Origin: Caenorhabditis remanei
Lineage: Eukaryota > Nematoda > Chromadorea > Rhabditida > Rhabditidae
NCBI RefSeq assembly: GCF_010183535.1
Contig: NC_071331.1
Coordinates: forward strand, 20,212,001-20,276,000
Direction of reading: 5' to 3'
DNA length: 64,000 bases
Shown here: positions 1 through 64,000 of the stretch, piece after piece
How the letters are laid out: every line of letters starts with the position of its first letter
Numbering within the stretch: position 1 is the first letter of the stretch
Program-made: the position numbers and the translations under genes
Notes under the pieces: model-generated
Databases searched by the model: none
What the model was told of the DNA's origin: nothing
What the model saw: only the letters and a program-made list of their open reading frames with translations

Positions 1-959
1 ATCGCTTTATTCTTGTGGAACCGTACTGAAAAAATTGTGTTACTACAGTTTTTATTACTGTTTTTAGGAGACGAAAAGATAACTATTATCACATTTCTTT
101 TCGAAAAACTTTATATCTGAATTCTCAGTAACAGTTAAATAATTTCATCGCAAGAATAACAGATAGGAAGTTTTTAAAAATTTCTATGAAACGCAAAGAT
201 AATGTTCATAATTTTTCTGAATCTTCAAATTCAAAGGTACACACAATTGCAAGAAACAATGGATTTAAGAGAAGGATTTTTTAAAGATTGCTATCTGAAA
301 CAGTGAATCAATTTTTTGTTTTGTTTTTGTGATCATTGAATACAGAGGGTTTCGATTCCATTTTCAAGTTTGGAACTGTTGAAAACTCCAGAAGTGTTCA
401 TTTAATCTCTTATGAGCCAGAAAAGTTTTGGTCATAAATCGACTTTTTTGATACTTTTTGATACTTTTGGTCAATTGATTTTTTGATAAGACAGAGAATT
501 CAATATTCCACAATTCTGATGAATGGGACCTCTTTTCATCAATTGGACGTCTGAAAACCCTGGAAATACTGCATTTTCAATGCGAAACATAAAATAACTG
601 AATTAAACCGGGAAAAAAAAACATTTCTTGCAGTTCTTTTTCGCATTGTAGGAACCCGTGTACGGTAAAAAAAATTAAATCAAAACAACTATTCAAGTAC
701 ATAGTTGGATTATGGTTGAAAAATTAATATTTGAAATTTGAATACTCGCAGAAACAGTATTTCTTCCAAAAAACTTTATGAATAAAAAGACACCACAATC
801 AAACATTTTCAATATATTTTTTTCAGAAACCGTAACAAATTTTTTTTACTTATTAACTAGTAACTTTTATTTCAGTCATTTAACAGAAACTTTGCTTCAA
901 ATGGAAAGACATGCTGAATAGTTTGTAACAGATGAAAGTGCATTGTCGACCGCGTATTT
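1..959. other. Gene-free AT-rich DNA upstream of CUB-like gene 1
   Basis: No coding region is supported here. It contains one exact piRNA-type octamer on the minus strand (296-303) and a near match at 750. Much of it aligns with 29160-30230 in the second segmental copy, which suggests age rather than function. Confidence 0.6.
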
Positions 960-1140
960 TGTATTGATAATTCCTTATCACCTTTTCAGAAAGAAAAATG
1001 ATGATTTTATCAGAAAATTAAGCTGAAAAATCAGGAAATCGTATCAGTTTCTGCTCATACAAAATACGGAATCTTCCTTATCTTTTTTATTTTTTCTTAT
1101 AAAATGAATTTTTCAACTTAAAGAGAAATATCACTTCAAA
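960..1140 (+). promoter_or_regulatory. Proximal promoter of CUB-like gene 1 with GATA sites
   Basis: Several GATA-type sites are visible: TGATAA at 965-970, its complement TTATCA at 975-980 and 1007-1012, and CTTATC at 1077-1082. A TATA-like TATAAAA lies at 1099-1105, about 40 bases before the ATG. The same order is kept upstream of the paralogue at 30438 although flanking bases have diverged. In Caenorhabditis, TGATAA sites close to the start are typical of intestinal genes controlled by the GATA factor ELT-2. Intestinal expression is therefore inferred, not shown. Confidence 0.55.
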
Positions 1141-2877
1141 ATGTTCTTCAGGTTATTCTTATTTCTCTCTGTTGCTTCTGTTTCTTTAGCTGCGGGAAAT
1201 GGTATTTTTCCCCATATTTTTTTGTCAAAATCACACCACTTTTACAGTCTGCAAAACCAGTAATGTGGTCAACCGTCTCGTAAATTCCAAACCGTACTAC
1301 TGGCCTGCCACGTGGAACGAAACCCAGACAGCTCCTGCTCTGGAGATGGGACAGACATGCAGTTGGACTGTGACTATTCCACAGGGGTACTATGCAAAGT
1401 TGGTTATCAATGGGCAGACTCAAGACTCAACGTCGATATTTCAAACTATAGATACTGCTGGAAATTTGATGAGGTAAGGTTAACTAAGGAAGGGCTTCGA
1501 TTGACCGTAGAGTTATAGGACGAGACCTATATCTTTGGAAATCTGAGAAAACGCCGATTCCAAATATATATTTAGTTTGTGCCCTTGAGGTCTGGTATTC
1601 GAGAAAACCGAGGTCAAAGTTTGGACCGCTGACAAGTCATAACCTTAGCAACGTGTGCGGTGTGGCATGAAGAAGGGTGTGGTAAGGTAATGATTTATCA
1701 ATAGTCCTAACTTTGACATCGTTTTTCTCGAATACCAGGACTCAAGGGCAAAAAATGAACATATATTTCAAATCAGCGTGTTCTCAGCTTTTTAATGTTA
1801 TAGGTTATGCTTTATAACTCCACGGTCAATCGGAGACCTTAGTTAGCTAAGAACTGTAATAACTGATTGACCGGGTTTGTAGAACAAGTCAAGAAGGAAT
1901 GCAGCCTTATTACTTCCCTCCGTCCAAGTTTTCTGTTACTGTATCAAATCAAGCTGCAGCCACATTTGCATTCAGAATTGAATGGAAGCTTCGTAAGTTT
2001 CAAGTTTCCCTTATAAACTCCTTTACACGCTAATCACAGTCTAATGTTACAGTCCCTACTAACCCCACTCTCTACACTGAGATCAGTGCAATCGCAAAAG
2101 TAATCAATGCCACAAACAAAGAATACTATATTGGATGTGAATCAAATAGTGGAGTCTCTTTGCTTCCATTCCCAGAAAACATCAATAATTATTACTCGCT
2201 GAGGAGTACACTTATCTTTGAAGGAGGACGCATTCAAAGAGGGAACTACATTGGAAAGTGAGTCTTTTTGTACGTTTCGGTTTTTCCCAACTATAGTATT
2301 TTCAGTCTTTTTCTTATCTATCAGTCTGGCAACCAATACATCACAAGTTCTGGGTTTGATAGTGTCGTGATTGTCAATCTGGAAGCCAGCAACCAAACTA
2401 ACCTACTATTGATCCAAGAATCTAGATGTAAGTCGTTCTTTTTTGAGAACGTCGCGAAACCTATTCTATTATAATTCAGACGTTGAAAATCTCCATTACG
2501 TTGAATTGGTTCCTGTCCTGAATTCTCAGTATAAAGCGACTTTAAATAGTCAAGTTAAGACATCTGCCTTGGTTTCAACATCATCCATTAAACAGACACT
2601 CATTGATATTCAGATGGATGATGTAAGTCTGCAATCGAGTTCACTTAAACTTCAATTAAAAATTTTCAGAACGCAAATATCACTGTCGCTTATGGAACTC
2701 CAGATCCAATGGTATTTGATAAGACTTACACGTGAGTTTTCTTCTTCTCTGATACAAGTTTTCAAGAGTGATTTCAGAGGTGTGGAATTCAGGAAACTAC
2801 TCCCAATCATGTATGATACACCAGTGCTTACATTTGTTCTCGACAGTGGTGTTGCTGTGTTCACTTTTCAAGCATAA
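1141..2877 (+). CDS. Secreted CUB-like domain protein 1
   Basis: Eight exons give a 342-aa protein: 1141-1201, 1248-1473, 1883-1992, 2053-2257, 2306-2427, 2480-2622, 2670-2731 and 2778-2877. All junctions are GT-AG and keep frame. Residues 1-17 form a signal peptide (FRLFLFLSVASVSLA). The mature protein starts with the cysteine-containing stretch and PYYWPATWNETQTAP/TCSWTV motifs typical of nematode CUB-like (DUF141) proteins, with a second conserved half ending VLTFVLDSGVAVFTFQA. Proteins of this family are secreted, mostly intestinal, and many are induced by pathogens; no enzymatic role is known. Intron 2 is unusually long because it holds a fold-back element. The ATG at 1141 is chosen because it gives the signal peptide and matches the paralogue. 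No disabling change is seen. Confidence 0.9.
1479..1847. repeat. Fold-back element inside intron 2
   Basis: The ends are imperfect inverted repeats: GTTAACTAAGG at 1479-1489 against CCTTAGTTAGC at 1837-1847, with GATTGACCGT and ACGGTCAATC following inward. A longer inner inverted pair (GGTCTGGTATTCGAGAAAA near 1589 and TTTTTCTCGAATACCAGGA near 1723) makes it a hairpin. The same element is in the same intron of the paralogue, so insertion preceded the segmental duplication. Confidence 0.65.
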
Positions 2878-3785
2878 TTTTATTTCGATAAACATGTTTT
2901 ATTTTTTAATGAATTAGTTCATACATCAATGTTGTGCGTATGAATGGAAAACTTGAATTTCCTTTGAAACAGTGAAGCACAGTATTCTCAAAAATAAGTT
3001 TTTCAAAAGTTTACTGTTGCAAAGAATATCGAATAGTTGTGATGTTGATGTAAACTTTAATTATCCTCGTTTATCGAGATCCGGAGTACGTAACATTTTG
3101 CAACTATGAAATTTTATAGTATTACTATGAACAAGGAAAAAATCTACAAAATAAAAAAGTGTCAAAAATACAACTATGAAAAAAATCTGAAACATAATGT
3201 TTTAACTTAAAAATTATTTTAGTTACCTGAAAATATATTACACTATGTAAATTTTCCGTCAGATCCCCAAAAAAAATTTAGTTTACAATTTCAGGATATA
3301 TTTGTACTTTTACCGGTTCACTAAAATTCCATTCTTTCGTCCATCTATCTAAAATTGAATCAATGATGTCAACACAAGCGGAGCCCGATAGACATTTTTT
3401 ACTTCGACAATTTTTTGAAACGGTATATTTTATTATCATCATGACAATTTTTACTGTTTCATAGTTTTCTATTGTAACTAAATTTGTTGAATCACAGTTT
3501 TTCCGATTGTTTTAAATATAACAAGAAGTTTATGCATCTATATTGGTCAAAAACGTTCTAAATTTCAATAAAATATTCATACAATTTATTCGAAACAGTA
3601 AAGAATTTTGATGTATCCAAAGAGAAAAAAATTGATAGAAGTGGGAAACCTAAACATGTCAATTTTCCTAATTATGTTAACAATAGTTTGTGAACACGGA
3701 AATCTGCCAGATTGAAAAGTGTAACTTTGGAAATTTAGTTATAAATTTTTACTGTTTCGGGAAACAGTAAACAGCTAGTTTACTG
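2878..3785. other. Gene-free spacer with piRNA-type octamers
   Basis: No supported coding sequence. Exact octamers occur at 2965-2972 (minus) and 3454-3461 (plus); close variants lie near 3590, 3752 and 3762. Both exact sites have counterparts in copy 2 (32214 and 32746). Confidence 0.6.
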
Positions 3786-4516
3786 CAGAGTTGCAACGGG
3801 CCGGGCCGGGCCGGGCCGGGCCGGGCCGGGCCGAAACCAGAATTTCTCCGGCCCGAGCCCGGCCCGGCCCGGTTCGGCCCGGATTTTCAGTACTAAAAAA
3901 ATTCAATGTTTTTTTTCGAAAATTTTTCAAATTTTTTGGCAAAAAATTTCAAAGGGGGACACAACTAGTTCTAAATTGAGGGTTTTTGATATGAATCGAT
4001 TCAGAAAGCCAGGAAAAAGATACATTTCTTTTGGTTTCATGTCTGAAAATGCGTCTAATGCGAGTTATGAGACCTCAAAATGCCAAAAATCGTTCCCTAT
4101 CGTGCAACTTTTCAGTAAATTTCCATAGGAATTCTCCTCGTTGCGCATGTGAATGCAATATTTTCAAAAATTTTCAAGAAAAAATTCGAAAAATGAACAT
4201 TTATGAATGCATTTCACGTTCAGACGAGGAGAATTTCTATTGAAATGTACTGAAAATATGACGACGGGGAGCGATTTTCGGAATTTTGAGGTCTCATAAC
4301 TCGCTTAAAACTGTTTTTTTGATATTCTTGATAAAAAATGTGGAAAATTTTCAGACAAAAAAATTATTGAAAAAAAAATTCTAGTGAAAAAAAATTCAGA
4401 AATTCAAATCCGGGCCGACCGGGCCGGGCCGGCACTTTCTCGGCCGGGCCGGGCCGGGCTGAAACCGGGCCGGGCCGGGCCGGCCCGGCGGGCCAGCCCG
4501 GAATTTTGCAAGTATG
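3786..4516. mobile_element. GGGCC-rich non-autonomous element (8-bp TSD), copy A
   Basis: The element is flanked by the direct repeat GTTTACTG at 3778-3785 and 4517-4524. Its ends are CAGAGTTGCAA and TTGCAAGTATG, a degraded version of the CATACTTGCAA end seen in other copies. Both sub-terminal regions are runs of GGGCC/GGCCC (3799-3880 and 4411-4499). The interior (about 3960-4340) is itself a fold-back related to the element at 49807. The second segmental copy has the empty site (single GTTTACTG within ACTAGTTTACTGCTATTAAC near 33789), which proves a clean insertion. The 8-bp duplication suggests the hAT superfamily; no transposase is encoded. Confidence 0.85.
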
Positions 4517-4524
4517 GTTTACTG

Positions 4525-6884
4525 CTACTGACTTTGATTTGTACTCTCTATAGCTTTGATATGAGTTCCAGTTTTCAAAAATGATTAGATAGTGTGGAAA
4601 ATTATAGTTATTGAATACCTTACAAGACTTGTTTGATATTAGAAAACTTTCGAGAAACAGAAAAAATTGTGGTGATTGATCTTCTAGTTCAAAACTTTCA
4701 CCTCTGTCAACTACGATACCATTCCGAACAAGGTTTAAGACCACCCGGCGAGTGTTCGTGAACCAAGAGTATAGTAAATGTTCCACTTATTCAGGTAAAT
4801 AAAAATGCAATAATTTAGGAGAATTAGGTAGTTGGAAGTTCAGGTATAAATGAAAAAAAGAAGCATTACTGTTTCAAAGCTGATATACAAAAAGTTTGAT
4901 AATACTGATTTTTATTGGTAACTTTTAAAAACAACACGAAGACAAAAGAAAACATGGACAAAAAATTAACAAATAAGGCTCATAAGTTGTTTCTGATTGG
5001 TTCACTATCCCCCCACCGTTCTGCTCTTTCACTGTACTATATGTAGAAACCATAAATCTCAATGTTATAAGGTCTTCTTCATTGTCATGAAAATGATTCA
5101 TAGTACTATGTGATTCATTCATAAATGTATTATTTTGATTTTCAGAAACAGAAACAATAATATTATTTCTTATTTCACAAGACATTCATGTGAACATCAA
5201 ATGTCTCCAAACTTCCAAAAAACAAACTTATGATTTTCTGTTTCACAAACATGTTTTCACTCACTTTTTGTTTTCTTGGTTGTACTGTTTTGATTTCTAT
5301 ACATTTCAGCGAACACTCACTTGTTTATCAAAAGGAGATTTTATTGAAAAATGTTTCTGTTTCAACTCGACTTGATCTTTTGGAGTTAATTTCTCCAATG
5401 TTTAAAAGTACTATGTCAATTTTCATTTCTCCAATTTTAAAACTTCTCTTCCCCTCTTTATCTTATCACTATCACCCATTCATTACGTAACATTAAAAAG
5501 TGTTGCAATCTATTTAACAGGTCAAAGTTTTTTTCTGTTTCATCGTTCCATTTTTGAAGTTAGATCTGAATGATCTTCTATTACCCCCAGCTTAATATCA
5601 TCGAAAAATTAGGCGCGTCGAAGGTGCGCCAGAGTGTGGAAGGTTTTGATTGGTGAAATGCATATCAAAATTTATTGAACATACACTAAATTTACTGATC
5701 AATCCTAGTTTTTCTGAGATAAGTCTGGAACAGTAAAAAATTTTTGAAGTAGTACTGTTTTAGTAGAATGTTCGAATTCTGTCCAAAACTGTGTTTTTCA
5801 TTGTTGAGAAAAGTTTCTGAAAAGCGCTGTGAACGGATTTGTTTATTGGATTTTGATTGTTCTTCTTTCGAAATTTTCAAATTTTTTGAAAAATTGAAAC
5901 AGCAAGTGTTCAGTTTCAGTGAGAACTGAATGATAAATATAAGTTCGTTTTGTAAAAAAATATAAGTTCGTTTTGTAAAATATAAACAATAATAAAACTA
6001 GAATTACTTGTCAAATCCCAACTTAATGAAAATTTTTGAAACAGAAAAATAGTTTTTTAACTGTTTCAATATAGTTTTTTAACTGCTTTTTGTGGAACCG
6101 AACATTGTTACTGGGTATCCTGATAGTGCGTTTGTAGTTTTGGGAAGTTGACTGAAATTCGTAGCGAACAACGTTTTGCGAGAGGAACTCTTTATTTAAT
6201 CGCATTTTTGTGACGGAAAACAGATTTTTTGCTCAAAAACGTATTTTTGAGATGTCAAAAAGCCCTTAATTCATTTTGACGGTTCACACTTCGCATTGAG
6301 GAATAAGACCTCATTCTTTAAATGTGAGGTACTGCATGCCTACCAAATGTAGTGAGTACTGTACCTTATTTTAGAAAGAAACTAATCTCTCATAATACAT
6401 TTACATTTTTCTAATGTTTAGGCATTTTCTTGTGATAAAAAAGTTATTTTAACTTTTTGAGGTGAACTGATTTTAGTAAAATCGAATCTTTATAAAACGA
6501 TATGGAAGTGCATTTTCGTTTCCTGTGTTACCTAATGCTTTTCTGTTAAAACAGTCATTTTTTCACAGTTTTCTTTAAACCGAAAAGTTCTGAAATTTCA
6601 AAAACGCAACATTTTTTATCACCTCATTCATAGTTTTCCCTCGTTATTCTTATCACCCTTATAAATCGCTCATTTTAGTCGTTTGTTTAGATCTTAAACT
6701 GATTAAAACTTCAAAACAGAATTATAAGGTGCAATATTGAAACAGTGAAAACTTTTATAAGTTTACTGTTTCACAAAATCCATTTTCACGTTCAACATTC
6801 AAGTTTTACGTTTAACATGTGTAATTTGTTTTCTTTTTTGACCAAATCGATAAATATTCAAACAAAATAGCTGATTCCCGAATG
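4525..6884. other. Gene-free spacer dense in piRNA-type octamers
   Basis: No convincing gene; open frames are short and antisense-balanced. Exact octamers: plus strand 4869, 5238, 5357, 5535, 6061 and 6766; minus strand 5895, 6037 and 6738. Several are conserved in copy 2. Confidence 0.6.
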
Positions 6885-6892
6885 GAATTTTT

Positions 6893-7415
6893 GGCTCTAT
6901 TCCAGTTTAGATGTCCTTTAAAAACTCAAACGTCCCAAAAAACACTTAAACGTCCCTAAAAACACTTAGACGTCCCTTAAAACACTTAAACGTCCTTTCA
7001 AACTCTAATTTTTTTAAGCGTCCTTTCAAAAGTTTAGACATCCCAAAAAACGTTTAAACGTCCCAAAAAATGTTTAGACGTGCCTTGAAGTCCCAAAATA
7101 CAGTTCTGAAGATTTAGACGTCCCTTGAACACTTTCAGTGACTTTTGTTGAAGGGACGTCTAAACTTTTTTTGGGACGTCTAATTATTTAAAACTAAATT
7201 TTCGGACTTCAAGGGACGTCTCAAAATTTTATGGGACGTCTAAACGTATTTTGGGACGTCTAAATGTTTCTCAGGACGTTTAAACATTTTTGAACATAAT
7301 TAGGAACCGAAAGGACGTTTAAATGATTCAAAGGACGTATAAGTGTTTTAAGGGACGTCTAAGTGTCTTTTGAGACGTTCAAGTTTTCAAAGGACATCTA
7401 AACTGGAATAGAGCC
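6893..7415. mobile_element. Fold-back element of ACGTCCC repeats (8-bp TSD), copy A
   Basis: The flanking direct repeat is GAATTTTT (6885-6892 and 7416-7423). The inverted ends are GGCTCTATTCCAGTTTAGAT and its complement. The interior is made of degenerate units of about 20-25 bases built on ACGTCCCAAAAAA, in one orientation in the left half and in the complement in the right half. A second copy lies at 53143-53510. There is no coding capacity. The transposase that moves it is not identified. Confidence 0.85.
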
Positions 7416-7423
7416 GAATTTTT

Positions 7424-9149
7424 TTGTCTTTAAGCAAATAAATCACTGTTTCATGGTTATTTGAAATGTTCGATAGGTTTTGCAAAATATTCGTCCACAG
7501 ACCAAATATGACTAAATTTCATGTTCTGCCGAAAGATGATTTCAGAAATGTTAAATTTTTACGTTAACCACCAAACATTATACAAAAAGATGCTGTTCCA
7601 ATCAAAGCTGGAGTATTTTTTCAAATTTTTGTGACAATCAATTGCTTGAATTCCCTTTGTCCACCTTAAAATTTTTCAATTTCTATTAAACTCTAATCTT
7701 GTTTCAATGACACCCCGATCTCACCGAAAACTGTCATGGACACCGGACACAAAGAACGACAAAGAAATGGAAAACAATAGATAAGATATGTGTTTACCAA
7801 GAGAGACAGTGAGAGAGACTGTCTCTCTCTCAGCTGGTTTCCGTCTGTCTGTCAATGACAGAAAATATTATGTCGACTCGAAAAGGCTATAGGCTATAGA
7901 CATACTCTCTTATCTTCTGATCAGAAAATGGAGAACTGGATTGCTGAAAACTATAATATTCATGACTGAACAATGTAAATAGAAGTTGAATTATTATCTT
8001 GATTTTTTTTTTTTGAAATAGTGAAAAATGTTCCAAAAAACCACTAAAAATAAGATAAAAATGAGGAAGAGCCATCAATTGCCTCAAAAACAAAAAAAAT
8101 GTGGAATTTCTCTGAAACAGTATTCGTTTTTATTCTTTTTTTTTGTATTTGAATTGGTCTTTGAATTGAATGAAACACGAGTTTAAAAGAATGAAACTGG
8201 ATCATCAGTGATAATTAAATATGTTAAAAATTGTTAAACTGGTGAAAGCTTCAAAAATTATTTTTGTGAGAAAACTTGCAAATTGAAATTCCTACTGAAA
8301 CAGTAATATTAATTTGATAATTGGTAATCTAGATATGATTGTGAGAGAAGATGATTAGTAAAAATAATGTAATGTACACAATAATGTAAAAATTTACAAA
8401 TATTATGATGTGAAAATCAAGAATTCTTTAAAAATTTCAGTAACAGTATTTATTCTAATTGTTTTCAATCATATAAATTTTGAGAATCTAAGGTGAAAAT
8501 TATGGTTCGTTAAACATAATTATAATTATTTCTGTCAGAAGTGTTTGTGATGGTTTTTAAAACAGAAAATGTAGGGATTGAAACTGTTTGCAACTCGAAT
8601 TTTAAAGTTATTATGTTTTTTTCACTAAAACATCAATTTGTAGTGGATGAACAGACTTTACAACAGAAAGATGTGTTATCATTTATTGTTTCAGTTGGTT
8701 TGAAAACTAAAAACCATCAGAAACATTCGAATAAGTGATTACAACAGTTTATCATGATCTGAAACTCGGAACGCAGTATATCTGTTTAAAAAAAAAGCAA
8801 AATTCGTATATCAACTGTGAATTTTTCTGCTGTTTCAGGGAAATGTTCAAATGTCAGAAAACGATGGTGATTCGATAATGTGATATCAAATTAGATAGCA
8901 GATTACTTCGTATTAATGTATTGCTTCTCTGAAACAGTGAACATAAGTATTTTTGTTACGATTGGTAAGAAGAGAGAGAATTGAAAATTATTCGTTAACG
9001 ACACAAATTCAAAAACCATTTGTAAGTTATTTATCTGAAACAGTATGTTTTTTAAAGAAAAATATGCATTAGTACAACAATGCAAATTTCTGGTATTAAT
9101 TTCTGGTACGACTACTTAATTTCTGACAAACTTTAAAAATCATTCTTAT
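7424..9149. other. Gene-free spacer
   Basis: AT-rich DNA with octamers at 7446 and 8830 (plus) and 8113, 8296, 8930 and 9036 (minus). A GAGAGAGAC/GTCTCTCTC hairpin lies at about 7803-7832. No gene is supported. Confidence 0.55.
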
Positions 9150-9438
9150 ATATAAAACATACTTGTCAAGGGCCGGGCCGGGCCGGGCCGGGCCGGGCCG
9201 GGCTTTTTTTTCAAAACGTCAGGCCCGGCCCGGCCCGGCCCGGGCCAGCCCGGCCCGGCCCGTCAGGCCCGTCTTTTTGGAGGGAAATTTTTTTTTCAAA
9301 TTTTTTTCAAATTTTTTTCGATTTTTTTTCAAATTTGATTAAAAGTGTACTAATGTCAACTCTGATTTTTTCATAGAATAATGTATGAGTGTCAGTGAGT
9401 TGATTTTCATATCGTAAGAATTTTTTTCAAATTTTATG

Positions 9439-9444
9439 ACTACT
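9439..9444. repeat. 6-bp target-site duplication, left (ACTACT)
   Basis: ACTACT directly precedes the AGAGAAGTATGGGGG terminus and is repeated immediately after the opposite terminus at 28497-28502. Six-base duplications are the hallmark of Polinton/Maverick integrases. Confidence 0.9.
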
Positions 9445-9919
9445 AGAGAAGTATGGGGGGGTACTAAGACACACACAGGGGGAGAAACGATGGGGACCAT
9501 GAGTCATTGACAACAAAGTGACCGTATTTCCCGCACTGTTTGTTTGTTTGTTTATTGTTTACGTTGAATTAATTATCAATTTTATTGTTTTAACTAATTA
9601 GTTCTCATCCACTAATTAGTATTTCATTAATTATTTCAAACAATTAAAGCGTAAGTGGTAATTCCAGAAGTTTTACACGTGAACATTATTATCTTGTCAC
9701 GTGAGCATAGATATACAATTCTTTTTTTTTGTTTTGATTACGCTAATGCTTTTTTTTTTCATTCAAACATGAACTTGATCACAATATACAATGTTATTCT
9801 CAGAAAAGGGGTGTATTAGGCACAAAATACTACTTTCATGCATTTTCACACTTTTTCAATGTTTTTACGGTGACTTACCACTAATCACGAGTCTGAAAAG
9901 GGGCGGAGCCTAATGGAAT

Positions 9920-9973
9920 GGTATTTAAGACAGCTTATGCGTACCTAAATTATCATTCTGAGAAAAAATTAAT
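9920..9973 (+). promoter_or_regulatory. Core promoter and leader of the small arm gene (left)
   Basis: GGTATTTAAGACA at 9920-9932 is a TATA-like box almost identical to GGTATATAAGACA before the polymerase gene (12734-12746). A leader intron is likely: donor AAT/GTGAGT at 9974 and acceptor TTCCAG at 10055-10060, just before the ATG. Confidence 0.55.
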
Positions 9974-10063
9974 GTGAGTTTTTATTTTATTTTCATTTAT
10001 TTATGGCTATTGTTTTTAATTTCCAATATTTATTCTACAATTATAACATTAATGTTCCAGAAA

Positions 10064-10629
10064 ATGGCTAACTATAAGAGAATACTGTTGACAATTTCAC
10101 ATGATGAAGTTCAAATAGACGATCCAACACTCCCATCAACTGATGAATCATCTCCTGATGAGATAGATGCCAAGGAAAACCTTCCGAGTCAAAAGGTACA
10201 TAAAAATATTTAAGTTTCAATTTACAAGTATTAATATTTCAGCTCGAGTCAAAAAATATTGTAAAAGTTTTGAGAAAGACATTTGACGAGCCAAGAGGAA
10301 AGTTTCGAGGAGCGATTGCAACTGTCCGTCTTCTTCTCGAACTACCACCGGCTTTGATTTTGCTTGACTCAGGATCCGAAAAATTCGGTGAATGTGTTAT
10401 CAAGCTCATGAAATCTCATAACCCATTCAAATCTGACCACACCATCGTATCCATTGCCATTGATGGAGGTGACAATAATTGTGATGTATCTACTCAATTC
10501 AAACCAATAGGAGACATCAAATCCTTTGATGTTGTTCGTTGTATTGAAAAGTCGGAGCACGACATCGACCTTGGTCTCCGACAAACATCAGTGATTTTCA
10601 CATATTTGAATCCACCAAGATCAAATTGA
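10064..10629 (+). CDS. 172-aa paralogue of the polymerase N-terminal domain (left)
   Basis: Two exons (10064-10195 and 10243-10629) encode 172 aa. The first 44 residues are acidic and serine-rich. The rest aligns with residues about 15-150 of the polymerase encoded downstream: GKFRGAIATVRLLLELPP against GRFNGLVKTVTLSLELPP, then HNPFKS against NDPFKT, and both end in TYLNPP. It is thus a stand-alone version of the polymerase's extra N-terminal domain. Function is unknown; a role as replication cofactor or primer-type protein is only a guess. The start at 10064 follows a probable leader intron; an upstream ATG at 9972 would read into that intron. The mirror copy is at 27312-27877. Confidence 0.8.
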
Positions 10630-12467
10630 AGTCGACTCTGTGTATTTTTTTTTAACTTTACACTATTTACTTGTTGCAGTATCAATAATCTATGTACGCC
10701 TATATTATTTTGTAATTCCGAAATAATTTTTGTATTTTCCAATGAAGCAAAAAAAAATGGAGCATTACATTAAAAGCCAAGTCTGAAAATGATTCCAATA
10801 CGTTGTTACGTTGAAAAACAAAGCGGAGTTTGTATTAGACAAGAAGGAAATTTATTGCGATCGTGACTATCAGTAGGAATTATACTAAGCAGAGAAATTA
10901 TTATTCATTACATGAAGTGAATATATTTTAATAGTAATAATAGCAATATTTTATTACGATCGTGAAAGTATCGTGAAAGTATAGATTGGTGAATAAAATT
11001 CACTACAAATACAATAGGTTCATTACATTATACTAGGAAGAATAAACATGAAACATGAACACATGAGGTCATACCAGAGAAAGTATTGAGAAAGTAAATG
11101 AAAGGATAAACGAATTAATTGCAAAACTAACACATAAAATGTTTATAAAGAAATATTAAAACTTCGAAACAAGGCCTACATTTAAAAAAAAGAAGTTTAA
11201 GAAGAGTACTTGTTATTAATAATATGTTGTTGAATATATAAAATACGTACGGATAAAGAATGTCACGTATACACTTGTCTTTTTGATTTACTTTTTGGAC
11301 AGATTGTCTGACACAATACAATAATAATAATAGGTAAATAAAAAGAGGTTTAGTGATTATGAAGGTGTAGGGTGAGGTATATCAAGGTTTGTTATATGTA
11401 GATTTGACTTAAACGCTGTTGAGGAGATTTCGACAGGAATAGTGTCGGCAGGAAATGAATTCCAGAAATTTAATAACCGGTTGTGAAAGTATTGAGCACC
11501 AGGTTTAGTTGTATAAGGCAAGACAGACTCAATGTAGTAGGGATGTCTTCTTAACGATCCAAAGTTCAGAAGTGTAGTAAATAACTCATCGGGGTTTCTT
11601 CCGACACTATAGTTTTGTACATGAGATTTAGCACAGAAGTAAGTCTGAGGCATACATAAAACAAAAAGCAGTTTATTATTAGTTGTATGTGGTATCAAAT
11701 AGACAAAATAGGTTCAGATGAAGAATGTCACGTATACACTCAGACGGAAAATCTTCAAATTTCAATGAAAAGAATAAACTTTTTATTTCAACTTCTGTCA
11801 AAAAAAAAAAAAAATATATATATAAAGAAAGCTTCGTCGTAAACTAAGGAGTTATTATGAATCCCGATTGATAGTTAGTGAAATTAATAAGTCAGTATAA
11901 ACAAAGTAACGAAAAGATAGCGCAATAAATGTAAAACAAAACGTAAGAAAACATATGTTTAGACTTGACGCAACTATATTCTAGTGTGATATTCTGAATT
12001 CGGTACAGTAGAATGAGGACGTGAACATCAAACCTTGTTAGAAATTGCTAGAATAAAGGAAGACGCGGGTCTACTTTAGAATGATTAAGAATATAAATTA
12101 GACAGAGATTTTAGGAGTCCGGTTCAAGCTCCTTGTGTGGTGGGGGAGGTCCCTTTTGTACTTCTGGTACTGGAATAACATTCTTAGAGATTGTGGGAGA
12201 TTAAGAGGGGTTGGGACGGCGACTAATCGATTGGGTCTTGGGAATGTGCTAGAAGGGGAATATTATGTGTTGGGAAAGTAACTTGTCTGGAAATAGACTT
12301 CCGCGACTGTATTCGGGATGTGAGTCATATGGGAACGCGGTGTGAGTGGCCAATCTGAGGATGACTAATGGAACCGTGGGAAACTATCCGTTAGGGATTA
12401 CTGATCCCTTATACTAGGAGAGATCACATATATTTTGGTCTTTCATTTGGTACTCTTATGAAATGAG
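10630..12467. other. Arm interior without genes (left)
   Basis: AT-rich DNA between the small gene and the polymerase. It contains the LINE fragment (11357-11698, minus) and a repeated string AAGAATGTCACGTATACACT at about 11257 and 11724, which looks like a duplicated piece of the same LINE. Nothing else is recognised. Confidence 0.55.
11357..11698 (-). pseudogene. LINE reverse-transcriptase C-terminal fragment (left)
   Basis: A 113-codon frame on the minus strand ends in a pattern typical of non-LTR retrotransposon polyproteins: YTTKPGAQYFHNRLLNFWNS followed by FPADT and an FKSNL tail. The catalytic reverse-transcriptase core is missing, so this is a 5'-truncated remnant. It is present in identical form in the other arm (26244-26585), so it was there before the arms became, or were last made, identical. 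Confidence 0.6.
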
Positions 12468-12501
12468 TGACGTCATCACTAAAAACAATAGTATGACGTC
12501 A
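12468..12501. promoter_or_regulatory. TGACGTCA motif pair upstream of polymerase (left)
   Basis: TGACGTCATCACTAA starts at 12468 and a second TGACGTCA lies at 12494-12501. TGACGTCA is the palindromic CRE recognised by CREB/ATF-type bZIP factors. The same 15-mer recurs in the element centre (18870) and upstream of the second polymerase gene (63909). Confidence 0.6.
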
Positions 12502-12733
12502 TAGAATGATATCGTGTTCGAACACTTACTGAAACAAAGTAGGAAAAGCTCTTGAATCAGTAATTTTACCTAAAACCACGTATTCCTTATATTCCCATTA
12601 GTATCAAATTTTCTATACAGTGATGATAAACTTGCAAAAGTGACGATAATTGAACATATGGCGATGGAATGATCAAGAATGATAGAATTCAGCATAAAGT
12701 ATGAAATAAGGCAAATTATCAACCACACGGAGG

Positions 12734-12843
12734 GGTATATAAGACACATATTTTGACGGAAAATCATTCATTACACACTTTCACAAGTGTCGACTCTGCT
12801 TTTTTCTATTCTGAAATAATTTATTTTCTTTTAATTCCATATA
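12734..12843 (+). promoter_or_regulatory. Core promoter of polymerase gene (left)
   Basis: GGTATATAAGACA at 12734-12746 is a clear TATA box about 100 bases before the ATG, matching the box of the small arm gene at 9920. Confidence 0.6.
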
Positions 12844-15800
12844 ATGGATTCGAAACTAGATGAAAGTGATGACAAAGTGGTAAGAGAAATTACATTTTTA
12901 TTTTCATTGAATGATATATTAGGTACAAGTGGGAGGAGCCAATGTTCGAGTTCTGACAAAACTTTCTGAAGACGCAAAAGGGAGATTTAATGGACTTGTG
13001 AAGACAGTAACACTTTCTCTCGAACTTCCACCATCCATGACGTCAGATCCACGTGGAGCAGAACTATTTGCAGACACGCTGATTGAACTAGTTCAGAGAA
13101 ATGATCCATTCAAAACTCCACGTACTAGAGCAGGATTCAACTTCGAATCTTCAGAATTTCAAGAATCTGTTGGAATGGCATTCCAAAAAATCAATAATAT
13201 GTCAGTTTCGGAGATTGTGGAAAATATGGCAAGGATGTCACAATCAAGTAGATCTCCTCTTGAACTAGAGGATCCCAAACTGACTTTGAGAATCACATAT
13301 CTCAATCCACCGTCAGGAAGTGGAAAACGGAAGTTCAATACAGGAGATATTTTGGAGCTTACCGCATTTGAAAAGAAGAAAAAAACTGATGATACCATCG
13401 AAGAACCATGTTGTAAGACCAAAACTATGACGGAAACAAAACAGACGAGATCAAACATAATGCCAAATGAAGGTAACAAAATCATATGACTTTATAACAA
13501 TAATTATGTTTATTTCAGTACGCGAAAATTGCCTAGTTCATGCACTTTATCAAACTCTTATGTATCATGAATGGAAACAAAATCGGACTATTGAAAATCA
13601 AAACAAGTACCGCAGTTCCGTCAGAAAAACATATAAACGCCCAGGAATTTGTTCAGAAGTATATGACGCAGTGAATGACTTGAAAGAGGTAAAAATATGG
13701 CTGTGATATATTATCAAACAAATTTTCATTTCAGAGAGCAGGAATGACGAAATCTAGTGATTTTGACAGACTGGATATAGAACAATTCCAGAAAACTGTA
13801 TTTGCAAGTACACATCAAATAGTTGTCTTTGTTGAAAATTCAACTACACCATACTATATGGGACCCTATGTCGGGCCAAGTAAGCAACTGGTTTTGTATC
13901 TGTCTAACGGACACTTCAGCGGTGTGAGAAGTATCTGTGCACTTCTCAAAACGGACTATTATTGCTTTTTGTGTAACACAAAGTACAAAGATTCATCATC
14001 GCACTACAATTGTCCACTAATTCATCGCGTGTGCGGCCAGAAGAACTGTATTATTTCGAAGGAAGATGAAGAAGTTCGTTGTAACAAATGCACAATTAAA
14101 TTCCGTTCCCAGTTATGCTTTGAAAATCATTTGAAAAACGGTAACAAAACAGTATTTTAAAGTAGTTGACATATGCTTTCAGGACCTGAAAACGGAAAAA
14201 GTCGTTGTCAACACACACAATTTTGCAAGAAATGTGGTGAAGCATATTATACAAACAAAAACAAGGATGCTCATAAGTGTGGAGAGAAATGGTGTTACCG
14301 ATGTAGCTGTAAAAGAGTAAAAAATCATCAATGCATTATGCCTACTTCAAAGAAAAATGAGAAGAGATTGACAAGGCGAAGAGTATTCTTTGACATTGAG
14401 GTACAATCAATGCTTAGTTTTATTTTTGTTAATGTATTGTTTTTAGAGTAGAGCAGATGAAAAGACGGGTCAACAGTATCCAGTTCTCTTTGTGGCACTT
14501 CGTTGTTGTCCAGAGTGTTCTTCATCAATACCAAAAGGTCTTAAAGATGCCTGGAAGGAAACTTGTAAAAAATGTGCACCGGATGGAAGACTGAAAATTA
14601 TTGAATGTGTCACCATTAAGAATAGAAATGTTGATGTTGCTTCTGAACTAACCGAATGGCTCTTTGCGGATCATCACAAAGGAAGTGTTTTACTTGCACA
14701 CAATGCATCTGGGTAACTTGTGATTACTTAGAAGACATTATTAATCCCCCTTTTCAGGTATGATGCACAATTCATACTGGAAAAGATGATAGCAAGTAAC
14801 AAAGCGTCACCTAATCTTATACTGGATGGTACAAAACTGATATTCATGGAACATAATGGTGTAAGATTGTTGGATTCTATGAAGTTTCTGACGATGAGTC
14901 TTTCTGCATTAGGGAAAGCATTTGAAATTGACTCAGTCAAAGGGTGAGTGATAATTCTTCTAACTGAAATAAAATATAATTTTCCAGAGATTTTCCTGTT
15001 TTGTTCATTAAACCTGAGCACTATGACTACAACAGCAGTATGCCTGAAGACAAATGGTACAATTTGGAAAACAAACCTTCTTCTGTTAAGAAGCAAATCT
15101 TGAGTTTTCTTGAAAATGAGAGAAATGAAAACAAAAAATTTAATTTTGTTGATGAAATTATGAGGTATTGCTACAATGATGTTTATATTCTTGCCAAAGC
15201 AATGAATAGTTTCGAAACTGAGTTTGAAGCTATGACCAATGTGTGTCTTTTGGAAGTGAGTTATTTCCCATTTAATACAAAACGAAATGTACAAGTTCAG
15301 GAGTCAACAACTGCGGCGTCTGCTGCTGCACTAGTTTTTCGAAGAAATCACATGGATCCTGAAAAACCAATTGTTTTAGATGTTAAACCTTCTGCTTCTG
15401 TCAACAGTTCGGTAATCAGCCAAAAATACTTGGCATGGTTTGGAAGAAAAGAAGGAGTTCAAGTTAACATGTCTACCACATATGGCGAGCAAAAAGTAAT
15501 TTGAAAGCAGTAGTATCAAACTGAAAAGAAAATGTTATAGATTGGTGAATACCATTTAGATGGTATTGTCTCTCCCTGTGAAAAATTTCCGGAAGGATTG
15601 ATTATTGAATTCTTTGTAAGTTTACTCATTTCTTTGATAAAATAATTTTTATTTCTATTTTCAGGGGTGTTACTGGCATGCACATAGTTGTACCTACACA
15701 AAATCTTCTATGATTGGTAACGAAAATGGCGAAGAAATTTGGGATAGAGATGCAAAAAGATTGAAAAGTCTTAAAGAACACCATCCAGTGAAAGTAGTAT

Positions 15801-17601
15801 GGGAGTGTGAAGTTAAGCGAGAACTGTTGTTTGACACTGAAATGGCAGAATTCTTCGACAACTATGAACCAATTGTAAGTTATCTAACTCTCAATTCATA
15901 AAATAATTTTTTATATCAGGGAATATTACACTGTGAGAAGTCTCTTGCTGGGGGAAGAACCGAAGTTTTCAAGTTGTACGCGAATAACACTAGAAAAGTT
16001 CTGCGATATTTAGATGTAGTCAGGCTAATTTAAAACACCAGTAATTAATAAATAACTAGTTTGCAGTTTGTATCCCACTGTCATGAAGCATGAGGCTTTT
16101 CCGATCGGTTCTCCTGAAAATGTGCCGCAGTCTACAATGAAAGTACCTATGAAAAAACCGGAAGATATAAAATTTCGAGGATTTATGAGCTGTCGAGTAC
16201 TTCCACCTCGCCAGTTGAATCTACCTGTCCTACCTATTAAGTATGGAGGCAAATTGCTATTTGGGCTATGTAGGTGTAAGTTTGGTTAATTTAAAATTAT
16301 GATAATGTTTTTTCCCGTGTTCAGGTTGTGCAAAGAAGATGAGTAACACGTCTTGCACTCACTCAAATGAAGAAAGGTCATTCAATGGCACCTTCACAAC
16401 AGCAGAACTGCAAAAAGCTCTAAGCATCGGTTACACTATAATTGAAATTTACCACGTTAGTTCCAAATGAAGCGTTTGTTTTAAAATGGGGAATGTTATA
16501 GGGATTAAAATACAAACATTGGGCTCAAAATGATGCAAACGGAGAAGGTGGACTGTTCACTACCTATATAAATCAAATGATGGAGGAGAAAATAGTATGT
16601 TGTTGCACATAGTGACATAAATAAAGATATTATATTTCAGTATAGTTCCGGATGGCCGTCAAATGTTAAAACGGAAGAAGAAAAACATGCATTTTGTCAA
16701 GAATACTTTGAAAAAGAGCATATTCGACTGACGGATCATTCCCGTTTCAAGAAAAACCCAGGAAAACGTGCCGTAGCTAAACTGATGCTTAACTCATTGG
16801 TAATACTCTGTTTCATTACCTTTTATAATTGTATAATTTTGCAGTGGGGTAAATTTGCTCAGAACGTGGATCGAGAAACAACCAGCATCATAATAGACCC
16901 TTCAAAGTTCTGGAATATGGTGTATGACACAAAAACTGTTATAACGGTCGCAAGGAGTGTAAATGATGTTTTGATTGTTAAACACCGTAAACAGGCTGAA
17001 ACTCTGGAAAGTATGAGAACGAGTGCTATGCAGCTTGCCACTTATACTACATCTTATGCAAGACTTCGACTCTACCGCTTCATGGAAATGGTAGGAGGAG
17101 AAAACATAATCTATACAGGTGCGTTATTGCAAAATACCTCAAAATTATATTTTTATATTTATAGACACCGATTCTATTATCTACTCTGTACCGGAAGGTA
17201 CGGAGGATCCGCTAAAAGATGAAGTCGGTTCTTATTTGGGACAACTTACGGACGAGCTGAATGGTAAAATGACAGAATTTGTAAGCCTTGGACCAAAAAC
17301 TTACTGCTATAAGGATCTACTTGACAACAATGAAGAAAAAATTGTGAGGAAAGCTAAAGGAATCATCATGAACTCGCAAGTGGAGAAAGAAGTTAATTAT
17401 GACAAAATGAAAGTCATGGTGGACGAAGCAATCGAAAATGCAGAAGATCGTACAAGTCTCTACCTTCCGCAACACACCATTTATAAGGACAAGAATCATA
17501 GGATGTACAGTAGGAACATCAAGAAAATTTTTAAGTACACTTTCAACAAACGTAGACTGTTATGTGATGGATCAACACTACCGTTTGGTTATTGTGACTA
17601 A
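12844..17601 (+). CDS. Protein-primed family B DNA polymerase (left arm)
   Basis: Seventeen exons encode 1343 aa: 12844-12879, 12923-13472, 13519-13688, 13735-14140, 14183-14400, 14447-14712, 14758-14943, 14988-15495, 15541-15615, 15665-15874, 15920-16023, 16067-16275, 16325-16455, 16502-16594, 16641-16799, 16845-17118 and 17165-17601. Order: N-terminal domain shared with the small arm gene (about 15-150); NCLVHAL stretch; two cysteine-rich regions (about 329-440); exonuclease motifs DIE (458-460), NASGYD (about 545-550) and YCYND (671-675); polymerase motifs DVVSLYP (D907), NSLWGK (N1105) and DTDS (1199-1202). It would copy the element DNA using a protein primer. In this arm an extra C at 16025 changes the donor after exon 11 from GT to GC; without splicing a stop follows before SLYP. 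The right copy has the normal donor. Confidence 0.9.
16023..16030 (+). other. Altered splice donor in the left polymerase
   Basis: The left arm reads CAG/GCTAAT, the right arm CAG/GTAATT. The extra C lies exactly at the donor of the intron that splits motif A. GC-AG introns exist at low frequency in nematodes, so the gene may still work, but this donor is far from consensus. Confidence 0.8.
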
Positions 17602-18767
17602 CTTGTTTTTACACGTGTCATACTGTTAGCATAAAAATGTTATTAAATAAATATATTTTATAAAAGTTAAGTCGATTACTGAATAAAAAATGTGGTTACG
17701 TGTTTCACACAGAAGGGAAATTTGTATGTGGCAAGCGGAAACCATACAAGTTGAGCATTTTATTGTAATACGTTAATAATTTTATTTATAAAATAACAAA
17801 ATAAAGAAACAAAAAGTTTGAAATGAGTGCAACAACAACAAAAAACTATATTTTCAAATTGTCTGTTACAAAATGAAAGAACTGAGTTGTTATTTTTCCT
17901 GAGAATCTTTGTTTTCTAAACCTTAAATTTTGCCATAGTTTCGAAATTGTTAATACTTTCATTTATGAGTCAGGTTGTGAGGCTCGGCAAACGTCGTTTT
18001 TGCTTCTTTCCCTATGAGTCATCCTAACAGTGTTTGTTTCCAAGGTTTGGGTCCCGTCGTGAATGACTAATTTTGATTTGTCATCAAAAAAAAAAAAGAA
18101 TTGGGATGAGGGAATACGAATCGAAACCAATATAGTGGGGAATTAATAAAATACAAACTAGGAAAATTATTTCAAGATCACAAAATACACGGATTGTTAT
18201 ACCTGATTTTATTTATTTAAAAACTTTATTGTTAAGCCATTATTTTGAAAAAGAAGTTTGAAAATAGTTTGGTGTTACTATGTCATTTCCCCCTTCCTAG
18301 TCAGGAAGAATACAAGGAAAACAAAGAAAGTACCGCCTTTGTCTGGTATTAAAAAAAAAAGAGAACTTGTGAGATTTAATGACTTAGTTTTTAATTAAAA
18401 GTCAGATTATGTTTATATATTCGATATAAACACTTTAGAAATTAAAATTTATTAGTATTTTGATGGGGAAACAAGTCATGAAAGGAAACAAGGTGTGTAG
18501 TTATTAAATAACTATTTAAAATAATTAATTCTATTTTTGCAAATTATAAAAAACAAAAATATCTCTAATAGAAATACCTTTACCACGCTTTATCTATGTT
18601 TAACATAATAAAATTGAGTGAAATGTATTTTTATTCCAGAACTGTATTCCATTTGCTGTTCACTTTTTCATATTTTTCCTTTAAATTGACGAAAACTTGT
18701 AATTATGACTGTCAAAACAGTGTTTTCTGATAAGTTTCGAGGATACGATTCTCGCATCGAATGTGCC
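17602..18767. other. Inner part of the left arm, no gene seen
   Basis: AT-rich DNA with likely polyadenylation signals just after the polymerase stop (AATAAA near 17646). No frame of interest and no motif beyond homopolymer runs; mirrored at 19175-20340. Confidence 0.6.
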
Positions 18768-19174
18768 AGAGAAGTATGGGGGTCCCCCTACGACATGTCC
18801 CCATCCTTTCTCTCTGGACCTTTTTTTTTAAATTGTTTTTTGCTTTACATTGCTTCTTATTGTTGACTATGACGTCATCACTAAGATAGAGACCGGCCAG
18901 AGGCGCGAGAGAGTACACACCGCGTGGAGGGTACGAGAGAGTACACAAAGAGAGGAGGGTGTTAGACAAACAGAGAGAGGCGGTCGGCAGCGAGAGTTCG
19001 GAGAAATGACATGGAGGAGGGGGAGGGGGGATGTGCGCGCGCGCGCCGGAGAGGAGGACCATCATGGATATGGTCGGGAGCCAGGTCGGCCACGGTAGGA
19101 ACCCATTCTACCAGACTACACTTTTGCAAAGATCAAAGATCAACTTGTGTCGTAGGGGTCCCCCATACTTCTCT
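18768..19174. mobile_element. 407-bp central segment bounded by the element's own termini
   Basis: It starts with AGAGAAGTATGGGGG and ends with its complement, the same 15 bases as the outer termini of the 19-kb element. The interior is not palindromic and is G-rich on the plus strand, with two CGAGAGAGTACACA units (18906 and 18934) and the 15-mer TGACGTCATCACTAA at 18870. It looks like an internally deleted miniature of the element. Its flanks (TGTGCC and GGCACA) are inverted, not direct, so there is no ordinary target duplication. No coding sequence. Confidence 0.7.
18870..18884. promoter_or_regulatory. TGACGTCATCACTAA motif in the element centre
   Basis: Exact 15-base match to the motif before the arm polymerase (12468, mirrored near 25473) and before the second polymerase locus (63909). 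Confidence 0.6.
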
Positions 19175-20340
19175 GGCACATTCGATGCGAGAATCGTATC
19201 CTCGAAACTTATCAGAAAACACTGTTTTGACAGTCATAATTACAAGTTTTCGTCAATTTAAAGGAAAAATATGAAAAAGTGAACAGCAAATGGAATACAG
19301 TTCTGGAATAAAAATACATTTCACTCAATTTTATTATGTTAAACATAGATAAAGCGTGGTAAAGGTATTTCTATTAGAGATATTTTTGTTTTTTATAATT
19401 TGCAAAAATAGAATTAATTATTTTAAATAGTTATTTAATAACTACACACCTTGTTTCCTTTCATGACTTGTTTCCCCATCAAAATACTAATAAATTTTAA
19501 TTTCTAAAGTGTTTATATCGAATATATAAACATAATCTGACTTTTAATTAAAAACTAAGTCATTAAATCTCACAAGTTCTCTTTTTTTTTTAATACCAGA
19601 CAAAGGCGGTACTTTCTTTGTTTTCCTTGTATTCTTCCTGACTAGGAAGGGGGAAATGACATAGTAACACCAAACTATTTTCAAACTTCTTTTTCAAAAT
19701 AATGGCTTAACAATAAAGTTTTTAAATAAATAAAATCAGGTATAACAATCCGTGTATTTTGTGATCTTGAAATAATTTTCCTAGTTTGTATTTTATTAAT
19801 TCCCCACTATATTGGTTTCGATTCGTATTCCCTCATCCCAATTCTTTTTTTTTTTTGATGACAAATCAAAATTAGTCATTCACGACGGGACCCAAACCTT
19901 GGAAACAAACACTGTTAGGATGACTCATAGGGAAAGAAGCAAAAACGACGTTTGCCGAGCCTCACAACCTGACTCATAAATGAAAGTATTAACAATTTCG
20001 AAACTATGGCAAAATTTAAGGTTTAGAAAACAAAGATTCTCAGGAAAAATAACAACTCAGTTCTTTCATTTTGTAACAGACAATTTGAAAATATAGTTTT
20101 TTGTTGTTGTTGCACTCATTTCAAACTTTTTGTTTCTTTATTTTGTTATTTTATAAATAAAATTATTAACGTATTACAATAAAATGCTCAACTTGTATGG
20201 TTTCCGCTTGCCACATACAAATTTCCCTTCTGTGTGAAACACGTAACCACATTTTTTATTCAGTAATCGACTTAACTTTTATAAAATATATTTATTTAAT
20301 AACATTTTTATGCTAACAGTATGACACGTGTAAAAACAAG

Positions 20341-23300
20341 TTAGTCACAATAACCAAACGGTAGTGTTGATCCATCACATAACAGTCTACGTTTGTTGAA
20401 AGTGTACTTAAAAATTTTCTTGATGTTCCTACTGTACATCCTATGATTCTTGTCCTTATAAATGGTGTGTTGCGGAAGGTAGAGACTTGTACGATCTTCT
20501 GCATTTTCGATTGCTTCGTCCACCATGACTTTCATTTTGTCATAATTAACTTCTTTCTCCACTTGCGAGTTCATGATGATTCCTTTAGCTTTCCTCACAA
20601 TTTTTTCTTCATTGTTGTCAAGTAGATCCTTATAGCAGTAAGTTTTTGGTCCAAGGCTTACAAATTCTGTCATTTTACCATTCAGCTCGTCCGTAAGTTG
20701 TCCCAAATAAGAACCGACTTCATCTTTTAGCGGATCCTCCGTACCTTCCGGTACAGAGTAGATAATAGAATCGGTGTCTATAAATATAAAAATATAATTT
20801 TGAGGTATTTTGCAATAACGCACCTGTATAGATTATGTTTTCTCCTCCTACCATTTCCATGAAGCGGTAGAGTCGAAGTCTTGCATAAGATGTAGTATAA
20901 GTGGCAAGCTGCATAGCACTCGTTCTCATACTTTCCAGAGTTTCAGCCTGTTTACGGTGTTTAACAATCAAAACATCATTTACACTCCTTGCGACCGTTA
21001 TAACAGTTTTTGTGTCATACACCATATTCCAGAACTTTGAAGGGTCTATTATGATGCTGGTTGTTTCTCGATCCACGTTCTGAGCAAATTTACCCCACTG
21101 CAAAATTATACAATTATAAAAGGTAATGAAACAGAGTATTACCAATGAGTTAAGCATCAGTTTAGCTACGGCACGTTTTCCTGGGTTTTTCTTGAAACGG
21201 GAATGATCCGTCAGTCGAATATGCTCTTTTTCAAAGTATTCTTGACAAAATGCATGTTTTTCTTCTTCCGTTTTAACATTTGACGGCCATCCGGAACTAT
21301 ACTGAAATATAATATCTTTATTTATGTCACTATGTGCAACAACATACTATTTTCTCCTCCATCATTTGATTTATATAGGTAGTGAACAGTCCACCTTCTC
21401 CGTTTGCATCATTTTGAGCCCAATGTTTGTATTTTAATCCCTATAACATTCCCCATTTTAAAACAAACGCTTCATTTGGAACTAACGTGGTAAATTTCAA
21501 TTATAGTGTAACCGATGCTTAGAGCTTTTTGCAGTTCTGCTGTTGTGAAGGTGCCATTGAATGACCTTTCTTCATTTGAGTGAGTGCAAGACGTGTTACT
21601 CATCTTCTTTGCACAACCTGAACACGGGAAAAAACATTATCATAATTTTAAATTAACCAAACTTACACCTACATAGCCCAAATAGCAATTTGCCTCCATA
21701 CTTAATAGGTAGGACAGGTAGATTCAACTGGCGAGGTGGAAGTACTCGACAGCTCATAAATCCTCGAAATTTTATATCTTCCGGTTTTTTCATAGGTACT
21801 TTCATTGTAGACTGCGGCACATTTTCAGGAGAACCGATCGGAAAAGCCTCATGCTTCATGACAGTGGGATACAAACTGCAAACTAGTTATTTATTAATTA
21901 CTGGTGTTTTAAATTACCTGACTACATCTAAATATCGCAGAACTTTTCTAGTGTTATTCGCGTACAACTTGAAAACTTCGGTTCTTCCCCCAGCAAGAGA
22001 CTTCTCACAGTGTAATATTCCCTGATATAAAAAATTATTTTATGAATTGAGAGTTAGATAACTTACAATTGGTTCATAGTTGTCGAAGAATTCTGCCATT
22101 TCAGTGTCAAACAACAGTTCTCGCTTAACTTCACACTCCCATACTACTTTCACTGGATGGTGTTCTTTAAGACTTTTCAATCTTTTTGCATCTCTATCCC
22201 AAATTTCTTCGCCATTTTCGTTACCAATCATAGAAGATTTTGTGTAGGTACAACTATGTGCATGCCAGTAACACCCCTGAAAATAGAAATAAAAATTATT
22301 TTATCAAAGAAATGAGTAAACTTACAAAGAATTCAATAATCAATCCTTCCGGAAATTTTTCACAGGGAGAGACAATACCATCTAAATGGTATTCACCAAT
22401 CTATAACATTTTCTTTTCAGTTTGATACTACTGCTTTCAAATTACTTTTTGCTCGCCATATGTGGTAGACATGTTAACTTGAACTCCTTCTTTTCTTCCA
22501 AACCATGCCAAGTATTTTTGGCTGATTACCGAACTGTTGACAGAAGCAGAAGGTTTAACATCTAAAACAATTGGTTTTTCAGGATCCATGTGATTTCTTC
22601 GAAAAACTAGTGCAGCAGCAGACGCCGCAGTTGTTGACTCCTGAACTTGTACATTTCGTTTTGTATTAAATGGGAAATAACTCACTTCCAAAAGACACAC
22701 ATTGGTCATAGCTTCAAACTCAGTTTCGAAGCTATTCATTGCTTTGGCAAGAATATAAACATCATTGTAGCAATACCTCATAATTTCATCAACAAAATTA
22801 AATTTTTTGTTTTCATTTCTCTCATTTTCAAGAAAACTCAAGATTTGCTTCTTAACAGAAGAAGGTTTGTTTTCCAAATTGTACCATTTGTCTTCAGGCA
22901 TACTGCTGTTGTAGTCATAGTGCTCAGGTTTAATGAACAAAACAGGAAAATCTCTGGAAAATTATATTTTATTTCAGTTAGAAGAATTATCACTCACCCT
23001 TTGACTGAGTCAATTTCAAATGCTTTCCCTAATGCAGAAAGACTCATCGTCAGAAACTTCATAGAATCCAACAATCTTACACCATTATGTTCCATGAATA
23101 TCAGTTTTGTACCATCCAGTATAAGATTAGGTGACGCTTTGTTACTTGCTATCATCTTTTCCAGTATGAATTGTGCATCATACCTGAAAAGGGGGATTAA
23201 TAATGTCTTCTAAGTAATCACAAGTTACCCAGATGCATTGTGTGCAAGTAAAACACTTCCTTTGTGATGATCCGCAAAGAGCCATTCGGTTAGTTCAGAA

Positions 23301-25097
23301 GCAACATCAACATTTCTATTCTTAATGGTGACACATTCAATAATTTTCAGTCTTCCATCCGGTGCACATTTTTTACAAGTTTCCTTCCAGGCATCTTTAA
23401 GACCTTTTGGTATTGATGAAGAACACTCTGGACAACAACGAAGTGCCACAAAGAGAACTGGATACTGTTGACCCGTCTTTTCATCTGCTCTACTCTAAAA
23501 ACAATACATTAACAAAAATAAAACTAAGCATTGATTGTACCTCAATGTCAAAGAATACTCTTCGCCTTGTCAATCTCTTCTCATTTTTCTTTGAAGTAGG
23601 CATAATGCATTGATGATTTTTTACTCTTTTACAGCTACATCGGTAACACCATTTCTCTCCACACTTATGAGCATCCTTGTTTTTGTTTGTATAATATGCT
23701 TCACCACATTTCTTGCAAAATTGTGTGTGTTGACAACGACTTTTTCCGTTTTCAGGTCCTGAAAGCATATGTCAACTACTTTAAAATACTGTTTTGTTAC
23801 CGTTTTTCAAATGATTTTCAAAGCATAACTGGGAACGGAATTTAATTGTGCATTTGTTACAACGAACTTCTTCATCTTCCTTCGAAATAATACAGTTCTT
23901 CTGGCCGCACACGCGATGAATTAGTGGACAATTGTAGTGCGATGATGAATCTTTGTACTTTGTGTTACACAAAAAGCAATAATAGTCCGTTTTGAGAAGT
24001 GCACAGATACTTCTCACACCGCTGAAGTGTCCGTTAGACAGATACAAAACCAGTTGCTTACTTGGCCCGACATAGGGTCCCATATAGTATGGTGTAGTTG
24101 AATTTTCAACAAAGACAACTATTTGATGTGTACTTGCAAATACAGTTTTCTGGAATTGTTCTATATCCAGTCTGTCAAAATCACTAGATTTCGTCATTCC
24201 TGCTCTCTGAAATGAAAATTTGTTTGATAATATATCACAGCCATATTTTTACCTCTTTCAAGTCATTCACTGCGTCATATACTTCTGAACAAATTCCTGG
24301 GCGTTTATATGTTTTTCTGACGGAACTGCGGTACTTGTTTTGATTTTCAATAGTCCGATTTTGTTTCCATTCATGATACATAAGAGTTTGATAAAGTGCA
24401 TGAACTAGGCAATTTTCGCGTACTGAAATAAACATAATTATTGTTATAAAGTCATATGATTTTGTTACCTTCATTTGGCATTATGTTTGATCTCGTCTGT
24501 TTTGTTTCCGTCATAGTTTTGGTCTTACAACATGGTTCTTCGATGGTATCATCAGTTTTTTTCTTCTTTTCAAATGCGGTAAGCTCCAAAATATCTCCTG
24601 TATTGAACTTCCGTTTTCCACTTCCTGACGGTGGATTGAGATATGTGATTCTCAAAGTCAGTTTGGGATCCTCTAGTTCAAGAGGAGATCTACTTGATTG
24701 TGACATCCTTGCCATATTTTCCACAATCTCCGAAACTGACATATTATTGATTTTTTGGAATGCCATTCCAACAGATTCTTGAAATTCTGAAGATTCGAAG
24801 TTGAATCCTGCTCTAGTACGTGGAGTTTTGAATGGATCATTTCTCTGAACTAGTTCAATCAGCGTGTCTGCAAATAGTTCTGCTCCACGTGGATCTGACG
24901 TCATGGATGGTGGAAGTTCGAGAGAAAGTGTTACTGTCTTCACAAGTCCATTAAATCTCCCTTTTGCGTCTTCAGAAAGTTTTGTCAGAACTCGAACATT
25001 GGCTCCTCCCACTTGTACCTAATATATCATTCAATGAAAATAAAAATGTAATTTCTCTTACCACTTTGTCATCACTTTCATCTAGTTTCGAATCCAT
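20341..25097 (-). CDS. Protein-primed family B DNA polymerase (right arm)
   Basis: Mirror of the left-arm gene: 17 exons, 1343 aa, same motifs and the same predicted protein. The codon difference near 22735 is silent. The donor after exon 11 (near 21918) is a normal CAG/GTAATT, so this copy is the more likely functional one. Both polymerase genes point toward the centre, 2.7 kb apart, so their 3' ends face each other. Confidence 0.9.
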
Positions 25098-25194
25098 TAT
25101 ATGGAATTAAAAGAAAATAAATTATTTCAGAATAGAAAAAAGCAGAGTCGACACTTGTGAAAGTGTGTAATGAATGATTTTCCGTCAAAATATG

Positions 25195-25207
25195 TGTCTT
25201 ATATACC
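25195..25207 (-). promoter_or_regulatory. Core promoter of polymerase gene (right)
   Basis: Mirror of GGTATATAAGACA at 12734-12746. Confidence 0.55.
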
Positions 25208-25439
25208 CCTCCGTGTGGTTGATAATTTGCCTTATTTCATACTTTATGCTGAATTCTATCATTCTTGATCATTCCATCGCCATATGTTCAATTATCGTCA
25301 CTTTTGCAAGTTTATCATCACTGTATAGAAAATTTGATACTAATGGGAATATAAGGAATACGTGGTTTTAGGTAAAATTACTGATTCAAGAGCTTTTCCT
25401 ACTTTGTTTCAGTAAGTGTTCGAACACGATATCATTCTA

Positions 25440-25473
25440 TGACGTCATACTATTGTTTTTAGTGATGACGTCA
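25440..25473. promoter_or_regulatory. TGACGTCA motif pair (right)
   Basis: Mirror of 12468-12501, including the 15-mer on the minus strand. Confidence 0.6.
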
Positions 25474-27311
25474 CTCATTTCATAAGAGTACCAAATGAAA
25501 GACCAAAATATATGTGATCTCTCCTAGTATAAGGGATCAGTAATCCCTAACGGATAGTTTCCCACGGTTCCATTAGTCATCCTCAGATTGGCCACTCACA
25601 CCGCGTTCCCATATGACTCACATCCCGAATACAGTCGCGGAAGTCTATTTCCAGACAAGTTACTTTCCCAACACATAATATTCCCCTTCTAGCACATTCC
25701 CAAGACCCAATCGATTAGTCGCCGTCCCAACCCCTCTTAATCTCCCACAATCTCTAAGAATGTTATTCCAGTACCAGAAGTACAAAAGGGACCTCCCCCA
25801 CCACACAAGGAGCTTGAACCGGACTCCTAAAATCTCTGTCTAATTTATATTCTTAATCATTCTAAAGTAGACCCGCGTCTTCCTTTATTCTAGCAATTTC
25901 TAACAAGGTTTGATGTTCACGTCCTCATTCTACTGTACCGAATTCAGAATATCACACTAGAATATAGTTGCGTCAAGTCTAAACATATGTTTTCTTACGT
26001 TTTGTTTTACATTTATTGCGCTATCTTTTCGTTACTTTGTTTATACTGACTTATTAATTTCACTAACTATCAATCGGGATTCATAATAACTCCTTAGTTT
26101 ACGACGAAGCTTTCTTTATATATATATATATTTTTTTTTTTTGACAGAAGTTGAAATAAAAAGTTTATTCTTTTCATTGAAATTTGAAGATTTTCCGTCT
26201 GAGTGTATACGTGACATTCTTCATCTGAACCTATTTTGTCTATTTGATACCACATACAACTAATAATAAACTGCTTTTTGTTTTATGTATGCCTCAGACT
26301 TACTTCTGTGCTAAATCTCATGTACAAAACTATAGTGTCGGAAGAAACCCCGATGAGTTATTTACTACACTTCTGAACTTTGGATCGTTAAGAAGACATC
26401 CCTACTACATTGAGTCTGTCTTGCCTTATACAACTAAACCTGGTGCTCAATACTTTCACAACCGGTTATTAAATTTCTGGAATTCATTTCCTGCCGACAC
26501 TATTCCTGTCGAAATCTCCTCAACAGCGTTTAAGTCAAATCTACATATAACAAACCTTGATATACCTCACCCTACACCTTCATAATCACTAAACCTCTTT
26601 TTATTTACCTATTATTATTATTGTATTGTGTCAGACAATCTGTCCAAAAAGTAAATCAAAAAGACAAGTGTATACGTGACATTCTTTATCCGTACGTATT
26701 TTATATATTCAACAACATATTATTAATAACAAGTACTCTTCTTAAACTTCTTTTTTTTAAATGTAGGCCTTGTTTCGAAGTTTTAATATTTCTTTATAAA
26801 CATTTTATGTGTTAGTTTTGCAATTAATTCGTTTATCCTTTCATTTACTTTCTCAATACTTTCTCTGGTATGACCTCATGTGTTCATGTTTCATGTTTAT
26901 TCTTCCTAGTATAATGTAATGAACCTATTGTATTTGTAGTGAATTTTATTCACCAATCTATACTTTCACGATACTTTCACGATCGTAATAAAATATTGCT
27001 ATTATTACTATTAAAATATATTCACTTCATGTAATGAATAATAATTTCTCTGCTTAGTATAATTCCTACTGATAGTCACGATCGCAATAAATTTCCTTCT
27101 TGTCTAATACAAACTCCGCTTTGTTTTTCAACGTAACAACGTATTGGAATCATTTTCAGACTTGGCTTTTAATGTAATGCTCCATTTTTTTTGCTTCATT
27201 GGAAAATACAAAAATTATTTCGGAATTACAAAATAATATAGGCGTACATAGATTATTGATACTGCAACAAGTAAATAGTGTAAAGTTAAAAAAAAATACA
27301 CAGAGTCGACT
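25474..27311. other. Arm interior without genes (right)
   Basis: Mirror of 10630-12467. Apart from the LINE fragment listed separately, nothing is recognised. Confidence 0.55.
26244..26585 (+). pseudogene. LINE reverse-transcriptase C-terminal fragment (right)
   Basis: Mirror of 11357-11698 with the same predicted 113 residues; a truncated non-LTR retrotransposon tail. Confidence 0.6.
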
Positions 27312-27877
27312 TCAATTTGATCTTGGTGGATTCAAATATGTGAAAATCACTGATGTTTGTCGGAGACCAAGGTCGATGTCGTGCTCCGACTTTTCAATAC
27401 AACGAACAACATCAAAGGATTTGATGTCTCCTATTGGTTTGAATTGAGTAGATACATCACAATTATTGTCACCTCCATCAATGGCAATGGATACGATGGT
27501 GTGGTCAGATTTGAATGGGTTATGAGATTTCATGAGCTTGATAACACATTCACCGAATTTTTCGGATCCTGAGTCAAGCAAAATCAAAGCCGGTGGTAGT
27601 TCGAGAAGAAGACGGACAGTTGCAATCGCTCCTCGAAACTTTCCTCTTGGCTCGTCAAATGTCTTTCTCAAAACTTTTACAATATTTTTTGACTCGAGCT
27701 GAAATATTAATACTTGTAAATTGAAACTTAAATATTTTTATGTACCTTTTGACTCGGAAGGTTTTCCTTGGCATCTATCTCATCAGGAGATGATTCATCA
27801 GTTGATGGGAGTGTTGGATCGTCTATTTGAACTTCATCATGTGAAATTGTCAACAGTATTCTCTTATAGTTAGCCAT
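27312..27877 (-). CDS. 172-aa paralogue of the polymerase N-terminal domain (right)
   Basis: Mirror of the left small gene, two exons (27877-27746 and 27698-27312), same predicted protein. Its TATA-like box is the complement of GGTATTTAAGACA at 28009-28021. Confidence 0.8.
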
Positions 27878-28496
27878 TTTCTGGAACATTAATGTTATAA
27901 TTGTAGAATAAATATTGGAAATTAAAAACAATAGCCATAAATAAATGAAAATAAAATAAAAACTCACATTAATTTTTTCTCAGAATGATAATTTAGGTAC
28001 GCATAAGCTGTCTTAAATACCATTCCATTAGGCTCCGCCCCTTTTCAGACTCGTGATTAGTGGTAAGTCACCGTAAAAACATTGAAAAAGTGTGAAAATG
28101 CATGAAAGTAGTATTTTGTGCCTAATACACCCCTTTTCTGAGAATAACATTGTATATTGTGATCAAGTTCATGTTTGAATGAAAAAAAAAAGCATTAGCG
28201 TAATCAAAACAAAAAAAAAGAATTGTATATCTATGCTCACGTGACAAGATAATAATGTTCACGTGTAAAACTTCTGGAATTACCACTTACGCTTTAATTG
28301 TTTGAAATAATTAATGAAATACTAATTAGTGGATGAGAACTAATTAGTTAAAACAATAAAATTGATAATTAATTCAACGTAAACAATAAACAAACAAACA
28401 AACAGTGCGGGAAATACGGTCACTTTGTTGTCAATGACTCATGGTCCCCATCGTTTCTCCCCCTGTGTGTGTCTTAGTACCCCCCCATACTTCTCT

Positions 28497-28502
28497 ACTA
28501 CT
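28497..28502. repeat. 6-bp target-site duplication, right (ACTACT)
   Basis: Direct repeat of 9439-9444, immediately outside the CTTCTCT terminus. Confidence 0.9.
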
Positions 28503-29783
28503 TTTGCTCTTTTTTTGTTTCCTTCCACGTTCACCGAAATGCCCAAAGTCGCTCGTTCTCAGCGAGGTTTGGACCGAATCGAATAACTTTTTCGGTATGA
28601 AAATGCACTCATTGACACTCATACATTATTCTATGAAAAAATCAGAGTTGACCTTAGTACACCTTTAATTTGATTATCGCCGGAGGCGTCTCGCTGAAAA
28701 ATTCAGTCAATGTTTCGAAAAATTTAATAAAAAATCATGAAAAAAGTATGAAAAAACGAGTAAATTTGGAAATTTTTCCGAATGAAAAATTGAAAATTGA
28801 AAAAAATTTGAAAAATTTTCTCAAAAATCCCATACCCCTGAAAAGACGGGCCTGACGGGCCGGGCCCGGGCCGGGCCGGCGGGCCGGCCCGTCATTTGAC
28901 AAGTATGATATAAAACGCATGTGGGGTTGGTTCGCATCTCTGTCACAATGTCGGCATTTTATTTTCATTTCCAAAAATACAAATTATCATCAAAAACGTT
29001 TTTATGTGGACTTGAGTGGCGTAGTCGCGAGAAAAAGCGCCAAAGTCGTGTCAGCCAAAGCTGGTGTTTTAATAAGATGGGTCGTTATTTGTGAAATCGT
29101 TGAACTGTCATGGCAAAATAATTCATAAAATATAGAAATTGCAATATTTTATTCTCGTTGGAAAAGAACTTGGAAAATGCTTGTCACTACAATTTTTTAT
29201 TACTGTTTCTGGGAAACGACAAGTGTTTTTAACAGAAATAGCAGTTGATGTCAATAGCATTCCCAGAAATTGAAAACGTTAGTAAATCACTAGGGAATGG
29301 TGATATCGGAAAATTTTTAATTGGAAATTATACCTCAAGAAAAACTATTTTTGTAAGTTATAAACAGAAAATAGAACGGTTCATTCACGGAGTATAATTT
29401 TTTCCAAAAAAACTTTATTTCTGAATTCTCGGAAACAGTAAAACTTTTCACTACAAGAATTGCAGATAGGAAGTTTTTTTCAAACTTAACTGAAAAGCAA
29501 AGATAATGCTCATACTTTTTTTCTGAATCTTCAAGTTTTGAGGTACTCATAACAGTGACAAAGGCAGAACAAATGTGTTTAAGAGAAGGATTTTTTAAAA
29601 GATTGCTATCTGAAACAGTAAATCATTTATTGCATTGTTTTGTTGTTGTCTTTTTTTTATCCTTTAAACCGATTGTCTCCGTTCCATCTTCAAGTAAGAT
29701 TTTTTGTCAAAGAAAACATTGATATATTTATTGTATACGGTAAAAATGTGTAAGTAAACAGATGAAGATTAAAAAAGAAGCTA

Positions 29784-29922
29784 TTAGCACGACACGCTTC
29801 TTACAACCGCGCTCTACCGAAACCTTAAAAAAATGTGTGTGAAATTGAGAGACTCAGAGAAAAAGATACATTTTTGAAAGGGATATCGGTGGAGCGCAGT
29901 TGTAAGAACTGTGCCGAGCTAA
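29784..29922. mobile_element. 139-bp mariner-type miniature element, copy A
   Basis: Inverted ends TTAGCACGACACGCTTCTTA and the complement of TTAGCTCGGCACAGTTCTTA lie between TA dinucleotides (29782-29783 and 29923-29924). TA target duplication points to Tc1/mariner mobilisation. A second copy of exactly the same length is at 40798-40936. Confidence 0.75.
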
Positions 29923-30239
29923 TATAACAACACAAACAAAACAGAAACAACTGTTCAAGTGAAATGCGATATGCAACGGTCTATTGTTGAAAAATTAATA
30001 CTTGAAATTTGTATAATCGCAGAAACAGTATTTCTTTTTAATACTTTCCTATTTTTCTTGTTTTTTTTTCAGAAACCGTTACTAGGCAGTTACCTTTTTT
30101 GATAAAAATTTTTTTTTACTGATTCACTACTGACTACTTTTTTCAGTCATATAACATTAATTTTGCTTCCATTACTTCTTCTAACACAAGAAATATAGAA
30201 AAAACATGCTGAATAGTTTGTAACAGATGAAAGTGCATT

Positions 30240-30437
30240 GTCGACTGCGTATTTTGTATTGATAATTCCTTATCACCTTTTCAGAAAGAGAAATGATGAT
30301 TTTATCAGAAAATTAAGCTGAAAAATCAGGAAATCATATCAGTTTGTGCTCATACAAAATACGGAATCTTCCTTATCTTTTTTCTTTTTTCTTATAAAAT
30401 GAATTTTCAACTCAAAGAGAAATCATATCACTCTAAA
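30240..30437 (+). promoter_or_regulatory. Proximal promoter of CUB-like gene 2 with GATA sites
   Basis: It retains the arrangement seen before gene 1: TGATAA and TTATCA within about 15 bases (near 30258-30273), TTATCA near 30300, CTTATC near 30372 and TATAAAA about 43 bases before the ATG. Confidence 0.55.
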
Positions 30438-32136
30438 ATGTTCTTCAGGTTATTCTTATTTCTCTCTGTTGCTTCTGTTTCTTTAGCTGCGGGAAATGGT
30501 ATTTCTCCCTATATTTTTTTGTAAAATTTCACTTCTTTTACAGTCTGCAAAACCGGTAATATAGTCAACCGTCTTGTGAACTCCCAACCTTACTACTGGC
30601 CAGCCACGTGGAATGAAACTCAGACAGCTCCTGCTCTGGAGATGGGACAGACTTGCAGTTGGACTGTAACTATTCCACAGGGGTACTACGCGAAGTTGAT
30701 AATCAATGGGCAGACTCAAGACTCAACGTCGATATTTCAGACAATTGATGCTGCTGGAAATTTGATGAGGTAAGGTTTACTAGGGAAGGTCTCCGATTGA
30801 CAGTGGAATTATAGGACGTGACTTATATCATTGGAAAGCTGAGAAAACGCTGATTCCAAATATAAATTCAGTTTTTACTTTTGAGGTCTGGTATTAGAGA
30901 AAGATGAGGTCAAAGTTCGGACCGACGTGCCGGCGGTGTGTCATGAAGAAGGGTGTGATAAGGTAATGACTTATCAATATACCATTTTTGACCTCATTTT
31001 TCTTGAATACCAGGCCTCAAGGACAAAAACAGAAAATATATTTGGAATCAGCGTTTTCTCAGCTTTCCAATGATATAGGTCACGTTCCATAACTTCACGG
31101 TCAATCGGAGACCTTAGTTAGCTAAGAACTGTAATAACTGATTGACTGTGTTGTAGAACAAGTCAAGAAGGAATGCAGCCATATTACTTCCCACCATCCA
31201 AGTTTTCGGTTACTGTATCGAATCAAGCTGCAGCTACGTTCGCATTCAGAATCGAATGGAAACTTCGTAAGTTTTCCATTTTAGACCGGCATCACAATCT
31301 AATTTTTCAGTCCCAACTAACCCCACTCTCTACACTCAGATCAGCGCAATCGCAGAAGTAATCAATGCCACAAACAAAGAATACTATATTGTATATGATT
31401 CAAATAGTGGAGTCTCTCTGCTCCCCTTCCCAGAAGACATCAATAATTATTACTCTCTGAGGAGTACACTCATCTTTGACGGTGGAAGCATTCAAAGGGG
31501 AGGAAATTATGTTGGAAAGTGAGTGTACGTTTCGGTGTCTTCTCCAACTATACAATTTCCAGTCTTTTCCTTATCTATCAGTCTGGAAACCAATACATCA
31601 CAAGTAATGGTTTTGATAGTGTGGTGATTGTCAATCTAGAAGCCAGCAACAACACTGACCGACTATTGATCCAAGAATCTATATGTAAGTCTTTCTTCTT
31701 TTGAGACCGTTGCAAAACCTGTTGTATAATATTTCAGACGTGAAAAATCTCCATTACGTTGAGTTGGTTCCCGTCCCGAATTCTCAGTATAAAGCGACTT
31801 TAAATAGTCAAGCTAGAACATCTGCCTTGGTTTCAACATTATATATTAAACAGACACTCATTGATATTCAGATGGATGATGTAAGTCTGAAAACAAATTC
31901 ACTTAAAATTTTATAATAAAAAATTTCAGAACGCAAATATCACTGTCGCTTATGGAACCCCAGATCCAATGGTCTATGATAAGACTTATACGTGAGTTTT
32001 CTTTAAAAATGTTTTTAAGAATTTGAGTGATTTCAGAGGACTGGATTTCAAAAAACTACTTCCAATCATGTATGAGACACCAGTACTTACATTTGTTCTC
32101 GACAGTGGAGTTGCTGTGTTCACTTTTCAAGCATAA
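30438..32136 (+). CDS. Secreted CUB-like domain protein 2
   Basis: Eight exons give 343 aa: 30438-30498, 30544-30769, 31157-31266, 31311-31518, 31563-31684, 31738-31880, 31930-31991 and 32037-32136. Intron positions and phases equal those of the gene at 1141; one extra codon lies in exon 4 (RGGNY instead of RGNY). The signal peptide is the same. Substitutions are scattered along the protein, such as ESRYVEN to ESIYVKN and TSSIKQ to TLYIKQ, with no stop or frameshift, so both copies appear functional. Role as for gene 1: probably a secreted, stress- or pathogen-responsive intestinal protein. Confidence 0.9.
30776..31122. repeat. Fold-back element in intron 2 of CUB-like gene 2
   Basis: Counterpart of 1479-1847: the ends carry TCTCCGATTGACAGT and ACGGTCAATCGGAGA, and the interior retains the GGTCTGGTATT inverted pair. 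Confidence 0.6.
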
Positions 32137-35100
32137 TTTTACTTTGATAAACATTTTTTTAATTTATCGATCGATTAATGTAGTGCAGATGATTGGAAAA
32201 CTTGAATTAATTTTGAAACAGTAATTTCAAAAAAACGTTTCAAAATTTACTGTTGCGAAGAATATAGAATAGTTGTACTGTTGATGTGAACTTATTTTTC
32301 GTTCACTGTAGTTTTGAAAAACTCAAAGTCTGAAACTGACCAAAATAAAAGATAACATTGGGATTGCAAAACGTTAAAGTAGCCCCGCGACTGGAATTGT
32401 GAAACGTAGCAGTATTTCCTCATTTTTTTAGTAAACGGCAAAGTACACAGTAAAAAAGGAGGGGAAAATAAAACAATGAACAAAATCTGAAACAGAAAAT
32501 TTAAGGTTTTCAGTGCAACAGCGTTTCAGCGTTAGCTGAAATTAAACAACTTTCAGTTATATGCGAAGTATTCCTCAGGAAGCCCAAAAAAATTTAATTT
32601 ACTACATACTTCAGGGATATTTGTATTGTTTTCCGGTTCCCTCAATTCTTATTTCCCGTTCATCTATCTAAAGAAAACAATACAAGCGGTGCCCAATACT
32701 TCCACAACTTTCTAAAGCGGTATATTTTATTATTCCTAATTTTTTCTGTTTCATAGTTTCCATTTGCTGAATCACAGTTTTTTAGCTTTTTTGGCAAGTA
32801 GTTTGTTCTCGTAAATTGTTCACTATCAGTAACGTTCCAAATTTTAATAAAATGTTTATACAATTTGTTCGAAACAGTAACGAATTTTGGTGAACTGTTC
32901 CGGTTGGCTATCATCACTTTGGAGCACAAAAATTAAGAAATTTCAGATATACTTGTCTTGACAAATTTCTGCTTTATGGACCACAGACTTGAAATAAAAA
33001 AGAAGCTCACGATGAAGATGTAGAAAAATGAAAATATATTTTGCTATCTATGTATTAATAAAAACAATTTACTGTTTCTAAGTAGAATGAACTATTTCTA
33101 CAAGGAGTAATTTCAATTCTTCTCTTATTTCCATTAGTTTTTGAAACATTTTTACAAGAAAAACGGAAACAAAAATAATCAAGTTCTTCTGAAACGTGGA
33201 AAAAAGCTTACTGCTTCAAGTGGGAAGTAAGACAATTTTTTATGCGTTTTATTTATAAAAATGATATTTTGAACCTTTCTAGAAAAAACAAAAACTATCC
33301 ATCCGATATTAAGTATACGATTTCGAAATCTTTTTTAGCAAGTGTTTTGAGGAAGAAAGTCACAGAAGTTTGAGTAACTAAATATGACTCTCAAGTCCCC
33401 ACTCCTCTTCAGATTTTGAAAAAGAATCGAAAAAATACAATTTCTGTTTCGTGAATGCACTGAACTTTATTGCTATCCTTGCGGAAATATTATATTAATT
33501 GTTAGTCTCATAACTATTCTTTTTCAAAAATTACTGTTCCAAAGACCGTTGAAGATTTTCCCTACCAAAAGTGTCTCTGATCAAACGTGTCTCTGATATG
33601 GTCTATTATCTTGATTTTAAAACTTCATAACGAATTTAAAAAATTTGATGGAAGTAAGCTACATGTCAATTTCCACAGATCAATAGTGTTTGTTCCGGTA
33701 GTACACGGATGCTTGCCAAAAAGAAAATGGCTGTGTAATTTTGAAAATTTAGTTATAATTTTTTACTGTTTCGAAAAAAGTGCACAACTAGTTTACTGCT
33801 ATTAACGACTAGTTTACTGCTATTAACAACTAGTTTACTGCTATTAACTTTGCTAATATCGTTCTAATTATAGTTTCAGTCTCAATCTTTATAGAAAAAA
33901 ACATTTAGTTAATAAAACTTTAAAAAAAATCAAATTCATTCTAAATCTGAGAAAACATTGAGCCAGGAAATTGTGATCGAATTGAAGATCGAATGCCTTA
34001 CGAGACTTGTTTGATTTTAAAACATTTTCGAGAAACAGTACATTTTTTTGTCCATTATCTTCTAAACCTCCAAAGTTCGAAACTACGGTATTTCACATTT
34101 GTCTACTACGATACCATTCCGAACAAGATTTAACACCGTCCGATGATAGTTCGTGAACCGACAAATATAATAAATGCTCCTTGTATTCAAATAGATTTAG
34201 GAGAATTTAGCAGTAGGAGGTTCAGGAATAATGTCAAAAAAAGTTCCTGTTTCAAAATTGATGTATACTAAGTTCGATACCATCTTTGAATGATACTATC
34301 CTCATTTTTTTGCAAAAAAAATAAATGTGAGTACTATTTTGTCCCATGGCACAGTATCCCTCAGAAAAGTGAGGATACCTTTTTTGACAGAAAACATTCT
34401 CGAACAAAGAAAAAGTTGTTGGCTGAAATACAAACTGAAAATTATTTTTTGTATATTTTTGAGTGATTTTCTTGCCGAAATGCTTGTTTTCTGGCTCATT
34501 AGATAGACAACTAAATTTTCCACAATTCTGATGGATGGCACCTTTTTTCATTCTATGCGACATATGAAAACCTGAAAATACTGCATTCTTTTTTTATAGG
34601 CCACTTTCAACTAACTCGCTCTTGCTTTCATTAGAATGTTCCAGAAACAACATGTAGACAATAGAAAAACTCGATACGATCATCTGAATTATTCATAAAA
34701 TTAATATTTTGATTTTCAGAAACAGAAATAATAATATTATTTCTTATTTCACAAGACATTCATGTGAATATCAAATGTCTCCAATCTTCCAGAAAACAAA
34801 CTTATGATGTTTCACAAACATGTTTTCGTTTCTTGTTTTCTTGGCTGAACTGATTTGTGTGCCACTTTCACCGAACACTAACTTGTTTATCAAAAACATT
34901 TCTAGAGGAGATTTCATTGAAAAATGTTACTGTTTCAAATCTACTTGATCATTTGTGCTTAAAAAAACGGGCGTTAGTCTTACCAATATTTCTATAAAAG
35001 ACTTTGTCCACTTCCATTTTCCCGATTTTACAACTTCTCTTTTCCTCTTTATCTTATCACTATCACCCATTCATTGCGTATCATTAAAAAGTGTTGCAAT

Positions 35101-35488
35101 TTTTTTATCAGGTCAAAGTTTTTTTTCTGTTTGATCGTTCCATTCTTGAAGTTAGATCTAAATGATCTTCTGTTACTTTATTGTTATTTCATCGGAGGAG
35201 TATGCGCGTTGAAGGTGCGCCAGAGTGTGGAAGGCTTTTGATTGGTGAAATGCAATCAACGTATTTTTTTTTGACTAGTGAATTCAATGTTCAATCCTAG
35301 CTTACTGACATACGTATGGAACAGTGAAAAATTATTGAAGTAGTACTGTTTGAGTAGAAAACTATTTTTTAAATGAAAACTTCCGAACTTTGTTTATCGC
35401 GTTGTGTTACTGATTTTTCTTCTTTTGAACTTTGAATGTTCTTTTTTGATTAAAACAAAAAGTGTTCAGTTGTGTTGTTCCAGTGACA
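32137..35488. other. Gene-free spacer of copy 2
   Basis: No supported gene. Contains octamers listed in block 2 and a 21-base unit around ACTAGTTTACTGCTATTAAC repeated three times (33786-33848), which is the empty site of the element inserted at 3786 in copy 1. Confidence 0.6.
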
Positions 35489-35496
35489 CAAAACTC

Positions 35497-35847
35497 CATA
35501 CTTGCAACGGGCCGGGCCGGGCCGGGCCGTGACGAGAATTTCCAAGGCCCGGCCCGGCCCGGCTGAAAAATTTGAACTGAAATTTTGAACGAAAATTTGA
35601 ATTTTTTTGAATTTTTTTGAATTTTTTCCCAAAAATGTCGAATTTTTGACTATACTTCAGAATTCAATCAAAGGATAGTTATGCATCAAAAAATTGAAGT
35701 TTTTAATGTAAAATTTCAAACAATTTGGTAAAAAATAGGTACCTTTTTTTGAAGCCGGGCCTTCGGGCCGGGCCGGGCCTTGAAAATTCTCTACCGGCCC
35801 GGCCCGGCCCGGGCCGGGCCGGGCCGGGCCGTAAATTTGCAAGTATG
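35497..35847. mobile_element. GGGCC-rich non-autonomous element (8-bp TSD), copy C
   Basis: Direct repeats CAAAACTC at 35489-35496 and 35848-35855; ends CATACTTGCAA and TTGCAAGTATG; GGGCC/GGCCC runs at 35509-35565 and 35754-35832. At 351 bp this is the cleanest copy and defines the family ends. It is absent from the matching place in segmental copy 1. Confidence 0.9.
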
Positions 35848-35855
35848 CAAAACTC

Positions 35856-37253
35856 TGCCGGAAGGTTTTGAAGGCACATCTAATTTGTTTTAGCCCTGCA
35901 ATGCTTAAAAACACGGCATTCAATCTTTTTCAACAACGAGACCATTCCGCGAAATTTCGAATAATTTGGATGCGCATTTAACACCCCCGGCACGAGTTTG
36001 TAAACCGATAATAGCTTCAGCCAGAACTGAATGATGAATATAAATTCGTATGTAAATTACTCAAATGTAAGAGAGAACGACTAGAATTAGTGTCAAATCC
36101 CAGTTTAATGTAAAATGTTTGAAACAGCTAATTTTTTAACTGTTTCAGCCACTAAGTATACTTTTTACCGAAGGGAACATTGTTGCTGAATAACCTAACG
36201 TTAAGTAATTTCGAGAAAATCACTGAAATTGGAACGAAGGTTTTCGAGAGGAACACTCAATTTGATCGGATTTTTGTAATGGACAACATATCTTTTGCTC
36301 GAAAATTTATTTTTGTGTTGTCAAAAATCCGTTATTTCACTTTGACGGTTCACACTTTGCATTGAAAAATAAGACCTCACTCTCTACATGATTGGTGCCT
36401 GTCAAATAGAGTGAATACGGTACCTTATTTTCGAATAAGATTAAAGTTCTATCTACAAAACGAGTTAACATTTATTCAAATGTTTAGGCATTTTTTTGTG
36501 ATAAAAAAAGTTATTTTAACTTTTAGATGTGAACTGATTTTCGGAAAATCAAATCTTTATAAAATGTGCAATGAGATGAAAGTGAATTTTCATTTCCGAT
36601 GTTACTGAAAATCTTTTGTTGAAACAGAAAATTTTTAAAGTTTCCCTTAAACCGAAAAGTTCTGAAATTTTAAAAACGCAACATTTTTTATCACCTTATT
36701 CATAGTTTTCCCTCAATATTCTTATCACCCCACTCCTTTTCTTATCATTCCGCTACCCCCTCAAACCCCAATTTTTATGGATTGAACTAAAAGTAAAACT
36801 GAAAATTAAAATCATGGTGACGCGTCGCGAGCAGAAAGTGAAAAAATAGGAAGAAAGAGCAAACACAGGGGGAACTTTGAATCTTTGACCCGTTGTTGGT
36901 AATTGTCACGTTTCATCGTTATCAACAGATAGAGAGAAAGTGTGTCTGTTCTCAATGACTCTATCATCTTTTTGTTTGGGAAAAAAGTTTCGACGAAATG
37001 GAAAATCAAAGTGTGAGAATAAGACAGAGTGAGAGAGATGGGTCAGAGTTCAATAAAACAGCATGGTGAGAAATATCAAAGATGATAAGTTTTGGAACAG
37101 TGGAATTTTGAGAAAATAGTTTTTATCGGTTCACGAACTCGCACTGGGCGGGTTTAAAGGCGCATCAAATATGTTCAAAGTTATCTCGCAGCGGAAAATA
37201 CTGTTCTCATACGGAATGTAGTTTTTTTCAAAGTTGCGGAATTTTAAACAAAA
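35856..37253. other. Gene-free DNA before the maT element
   Basis: The end of segmental copy 2 and unrelated AT-rich DNA. Octamers at 36120, 36140 and 36620; no gene supported. Confidence 0.55.
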
Positions 37254-37255
37254 TA

Positions 37256-38557
37256 CAGGGTGGCTAATAAGTATACGACGTTTTGTTTTTGCACTTGTTG
37301 GCACTGTGCCAAGAGATATTTTCGAAATGTTTCGAATATTTTCGAAAGTCTGGACACTATATAAGTCGGTTTTAAAGCCATTTATCTCATTCTCGTCTTC
37401 ATCTTAAGTTATGCGAGCTTCACCTCTCCGACCCACCATCGAGGCTCTTTTCAAAAAGAGAGTCAAGAGTTGCAAGATTGCAAAACGTCTTGGTATTCCA
37501 TCATCAACTGTTCGTACAATGTTTTCTATCTTCAAAAAGCATGGAAGTCTCCAAGAAAGGAAAAAATCCGGCAGACCAGTAACAGTCAACACTCGTAGGA
37601 CTCGAAACATAATCAAAAAAAGAATCACTCGCAATAATGGAATCAGCATGAACAAGATCGCTGCAAATCTCGAAATCAGTCGTGGAAGTGTTCAAACCAT
37701 CGTCAAAAGCCGCTTTCACCTCAGATCTTACAAACTGTGCCGAGGACAGTTCCTTTCTGAACAATCCAAAGCTTCACGACTTGAAAAATCGAAGAAGTTG
37801 CTTGCCGATCTGCAGGTGCGCCGCGTCTCGGACGTGATCTGGACTGACGAGAAGATCTTCACTATTGAACCTCTTCCAAATCGTCAAAACCAGAGACAAT
37901 TGTTGTCACAGGGTGACAGTAAGTCCCCCAAACGCTGCCAGGCCCATAACCGCCTTTTTCCTAAAAGTGTCATGGTGTGGGCCGGGGTGACATCTGACGG
38001 TAAAACTCCATTGGTTTTCATTGAAAGAAATGTGAAAATCAATTCGGAGGTCTACCAAAATTTGGTTTTGAAGGATGTTTTGTTGCCTTGGACAGCTCAG
38101 CACTTTGCTGGCCGTCCATTCATCCTTCAACAAGATTGGGCCCCTTCTCACGGATCGAAATCTACAAAAGCTGTGCTGGATGCTCATTTTCCCGGATATT
38201 GGGGCAAGGACATGTGGCCTGCATCCTCGCCGGATCTCAATCCGATGGACTTCAGCGTTTGGGGATATTTGGAGAGCAAGATCTCAGGAACTTCCTACAA
38301 CACGGTCGATGCTCTCAAGGCCGCCCTTCAGAAGGCATGGGACGAAATCGACGTGGACTACCTGCGGCGCACAAGCAATTCTGTTATCGGACGTCTGAAG
38401 GCCTGCATCAAAGCCAAAGGATCCAATTTCAAATTCCTTTTGTAAACTGAATCTTATACGTATAATTCAATTATAAATAAAGTATCTTTGTTAATTCAGT
38501 CGTTTTTTTGCCAAATATCCAAGTATTAAGAGCGTCGTATACTTATTAGCCACCCTG
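37256..38557 (+). mobile_element. Intact maT (DD37D mariner-type) transposon
   Basis: A 1302-bp element flanked by TA (37254-37255 and 38558-38559). The terminal inverted repeats start CAGGGTGGCTAATAAGTATA and are identical for about 25 bases. It contains a single unbroken transposase gene and little else, so it could still be active or only recently silenced. Confidence 0.93.
37411..38445 (+). CDS. maT-type DD37D transposase
   Basis: 344 aa, no introns. The N-terminal part has paired helix-turn-helix regions (AKRLGIPSSTVR around residues 24-35; NLEISRGSVQTIV around 87-99) that bind the terminal repeats. The catalytic acidic residues are in WTDEKIF, QQDWAPSH and SPDLNPMD. Counting from the aspartate of QQDW to the aspartate of NPMD gives 37 residues, the DD37D signature of the maT clade rather than DD34E (Tc1) or DD34D (mariner). 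It cuts and pastes the element at TA sites. The ATG at 37411 lies 156 bases inside the left end. All three catalytic residues are present. Confidence 0.92.
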   Translation: MRASPLRPTIEALFKKRVKSCKIAKRLGIPSSTVRTMFSIFKKHGSLQERKKSGRPVTVNTRRTRNIIKKRITRNNGISMNKIAANLEISRGSVQTIVKSRFHLRSYKLCRGQFLSEQSKASRLEKSKKLLADLQVRRVSDVIWTDEKIFTIEPLPNRQNQRQLLSQGDSKSPKRCQAHNRLFPKSVMVWAGVTSDGKTPLVFIERNVKINSEVYQNLVLKDVLLPWTAQHFAGRPFILQQDWAPSHGSKSTKAVLDAHFPGYWGKDMWPASSPDLNPMDFSVWGYLESKISGTSYNTVDALKAALQKAWDEIDVDYLRRTSNSVIGRLKACIKAKGSNFKFLL

Positions 38558-38559
38558 TA

Positions 38560-41283
38560 GATACTCTTTTAAGCCTACCCGTCAAGTATTTCAGAACTGC
38601 TAATGTTGTTTCAATTATTTAGAAAAGACAATAAAAGATTAGAAATGCATAAAAAATTCTAATTTTTTTTCGGAAATTCAGTGTTATTAGCATGAAGGCT
38701 CTAGTTGAATTGAAATAATTACTTTCTTGTTTCAAGTTCTCCAATATCTACTTGTTCTTTGAAACAGAGAAAATTTTTGGAATAGCGACCCAGGACCGAG
38801 TATAGTGATTAAAATGTTATGATTTGGCCACCTTCAGTTCATGTCTCTCGAGTTGAAGTTTTCGATAATTTTATTCAGAAAAATATTTCAAAACAGCCAC
38901 AATTTTGAATAACGAAAAAAAATTGGAAACTTCATCCATCGCAATATCTTTGTTAAAAATTTCAAACTGTTCACTTTTCCTTTGAAACAGTGAAAATATT
39001 TGTAATATAATTGTGACACCTGAGAAAAGGAAAAAGAGTGAGGCAGATAGGAGAAGTTCAATTTGAATAGAATAATTGTGTCCACTTAGAATATCAAATA
39101 TTCTTGAAACAGTGCAACTTTTTTGAATTTCGATGAAAAGTAAAAAATAATGTTTCACATATTTTTGTTGAATATCTTTTTGAAAAAGATAGTTATATTG
39201 TTGCCGTGACTGTGATTTCAATACTCATTATTTTTGTTAGTTTTGAACAGTTTCCAATCGCTTACGTAATTACAATTTTCGAAATTTGAAATTATTCACG
39301 TTTCCTATGAGACGTTAAAAATCTAACTTGCCTGTTCAACTTATTGAGAAGAATGTTTCTACTGATAACAAATAAACATTTACAGTTTCAAAGAACTATG
39401 GTAATTTTGTCTTCTCAAAAGTTTACTGCTTAATACTTCTCTAATGTTAAAAAACAGAATCAAACTCGTTAGCGAAGCAATACAAATTTCGAACTTTATA
39501 ACTTTTCGAAACAGAACAAAATTGAGAATCTAGCATCGGCGGCGAGGTTTGAACAAAGAAAAAAGTGCGGTTTCAAATTTTTTTGAAATTTTTATTATAA
39601 ATAAACATTACATTGGTTTATTTCATCGTCTATCAAAATTTAAACAATTAAAAAATTAGGGAAATCGTATTTTTTCTGTCATAATATCAAAATTATAAAA
39701 GCTTGAAGCTATTATTTTTCTCCATGAAAAAGTAAAACCCCTATATCCTATTATAAAGAGATCACCAGGAAGAAACAAGATATAAAAGGAAGTGGTTATT
39801 AAACAAGTAAACAAACTGTTTTCATTGATAAGAAACACAATGATTCGAAACGTTTTTTGATTGATAAGTTTCTCGTCGAATTCTCATATTTCTTATTCCG
39901 CATTGTTTTGTTTTGGTTAGATCATTCACCAAGCAGTTTTTGTTTGATTATATGAAAATATCAAAAAGTTTAAACTGCCATGAATTTTTTTCGAGTCGAT
40001 TTTATCTATTATAGATTTTTTTTTCTTGTTTTTCAGCAGCTATAGTCTCTGATAAGCCAAAATCAGTTTCCTATAATAGTGTGAAAAAATAAGAAAATAA
40101 CTTGAAACAGTAAGATTTTTTCAGGTTTTTCATGTCAAGACGGGTTTTCAAAAAAAGACTGTTATCAGTCATGTACTTTTCAACAATCAGAATGTTTTGT
40201 CCTATTAAAGAAGTACATATCCTTCAAGGACCTTATTGTCGAAATAAATAATAGAAATGTATAAAAAATCAAACAAGATTTCATTATTTTTTTTAGAAAA
40301 ATCGGAAAATTTTTGAAAAAAAAGTTGAACTTTTCAGTATTGAACTTTTGGGCCGGGAGAATTTTTTTTTGGACCCGGCCGGTTGCACAGTTGATAAAAA
40401 CTTGCCTTTCATTTAATTATATGCGAATAGTTTACAACTTGAACAAACATAAATATTTTTTGTGAAATGTTTGAAACAGCGAATAATAGTTTGGCTATCG
40501 CTTTACTGACATTAATAATATTGTTCAACACTTTTCAATCTCTCCAAAACTTTTAAAATTGAGTAGTTTTAAAAACTGCCAGATACTCAAAAATCCAATG
40601 TTTCTGAAATTTCCAGGTTTAAGTGGGTCTTATCGAGATGTTTTATATGCCAGCATATCTTTGGCAAACTTTTTAAATTGTAAAGAAAAATTTCCTACAT
40701 TCGGAGTTGATGAATCAAATTGTTTAATAACATTGAAATTTCTCTGATTGTGAAACAGTGAATTTTTCTACTGTGTTAGAAAAAATTTTCACAGTTATAA
40801 GCACGGCATGCTTCTTACAACCGTGCTCTACCGAAACCAAATAAAATTGTGTGCGAAATTGAGAGACTCAGAGAAAAATAGTCATTTTTCAAGGACATTT
40901 CGGTGGAGCGCAGTTGTAACAACTGTGCCCAGCTAATATACAACAGTAATACCCTAGCTTAAAAAAAAGCTTCCGGGACCAAAGTCTCTTTTTCAGAAAA
41001 TATCTTCCTTATTGAAAATCTTTTCCGCCTCCGAGATAGAAGGGAAACAAAAAGTAAACAAAACAAAAGTATTCTCCCGAAGAGATAGAATGAGAAATTG
41101 TTTATTTGATATATATCAGAGGAGAGAAAAATCTTTTCGGTTTGGTCCAAACTTTACACACAAACCGAGGGCATGCCAGTTTTCCTGGTCGAGAATTTTT
41201 TTCTGTTTCAATAAAAACTTTTGAAAATTTCCCACAACACAATATTAATACCAAAATCCCAATAGGTTACGCCCCTTTAAAGT
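38560..41283. other. Gene-free DNA with piRNA-type octamers
   Basis: No gene supported. Octamers are mostly on the minus strand. A short GC-rich scrap, GGGCCGGGAGAA...GGACCCGGCCGG (40351-40383), is probably a decayed GGGCC element. Confidence 0.55.
40798..40936. mobile_element. 139-bp mariner-type miniature element, copy B
   Basis: Same family as 29784-29922, same length, flanked by TA. The inner matches include the CTCTACCGAAA and TCGGTGGAGCGCAGTTGTAA segments. Confidence 0.75.
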
Positions 41284-41916
41284 TTAAAGGTGGACTAAAC
41301 TCAACTCTGACATTTTCATATAATAATGTTTGGGTATCTGTGAGTTCATTTTCATATCGAAAAAATTTTAAAATTCGGTCTGAAACCCGCTGAGAGCGAT
41401 CGCCGGTGAGTTTGGGCATTTCGGTGGCCGGTGAAAATTGGCGTTATGGCCCAAAAATTTAACTTCGGTCGTATGTTAATTTCTTCATTTCCGTGAGTTC
41501 ATCTTCATATTTCAAGAATTTTTCAATTCGGTCCGATCCCCGCTGAGAACGAGCGCCGAAACAGTTTGGGCATTTCAGTGGCCGTGGAACATTTTAGAAC
41601 TTTTTCGAAAATGTTGTTTTGCAAGTTTTCGTCGTTTTTTCTACCATCGTTGTAGTGTTTCTATCAACTTTTGCCGTTTACTTTCAAAATTATTGAAAGA
41701 ACACAACAAAAATGAGCGAAAATAGCGACAAAATTGAAGAAATCAACATGGCCGAAGTCGAATTTCTAGGCCACCGAAGTGCCCAAACTTACCTTCAATC
41801 GTTTTCAGTGGGTTCCAGACCGAATAAAAAATTCTTTCGATATGAAAATGAACTCACAGGTACCCATACATTATTCTATGAAAATATCAGAGTTGAGTTT
41901 AGTCCACCTTTAATCG
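41284..41916. mobile_element. Fold-back element, TTAAAGGTG family
   Basis: The ends TTAAAGGTGGACTAAACTCA and its complement near 41896-41915 are followed inward by long matching arms (CATATAATAATGTTTGGGTA against TACCCATACATTATTCTATG). It is the unbroken relative of the element interrupted at 9444/28497. A short frame in the middle is not considered a gene. Confidence 0.7.
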
Positions 41917-43014
41917 CGAGAGAGTAGACAGCGAGACACTCTCGTTTCTCTGCGTCTCTTTCTCTCTCTCCCTAATGTTTTCTTATGAACCAACTACGTA
42001 ATTGTCCTCCTTTTCAAGACCACACTACCCTATTTCCTTGCCACCCGTCGTCAAACAGCTGACCGGCCCCCATTGTCTTATCTCCAGGGTGGATGTCCAT
42101 GACAAATGAGCAGTCATTCCCGAGACGAACTTTGTATTCTTCTTCTCTCCCTGCGTCTCTTCTCTCTCTCTCTCTCTCGGTTTATCTTCTTTTTTATTTC
42201 AACGACACGAAGGGGGGAGTGGTGACTCCGCCCCCCCCCCCCTGTTATCAATTCTAGAGATAAGACATACTTTTCGATCAGACCGAAAGTTTGATCATCA
42301 TCTTTCCCCCTTTTTTCTCGTGTTTGACCACAACCCGATATGAATTTTTTTCATATCGGAGGTTTAGAAACTTCCTTGTTGTAGAATTTTGTTTTTTGAA
42401 AAGGAGAAAAGTAGGGATCAGGATATTTCGCGAGATATTGGAGACTTTTGCGAAAATTGAAAATTTGTGTGAAAACTGAAACCGTTAAAAATTGGAAAAA
42501 GTTTTACTGTTTCACTAAGATTACATTTTAGAACTAAAAGTAGATTAAGACGGTCTGAAATCTACAAACAGTTGTACACATAAGGAAACCAAAGGAGCAT
42601 TAATTACCTAACATAAATATTTGAAGAGAAACCCTTGAGACTGTAATTTTTTTTTGAATTTTGACTAATTAAACAACCTGAAATAGTCAATCTAGCAAAA
42701 AAGAATTGTACGGTTTCATAAATTTTTAAAAAGAAGTTTTAGTTTTTACAGTTGATTGCGGAAATCTCAGTATTGGTTTCATTAATTAAAACTGTCTCAC
42801 TCCTCCGAATTAGCTTTTTTGCTCAATTTTTTTGAATTTAAACAATAATTTTTTCCCGCCTGATAACATTAGCGACTTATCTACCCTACCCTCATTTTTC
42901 TAGTTTTGCTCTATTTATTTTAGTTGTTTTACCTTATTGACCCTTTCACGTATTTCCACGTATTTATATTAATTAATCAATTAATAAATTAATATTCCCA
43001 TTTCCAGACAAATC
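41917..43014 (+). other. Upstream region of the aminotransferase gene
   Basis: Contains pyrimidine-rich CTCTCTCT tracts (41960 and 42160-42180) and a run of about 13 C residues near 42230-42242. The stretch ending TTTCCAG at 43001-43007, just before the ATG, is a likely trans-splice or leader-intron acceptor. One octamer at 42507. Confidence 0.5.
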
Positions 43015-46000
43015 ATGTCCACCTTGGTCAACGCATTGGGATTCTTCACTTCCTCGACGCCAGCCGCTGCGGCGACAAAAGATGTCCGTAGCAAGGAAGA
43101 GATTCTCAAAAAAAGAAAGGATACCATCGGGTGAGTCTGAAAATCTGGAAACTGAATATTATATAGAAAGATGAATATGAAATGTTAAAAAGCGGATAAC
43201 GTACTCATATCGTTTAATTTTCAGAACTATGAAATTTCAGTTGAGCTTGAAACAGTAAAATATTTTTCTGAAATTTTTGTTACTGATATTTCTAGTCTGT
43301 GGTCTGGACTATAATAACCGTCATGTGTACTCTTTGCTTATCTTTAGTCACTTCACTTTTTTCCCGAAATAAACGAAATAATCCATTTAGAAAATGTCAC
43401 CGTGGTTTTTGAGAGTATTATGTTCTTATCAGTGATTGAACGTGATGATCTTTTTAGTAGGTCAAAAAGTATAGGACAAAGTTTTGAGAGGGATCAAATA
43501 ACAGTACTTTCTAAGAAAATTACATTATTATTTGTAGTTTAGCAGATTCATAGACAACATCTGAAAATTCAACTTTCGCGCTCAAAATTTACTGTTACAG
43601 CGAAACATTTTACATTGACAACGATTTTCCCTAAATAGTTATGGAGCTTCACCTGTAACCAATTGAGTGACTATATAATCTCATAACTTTTTTGGTAACT
43701 TGATCCACTACTGTTTAAACAGAATCTTAACAGTATTTGCCAATTGAAATATATGTTCTATTTCAGCTGCAAACCTGTTTCACAATAAAACATCGGTTTA
43801 AAAAATTGACTGTTTCAAAGTAGTTATTCAAGTAGACTTCGCTTTTTTTATTACTATCATAGTTCGACAACGTTTCTTAATCTATTTTTTGAATTCTCAT
43901 ATTTCGGTTTGAAACTTTTACTATTTCAGAATAACTGTTTAGATGAAACATTTTTTTCAGACATGTTTGTTACATAACAATCGAATTAAGCAATTTCCAA
44001 TTCACAACTCAAATAATTCACTATTTTATGAAAAGTTTCTGAATTAATGGAGTTAATTTCGAGTATTTGGTAACTAAAAATTAATACAACCTACTGCTTC
44101 AAAAACATATTGTAAGAGTGAAATACAATATTTTCCTATTTTGAATTTCGGTCAGTAACCTCAACAAATTTCCATCATTCTTTTTTTAAATCAATTCAAA
44201 GTTCACTGTTTCAGCTATAGTATCAATTTCATTATATGTCTCAAAAATTGATAATTTGGGATTACAGGGATTACTCTGGCTTACAAAATTTAATTCCAAT
44301 ATTTCTCCCATTCCAGATCAAAATGCCAAATCTTCTACTCGGACGATCCGTTCATGGTATCCCGTGCCTCGATGCAATATCTCTACGATGAAAAGGGCAA
44401 CAAGTTCTTGGATTGCATCAGCAACGTCCAGCATGGTACTCTATTTCATTCTCACAGGTCATCCCTTTGACCGTCTCTTTTTAGTCGGTCATTGCCATCC
44501 AAAAGTCGTCGATGCAATCACCAAACAGTTGTCAACTTCCACTTGTAATGTTCGTTTTGTGTCAACTCAATTGACGGATTGTGCCGAGCAGATTCTCTCG
44601 ACACTGCCTGGTTTGGACACTGTCTTGTTCTGTAATTCTGGGTAAGTTATTTTTATGTGCTCTTTGATTTTAGTAATTCATACAATGGGAATTGGATATT
44701 AAGTTTTGTGTTTTGCGTCCAATTTAGCCGACTCACTGATACCCTTCCGTATTTTTCATTCATCAAAATCTTATGAAACGGAATTTTTTTTTCGATTTGA
44801 GAGAGAGACTGCCTCCTGCGTAATTGATAGTAGCAGAGGTCACGATAAGATAAGATTATGAGAAACCAGTTTTCAAAATGTAATCCGAGATCATTTTGCA
44901 GATCAGAGGCCAACGATTTGGCACTCCGTTTGGCTAGAGACTACACAAAACACAAGGATGCGATTGTTATTGAACAGTAAGTTGGCATTTTTTACTGTTT
45001 CGGGGAAAAAAGTAATGATTGAAGGTTTGGGTTTTGTTTAGTGCTTGTGTTTCTTCTGGCGGAACATTTCAAAACTCAGTTTTTACAACCGGTCATTTTG
45101 AAACTGTTACGTTTAGAAACCGCATTTTGCGAAATTTATTGAAAATTTTCTTCTGTTTCAATCGGCAATAGAGAAAAATGAGAGTTGAATTTTTTTCGAT
45201 TGATGCTCAATCACCCCCTCTTCTTAAATCACGTAAGTATGAGCTTGCCGATTTGAAGTGGGCGGAGCTTCAAAAAATGTCGATAATTTTGTCGATAATT
45301 TTGTCCGCACTCATTTTTCTTAATAACTTTCTTTGTTCTCAACTTTTTCAAAAATTTCTTTTTTGGGGTGATACAAAAACTTGGGGCGCCAGTGGCGACC
45401 GCCAGGGGTTGGGTTTGGAGCATTTGGGAAGAGGTTATGAGCTAAATAGTAAGAGCAACTTTTTCCTGTAAAGAATATGGCTTGAAAAATTCACGATTTA
45501 CGCCATTTTCTATTTCGTACGGCGCCAGCTTTGAACATTTCCGAGGGATTTTCTGGACTTAAGATCTCTGAAAATCTGGCTATCGAGTCATGTAAAATTT
45601 ATTTGGATATCTGGGAAAATAAGATTTACAGCCATAAAAATTTGAGCTCAATTTTTTTCCTTGATTTTTTCACTTTCCTCTCAATATCTCGAGTTGTATT
45701 GAACCAATAGCTTTGAAATTAGGTACAGTTATGTAACTGGGCATGAGAAAGATGGCTAAAAAATCAGATTTTGAAATAGATCTGATGGCTTCGAGTTACA
45801 CTCAAATAACCTCAAAAAATGAGAAAATGTAAAAATGACGTAAAAATGACGTGACGGAATGGATAATGGAATTTTAAATTTCAAGGTTTTTTTTACTTTT
45901 TCAAAAATCATTTCTTAAGTTATTTTTTTCATTTCTTAATTTATTTGGTCCTTGAAGAATGGTCCTTGAAGCTAAAGCGGATGCAGATAATCGAGAGGAA

Positions 46001-48913
46001 ACACAGGTCCTTACTCAACCAAATGACCCAAGGCATTGCTGACGCTTTAGCAGTGCAAATTCTTACTGTAGCTTTAAAGGCGCATAGCAAAAAAAATTTT
46101 ATTACAGTATACAAAAATTACTGAATCAGCAGTTTTCTACCGAATTCAGTTAATTTTAGATGTTTTATAGCAATAAAATTTCGAAATTTCCCCTAAACTT
46201 ATTTTCAATCTCGGAAAAATTGGTTTTTTCCACTGAAGACATTTTCAAAACACTTTTATCGCGTTATGTTCACAGTAGACTTCTGACGCGTTTCCTGTCG
46301 TGCTCACGCCTTAAAAGTAGATTTTGGAGTGATAGGGTGCAGTGGGAAAGTTGAAAAAATCGTTTTAAAAAGTTGAGCTCACACTGCAAAACTCCGCGCA
46401 CCGAAATCAGTTACGTCATACCTATTGGATTCAAAAAGATTTTTCTGGCCAACTTTTTTAGCCGACTGTAATTCACTCAGTTTTGCGAAATTTGTGGATC
46501 CGAAAATAAGAAATGTGTAGAAAAAACTCTATCGAGCCATGTAAAATTAAAAGCACTTTTAGTCAGTAAAACTTTCAGTAACCCGACCTTTCGCCGTTTT
46601 TTGGTAATATGGGATTCACTCGGTTTCCTGTCCTGGGAACTGGATTTCCTCAATTGTTTTGAGGTTTGGACACCGATCTAAACCTTTCGAGATCTAATGG
46701 AACCAAAAAGAGCAATCAAAAATATCGAAACCGGACGCCCTCCATGATCGCGTTTTCAACACTGTTAAAAGAATCAAAGAAAAATGCCGGGCTTTCCGAT
46801 CGAACACATGAAAATTAATTGTTTCGAACTCAAAAGCTTGAATTCTTGGTAGTAAATTCAACTTTCACTTGCCACTTATTAAAAACCAATTTTTGAATGT
46901 AAAACTTGCTTAGCACCGGGCTCGAGGCGCAGCCGAGTCTGGCGGAGCGAGCCGTTAGGCTCGGGACGCTAGTCTGTGTCTGTTTTAAAACAATTAGGAA
47001 CCGTACGTTCTCAAATGAGTACACCAAAAAACTTAATAATTGAGAAATCAAAAAATTTTAAACACCTGGTCTCATAAACCTATGTTACAACTGACTCTTT
47101 GAAATTCTATAATTTACTGTTTCAAAAAGTTTATTTAGTAGAATAAATATTTGTCACTACCATTGATTGCATGTCTGAACCATGAACAAATTTCTAAGAC
47201 TTTTTGCATTTTTTTCAGTTTTAGGTTGCATTTTCACAATTTCTATTCCCTTTGTTTCCAGCGCCTACCATGGCCACGTCACCACTACCATGGAACTCTC
47301 CCCCTACAAATTCGACCATGGCTCCACCGTCTCCCAACCAGAATGGGTGCACGTCGCCCCGTGCCCAGACGTATTCCGTGGAAAACATCGTCTTGCTGAC
47401 AACGAGTTGACTGATGAGGAGAAGTTGTACGCCGCCGGAAAACAATATTCAGATGACGTCAAGAATATTCTGGACGACGTGGAATCTCGTGAACGTGGAG
47501 TGGCCGCCTACTTCGCAGAAGCACTTCAGTCGTGTGGTGGACAAGTGATTCCACCGAAAGATTACTTTAAAGATGTGGCATCTCACGTTAGAAAACATGG
47601 AGGACTGATGGTCATTGATGAAGTACAAACTGGATTCGGAAGAATTGGAAGAAAGTATTGGGCTCATCAGTTGTATGATGATGGATTCATTCCGGATATT
47701 GTCACTATGGGAAAGCCAATGGGAAATGGATTCCCGGTGTCGGCGGTGGCGACGAGAAAGGAGATTGCTGATGCTCTCGGTGGAGAGGTTGGCTATTTTA
47801 ATACGGTGAGTGATGGGGATTAGGGCTGTGCGAAACAAATTCGGAGGTTTTTTGAAAAAAACCAATCTTTGAAATTTCTGCTTAAATTTTCAAAAATTAA
47901 GTAACAAAAATAGTTTTTTTTTCGATTTTTCATAAATTTTTTCTAATTTTGTACTCAAAAAAAGGTTTCTGGGAGTCCTTGAAATACTTACAGCTTTCAT
48001 ACATATTCAAGATTTTTGCCTTGAATTTATTAGGTTTTTTTCGGTCACAAATTTTCGCAAAGAAATAGTTTTTCGAAAATATTTGTTTTTTGTGCCGTTT
48101 AGATTTCCAGATCGGATAATTTTCAATTGATAGTGTGTAACAAAACTTTAATGTTTCAAAATAAGTATTTTAGTCTTGATATTCGAATTTTTTTGGTTTG
48201 TAATGAAGTTACCCAGTTCCTGTAAGAAATTCAAATATCGAAAAATTCATATTTCACAAAAAACTATTTACTTCAAATTATGTTTCAAAATATCGCTGTT
48301 TCAAAATTTCAACTTTTTTAATACATGCATTCAATTTCTGATGATGATACGTAATTAAATCAATTAAATTACTTCTTACAAATTAAAAACTCGAATTTTT
48401 CAGTACGGTGGTAACCCAGTGGCCTGTGCCGCTGTAATCTCGGTGATGAAAATTGTGAAGGATGAGAATCTTCTGGAACACAGTCAGGCAATGGGAGAGA
48501 AATTGGAGGTCGCCCTGAGGGATCTTCAGAAGAAACACGAGTGTATTGGAGATATTAGGTATGGTTTTGAAAAAAATTACTGTTTCAATTAACATTTGAA
48601 TTATTTGACCAAAAACTATGGTAGTAATTCTTTGAATTTACTTTTCACAAATAATCCCAATTATGTCTGTTTCAGAGGAGTCGGCCTATTCTGGGGAATC
48701 GATTTGGTCAAAGACCGTCAAACCCGTGAACCCGACCAAAAACTCGCCATCGCAACCATCCTCGCCCTCCGTAAATCCTTTGGAATCCTTCTGAACGCCG
48801 ACGGTCCGTACACGAATATTCTGAAAATCAAGCCACCACTCTGCTTCAATTCTGATAATATTATGGAGACTGTGACCGCTTTGGATCAAGTTCTCACTCT
48901 TATGAATCGATAG
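43015..48913 (+). CDS. Class-III PLP enzyme, ethanolamine-phosphate phospho-lyase / AGXT2-like
   Basis: Seven exons give exactly 467 aa: 43015-43130, 44317-44435, 44485-44641, 44902-44976, 47262-47805, 48404-48558 and 48676-48913. The fold-type I features are present: CNSGSEAND (cofactor phosphate loop), EHAYHGH, VIDEVQTGFGR with D275 contacting the pyridine nitrogen, and VTMGKPMGNGFPVSAV with K307 as the Schiff-base lysine. The family includes alanine-glyoxylate aminotransferase 2 and the phospho-lyases for ethanolamine phosphate and 5-phosphohydroxylysine; I recall the C. elegans counterpart as T01B11.2. The GKPMG lysine context fits the phospho-lyase branch best, but the substrate is inferred. 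No clear mitochondrial presequence. Introns 1, 4, 5 and 6 contain piRNA-type octamers on the same strand. Confidence 0.92.
44977..47261. other. Long intron 4 of the aminotransferase
   Basis: 2285 bases, far longer than the other introns. It holds octamers at 45153 and 47117, a doubled GTCGATAATTTT unit (near 45279) and GC-rich scraps near 45383 and 46915, probably remnants of unrecognised elements. No gene is supported. Confidence 0.5.
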
Positions 48914-49806
48914 ATTCTTGAAAGAACTTTGTGCTGAATAATGATACTCTTTTTACTTCTTGATTTGGAATCTGAACTCCTAATGCTTGTGTGTATCACA
49001 TAAAAATTTTGAATTCTTTTATTCTAAAAACAATTGAAAATCGACATAGAAATTTTAGAAAATTTTGTTGAAGCTTTGCTCTTTTTATAATCGAATAGTT
49101 CCATGTTTCAATCAATTCTCAGTTAGAAGGGTTGTTATACTTGAAGAATTCCATATGTTATCTGATTTCTCGGACCCAACATTCTATCGACGTCTCGATT
49201 AAATCCAAGTTGATGAAGAATGAGAGGAACGCAGAAAGCTGGAACAGAAAATGTTGAAAATTTGAAATTGCACCTGAAACAAAAAACTAACTTTCCAGAA
49301 GAATTTCCTATCGAGAGAAGACGGCCATCCGGTAGAGAAGTTACGATAAAAACTGAATTTATCCTTCTCCTCTGTTTCTCGAAGACTAGTTCCAACTCAT
49401 TCATCGTGGCACCATGCTGTTGAAATAATTGGGGCAAGGTCAGGCTATAAAAAATTGAATTGAATTTACTGAAAATACAGAAAAGTTTGCGGGAAAATTC
49501 GCCATGATGGAATTGTTTTTTTTTGTAACTAATATTTAAAAATTGTGTTTTTATACGAAATCTGGGCCACAATTTTTTCCTGTTTCAAAAAAACAATGCA
49601 ATGTTCCTATGTTTATGTATTTTGATTATCGTTTGAATTCACTATACTAATAAACAGTAAAAAACGATTTTCAGTATTATAAGATTATGATTCACTAATA
49701 AAGTTTCAAAAATATTAATTCTGTTCAAATATCATTCCGAAAAGAGCATCCATCGTTTACACGAGTGATATTTATCTGTTTCTTCTATTTGTTGAGCCTG
49801 GAACTA
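48914..49806. other. 3' flank of the aminotransferase
   Basis: Apart from the questionable frame at 49135-49437, this region shows only AT-rich DNA and one octamer (49580). The part at 48979-49155 is the source of the duplicate at 54546-54705. Confidence 0.5.
49135..49437 (-). other. Possible gene fragment, unrecognised
   Basis: On the minus strand a frame reads ATMNELELVFEKQRRRINSV and continues to HQLGFNRDVDRMLGPRNQI before a stop. The residue mix is more protein-like than the surrounding frames and the DNA is less AT-rich. Splice signals inside it (TTTCAG near 49273, TTCCAG near 49238) cannot be arranged into a consistent model. It may be the end of a lost gene or chance. Confidence 0.25.
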
Positions 49807-50190
49807 GGGGGACTGCGGTATTTCAAAAAATCGAGGTTTTTTGATATGAATCGACTCAGAATTGTGTAGAAAAGAGAAAAGTCTATTAAAGCCAGGTCCG
49901 AAAATTAGTCTAAAAAGAGTTATGAGGTCTCAAAGTGTCAAAAAATGGCCTCTCGCAGTGAAGATTTGCCTTATATTTCAAAAATTTTTCATGTTCACGC
50001 GAGAGAATTTTACTTCGAAATATAAGACAAATCTTTACGGGGAGATGTCCTTTTTTGACACTTTGAGACCTCATAATTCGTTTCAGACAAATTTTCGGAC
50101 CTGGTTTCAAGAGACTTTTCTCTTTTCTACAAAATTCTCAGTCGATCCATATCAAAACATCTCAATTTTCGGAATACCGCAGTCCCCCTT
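49807..50190. mobile_element. Fold-back element, AGGGGGACTGCGG family
   Basis: The ends AGGGGGACTGCGGTATT and its complement enclose two long arms that match for about 150 bases, including GTTATGAGGTCTCAAAGTGT. The interior of the GGGCC element at 3786-4516 contains related sequence (TGATATGAATCGATTCAGAA). The target duplication is not clear. Confidence 0.7.
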
Positions 50191-50294
50191 TAAGCAAAAA
50201 GTAAAACTTCTAAAACATCTCTGTTTCTGAGAACACGTTTCTTATTTCAACTATGTTTTTATGTAGTTCTGTGGTGAAATAAGTTGCTATTTAT

Positions 50295-51454
50295 TAGTGT
50301 TCCGACAAGCGATCAGCAATGCTCGCCGAGCGCGAGAAATCTCGCATTTCTCGCACACGCAGTACTCGCATTTTTTATTTTTGTTTGGCGTGAATGCGAG
50401 AATATTCTCGTTCTCGCAAATGCTCGCATTTTCTCGTTCTTTCATTTCTCGTTCTCGCAGATGATCGCATTTTTCAAATTCTCGCGTGAAGATCGCAAAA
50501 AATTGCGAGACTCGCGAGACTCGCATTTGAAAATAGCATTTTTCTTACTAGGGAAGAATCCCGAGTCGAGATGGATTTATGGGTCGAGACAGATATCACT
50601 AGATCGGAAATTTTACACTGATTTCGAATATGCATTCTAATCTTGCAAAACGATTTTATGAAATAAGTTATTCAGGGTTTTGTGAGTACCAAAATGGAAA
50701 CTTTGAAGTCACGTAAATTATCCGAAAAACTAATTTCATTGGGTTGAGTTAAATTACAGTATGTTTCAAACGTCAGGTAACATTTTCAGCCGTTTATTAG
50801 ACAAAAACATTTTTGGACATATGTATTTTGAAGTTTTTGGTAAATTAGGCCAACGTTTTATTGGTCAAGTTGGCTTGGGTGACCTGAAAACGTAATTATA
50901 AATTAGATGGATTGAACATACTATTGTATTTCTTATGATTAAAGACCGCAACATTTTTTCAAGTTCAAGGTTTCATCACATTTTTCATCCTGACTTGTTC
51001 TTCATGTAATTAAAAATGTGTTCATTGAATTCTACGTACTCGTTTACATAGAAAGTTTTCATTCTGTTTTAGCGTTCTGGGTTCTCATGACAGCCCGCCA
51101 AACATTTCAATAACCTCCCCATGACTCCCCAAGAGAAGAAAATGAATAAGTCCGCCACGTGCCTTTTATTTTTATGATTCTCATTATTAAAAACAGAGGA
51201 AAACAGTAAAATGTACTGTAGTTCACGTAGATTGCGAGACTCGCGAGTCTCGCAATATTTTTTGCGATCATCACGCGAGCATTAGAAAATGCGATCACGT
51301 GCGAGAACGAGCATTTGCGAGGCGAGAAATATGCGAGCATTTGCGAGAATGAAAATATTCTCGCATTCACGCAAGACTAAAATATAAAATGCGAGTAATG
51401 CGAGAACGAGAAACAGCGAGAATTGCGAGAATCGTCTCGCGAATCGGAACACTA
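50295..51454. mobile_element. hAT-like non-autonomous element with CTCGC/GCGAG-rich ends
   Basis: Direct repeats CTATTTAT at 50287-50294 and 51455-51462; inverted ends TAGTGTTCCGA and TCGGAACACTA. About 240 bases at each end are made of degenerate CTCGCATTT/AAATGCGAG units pointing inward. The 8-bp duplication and TAGTG-like terminus fit hAT. The middle is AT-rich and has no transposase. Confidence 0.85.
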
Positions 51455-51462
51455 CTATTTAT

Positions 51463-53134
51463 CATTCCAAAAAATAATTGAAGCCGATATTTTCAGAACA
51501 GTGTAGAGAACTCAAATGTTTCTTTTCTTCAAAATTCTTCTGTTTCAAAATTCCATGATAACAAAACTCTTAGAATTTGAAAATGTACAGCATTCCGATT
51601 CTATAACGAATATTTATAGTTGCGAATAACTACACAAAAAAACCACACAACAAAGTTCTTTTTTAGAGTCTCTACTCACATTTTTTCTTGAAACAAGCCA
51701 AATTGTTCGGATTGATTTTTTTCAAAATAATATTTTCAGTTTGTTTAAAAATTCAATGTTTCAACAAAAAAGTTAATTTTGAAAACAGATTTTTAAAGAC
51801 ACTTTAGAGTGCATAGATCAAACTTGAAACAACAAAAATAAAGAAGCGCTCGTGAATTTTGAATTCAAAAATTACTTGGCATTGAAAAAATATGAACGCG
51901 TACTTTTTAATCTTTAAAATGTTTTGAATGCACGGTTCAGAACCTATTGGAGAACTTACAACCGTTTTTCTTGTTTCAAAATAATTCTTTATTTAGAATT
52001 CAGGAATATCCTTTAATGATTTCAGAAGTTTCAAAATAATCTAGCCTGAATCCTTACTTTTTCTGAAAAACTACTGTTTCATGAAATGCATTTATTTTGA
52101 ACATTTACGATTTCAATAGTGAGCGAAAATATGCAAGAATATGAATATTTCTTAATGTAGATATTGGAAACATTATGAAATAAAAATAAAATCTTTTTGT
52201 ATTCAAAATTTTCCGGTTTCAACAAAAAGTATTTTACTCTAAGAAACAATTTTCCTATGATAGTTAAATAATTTCATAAATTTACTATTTCAAGAAATTT
52301 ATTCGCATGAAAAACAAATGTTCTTTCAATATCACTACAATACAACTCCTGACTTCTATGTTTCCTGATTTATATTCACTGTTTCAATGTAATTTCACAT
52401 AGGAGGAAAATACTTGACTTTTGTTTAATTAAATGTTTTGTTTCAACAAAAAGTTAATTGTTTCAAAAATATGCCAATCTGCAGTTGGTCCCTGACTTAA
52501 TCTGAATACGATTGAGACAATAAATATAATTACTGTTTCTAAAATTTTGATTTGTTCTGAACACTCAATAAGAGTCCTGCTTGTTGTTAAAACATAGGTC
52601 TCGTAGTTGAAAGCATGGAAAATCTTGGTAAAAGTATTGAAATCTGTAGTAAAATACGGTCTTTCGTCATTTTCAACTACATGCGCCCCGATGAGTGTTT
52701 GTGAGCAGATAATAATAAAACTTAATCAAAATTATTCTATATAGAATATTAACTGAAAAAAAGTTTCTCATCATTTAATGTTTCATACGGAAAAATAAGA
52801 ATTTACTGTTTCAACTTACTTGTGTAATATAATTTTTTACACTAACTGCGTTTCCATATCCTCGTTCGCCAGTCTTCAATTTTAATATTTTAAGGAAATT
52901 TTTTGTGCCCAGAGTTTTATAGGTGCTTTTACTAAATTCAGTGCGTTCTTCGATCAAAGTGTCTAAGTAGTCATGGCTTCATACTTCAAAAACTTCAGTT
53001 TCAGCAAAATTTTTTAGCTGTGAAAACAAATATCTTTTGCTTCTATAATATTTTTCAATTAACTGTCGAACTTCATTAGTTAACGGAACAAAAACCCCTG
53101 GCTCTTGCATAGTTCAAAACTTACTGTTTTCACA
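51463..53134. other. Gene-free DNA with plus-strand octamers
   Basis: Octamers at 51540, 52074, 52379 and 52806. AT-rich with long T runs and no convincing frame; a plausible stretch of independent piRNA genes. Confidence 0.6.
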
Positions 53135-53142
53135 AAAATTCT

Positions 53143-53510
53143 GGCTCTATTACAGTTTAGATGTCCTTTAAAAACTAAAACGTCCCTTAAAACACTTAGA
53201 CGTCCCTTGAAACACTTAAACGTCTTTTCAAACTCTAATTTTTTTAAAACGTCCTCTCAAAAGTTTAGACGTCCCAAAAAACGTTTAAACGTCCCATAAA
53301 ATGTTTAGACGTCCCTTGTAATCTCAAAATATAGTTCTGAAAATTTAAACGTCCCAAAAAACATTTAGACGTCTCTTGAACACTTTCAGTGGCTTTTAAT
53401 GTTGAAGGGACGTCTAAACATTTTTTGGGACGTTTAAATGTTTTTTGGGACGTCTAAGTATTTTTTGGGACGTTCAAATTTTCAAAGGACATTTAAACTG
53501 TAATAGAGCC
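53143..53510. mobile_element. Fold-back element of ACGTCCC repeats (8-bp TSD), copy B
   Basis: Flanked by AAAATTCT (53135-53142 and 53511-53518); ends GGCTCTATTACAGTTTAGAT and complement. Same family as 6893-7415 but shorter. Confidence 0.85.
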
Positions 53511-53518
53511 AAAATTCT

Positions 53519-54288
53519 TATCTAATAGTGAGTTTTTCTTTAGTACTTCAGACACAAAAATTTCAACCTAAGGCTAGGTAAACTCAGTTCCAAAAAATAC
53601 TGTTTCTGTGAAGTTATCAACCTATGATACCAAAACCACTCTGATCTTTTGGGATTGTTACTTTCGAAAAATATACATATTGCACACTCCAAAAAAGAAT
53701 TGCAAGAAACATGACGCCGATTTTTCACGGCTTCAAATTTCTTGCCATTCTTTTTCACAGTCATTTTTCGCTGTCTGGGAGACCTTGAATTGTGAATTAC
53801 TCTCTTTCAATTTCAAAATTTACTGTTTCAACATACAGTAATTCTTCAAAAACATGTATATCTACAGTATTTGCCACAATTTCATACATTAAATTTTTAG
53901 AATTTCCTGTTACAAGAATGCTATTCATTCTAGGTGCTGTCAATGATTGGGACAGGTCTTTTTTCATGAGCTATTAATCCGTATAAATATATATTTTTCA
54001 GCCGGATCATTTGTTTGTTACAAAATTTTCAGTTTCAGAAAATGCTCTGAAAAACATCACTGTTTTGTAAAATGCGTTTCGTTTTTGAGGTTGTGTTATG
54101 TTTACATTTAGAGAGATTTGAATAGTTGGTATCATATTTCAGTTTGTCTAACAAAATTTACTGTCTTAATATTTTTTCAGTTACTTGTTTGTGTTTTTCA
54201 GTAGTTGCTTTGCTTTACATGTTCTCACATTAATTTAATAATTCTGCATAAATTGTTCAAAAGGAGAATTCCCATTGGAAAATGGTAT
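53519..54288. other. Gene-free DNA
   Basis: AT-rich; one octamer at 53823. Nothing else recognised. Confidence 0.5.
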
Positions 54289-54707
54289 TTGAAGAAAAAT
54301 AACTGTTTCAATTAACTTTTGAATTATTTCCCCAAAAACTATGGTAGTTATTCTCCGCATTTACTTTGTACAAAAATTCCAATTATATTTGTTTCAGGGG
54401 AGTCGGCCTATTCTGGGGAATCGGCTTGGTCAAAGACCGTCAAACCCGTGAACCCGACCAAAAACTTGCCATTGCAACCATCCTCGCCCTCCGTAAATCC
54501 TTTGGAATCCTTTTGAACGCCAACGGTCCGTACACTAACTCCTATGTGTATCACAAAATAAATAGAAAAAATTTTATTGAAGAAAATTGAAAATCGACAT
54601 GGAAACTTAGAAACTTTTGTTGAAGCTTTTCTCTTTTGATAATGCATTGTACCATATTTCAATGAATTCTCAGTTAGAAGGGTTGTTATCCTTGAAGAAT
54701 TCCATCA
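54289..54707 (+). pseudogene. Partial duplicate of the aminotransferase last exon
   Basis: 54289-54540 matches 48571-48823: the end of intron 6 including its octamer, the acceptor and the first 46 or so codons of exon 7 (GVGLFWGIGLVKDRQTREPD and so on). At TACACTAACTCC the coding part stops and the sequence jumps to the gene's 3' flank (54546-54705 matches about 48979-49155). The intron is kept, so this is a DNA-level copy with an internal deletion. It lacks all upstream exons and cannot encode an enzyme. Confidence 0.85.
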
Positions 54708-55066
54708 GTAGTATGGGGATAAGAAAAAAGGAAGGGGGGGGTCCCCTAACAGCTGTTCCCCGCACGACACCCCTCGCCCCAGCGGAAAAAAACGGGACAC
54801 CCTCCTCTTTTTACACACTCTCTCACCCACCAAAGCGGAAGAATACCGGGTCACCCTCCTCCTCACCCCCGCGGAAAAAAACAGGAACCCCCCAGCGGAA
54901 AAAAACGGGACAACTTTCCCGAAAAAGAAGACCCTCTGGAGGGTTCCTGTTTTTTTTCCGCGGTGGTGAGGAGGAGGGTGACCCGGTATTCTTCCGCTTT
55001 GGTGGGTGAGAGAGTGTGAAAAAAAAAGAGGAGGGCGTCCCCCTTCCATCCTTATCCCCATACTAC
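54708..55066. mobile_element. GC-rich fold-back element (GTAGTATGGGGATAAG ends)
   Basis: Inverted ends GTAGTATGGGGATAAG and CTTATCCCCATACTAC. Inside, an almost perfect 75-80-base stem (54815-54890 against 54942-55018) is built from units such as AGCGGAAAAAAACGGGA and GAAGAATACCGGGTCACCCT. Short frames on both strands are repeat by-products. A related scrap lies at 55110-55172. It landed at the end of the aminotransferase duplicate. Confidence 0.8.
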
Positions 55067-55172
55067 AGTTGCATACTTACGGACCACGATCTCTTTACAC
55101 ACACACACCCCCCAGCGGAAAAAAACGGGACCCCCTTCTCCTCACCCTTACAATAGCGGAAGAATATCGGGG

Positions 55173-55809
55173 GTCTATGTCTTTTTGCGTGCTGTTTTAA
55201 GTTGCAAAAATGAGTATTCATGGCAAAAAACTCATAAATTGAATGACTTTTTCAATGAAAGTTATTTCTAAATACAAATATTTTGCTAAATTTATGTTGA
55301 AACATAGGTTTCGTGTGTTCTACAAAACTTATTATATCACAATGCAACTATTTGATTTTGCACCTATTTGAGTTACTGTTCCTCGTACTTTCTTCAAAAA
55401 TTCCCCTTTTTGTCTTTAACAATCTCCGAAAGTGCACACAAATTCTGACTGTAATCATTTATTGGGCTAATATGTTATAATTATGCCGACAAATAATGCA
55501 TATGGGTTAGAAGACTATAAACCACTGTCTTTTGATGATGCATATGTTTCAAACCCATTTGATTCAAAGACGTGTCAGTTCTTTTATTTTTGATGACTTT
55601 GTGGTAAAGAGCGCATGTTTATAGCTGTTTATTTCAACTTCACATTATGTATAGTTCTTTATTCAACACAGTTTTAGGCATTATAGAAAAGTTGTATAAC
55701 TGAAATTGTTGCATTTTTCGTGTACAATTGATACATTATTAACAAGTAGGAGTAAGCAGACAAAACATATACATAAAGATCAATTATTCATCAATTTGGC
55801 AATATCATA
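55173..55809. other. Gene-free DNA, possible edge of the second polymerase locus
   Basis: No gene and no exact piRNA-type octamer. The left terminus of the second polymerase locus may lie here, but no convincing AG-type terminal sequence was found. Confidence 0.4.
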
Positions 55810-56462
55810 TCACTTGTTAGGACGTAGAACTTTTTGAACGCCAGAAATATCCGATGAAGGTATTGACCATCTCATGCCGCTGTCTCGTTTCTTCTGAGCA
55901 CGAACCTCTCTATCGTTTTGCATAGCTTCAGGTCTGTAAAAACCAATATATTTTCTGATTAAAATAAGTGTAGTTACCTTGGAACTCTGACGATGAACAG
56001 CTCTGACACAGGATACGCAGCCCCACATCCGTTGATCACTACATACTGGTTGTCATCAATGTTATAGCACCATTTAGCAGCAAAATACTGACAAAGGTTA
56101 AGATTTCCTTGGCCACATTGAACTTCAGTCGGACGTAATGGAGTGACGTAGCACCCTACCAATACTTCACCAGCTCGGCTGTAAAACACAGCTTGGTCAG
56201 CAGTCATTCGATCCAAACATTCGCGAATATAATCCAAATCTGTTCGGCGTTTGACGTCCGGACACAAAGAAGAATATCCAACTTTCTTCAAAGCACAAGA
56301 TAGCTGGTGAATTTCTTTGTATGTTGATTGCTTGAATTCACGAAAACGGTCTTCAATCTCTTGATGATTGCATGGTTTTGATTTATCCTCTTTCTTTGTT
56401 GGCAAGTACATATTTATTTTGTCCAAGTCCTCACACATATCAAAATCCTCACAGGAATCCAT
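55810..56462 (-). CDS. 202-aa unknown protein of the second polymerase locus
   Basis: Two exons (56462-55978 and 55933-55810) joined by a 44-base GT-AG intron encode 202 aa. The start MDSCEDFDMCEDLD is acidic. The middle has many charged helices (EIEDRFREFKQSTYKEIHQL). A cysteine-containing C-terminal half follows (VGCYVTPLRP, GNLNLCQYFAAKWCYNID). The last exon is basic. I do not recognise the family. It is on the same strand as the polymerase at 58630-63725 and 2.2 kb downstream of it, so it is probably an accessory gene of the same element. A longer reading upstream of 56462 is possible but would add 12 unconvincing residues. Confidence 0.65.
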
Positions 56463-57119
56463 AATAACACAACGAGAGCGTATGAAATAGATCACCAATC
56501 ACGATGACGTTAAAAATACGGAATGGCACAAAAATAGTCCTTGAGCAGCTGAATGTGAGAGAGTTAGAGACGCAGAGAAAGTGCATAGGTCAAAAAACCC
56601 TTCTCCTTTCTGGAAATTGTCGCTACCCTATTTAGTTCTATTCTGTACACACATATTTCTTCAAGAATATTACTCATAGTATTGGCTGCGCACCTGAAAT
56701 ACGTTATCAAGCTATGATTGAAAACAACACTTTAGTGCTTTTGTTGATAGAATAGAAGAATGTAGTATGCTGATGCTCTGTAAGTATATGTCCATGAAAA
56801 ATGTAATATACCCTAATGTAAACAAAAGATCCATATAGATAAAAGCGATAGCAAATATAAGTGGTTATTGATAAAAATATGAAGCTTTTACGTCTGAACT
56901 TAGGCATTTGTTGATGAACAAACACTAAACATCTTCCTCGGAAAGCATCCCTAGATGCAAAAATGCGCGCCCGTATTATCAGCTTTCTTTGCATTAAGCG
57001 GTAATATGATGACAAGTACTTCGTAATATGAATACGTTAGTGTGTATCACGGTAAATATTGCTAAAAAGAAACGTTGCCGCCATATTGAAGCTCGAGTAT
57101 CATCTCAAAAGATTGAAAA
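56463..57119. other. Upstream DNA of the 202-aa gene
   Basis: Contains TGACGT near 56503 and GAGAGAGTTAGAGACGCAGAGA near 56558, resembling purine-rich stretches in the centre of the palindromic element. No gene supported. Confidence 0.4.
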
Positions 57120-57660
57120 ACATAATCCTATAGAGAAAAAAGTGTAGGCATAGGCAAAAATATGTAGGCTTTCGCGAAAAAGTGTAAACATACACGAAAA
57201 ATATGCAGGTATGCATGAAAAATATGTAGGTATACCCGAAGAATATGTGGACATACACGAAAAATCTGTGGAAATGCACGAAAATATGTAGGAATACACG
57301 GAAAATCTGTGGAAATGCACGAAAATATGTAGGAATACACGGAAAATATGTAGGAATACACGGAAAATATGCAGGTATACATTATAAATATGTAGGTATA
57401 CATGTAAAATGTAGGCGTATATGAAAAAACTAGAAGACATACCCGAAAAATTTGTGTATGCGCACGAAAAATATATGTGCATATACGAAAAAATCTGTGG
57501 AAATACTTGAAAAAGTGTAGGCATACACAAAATATGTAGGAATACACGAAAATCTGTAGGCATACATGTAAAATATGTGTATGCGCACGAAAAAAGTGTA
57601 GACGTGTAGGCAAAGATGCGTAGACATACATGCAAAGTAGTCTGAAACGTGTGTCCACGT
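57120..57660. repeat. 21-bp tandem repeat array
   Basis: Degenerate units of 21 bases such as AATATGTAGGAATACACGGA (20 of 21 shown) repeat many times. Because the period is seven codons, long open frames appear on the minus strand (a PTYFSCI-like heptad). The residue content (F, Y, H, C, I only) and the decay suggest the frames are by-products, not a protein. Confidence 0.75.
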
Positions 57661-57689
57661 ATGAAAATAAAGTAAAAAAGGTATGTATA

Positions 57690-58345
57690 TGGACTGAAAT
57701 ATAGTGATAATGTGCGCATATACATCAAAATATCGTGAAAATGTGTGTACATACGCCTAAAATAATGTAGAAAGTGTGCATATACACCTAAAAAATTGTG
57801 ATAGTGTGTGCATATACACCAAAATATCTTGAAAACATGTGTATATACACAGAAATATTGCAAAAATCTGTGCGTATACCCCAGAATAATGTTGAAATGT
57901 ATGTATATACAACTAAAATATTGTGAAAATGGGTGCATATACACCAAAGTATTGCGAAAATCTACGCATATGGATCAAAATATTTTTAAAATCTGTGCGT
58001 ATGTATCAAAATATTTTTAAAATCTGTGCGTATGTATCAAAATATTGTGAAAATGGGTGTATATACACTAAAGTATTGTGAAAATCTGTGCGTATACACT
58101 AAAATAATGCAAGCAATGTACGCATATACATTAAACAATTGTGAAAATGTCTGCATATGCACTGAAATATTGTGAAAACGTGTGCGTATACCCCGAAATA
58201 TATCAAAAACGTGTGCATATACACCGAAATATTGTAAAAGTGCATGTATATGGATCAAAATATAGACCTGCATGTATGGCTATGCCTTTAAAATGGGTAT
58301 ATGTTCAGGTTAAATTACTAAAAACGTTGATATATGCATACATAT
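57690..58345. repeat. About 31-bp tandem repeat array
   Basis: Units of 31-33 bases built on GTGCATATACACCAAAATAT then TGTGAAAATGT repeat about 20 times. It shares the TATACAC core with the adjacent 21-bp array, so the two may have one origin. Confidence 0.75.
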
Positions 58346-58461
58346 GTCGTGAAATCAGACATGCTCACATGAAAAACTGACTAAAAAGCTTTGAAAATCT
58401 GATAAAAGTGTTGTTTTTTCTCAATTTTTGTAAGATTTCACACTGATTTCTGTCAAAAAAT

Positions 58462-58590
58462 TTTTGTGCATAGATTGTGTCTCTGCAAAATTTTTGTTTT
58501 GAGATTGTGCATAGATTGTTTTTCAATATATTTTTTGTGCAAAGATTGTGCAAAGATTGTGCGTAGATTGTGCAGATTGTGTATGAAATG
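58462..58590. repeat. Short GTGCATAGATT/GTGCAAAGATT repeats
   Basis: About seven copies of GATTGTGCAAA-type units lie between the long arrays and the polymerase stop codon. Confidence 0.6.
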
Positions 58591-58629
58591 TGTACAAATG
58601 TTTTGTCTCTACAATATTTATTTACAATG

Positions 58630-61600
58630 TCAGAAAGGATAATCATTAATTAATTGTATATCTCCTGATATTTGTCCGAATGGTGCTACAACACCATCAA
58701 CGTAGTGTCCTTTGTCCATTCGAGGGTTGAGAGTCTTCTTCAATCTGAAGGTCCAAAGGCCATCTAATGCATTATCTCCTCTTTTGAACGTTAACATCTC
58801 GCCTTCCATGGGGGTTGCTACACCATCTCGAATGAATGCATTCATCTGAAAAGAATACCTTGGCCAAAGCATAACAGAACTGATACCTACACTTTCTTTC
58901 ATAGTGTCAAAGTTGATACTTCCAGTGTTGCCACTGTTCAAACACATTCCTTTTGCTTTTACTGTATAGCTGTAGTTGCCGTCCTTGTCTCTTATCTTCA
59001 ATGCATAAACCTTTGGAGCCATTGCTACGGCTTCAACCAACTCATTCCCTGGTGGAATTTCGTTCGTTAAGTAGCCTAAATTATCTCCCTTGAGGTCTCC
59101 AAGAGGATCACTGTCTTTCTTCTGTTTGAAAATCACAGAGTCAGTGTCTAAAAATAATAGTTGTATTTGTGTTACATTTACTCACATACCGCAATAAATC
59201 ATATTCTCTATTCCAACTCTCTCTATAGCTTCAGTGAGTCTTAACCTGGCCGCACATGTTGTGATCGCCGCGATAGCAAGATTTGTGAATGGTGATGTTT
59301 TGAGAAAGTCTTTCTTGGGTCTTCTTGAGATGAAATGCTTGTGTTCGCCATAAGGAAGCAGTCCAGTTGGTTCAAAGTTGGGATCGTTGAAAAAATTGGC
59401 CATTGCAAGTCCATCACTGTTGTAGATGAGTCTTGTCTCAACTTTCATTGGGTTTTGTGCAAATTTTCCTGAAAAAGGAATAACATTAGAAGACAATAGA
59501 TTTCTACTTACCCCATGCGGAATTGAGGAATATTTTGCACAAGCTTCGCAGTGCTTTGTTTTTTATGATCTTCAAGGGATCCAGTTTGACTCCATCCATC
59601 TCCCATATTCTTGCGATGTATGCTTTCTTTTCCTCATCCGTCATATTTTCCTTTGGCCATCCACTACTTTCGTGTTTCAATTTCAATAGAGGCTTGATGT
59701 AATCGGCAAAGAACCCTCCTTTGACCCAGGCCTCTTCTGGCCAATGCCAGATTTCATGGTACTTGAGCACCTTGTACCCCTTCGAAACGGCCTTGTTCAG
59801 CTCATCTGTGCACCATACTCCAGTCAAAAATCTTTCAGAGACCTTGGTATGTGTACACTTTCCTTCAATATTCTGATTATTCGCACAAGTTCTACAGAGA
59901 ACAAACATGAGCTTCTTCATTATTTTCTGCGGTAAATACCCCATGGCTGCATCTTGTGTCGGTAGTACATCACAAAACACAATTCCTAAAAATATAAATT
60001 AGTAAAAATGAGAAAAACTATAATACCTTTTAGTTTTAATGGTTCATCAGTATTGGGAAAGTCCTTATCGACCACAATTGGGTTTCTTCGCGGGTAAGCT
60101 GTACCTCCTGCATTGAGATATGGGTATAAACTATTGAAATCGTAATAATTTAGAAGATTGTCTTCAATCGCAACTGCCATTGATCGAAATGCCTGTGTTC
60201 TTCCTCCATACAATGCTTCGCGTGGTTTGAGTCTTTGATCGTACTTGTTCTGAAGAATACTTTATGATTGTCCTATTTGTTTGAAAACTTACTAGCTCAA
60301 AGAATTTTTGCATCTCTCTATCTTTTTCCATCTGTTCGTATATTTCACATTCCCAAACAGAATTCAGATTGAATCCCTCGTTTAGAATATCTTCTTCTCT
60401 CTTCATTGTTTCCTTATACAAAGCTTCCATTGTCTTGTCGGGCCTCATTGGACATTTCTTGTCGCGATCCGGATAACACTTTGGGCACCCGTGCCATACA
60501 CAACCATAAATCTGAAAAGTTATATGAAATTGATACTATTCGATACAGAGAAAAAGGTTTCCTTCACCTCACTTGTTGCGAGGGTCAGTCTTCCTTGGGG
60601 TCTGTGTGTGTGTGTGTGTGTGTAAATGGAATGGGTTTGTATCAAAAATGAAAATATACCTCAAAAACATCGTTTGTGGCCTCATTGAAAGCATCAGCAA
60701 AGTAAGAATGTCCATTAGCTTCAATTTTAACTTCTCCTCCACGTAATTTGTACTTTAAATGTAGTGTTGGATCTATTTTCTCGAGCCATTGAATATACTT
60801 TAACGCTAACATTGAATTGTTTCCTCCTCCATAGCCGTTCTCGGGAATATATCCAACATCTCCTTTTTTGATGTATTCGTGCTTCAATACGAACATGACA
60901 TAGGAAGCTATAGTACATCCATTGACAATTGGGTTCCAACCATTGAAAGTCGATTCACACATCTGTAAAAACAAAAATACTAACAGGTTGAAACAATTTA
61001 CTCACCTCAATGAAAGACATCAATGTTAACGTGAGAATGCGAACATCCGATTGGCAATACTTTAGCAGCTCATCATGTAACTTGAATCCATCATGGTAAC
61101 ACTTTTCATACCAGTCATCGAATTCTTTCTTTGTAGAAGATGCCATGAACTGCGGGCTATAGTATTCCTTCGATGGCAACGTTTTCAATTCTTTATCGTA
61201 ATTGTCCGGATGATTGTATAAGTGGGGAAAGAAACCTTTTGCCTCGCCCTCCAGGCCAAAAGCTCCAGGCATTTTTGCTAATCCCATTTGCAAGTATTGG
61301 AAAGAATCACGAAAATGCAGCTTTCTTTTCTCATATTCAAACTCTGCCGTTATGATTGTCATCCCATTTAATAAAATTTTTGGTTCTTTTGCCTTTGTGC
61401 CTCCTTGTCTATCGAGCTCTGCTAACAACATAACATGGTCATACCTGAAAATATCTTGGAAGTTGAAAAAGTTAACTATTGAAACATACCTTCCACCATT
61501 GTGTGCGATCACATATGCACCGGCTGCCCGTGGGTTATGTAGTAGGAAATCTGCAAAACTGGCTAATGGAGAATCGTGTTTGTTGTTTTTGAATGGTGGA

Positions 61601-63725
61601 AAATTCTTGTAGCTGTAGGTCCATGGTTGGGCACATAATTGGCATCCTTCCTCTCCTCGACAATCACTGCAGATCATTCTTACACAAATAAAGTTGGGCT
61701 TGTGCTTGGGACCTCTTTCAATATGTCCTGGAAAAAGAAAGCTTATACTTTGATTGTTTATGTTTCTTACCATTGAATTTTCCTGACTCTGACACAATAC
61801 ATTCCATATCATACACGATAATAGCCCATTGCTTTTGGTTTTCTCGTTTCCTCAACTTTTCTTTCTCGTCAGGGACGTGGTGAGCACAGGCATGTCCCTT
61901 CAATGCTTTCTCCCTGCATATGGAACAGAACTCGTTCGCGTTACATACGTGTGTTTCTCCAGGAATCCTCTCTGACCTATCAATTTTATTGCACTTTTCG
62001 CATCTGTAAGACATTACTAATGTTTGTCTAATTGATTAGTTACCTGCTATATTTCTTGCAATGTGACAACCCCTTCTTTGATTGTGGAGTGAGATGGGCG
62101 TCGAAGCACATTCTACTTCGAAAGTAAATATTACAAAAGCTGCAATGAATGTTCTCATCTTCTTGTTTGCATCCTGTGGTACCACATCTCTTGCATTTGG
62201 CTTTACATTTTCGATAATGCTGGTTGTCGTCAAAAGTAGAGCATTGGAAACAAAACCTAATAATAAAAATATCTTATAACGATCAATTGATAACTTACCT
62301 TGATGCATGTTTTCCTTTGGTGTGATTCACATGTTCATAATGTCCTTCATAATAAAATAATCCAATAAATCCTTTGCCATCGGGATTGAAGCGCTTTTCT
62401 TCAGTTGGGACGGCTTGATTTTTGTTTGCAGTCCACAATATTATTTGATAGTTTGAAAGATAATTTGCAAGCTCTATAAGATCTTTTCGGCCATGCTCCT
62501 CTTTGTTCACATCCATCCCTGCATCGGCCAAAAGCTGCTTGGCAAGCTTTCCTTGTGATTCACTTTTGAATTTTGGGGTTATCTGTAAAAAGCACATATT
62601 ACGGACAATCAAAGAGTCTAAAGGTACCTCTGGTCTTACGAGGCTTCGATAAAATTTTTCCAATTTCTGCCTTTCGTCTCCGTTGGTCGTAGTTTCTATA
62701 TCACTTTCCAGTTTTCCTAGTGCAAGTGCTTTTGGTAGACAGTGGCTCATCCCTGTGATCCTGCTGAGGCTAACACCAAAATGTTGTTTCTGTTATAAAA
62801 TATATTATAGTTTGACAAAAGACAGTATGCCTTACCAATAGTGTTTTTCTTATTTTTTCAATTTTATCAGTTTTCCGAGTATTCTGTGTTCCCCTGCCTC
62901 GTAGTTGTGATTGTTTATCCTTGAAAACGTTCATAGCAACAGTAAAACTTTCATCTAAGCGTAGCTCTTTATTAGATTGCATCTGCTTAGCAATTTCATT
63001 CATTATCACTCCTCCATCAGCCACTGCATACGTTTTGTGGGTTACAAAGAAACCATTTCTATCGGTATACCCATCATGGTTCAGTCTGTAAACGTTCTTC
63101 TTAAGATTTGAAAGTATGATAAAACTTACTGAAGCCAATATTTGGTTGTTTTCAGATTTCCTCCAGCTTTTTTGAGCATTTTACGAATAAAAATGTCCAA
63201 GAGCTTGGCCACATGTTGATGGAGTATCTTGTTGTCTTTTACTTTATCAAGATTAACAAATTTCATTCTGACAGTGTCCGCAATCAGAAACTGGCTGTTG
63301 TGTCTTCGAAAATGTGGTTCATTAGAAGTTATAACATTTTCTGTGAAGAACTCTTCTTCCTCAGGTGTTGGAAAGGCCTCGCTTCTTTCAAAGTCTCGTA
63401 ATTGCATTTTTCGCTGCGGTCCTCTGCCATCTAAAATGAATAATTGAAATTCTTTATGTTTTCATTATCACTCACGTCTTTGTGTCGAAACTATTCTGGC
63501 TGGCTTAGACTGTCTTTTCTTTTCTTTTGAAAATCCTTCTTGATTCTGAGCTGGACTTGTTGATGGTTCATATTTTCTCTTCATATCCGTTCTTGCGTGG
63601 TCTTTGGTCACTTCTTCTCCAAGAAATATACTTTCTGGTTTTTTCTTTTTCGTCTTTGGCTCAAGACTAGTTGGTGGAGGGGGTCCTCCTGTTGAATTGT
63701 GAGTGTTTAGCGTTTTGCGTTTCAT
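58630..63725 (-). CDS. Polinton-type family B DNA polymerase, second locus
   Basis: Fifteen exons (63725-63476, 63430-63130, 63085-62836, 62789-62628, 62582-62299, 62256-62044, 62003-61771, 61727-61490, 61444-61006, 60962-60660, 60511-60293, 60249-60027, 59985-59512, 59468-59190, 59147-58630) keep one frame of 1461 aa. A further in-frame 45-base intron (58890-58846) is likely, giving 1446 aa. The first 84 residues are basic and low-complexity. Then come MSHCLPKALALGK, two cysteine-rich regions (about 416-530; FRSRMCFDAHL parallels FRSQLCFENHL of the palindrome polymerase), exonuclease motifs DMECI (D552/E554), HNGGRYD (D646) and YCQSD (D777), and polymerase motifs DFNSLYP (D1001), NSAWGK (N1193) and DTDS (1290-1293). 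All catalytic residues are intact. It would replicate its own element by protein priming. Confidence 0.9.
60601..60622. repeat. TG microsatellite in a polymerase intron
   Basis: About ten TG dinucleotides within the intron between 60512 and 60659. Confidence 0.8.
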
Positions 63726-64000
63726 AACTGAAAAAGAAAAGATGAAGAAGGATGAATAAACGGACGATACGAAACGAGAAAAGAAATGAGAAATGAGAGC
63801 TTAAAAATAGGTCACCATTTACCATGCGGTAAAAAGATGAGAATGAGCCACAGATTATGAATATCTCAAATCACTCTCTGCAAACGTCAGCTGTTACTTT
63901 TTGGTTGATGACGTCATCACTAACTTTTATTTTGTTTTCTTCGTCTCTCCTTTTCATACTCTCTCGTTCTATGGTTTTAACCGTCACGCAAAATTGTCAT
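63726..64000 (-). promoter_or_regulatory. Upstream region of the second polymerase gene
   Basis: TGACGTCATCACTAA at 63909-63923 is identical to the motif in the palindromic element. On the minus strand CCTATTTTTAAGCTCTC near 63800-63817 is a TATA-like candidate. The right end of the locus is outside the window. Confidence 0.5.

What the first reader, a model, noticed from the sequence alone, without database searches (positions are those of the whole stretch)
9445..28496. A Polinton-like element that is almost entirely a palindrome, with two facing DNA polymerase genes
Termini (AG...CT, 15 identical bases), a perfect 6-bp target duplication and a protein-primed family B polymerase identify a Polinton/Maverick relative. 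Ordinary Polintons have terminal repeats of hundreds of bases and 10 or so genes. Here the repeats are 9.3 kb each, and only the polymerase and a small paralogue of its N-terminus remain, in two copies. It may be a distinct minimal lineage that moves using another element's integrase, or an inverted dimer formed during protein-primed replication and then integrated. Identity of the arms implies recent formation or strong gene conversion.
Basis: partly seen in the sequence, partly recalled or inferred. Interest (0 to 1): 0.9.

Follow-up and report, generated by a model that had tools for sequence, protein, structure and literature searches.

The report
Palindromic polymerase-only Polinton transposons
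A roundworm genome carries a lineage of virus-like jumping genes whose DNA is one giant mirror image holding two copies of a single copying machine, which suggests that they rely on complete relatives in the same genome and that a huge palindrome can be an inherited genome form.

Summary
Window 9445-28496 is a 19,052-bp insertion with a perfect 6-bp target duplication and 9.3-kb inverted arms that differ at five places. The same genome (130.5 Mb; a Caenorhabditis, C. remanei by recall) holds 19 mirrored pairs of related polymerase loci. All 11 palindromes whose outer ends I examined have perfect, distinct 6-bp duplications. Arms within an element are 99.88-99.97% identical (6 compared end to end); between families they fall to about 70-76%. 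Of 1,107 variable sites, 1,099 are shared by both arms of an element. The seven elements tested encode a terminal-protein/vOTU/family-B polymerase under purifying selection (dN/dS 0.09-0.17) and no recognisable integrase, capsid, ATPase or protease. Co-resident Polintons share the 15-bp terminus and have those genes. Each centre examined (0.4-1 kb) is bounded by terminal sequences of another element. Best reading: a polymerase-only Polinton lineage, mobilised in trans, whose palindrome arose and is renewed by replicative fold-back. Architecture and persistence are shown; mobilisation in trans and fold-back are inferred. A reciprocal palindrome of the integrase-capsid half also exists on unplaced contigs.

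The parts
9439..9444 (.). target-site duplication, left copy (ACTACT)
28497..28502 (.). target-site duplication, right copy (ACTACT)
9445..18767 (+). left arm, 9323 bp
19175..28496 (-). right arm, 9322 bp, mirror of the left arm
18768..19174 (.). centre, 407 bp, bounded by two inward-reading 15-bp termini; its right 253 bp is 94-96% identical to the ends of two other elements (L027, L050)
   Evidence: single-strand fold z -3.5
9445..9459 (+). outer left terminus
28482..28496 (-). outer right terminus
18768..18782 (+). inner left terminus
19160..19174 (-). inner right terminus
10064..10629 (+). small gene (two exons by eye), terminal-protein-like, left arm
   Evidence: 30% identical to the PolB N-terminal domain; model resembles the little finger of Y-family polymerases; dN/dS below 0.25 in four pairs
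27312..27877 (-). small gene, right-arm copy (start by mirror of the left arm)
12844..17601 (+). PolB gene, left arm: about 17 exons by eye (terminal-protein domain, vOTU, exonuclease, polymerase)
   Evidence: exons searched apart
20341..25097 (-). PolB gene, right-arm copy (start by mirror of the left arm)
12923..13483 (+). PolB exon with the N-terminal domain (terminal-protein domain D1)
13518..14142 (+). PolB exons with vOTU-like Cys (ENCLVHALYQ) and His (LYLSNGHFSGVR) motifs; assignment by comparison with PMC11071308
11200..11760 (.). arm stretch with similar sequence at 12 unrelated places; present in both arms of E0, E3 and E9

Best explanation
This is a member of a lineage of Polinton-derived transposons whose inherited genome form is a palindrome: outer terminus, terminal-protein-like gene, TP-vOTU-PolB gene, short centre, then the mirror image. 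SHOWN: many palindromic loci of one related PolB group in one genome; precise insertion with new 6-bp duplications; arms that evolve in concert; selection on the polymerase; no integrase, capsid, ATPase or protease match in the elements tested; Polintons that have those genes and the same 15-bp terminus in the same genome; centres bounded by terminal sequences of other elements. INFERRED: the element replicates itself by protein priming from its outer ends, and integrates (perhaps is also packaged) with proteins of co-resident Polintons. The palindrome arose when a nascent strand that had copied one half reached an inverted repeat (here the termini of a captured mini-element), folded back and copied itself to its own starting end. 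The same U-turn, or mismatch repair in the 9-kb snap-back hairpin of a displaced strand, renews arm identity at each replication cycle.
For: Plan recurs: DNA of the 3-prime PolB exons has 40 scored matches of which 38 form 19 mirrored +/- pairs (in one search 18 pairs are 2.2-4.2 kb apart, one 18.6 kb). TSDs perfect and distinct in 11 of 11 palindromes and 4 of 4 ordinary elements examined. Arms 99.88-99.97% in six elements, against 97.7% between E0 and E3 and 70-76% over partial alignments with other families. Site patterns: A 155 element-wide versus 2 arm-specific, B 564 versus 6, C 380 versus 0; no column sets left arms against right arms. Arm lengths equal within 0-4 bp in ten elements, and a 295-bp length difference between S1 and S4 is in both arms. 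A stretch similar to 12 other genomic places is in both arms of E0, E3, E9. dN/dS 0.09-0.17. Gene content dichotomy: 7 palindromes PolB only, 4 of 4 ordinary elements with ATPase, integrase, capsid and protease matches; 0 of 95 capsid, 0 of 94 integrase and 0 of 44 ATPase matches in the genome fall inside 11 palindromes. PolB split palindromic versus ordinary: support 91 with 35 loci. Outer ends are alike among families A, B, C (83-89% over 33-38 bp) and have no listed match to ordinary ends, while inner ends match three different other elements (94-96% over 253 bp for A). Independent fold-back in the same genome: the C92 centre is a mirror image in 270 of 275 positions, the 5 mismatches at the very middle, in an intergenic stretch that in E1 holds a short imperfect inverted repeat.
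Against: No integrase binding, extrachromosomal form or fold-back intermediate has been seen. Gene conversion on the chromosome would give the same site patterns. Inner termini are imperfect in several elements (E3 right 2 mismatches, E7 right 1, C2_3.2 left 1), so a U-turn exactly there is not required each time. Monophyly is not recovered by 2 of 6 single exons (x0, x4) and only weakly by a third (x2, 57). One mirrored locus (C122, 273-281 kb) has arms only 87% alike in the exon compared. A few genome hits of the group have no mirrored partner (C4:3572644 and C108:13921; others). L027 and L050, the match of centre A, were not shown to be Polintons.
Confidence: 0.62

Rival explanations
1. Once-formed inverted dimer kept uniform by chromosomal gene conversion between arms, as proposed for sex-chromosome palindromes (recalled); replication plays no part in the homogenisation.
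For: Arm-identical site patterns and a repeat-like stretch in both arms fit; a locus with only partial matches (C4:3569412/3575385) still has 201 of 201 identical arm bases.
Against: All 11 target duplications examined are perfect, so these insertions look young and need no later conversion; no old insertion with identical arms was found, but I fetched no clearly old one.
Confidence: 0.25
2. Repeated accidents: PolB-bearing Polintons became palindromes several times independently, each seeded by insertion of a mini-element; the palindrome is a dead-end defective form.
For: Centres of families A, B and C are unrelated beyond the terminus; two single-exon trees (x0, x4) do not group the palindromes.
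Against: Outer ends and the small gene are shared between A and B; four of six exons and the 35-locus tree separate palindromic from ordinary; polymerases are under purifying selection within families.
Confidence: 0.15
3. Bipartite genome: the polymerase palindromes and the integrase-capsid palindromes are two segments of one virus-like element that complement each other.
For: Divergent ATPase pairs with the same 431-bp gap at five places and 426 bp at a sixth, on C174, C92 (two), C86, C75 and C26; mirrored capsid gene in C92 to the base and mirrored integrase and capsid on C114.
Against: Those arrays were seen only on small unplaced contigs, their ends and duplications were not read, one C92 capsid copy is split by 8.8 kb, and the polymerase groups differ in family and number; complete Polintons are present and could serve as helpers.
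Confidence: 0.12
4. Assembly artefact, for example reads that run back on themselves because an adapter was missed.
For: Arms are nearly perfect and raw reads were not available.
Against: The palindromes end at a defined terminus with perfect 6-bp duplications and different flanks, have asymmetric 0.4-1 kb centres, and the four ordinary elements held show no such arms.
Confidence: 0.03

Closest known systems
Polinton/Maverick transposons (adintovirus and mavirus relatives)
   Same: protein-primed PolB with N-terminal terminal-protein and vOTU domains, 6-bp duplications, AG...CT ends, 16-20 kb
   Different: no integrase, capsid, ATPase or protease match; arms of 9 kb instead of short terminal repeats; two copies of one half
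Defective or symmetric genomes of protein-primed replicons: adenovirus symmetric recombinants (recalled), hairpin deletion derivative of the kalilo plasmid (title seen in the reference list of PMC11071308)
   Same: inverted duplication of one genome end, explained by fold-back of a displaced strand
   Different: those are occasional derivatives; here the form is inherited, selected and transposes
Bidnaviridae (abstract of PMC4061559 seen; bipartite genome recalled)
   Same: polymerase of Polinton origin; genome parts on separate molecules would be a parallel for the bipartite reading
   Different: single-stranded DNA viruses, no giant palindrome
Phage satellites that carry helper packaging or end sites (recalled)
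   Same: small element with its own replication that carries sequences resembling a helper's ends
   Different: eukaryotic, palindromic, and the helper-like ends lie in the centre
Foldback transposons and sex-chromosome palindromes (recalled)
   Same: very long inverted repeats with near-identical arms
   Different: no self-encoded replicase; here precise mobile units

Membership tests
Polinton/Maverick | protein-primed family B polymerase encoded | tested here: met
   PF03175 on separate exons; N-terminal domain model hits mavirus PolB, E 9.9e-4; vOTU-like Cys and His motifs
Polinton/Maverick | 6-bp target-site duplication | tested here: met
   11 of 11 palindromes examined
Polinton/Maverick | terminal inverted repeats beginning AG | tested here: met
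   AGAGA[AG]GTATGGG at the outer ends
Polinton/Maverick | retroviral-like integrase | tested here: not met
   no match in 13 pieces of 7 palindromes, present in 4 of 4 ordinary elements; 0 of 94 genome matches inside 11 palindromes
Polinton/Maverick | capsid proteins, packaging ATPase, protease | tested here: not met
   none in 13 pieces of 7 palindromes; 0 of 95 capsid and 0 of 44 ATPase matches inside 11 palindromes. So filed as a Polinton derivative, not as a Polinton
satellite of a Polinton | mobilised by a helper's proteins | not testable with these tools
   only consistent: shared 15-bp terminus and inner ends matching other elements
fold-back (snap-back) replicon | single-strand hairpin or TP-linked intermediate | not testable with these tools
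   no DNA forms can be seen from an assembly

The most novel reading that the evidence does not exclude
In this nematode the Polinton genome has come apart into two palindromic half-genomes of similar size, one carrying only the replicase (TP-vOTU-PolB plus a free terminal protein), the other only integrase, ATPase and capsid genes, each stably inherited as a mirror image and each needing the other (or a complete Polinton) to move: a bipartite virus-like transposon with fold-back replication.
Probability: 0.12. Interest if true: 0.97.

Novelty: new variant of a known kind. Interest (0 to 1): 0.87.

Why it matters
Giant palindromes are usually seen as unstable accidents. Here a lineage keeps one as its genome plan across families whose synonymous sites are saturated, with arms renewed to near identity. 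That makes a long-standing suggestion testable: that protein-primed replicons pass through a fold-back stage, and that Polintons mobilise each other in trans in animals. It would also be a satellite-and-helper system inside an animal genome, and the first hint, here only on unplaced contigs, of a Polinton split into complementary halves.

Tried and rejected

Literature: searches (listings seen; nothing found) showed no title or abstract on palindromic Polintons. The library is open-access only. Jeong 2023 on nematode polintons is not held and Widen 2023 was seen only as a passage in a meeting report, so prior notice is possible. PMC11071308: section 6 and passages seen; PMC8097293, PMC4046053, PMC3671162: passages seen.
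Full report
1. Observation. The window holds two inverted arms, 9445-18767 (9323 bp) and 19175-28496 (9322 bp), around a 407-bp centre. Five differences lie within the arms. The element is flanked by ACTACT on both sides. The terminus occurs at both outer ends and at both ends of the centre, so the centre itself looks like a small element; its flanks, however, are mirror images of each other.

2. The genome. The window is part of a 130,466,896-bp assembly in 186 contigs. Protein hits of a neighbouring gene and of the element are to Caenorhabditis; that it is C. remanei rests on my recall of an assembly size and was not tested. The 15-base terminus has 25 forward and 23 reverse matches, with none for the reversed-pattern control; with one mismatch and either base at position 6 there are 69 and 69, with 8 and 19 in the control, and only part is listed.

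3. More palindromes. E0 (window), E3, E5, E7 and E8 were compared end to end: arms are 99.91, 99.88, 99.92, 99.97 and 99.97% identical over 8.6-9.4 kb, S1 99.95% over 9.2 kb. The other S loci have identical or near-identical sequence on the two sides of their centres: 1500 of 1500 bases in S1 and S3, 99.7% and 99.9% with gaps in S2 and S4, 200 of 200 in S5, S6 and S7; 547 of 547 at C2:3.23 Mb. A 1,021-base query from the last PolB exons gave 40 scored matches (of 52 candidates), 38 of them in 19 mirrored pairs. In 18 pairs the two genes' ends lie 2.2-4.2 kb apart and in one (C40) 18.6 kb. A 174-aa exon query shows further pairs, for example at C5:21.55 Mb, C62 and C6:5.2 Mb. Not everything fits: C122:273-281 kb has arms only 87% alike in the exon compared, and several hits have no mirrored partner in the lists.

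4. They transpose as palindromes. Target duplications of 6 bp are perfect in 11 of 11 palindromes examined (E0, E3, E5, E7, E8; S1, S2, S4, C2:3.2 Mb, E9 at C2:19.2 Mb, C3:15.5 Mb), all different.

5. Arms evolve in concert. Family A (E0, E3): 155 substitution columns separate the elements and 2 are arm-specific. Family B (E5, E7, E8): 564 and 6. Family C (S1 both arms, S4 left arm only): 380 and 0. No substitution column sets left arms against right arms. In gap columns a handful are arm-specific. Arm lengths agree within 0-4 bp in the ten elements where all four termini are placed, although lengths differ between elements by hundreds of bases: S1 8853/8853, S4 9148/9148. A stretch of the arm (11200-11760) has similar sequence at 12 other places (72-85% identity over part of its length) and sits in both arms of E0, E3 and, for part of it, E9; no match was listed in C3:15.5 Mb or in other families. 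That fits an insertion copied from arm to arm, but its borders were not mapped.

6. Old plan, living gene. Between families the PolB exons have pS 0.76-0.83, saturated; within families dN/dS is 0.17 (E0/E3), 0.12 (E5/E7), 0.15 (E7/E8) and 0.09 (S1/S4). A tree of 35 loci from one 174-aa exon separates 21 loci of the palindromic group from 14 others with support 91; a few of the 21 were not shown to be palindromes (C6:19.8 Mb, C148, C122:273 kb). With 11 taxa, the same split has support 98, 97, 84 and 57 in four exons and is absent in two. The trees are unrooted.

7. What they encode. Held pieces of seven palindromes (13 pieces; S4 one arm) match only PolB; four ordinary elements (E1, E2, E4, E6) match PolB, ATPase, integrase, minor capsid, major capsid and protease (Pfam rve, DJR-like and Peptidase_C5 for E1, the DJR-like score being below the Pfam cut-off). 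Genome-wide, 0 of 95 listed capsid matches, 0 of 94 integrase matches and 0 of 44 ATPase matches fall inside 11 palindromes with known ends; of eight ordinary elements, capsid and integrase matches are in 8 and ATPase in 7. Only the best candidates are scored in such searches. The PolB N-terminal exon corresponds to the terminal-protein domain and the next exons to the vOTU domain described for nematode polintons in PMC11071308 (passages seen): Cys and His motifs are kept in the seven palindromes looked at. The small gene, found in families A and B, is a paralogue of the terminal-protein domain; its model resembles Y-family little fingers, the fold from which that paper derives terminal proteins, and dN/dS is below 0.25 in four comparisons with few changes. 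I infer a stand-alone terminal protein.

8. Ends inside and outside. Outer ends of A, B and C are alike (83-89% over 33-38 bp) and have no listed match to ordinary ends, although all begin with nearly the same 15 bases. Inner ends match other elements: A right end to L027 and L050 (93% over 150 bases; 94-96% over 253 bases), B one end to E1 (88-93% over about 103), C one end to E6/E2/L030 (up to 100% over 150; S1 only 91-93% over 54-58 internal bases). So each family carries terminal sequence of a different co-resident element in its middle. Whether this is needed for mobilisation or only supplied an inverted repeat for fold-back is open. L027 and L050 were not shown to be Polintons.

9. How it most likely works. 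Shown: points 1-8 as stated. Inferred: the element primes its own DNA synthesis with its terminal protein from the outer ends. A displaced 19-kb strand would fold into a 9-kb hairpin with a 0.4-1 kb loop, giving a regenerated end and a place for mismatch repair between arms; a nascent strand that folds back at an inverted repeat makes a palindrome from one half. A related event is visible in the other half of a Polinton: on C92 the mirror image runs through 270 of 275 positions, the five mismatches being at the very centre, in the stretch upstream of the ATPase gene. In E1 that stretch holds a short imperfect inverted repeat (seen by eye). Integration needs an integrase from elsewhere; Polintons with the same terminus are the obvious source.

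10. The other half. Divergent ATPase gene pairs occur on C174, C92 (two), C86, C75 (gap 431 bp) and C26 (426 bp) with equal scores in both members except on C26. On C92 a capsid gene mirrors to the base; one copy is interrupted by 8.8 kb. On C114, another family, integrase and capsid genes mirror to the base around one centre. Their ends and duplications were not read and all lie on unplaced contigs, so this is a lead.

11. Novelty. In the searches named under Tried and rejected I saw no description of palindromic Polintons. Closest are Polintons themselves and occasional inverted-duplication derivatives of protein-primed replicons. I call it a new variant of a known kind.

Noticed in passing
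contigs C92, C174, C75, C86, C26, C114 of the window's genome: Mirrored pairs of integrase, ATPase and capsid genes: a reciprocal palindrome of the other half of a Polinton.
   Followed up: partly
window 58630-62792 (-): Exons of a second, distant family B polymerase of the Polinton kind, next to the window's end.
   Followed up: partly
window 9249-9425 and 28582-28869: The palindrome landed inside an older inverted repeat with GGGCC arrays: the flanks are 79-89% mirror images.
   Followed up: partly
window 37408-38445 (+): 345-aa open frame of a Tc1/mariner-like transposase (name by eye; weak DDE_3 match).
   Followed up: no
window 44190-47823 (+): Exons of a class-III aminotransferase gene, relatives named 5-phosphohydroxy-L-lysine phospho-lyase.
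   Followed up: no
window 57105-58581: Tandem repeats with 21-, 31- and 41-base units beside the second polymerase.
   Followed up: no
window 16025: The two arms differ by one base beside an intron boundary in front of the polymerase motif A exon, so the two gene copies may not be equally functional.
   Followed up: no
L085 and L090 (C122:273-281 kb): A mirrored polymerase locus whose two sides are only 87% alike and resemble different members of family C.
   Followed up: partly
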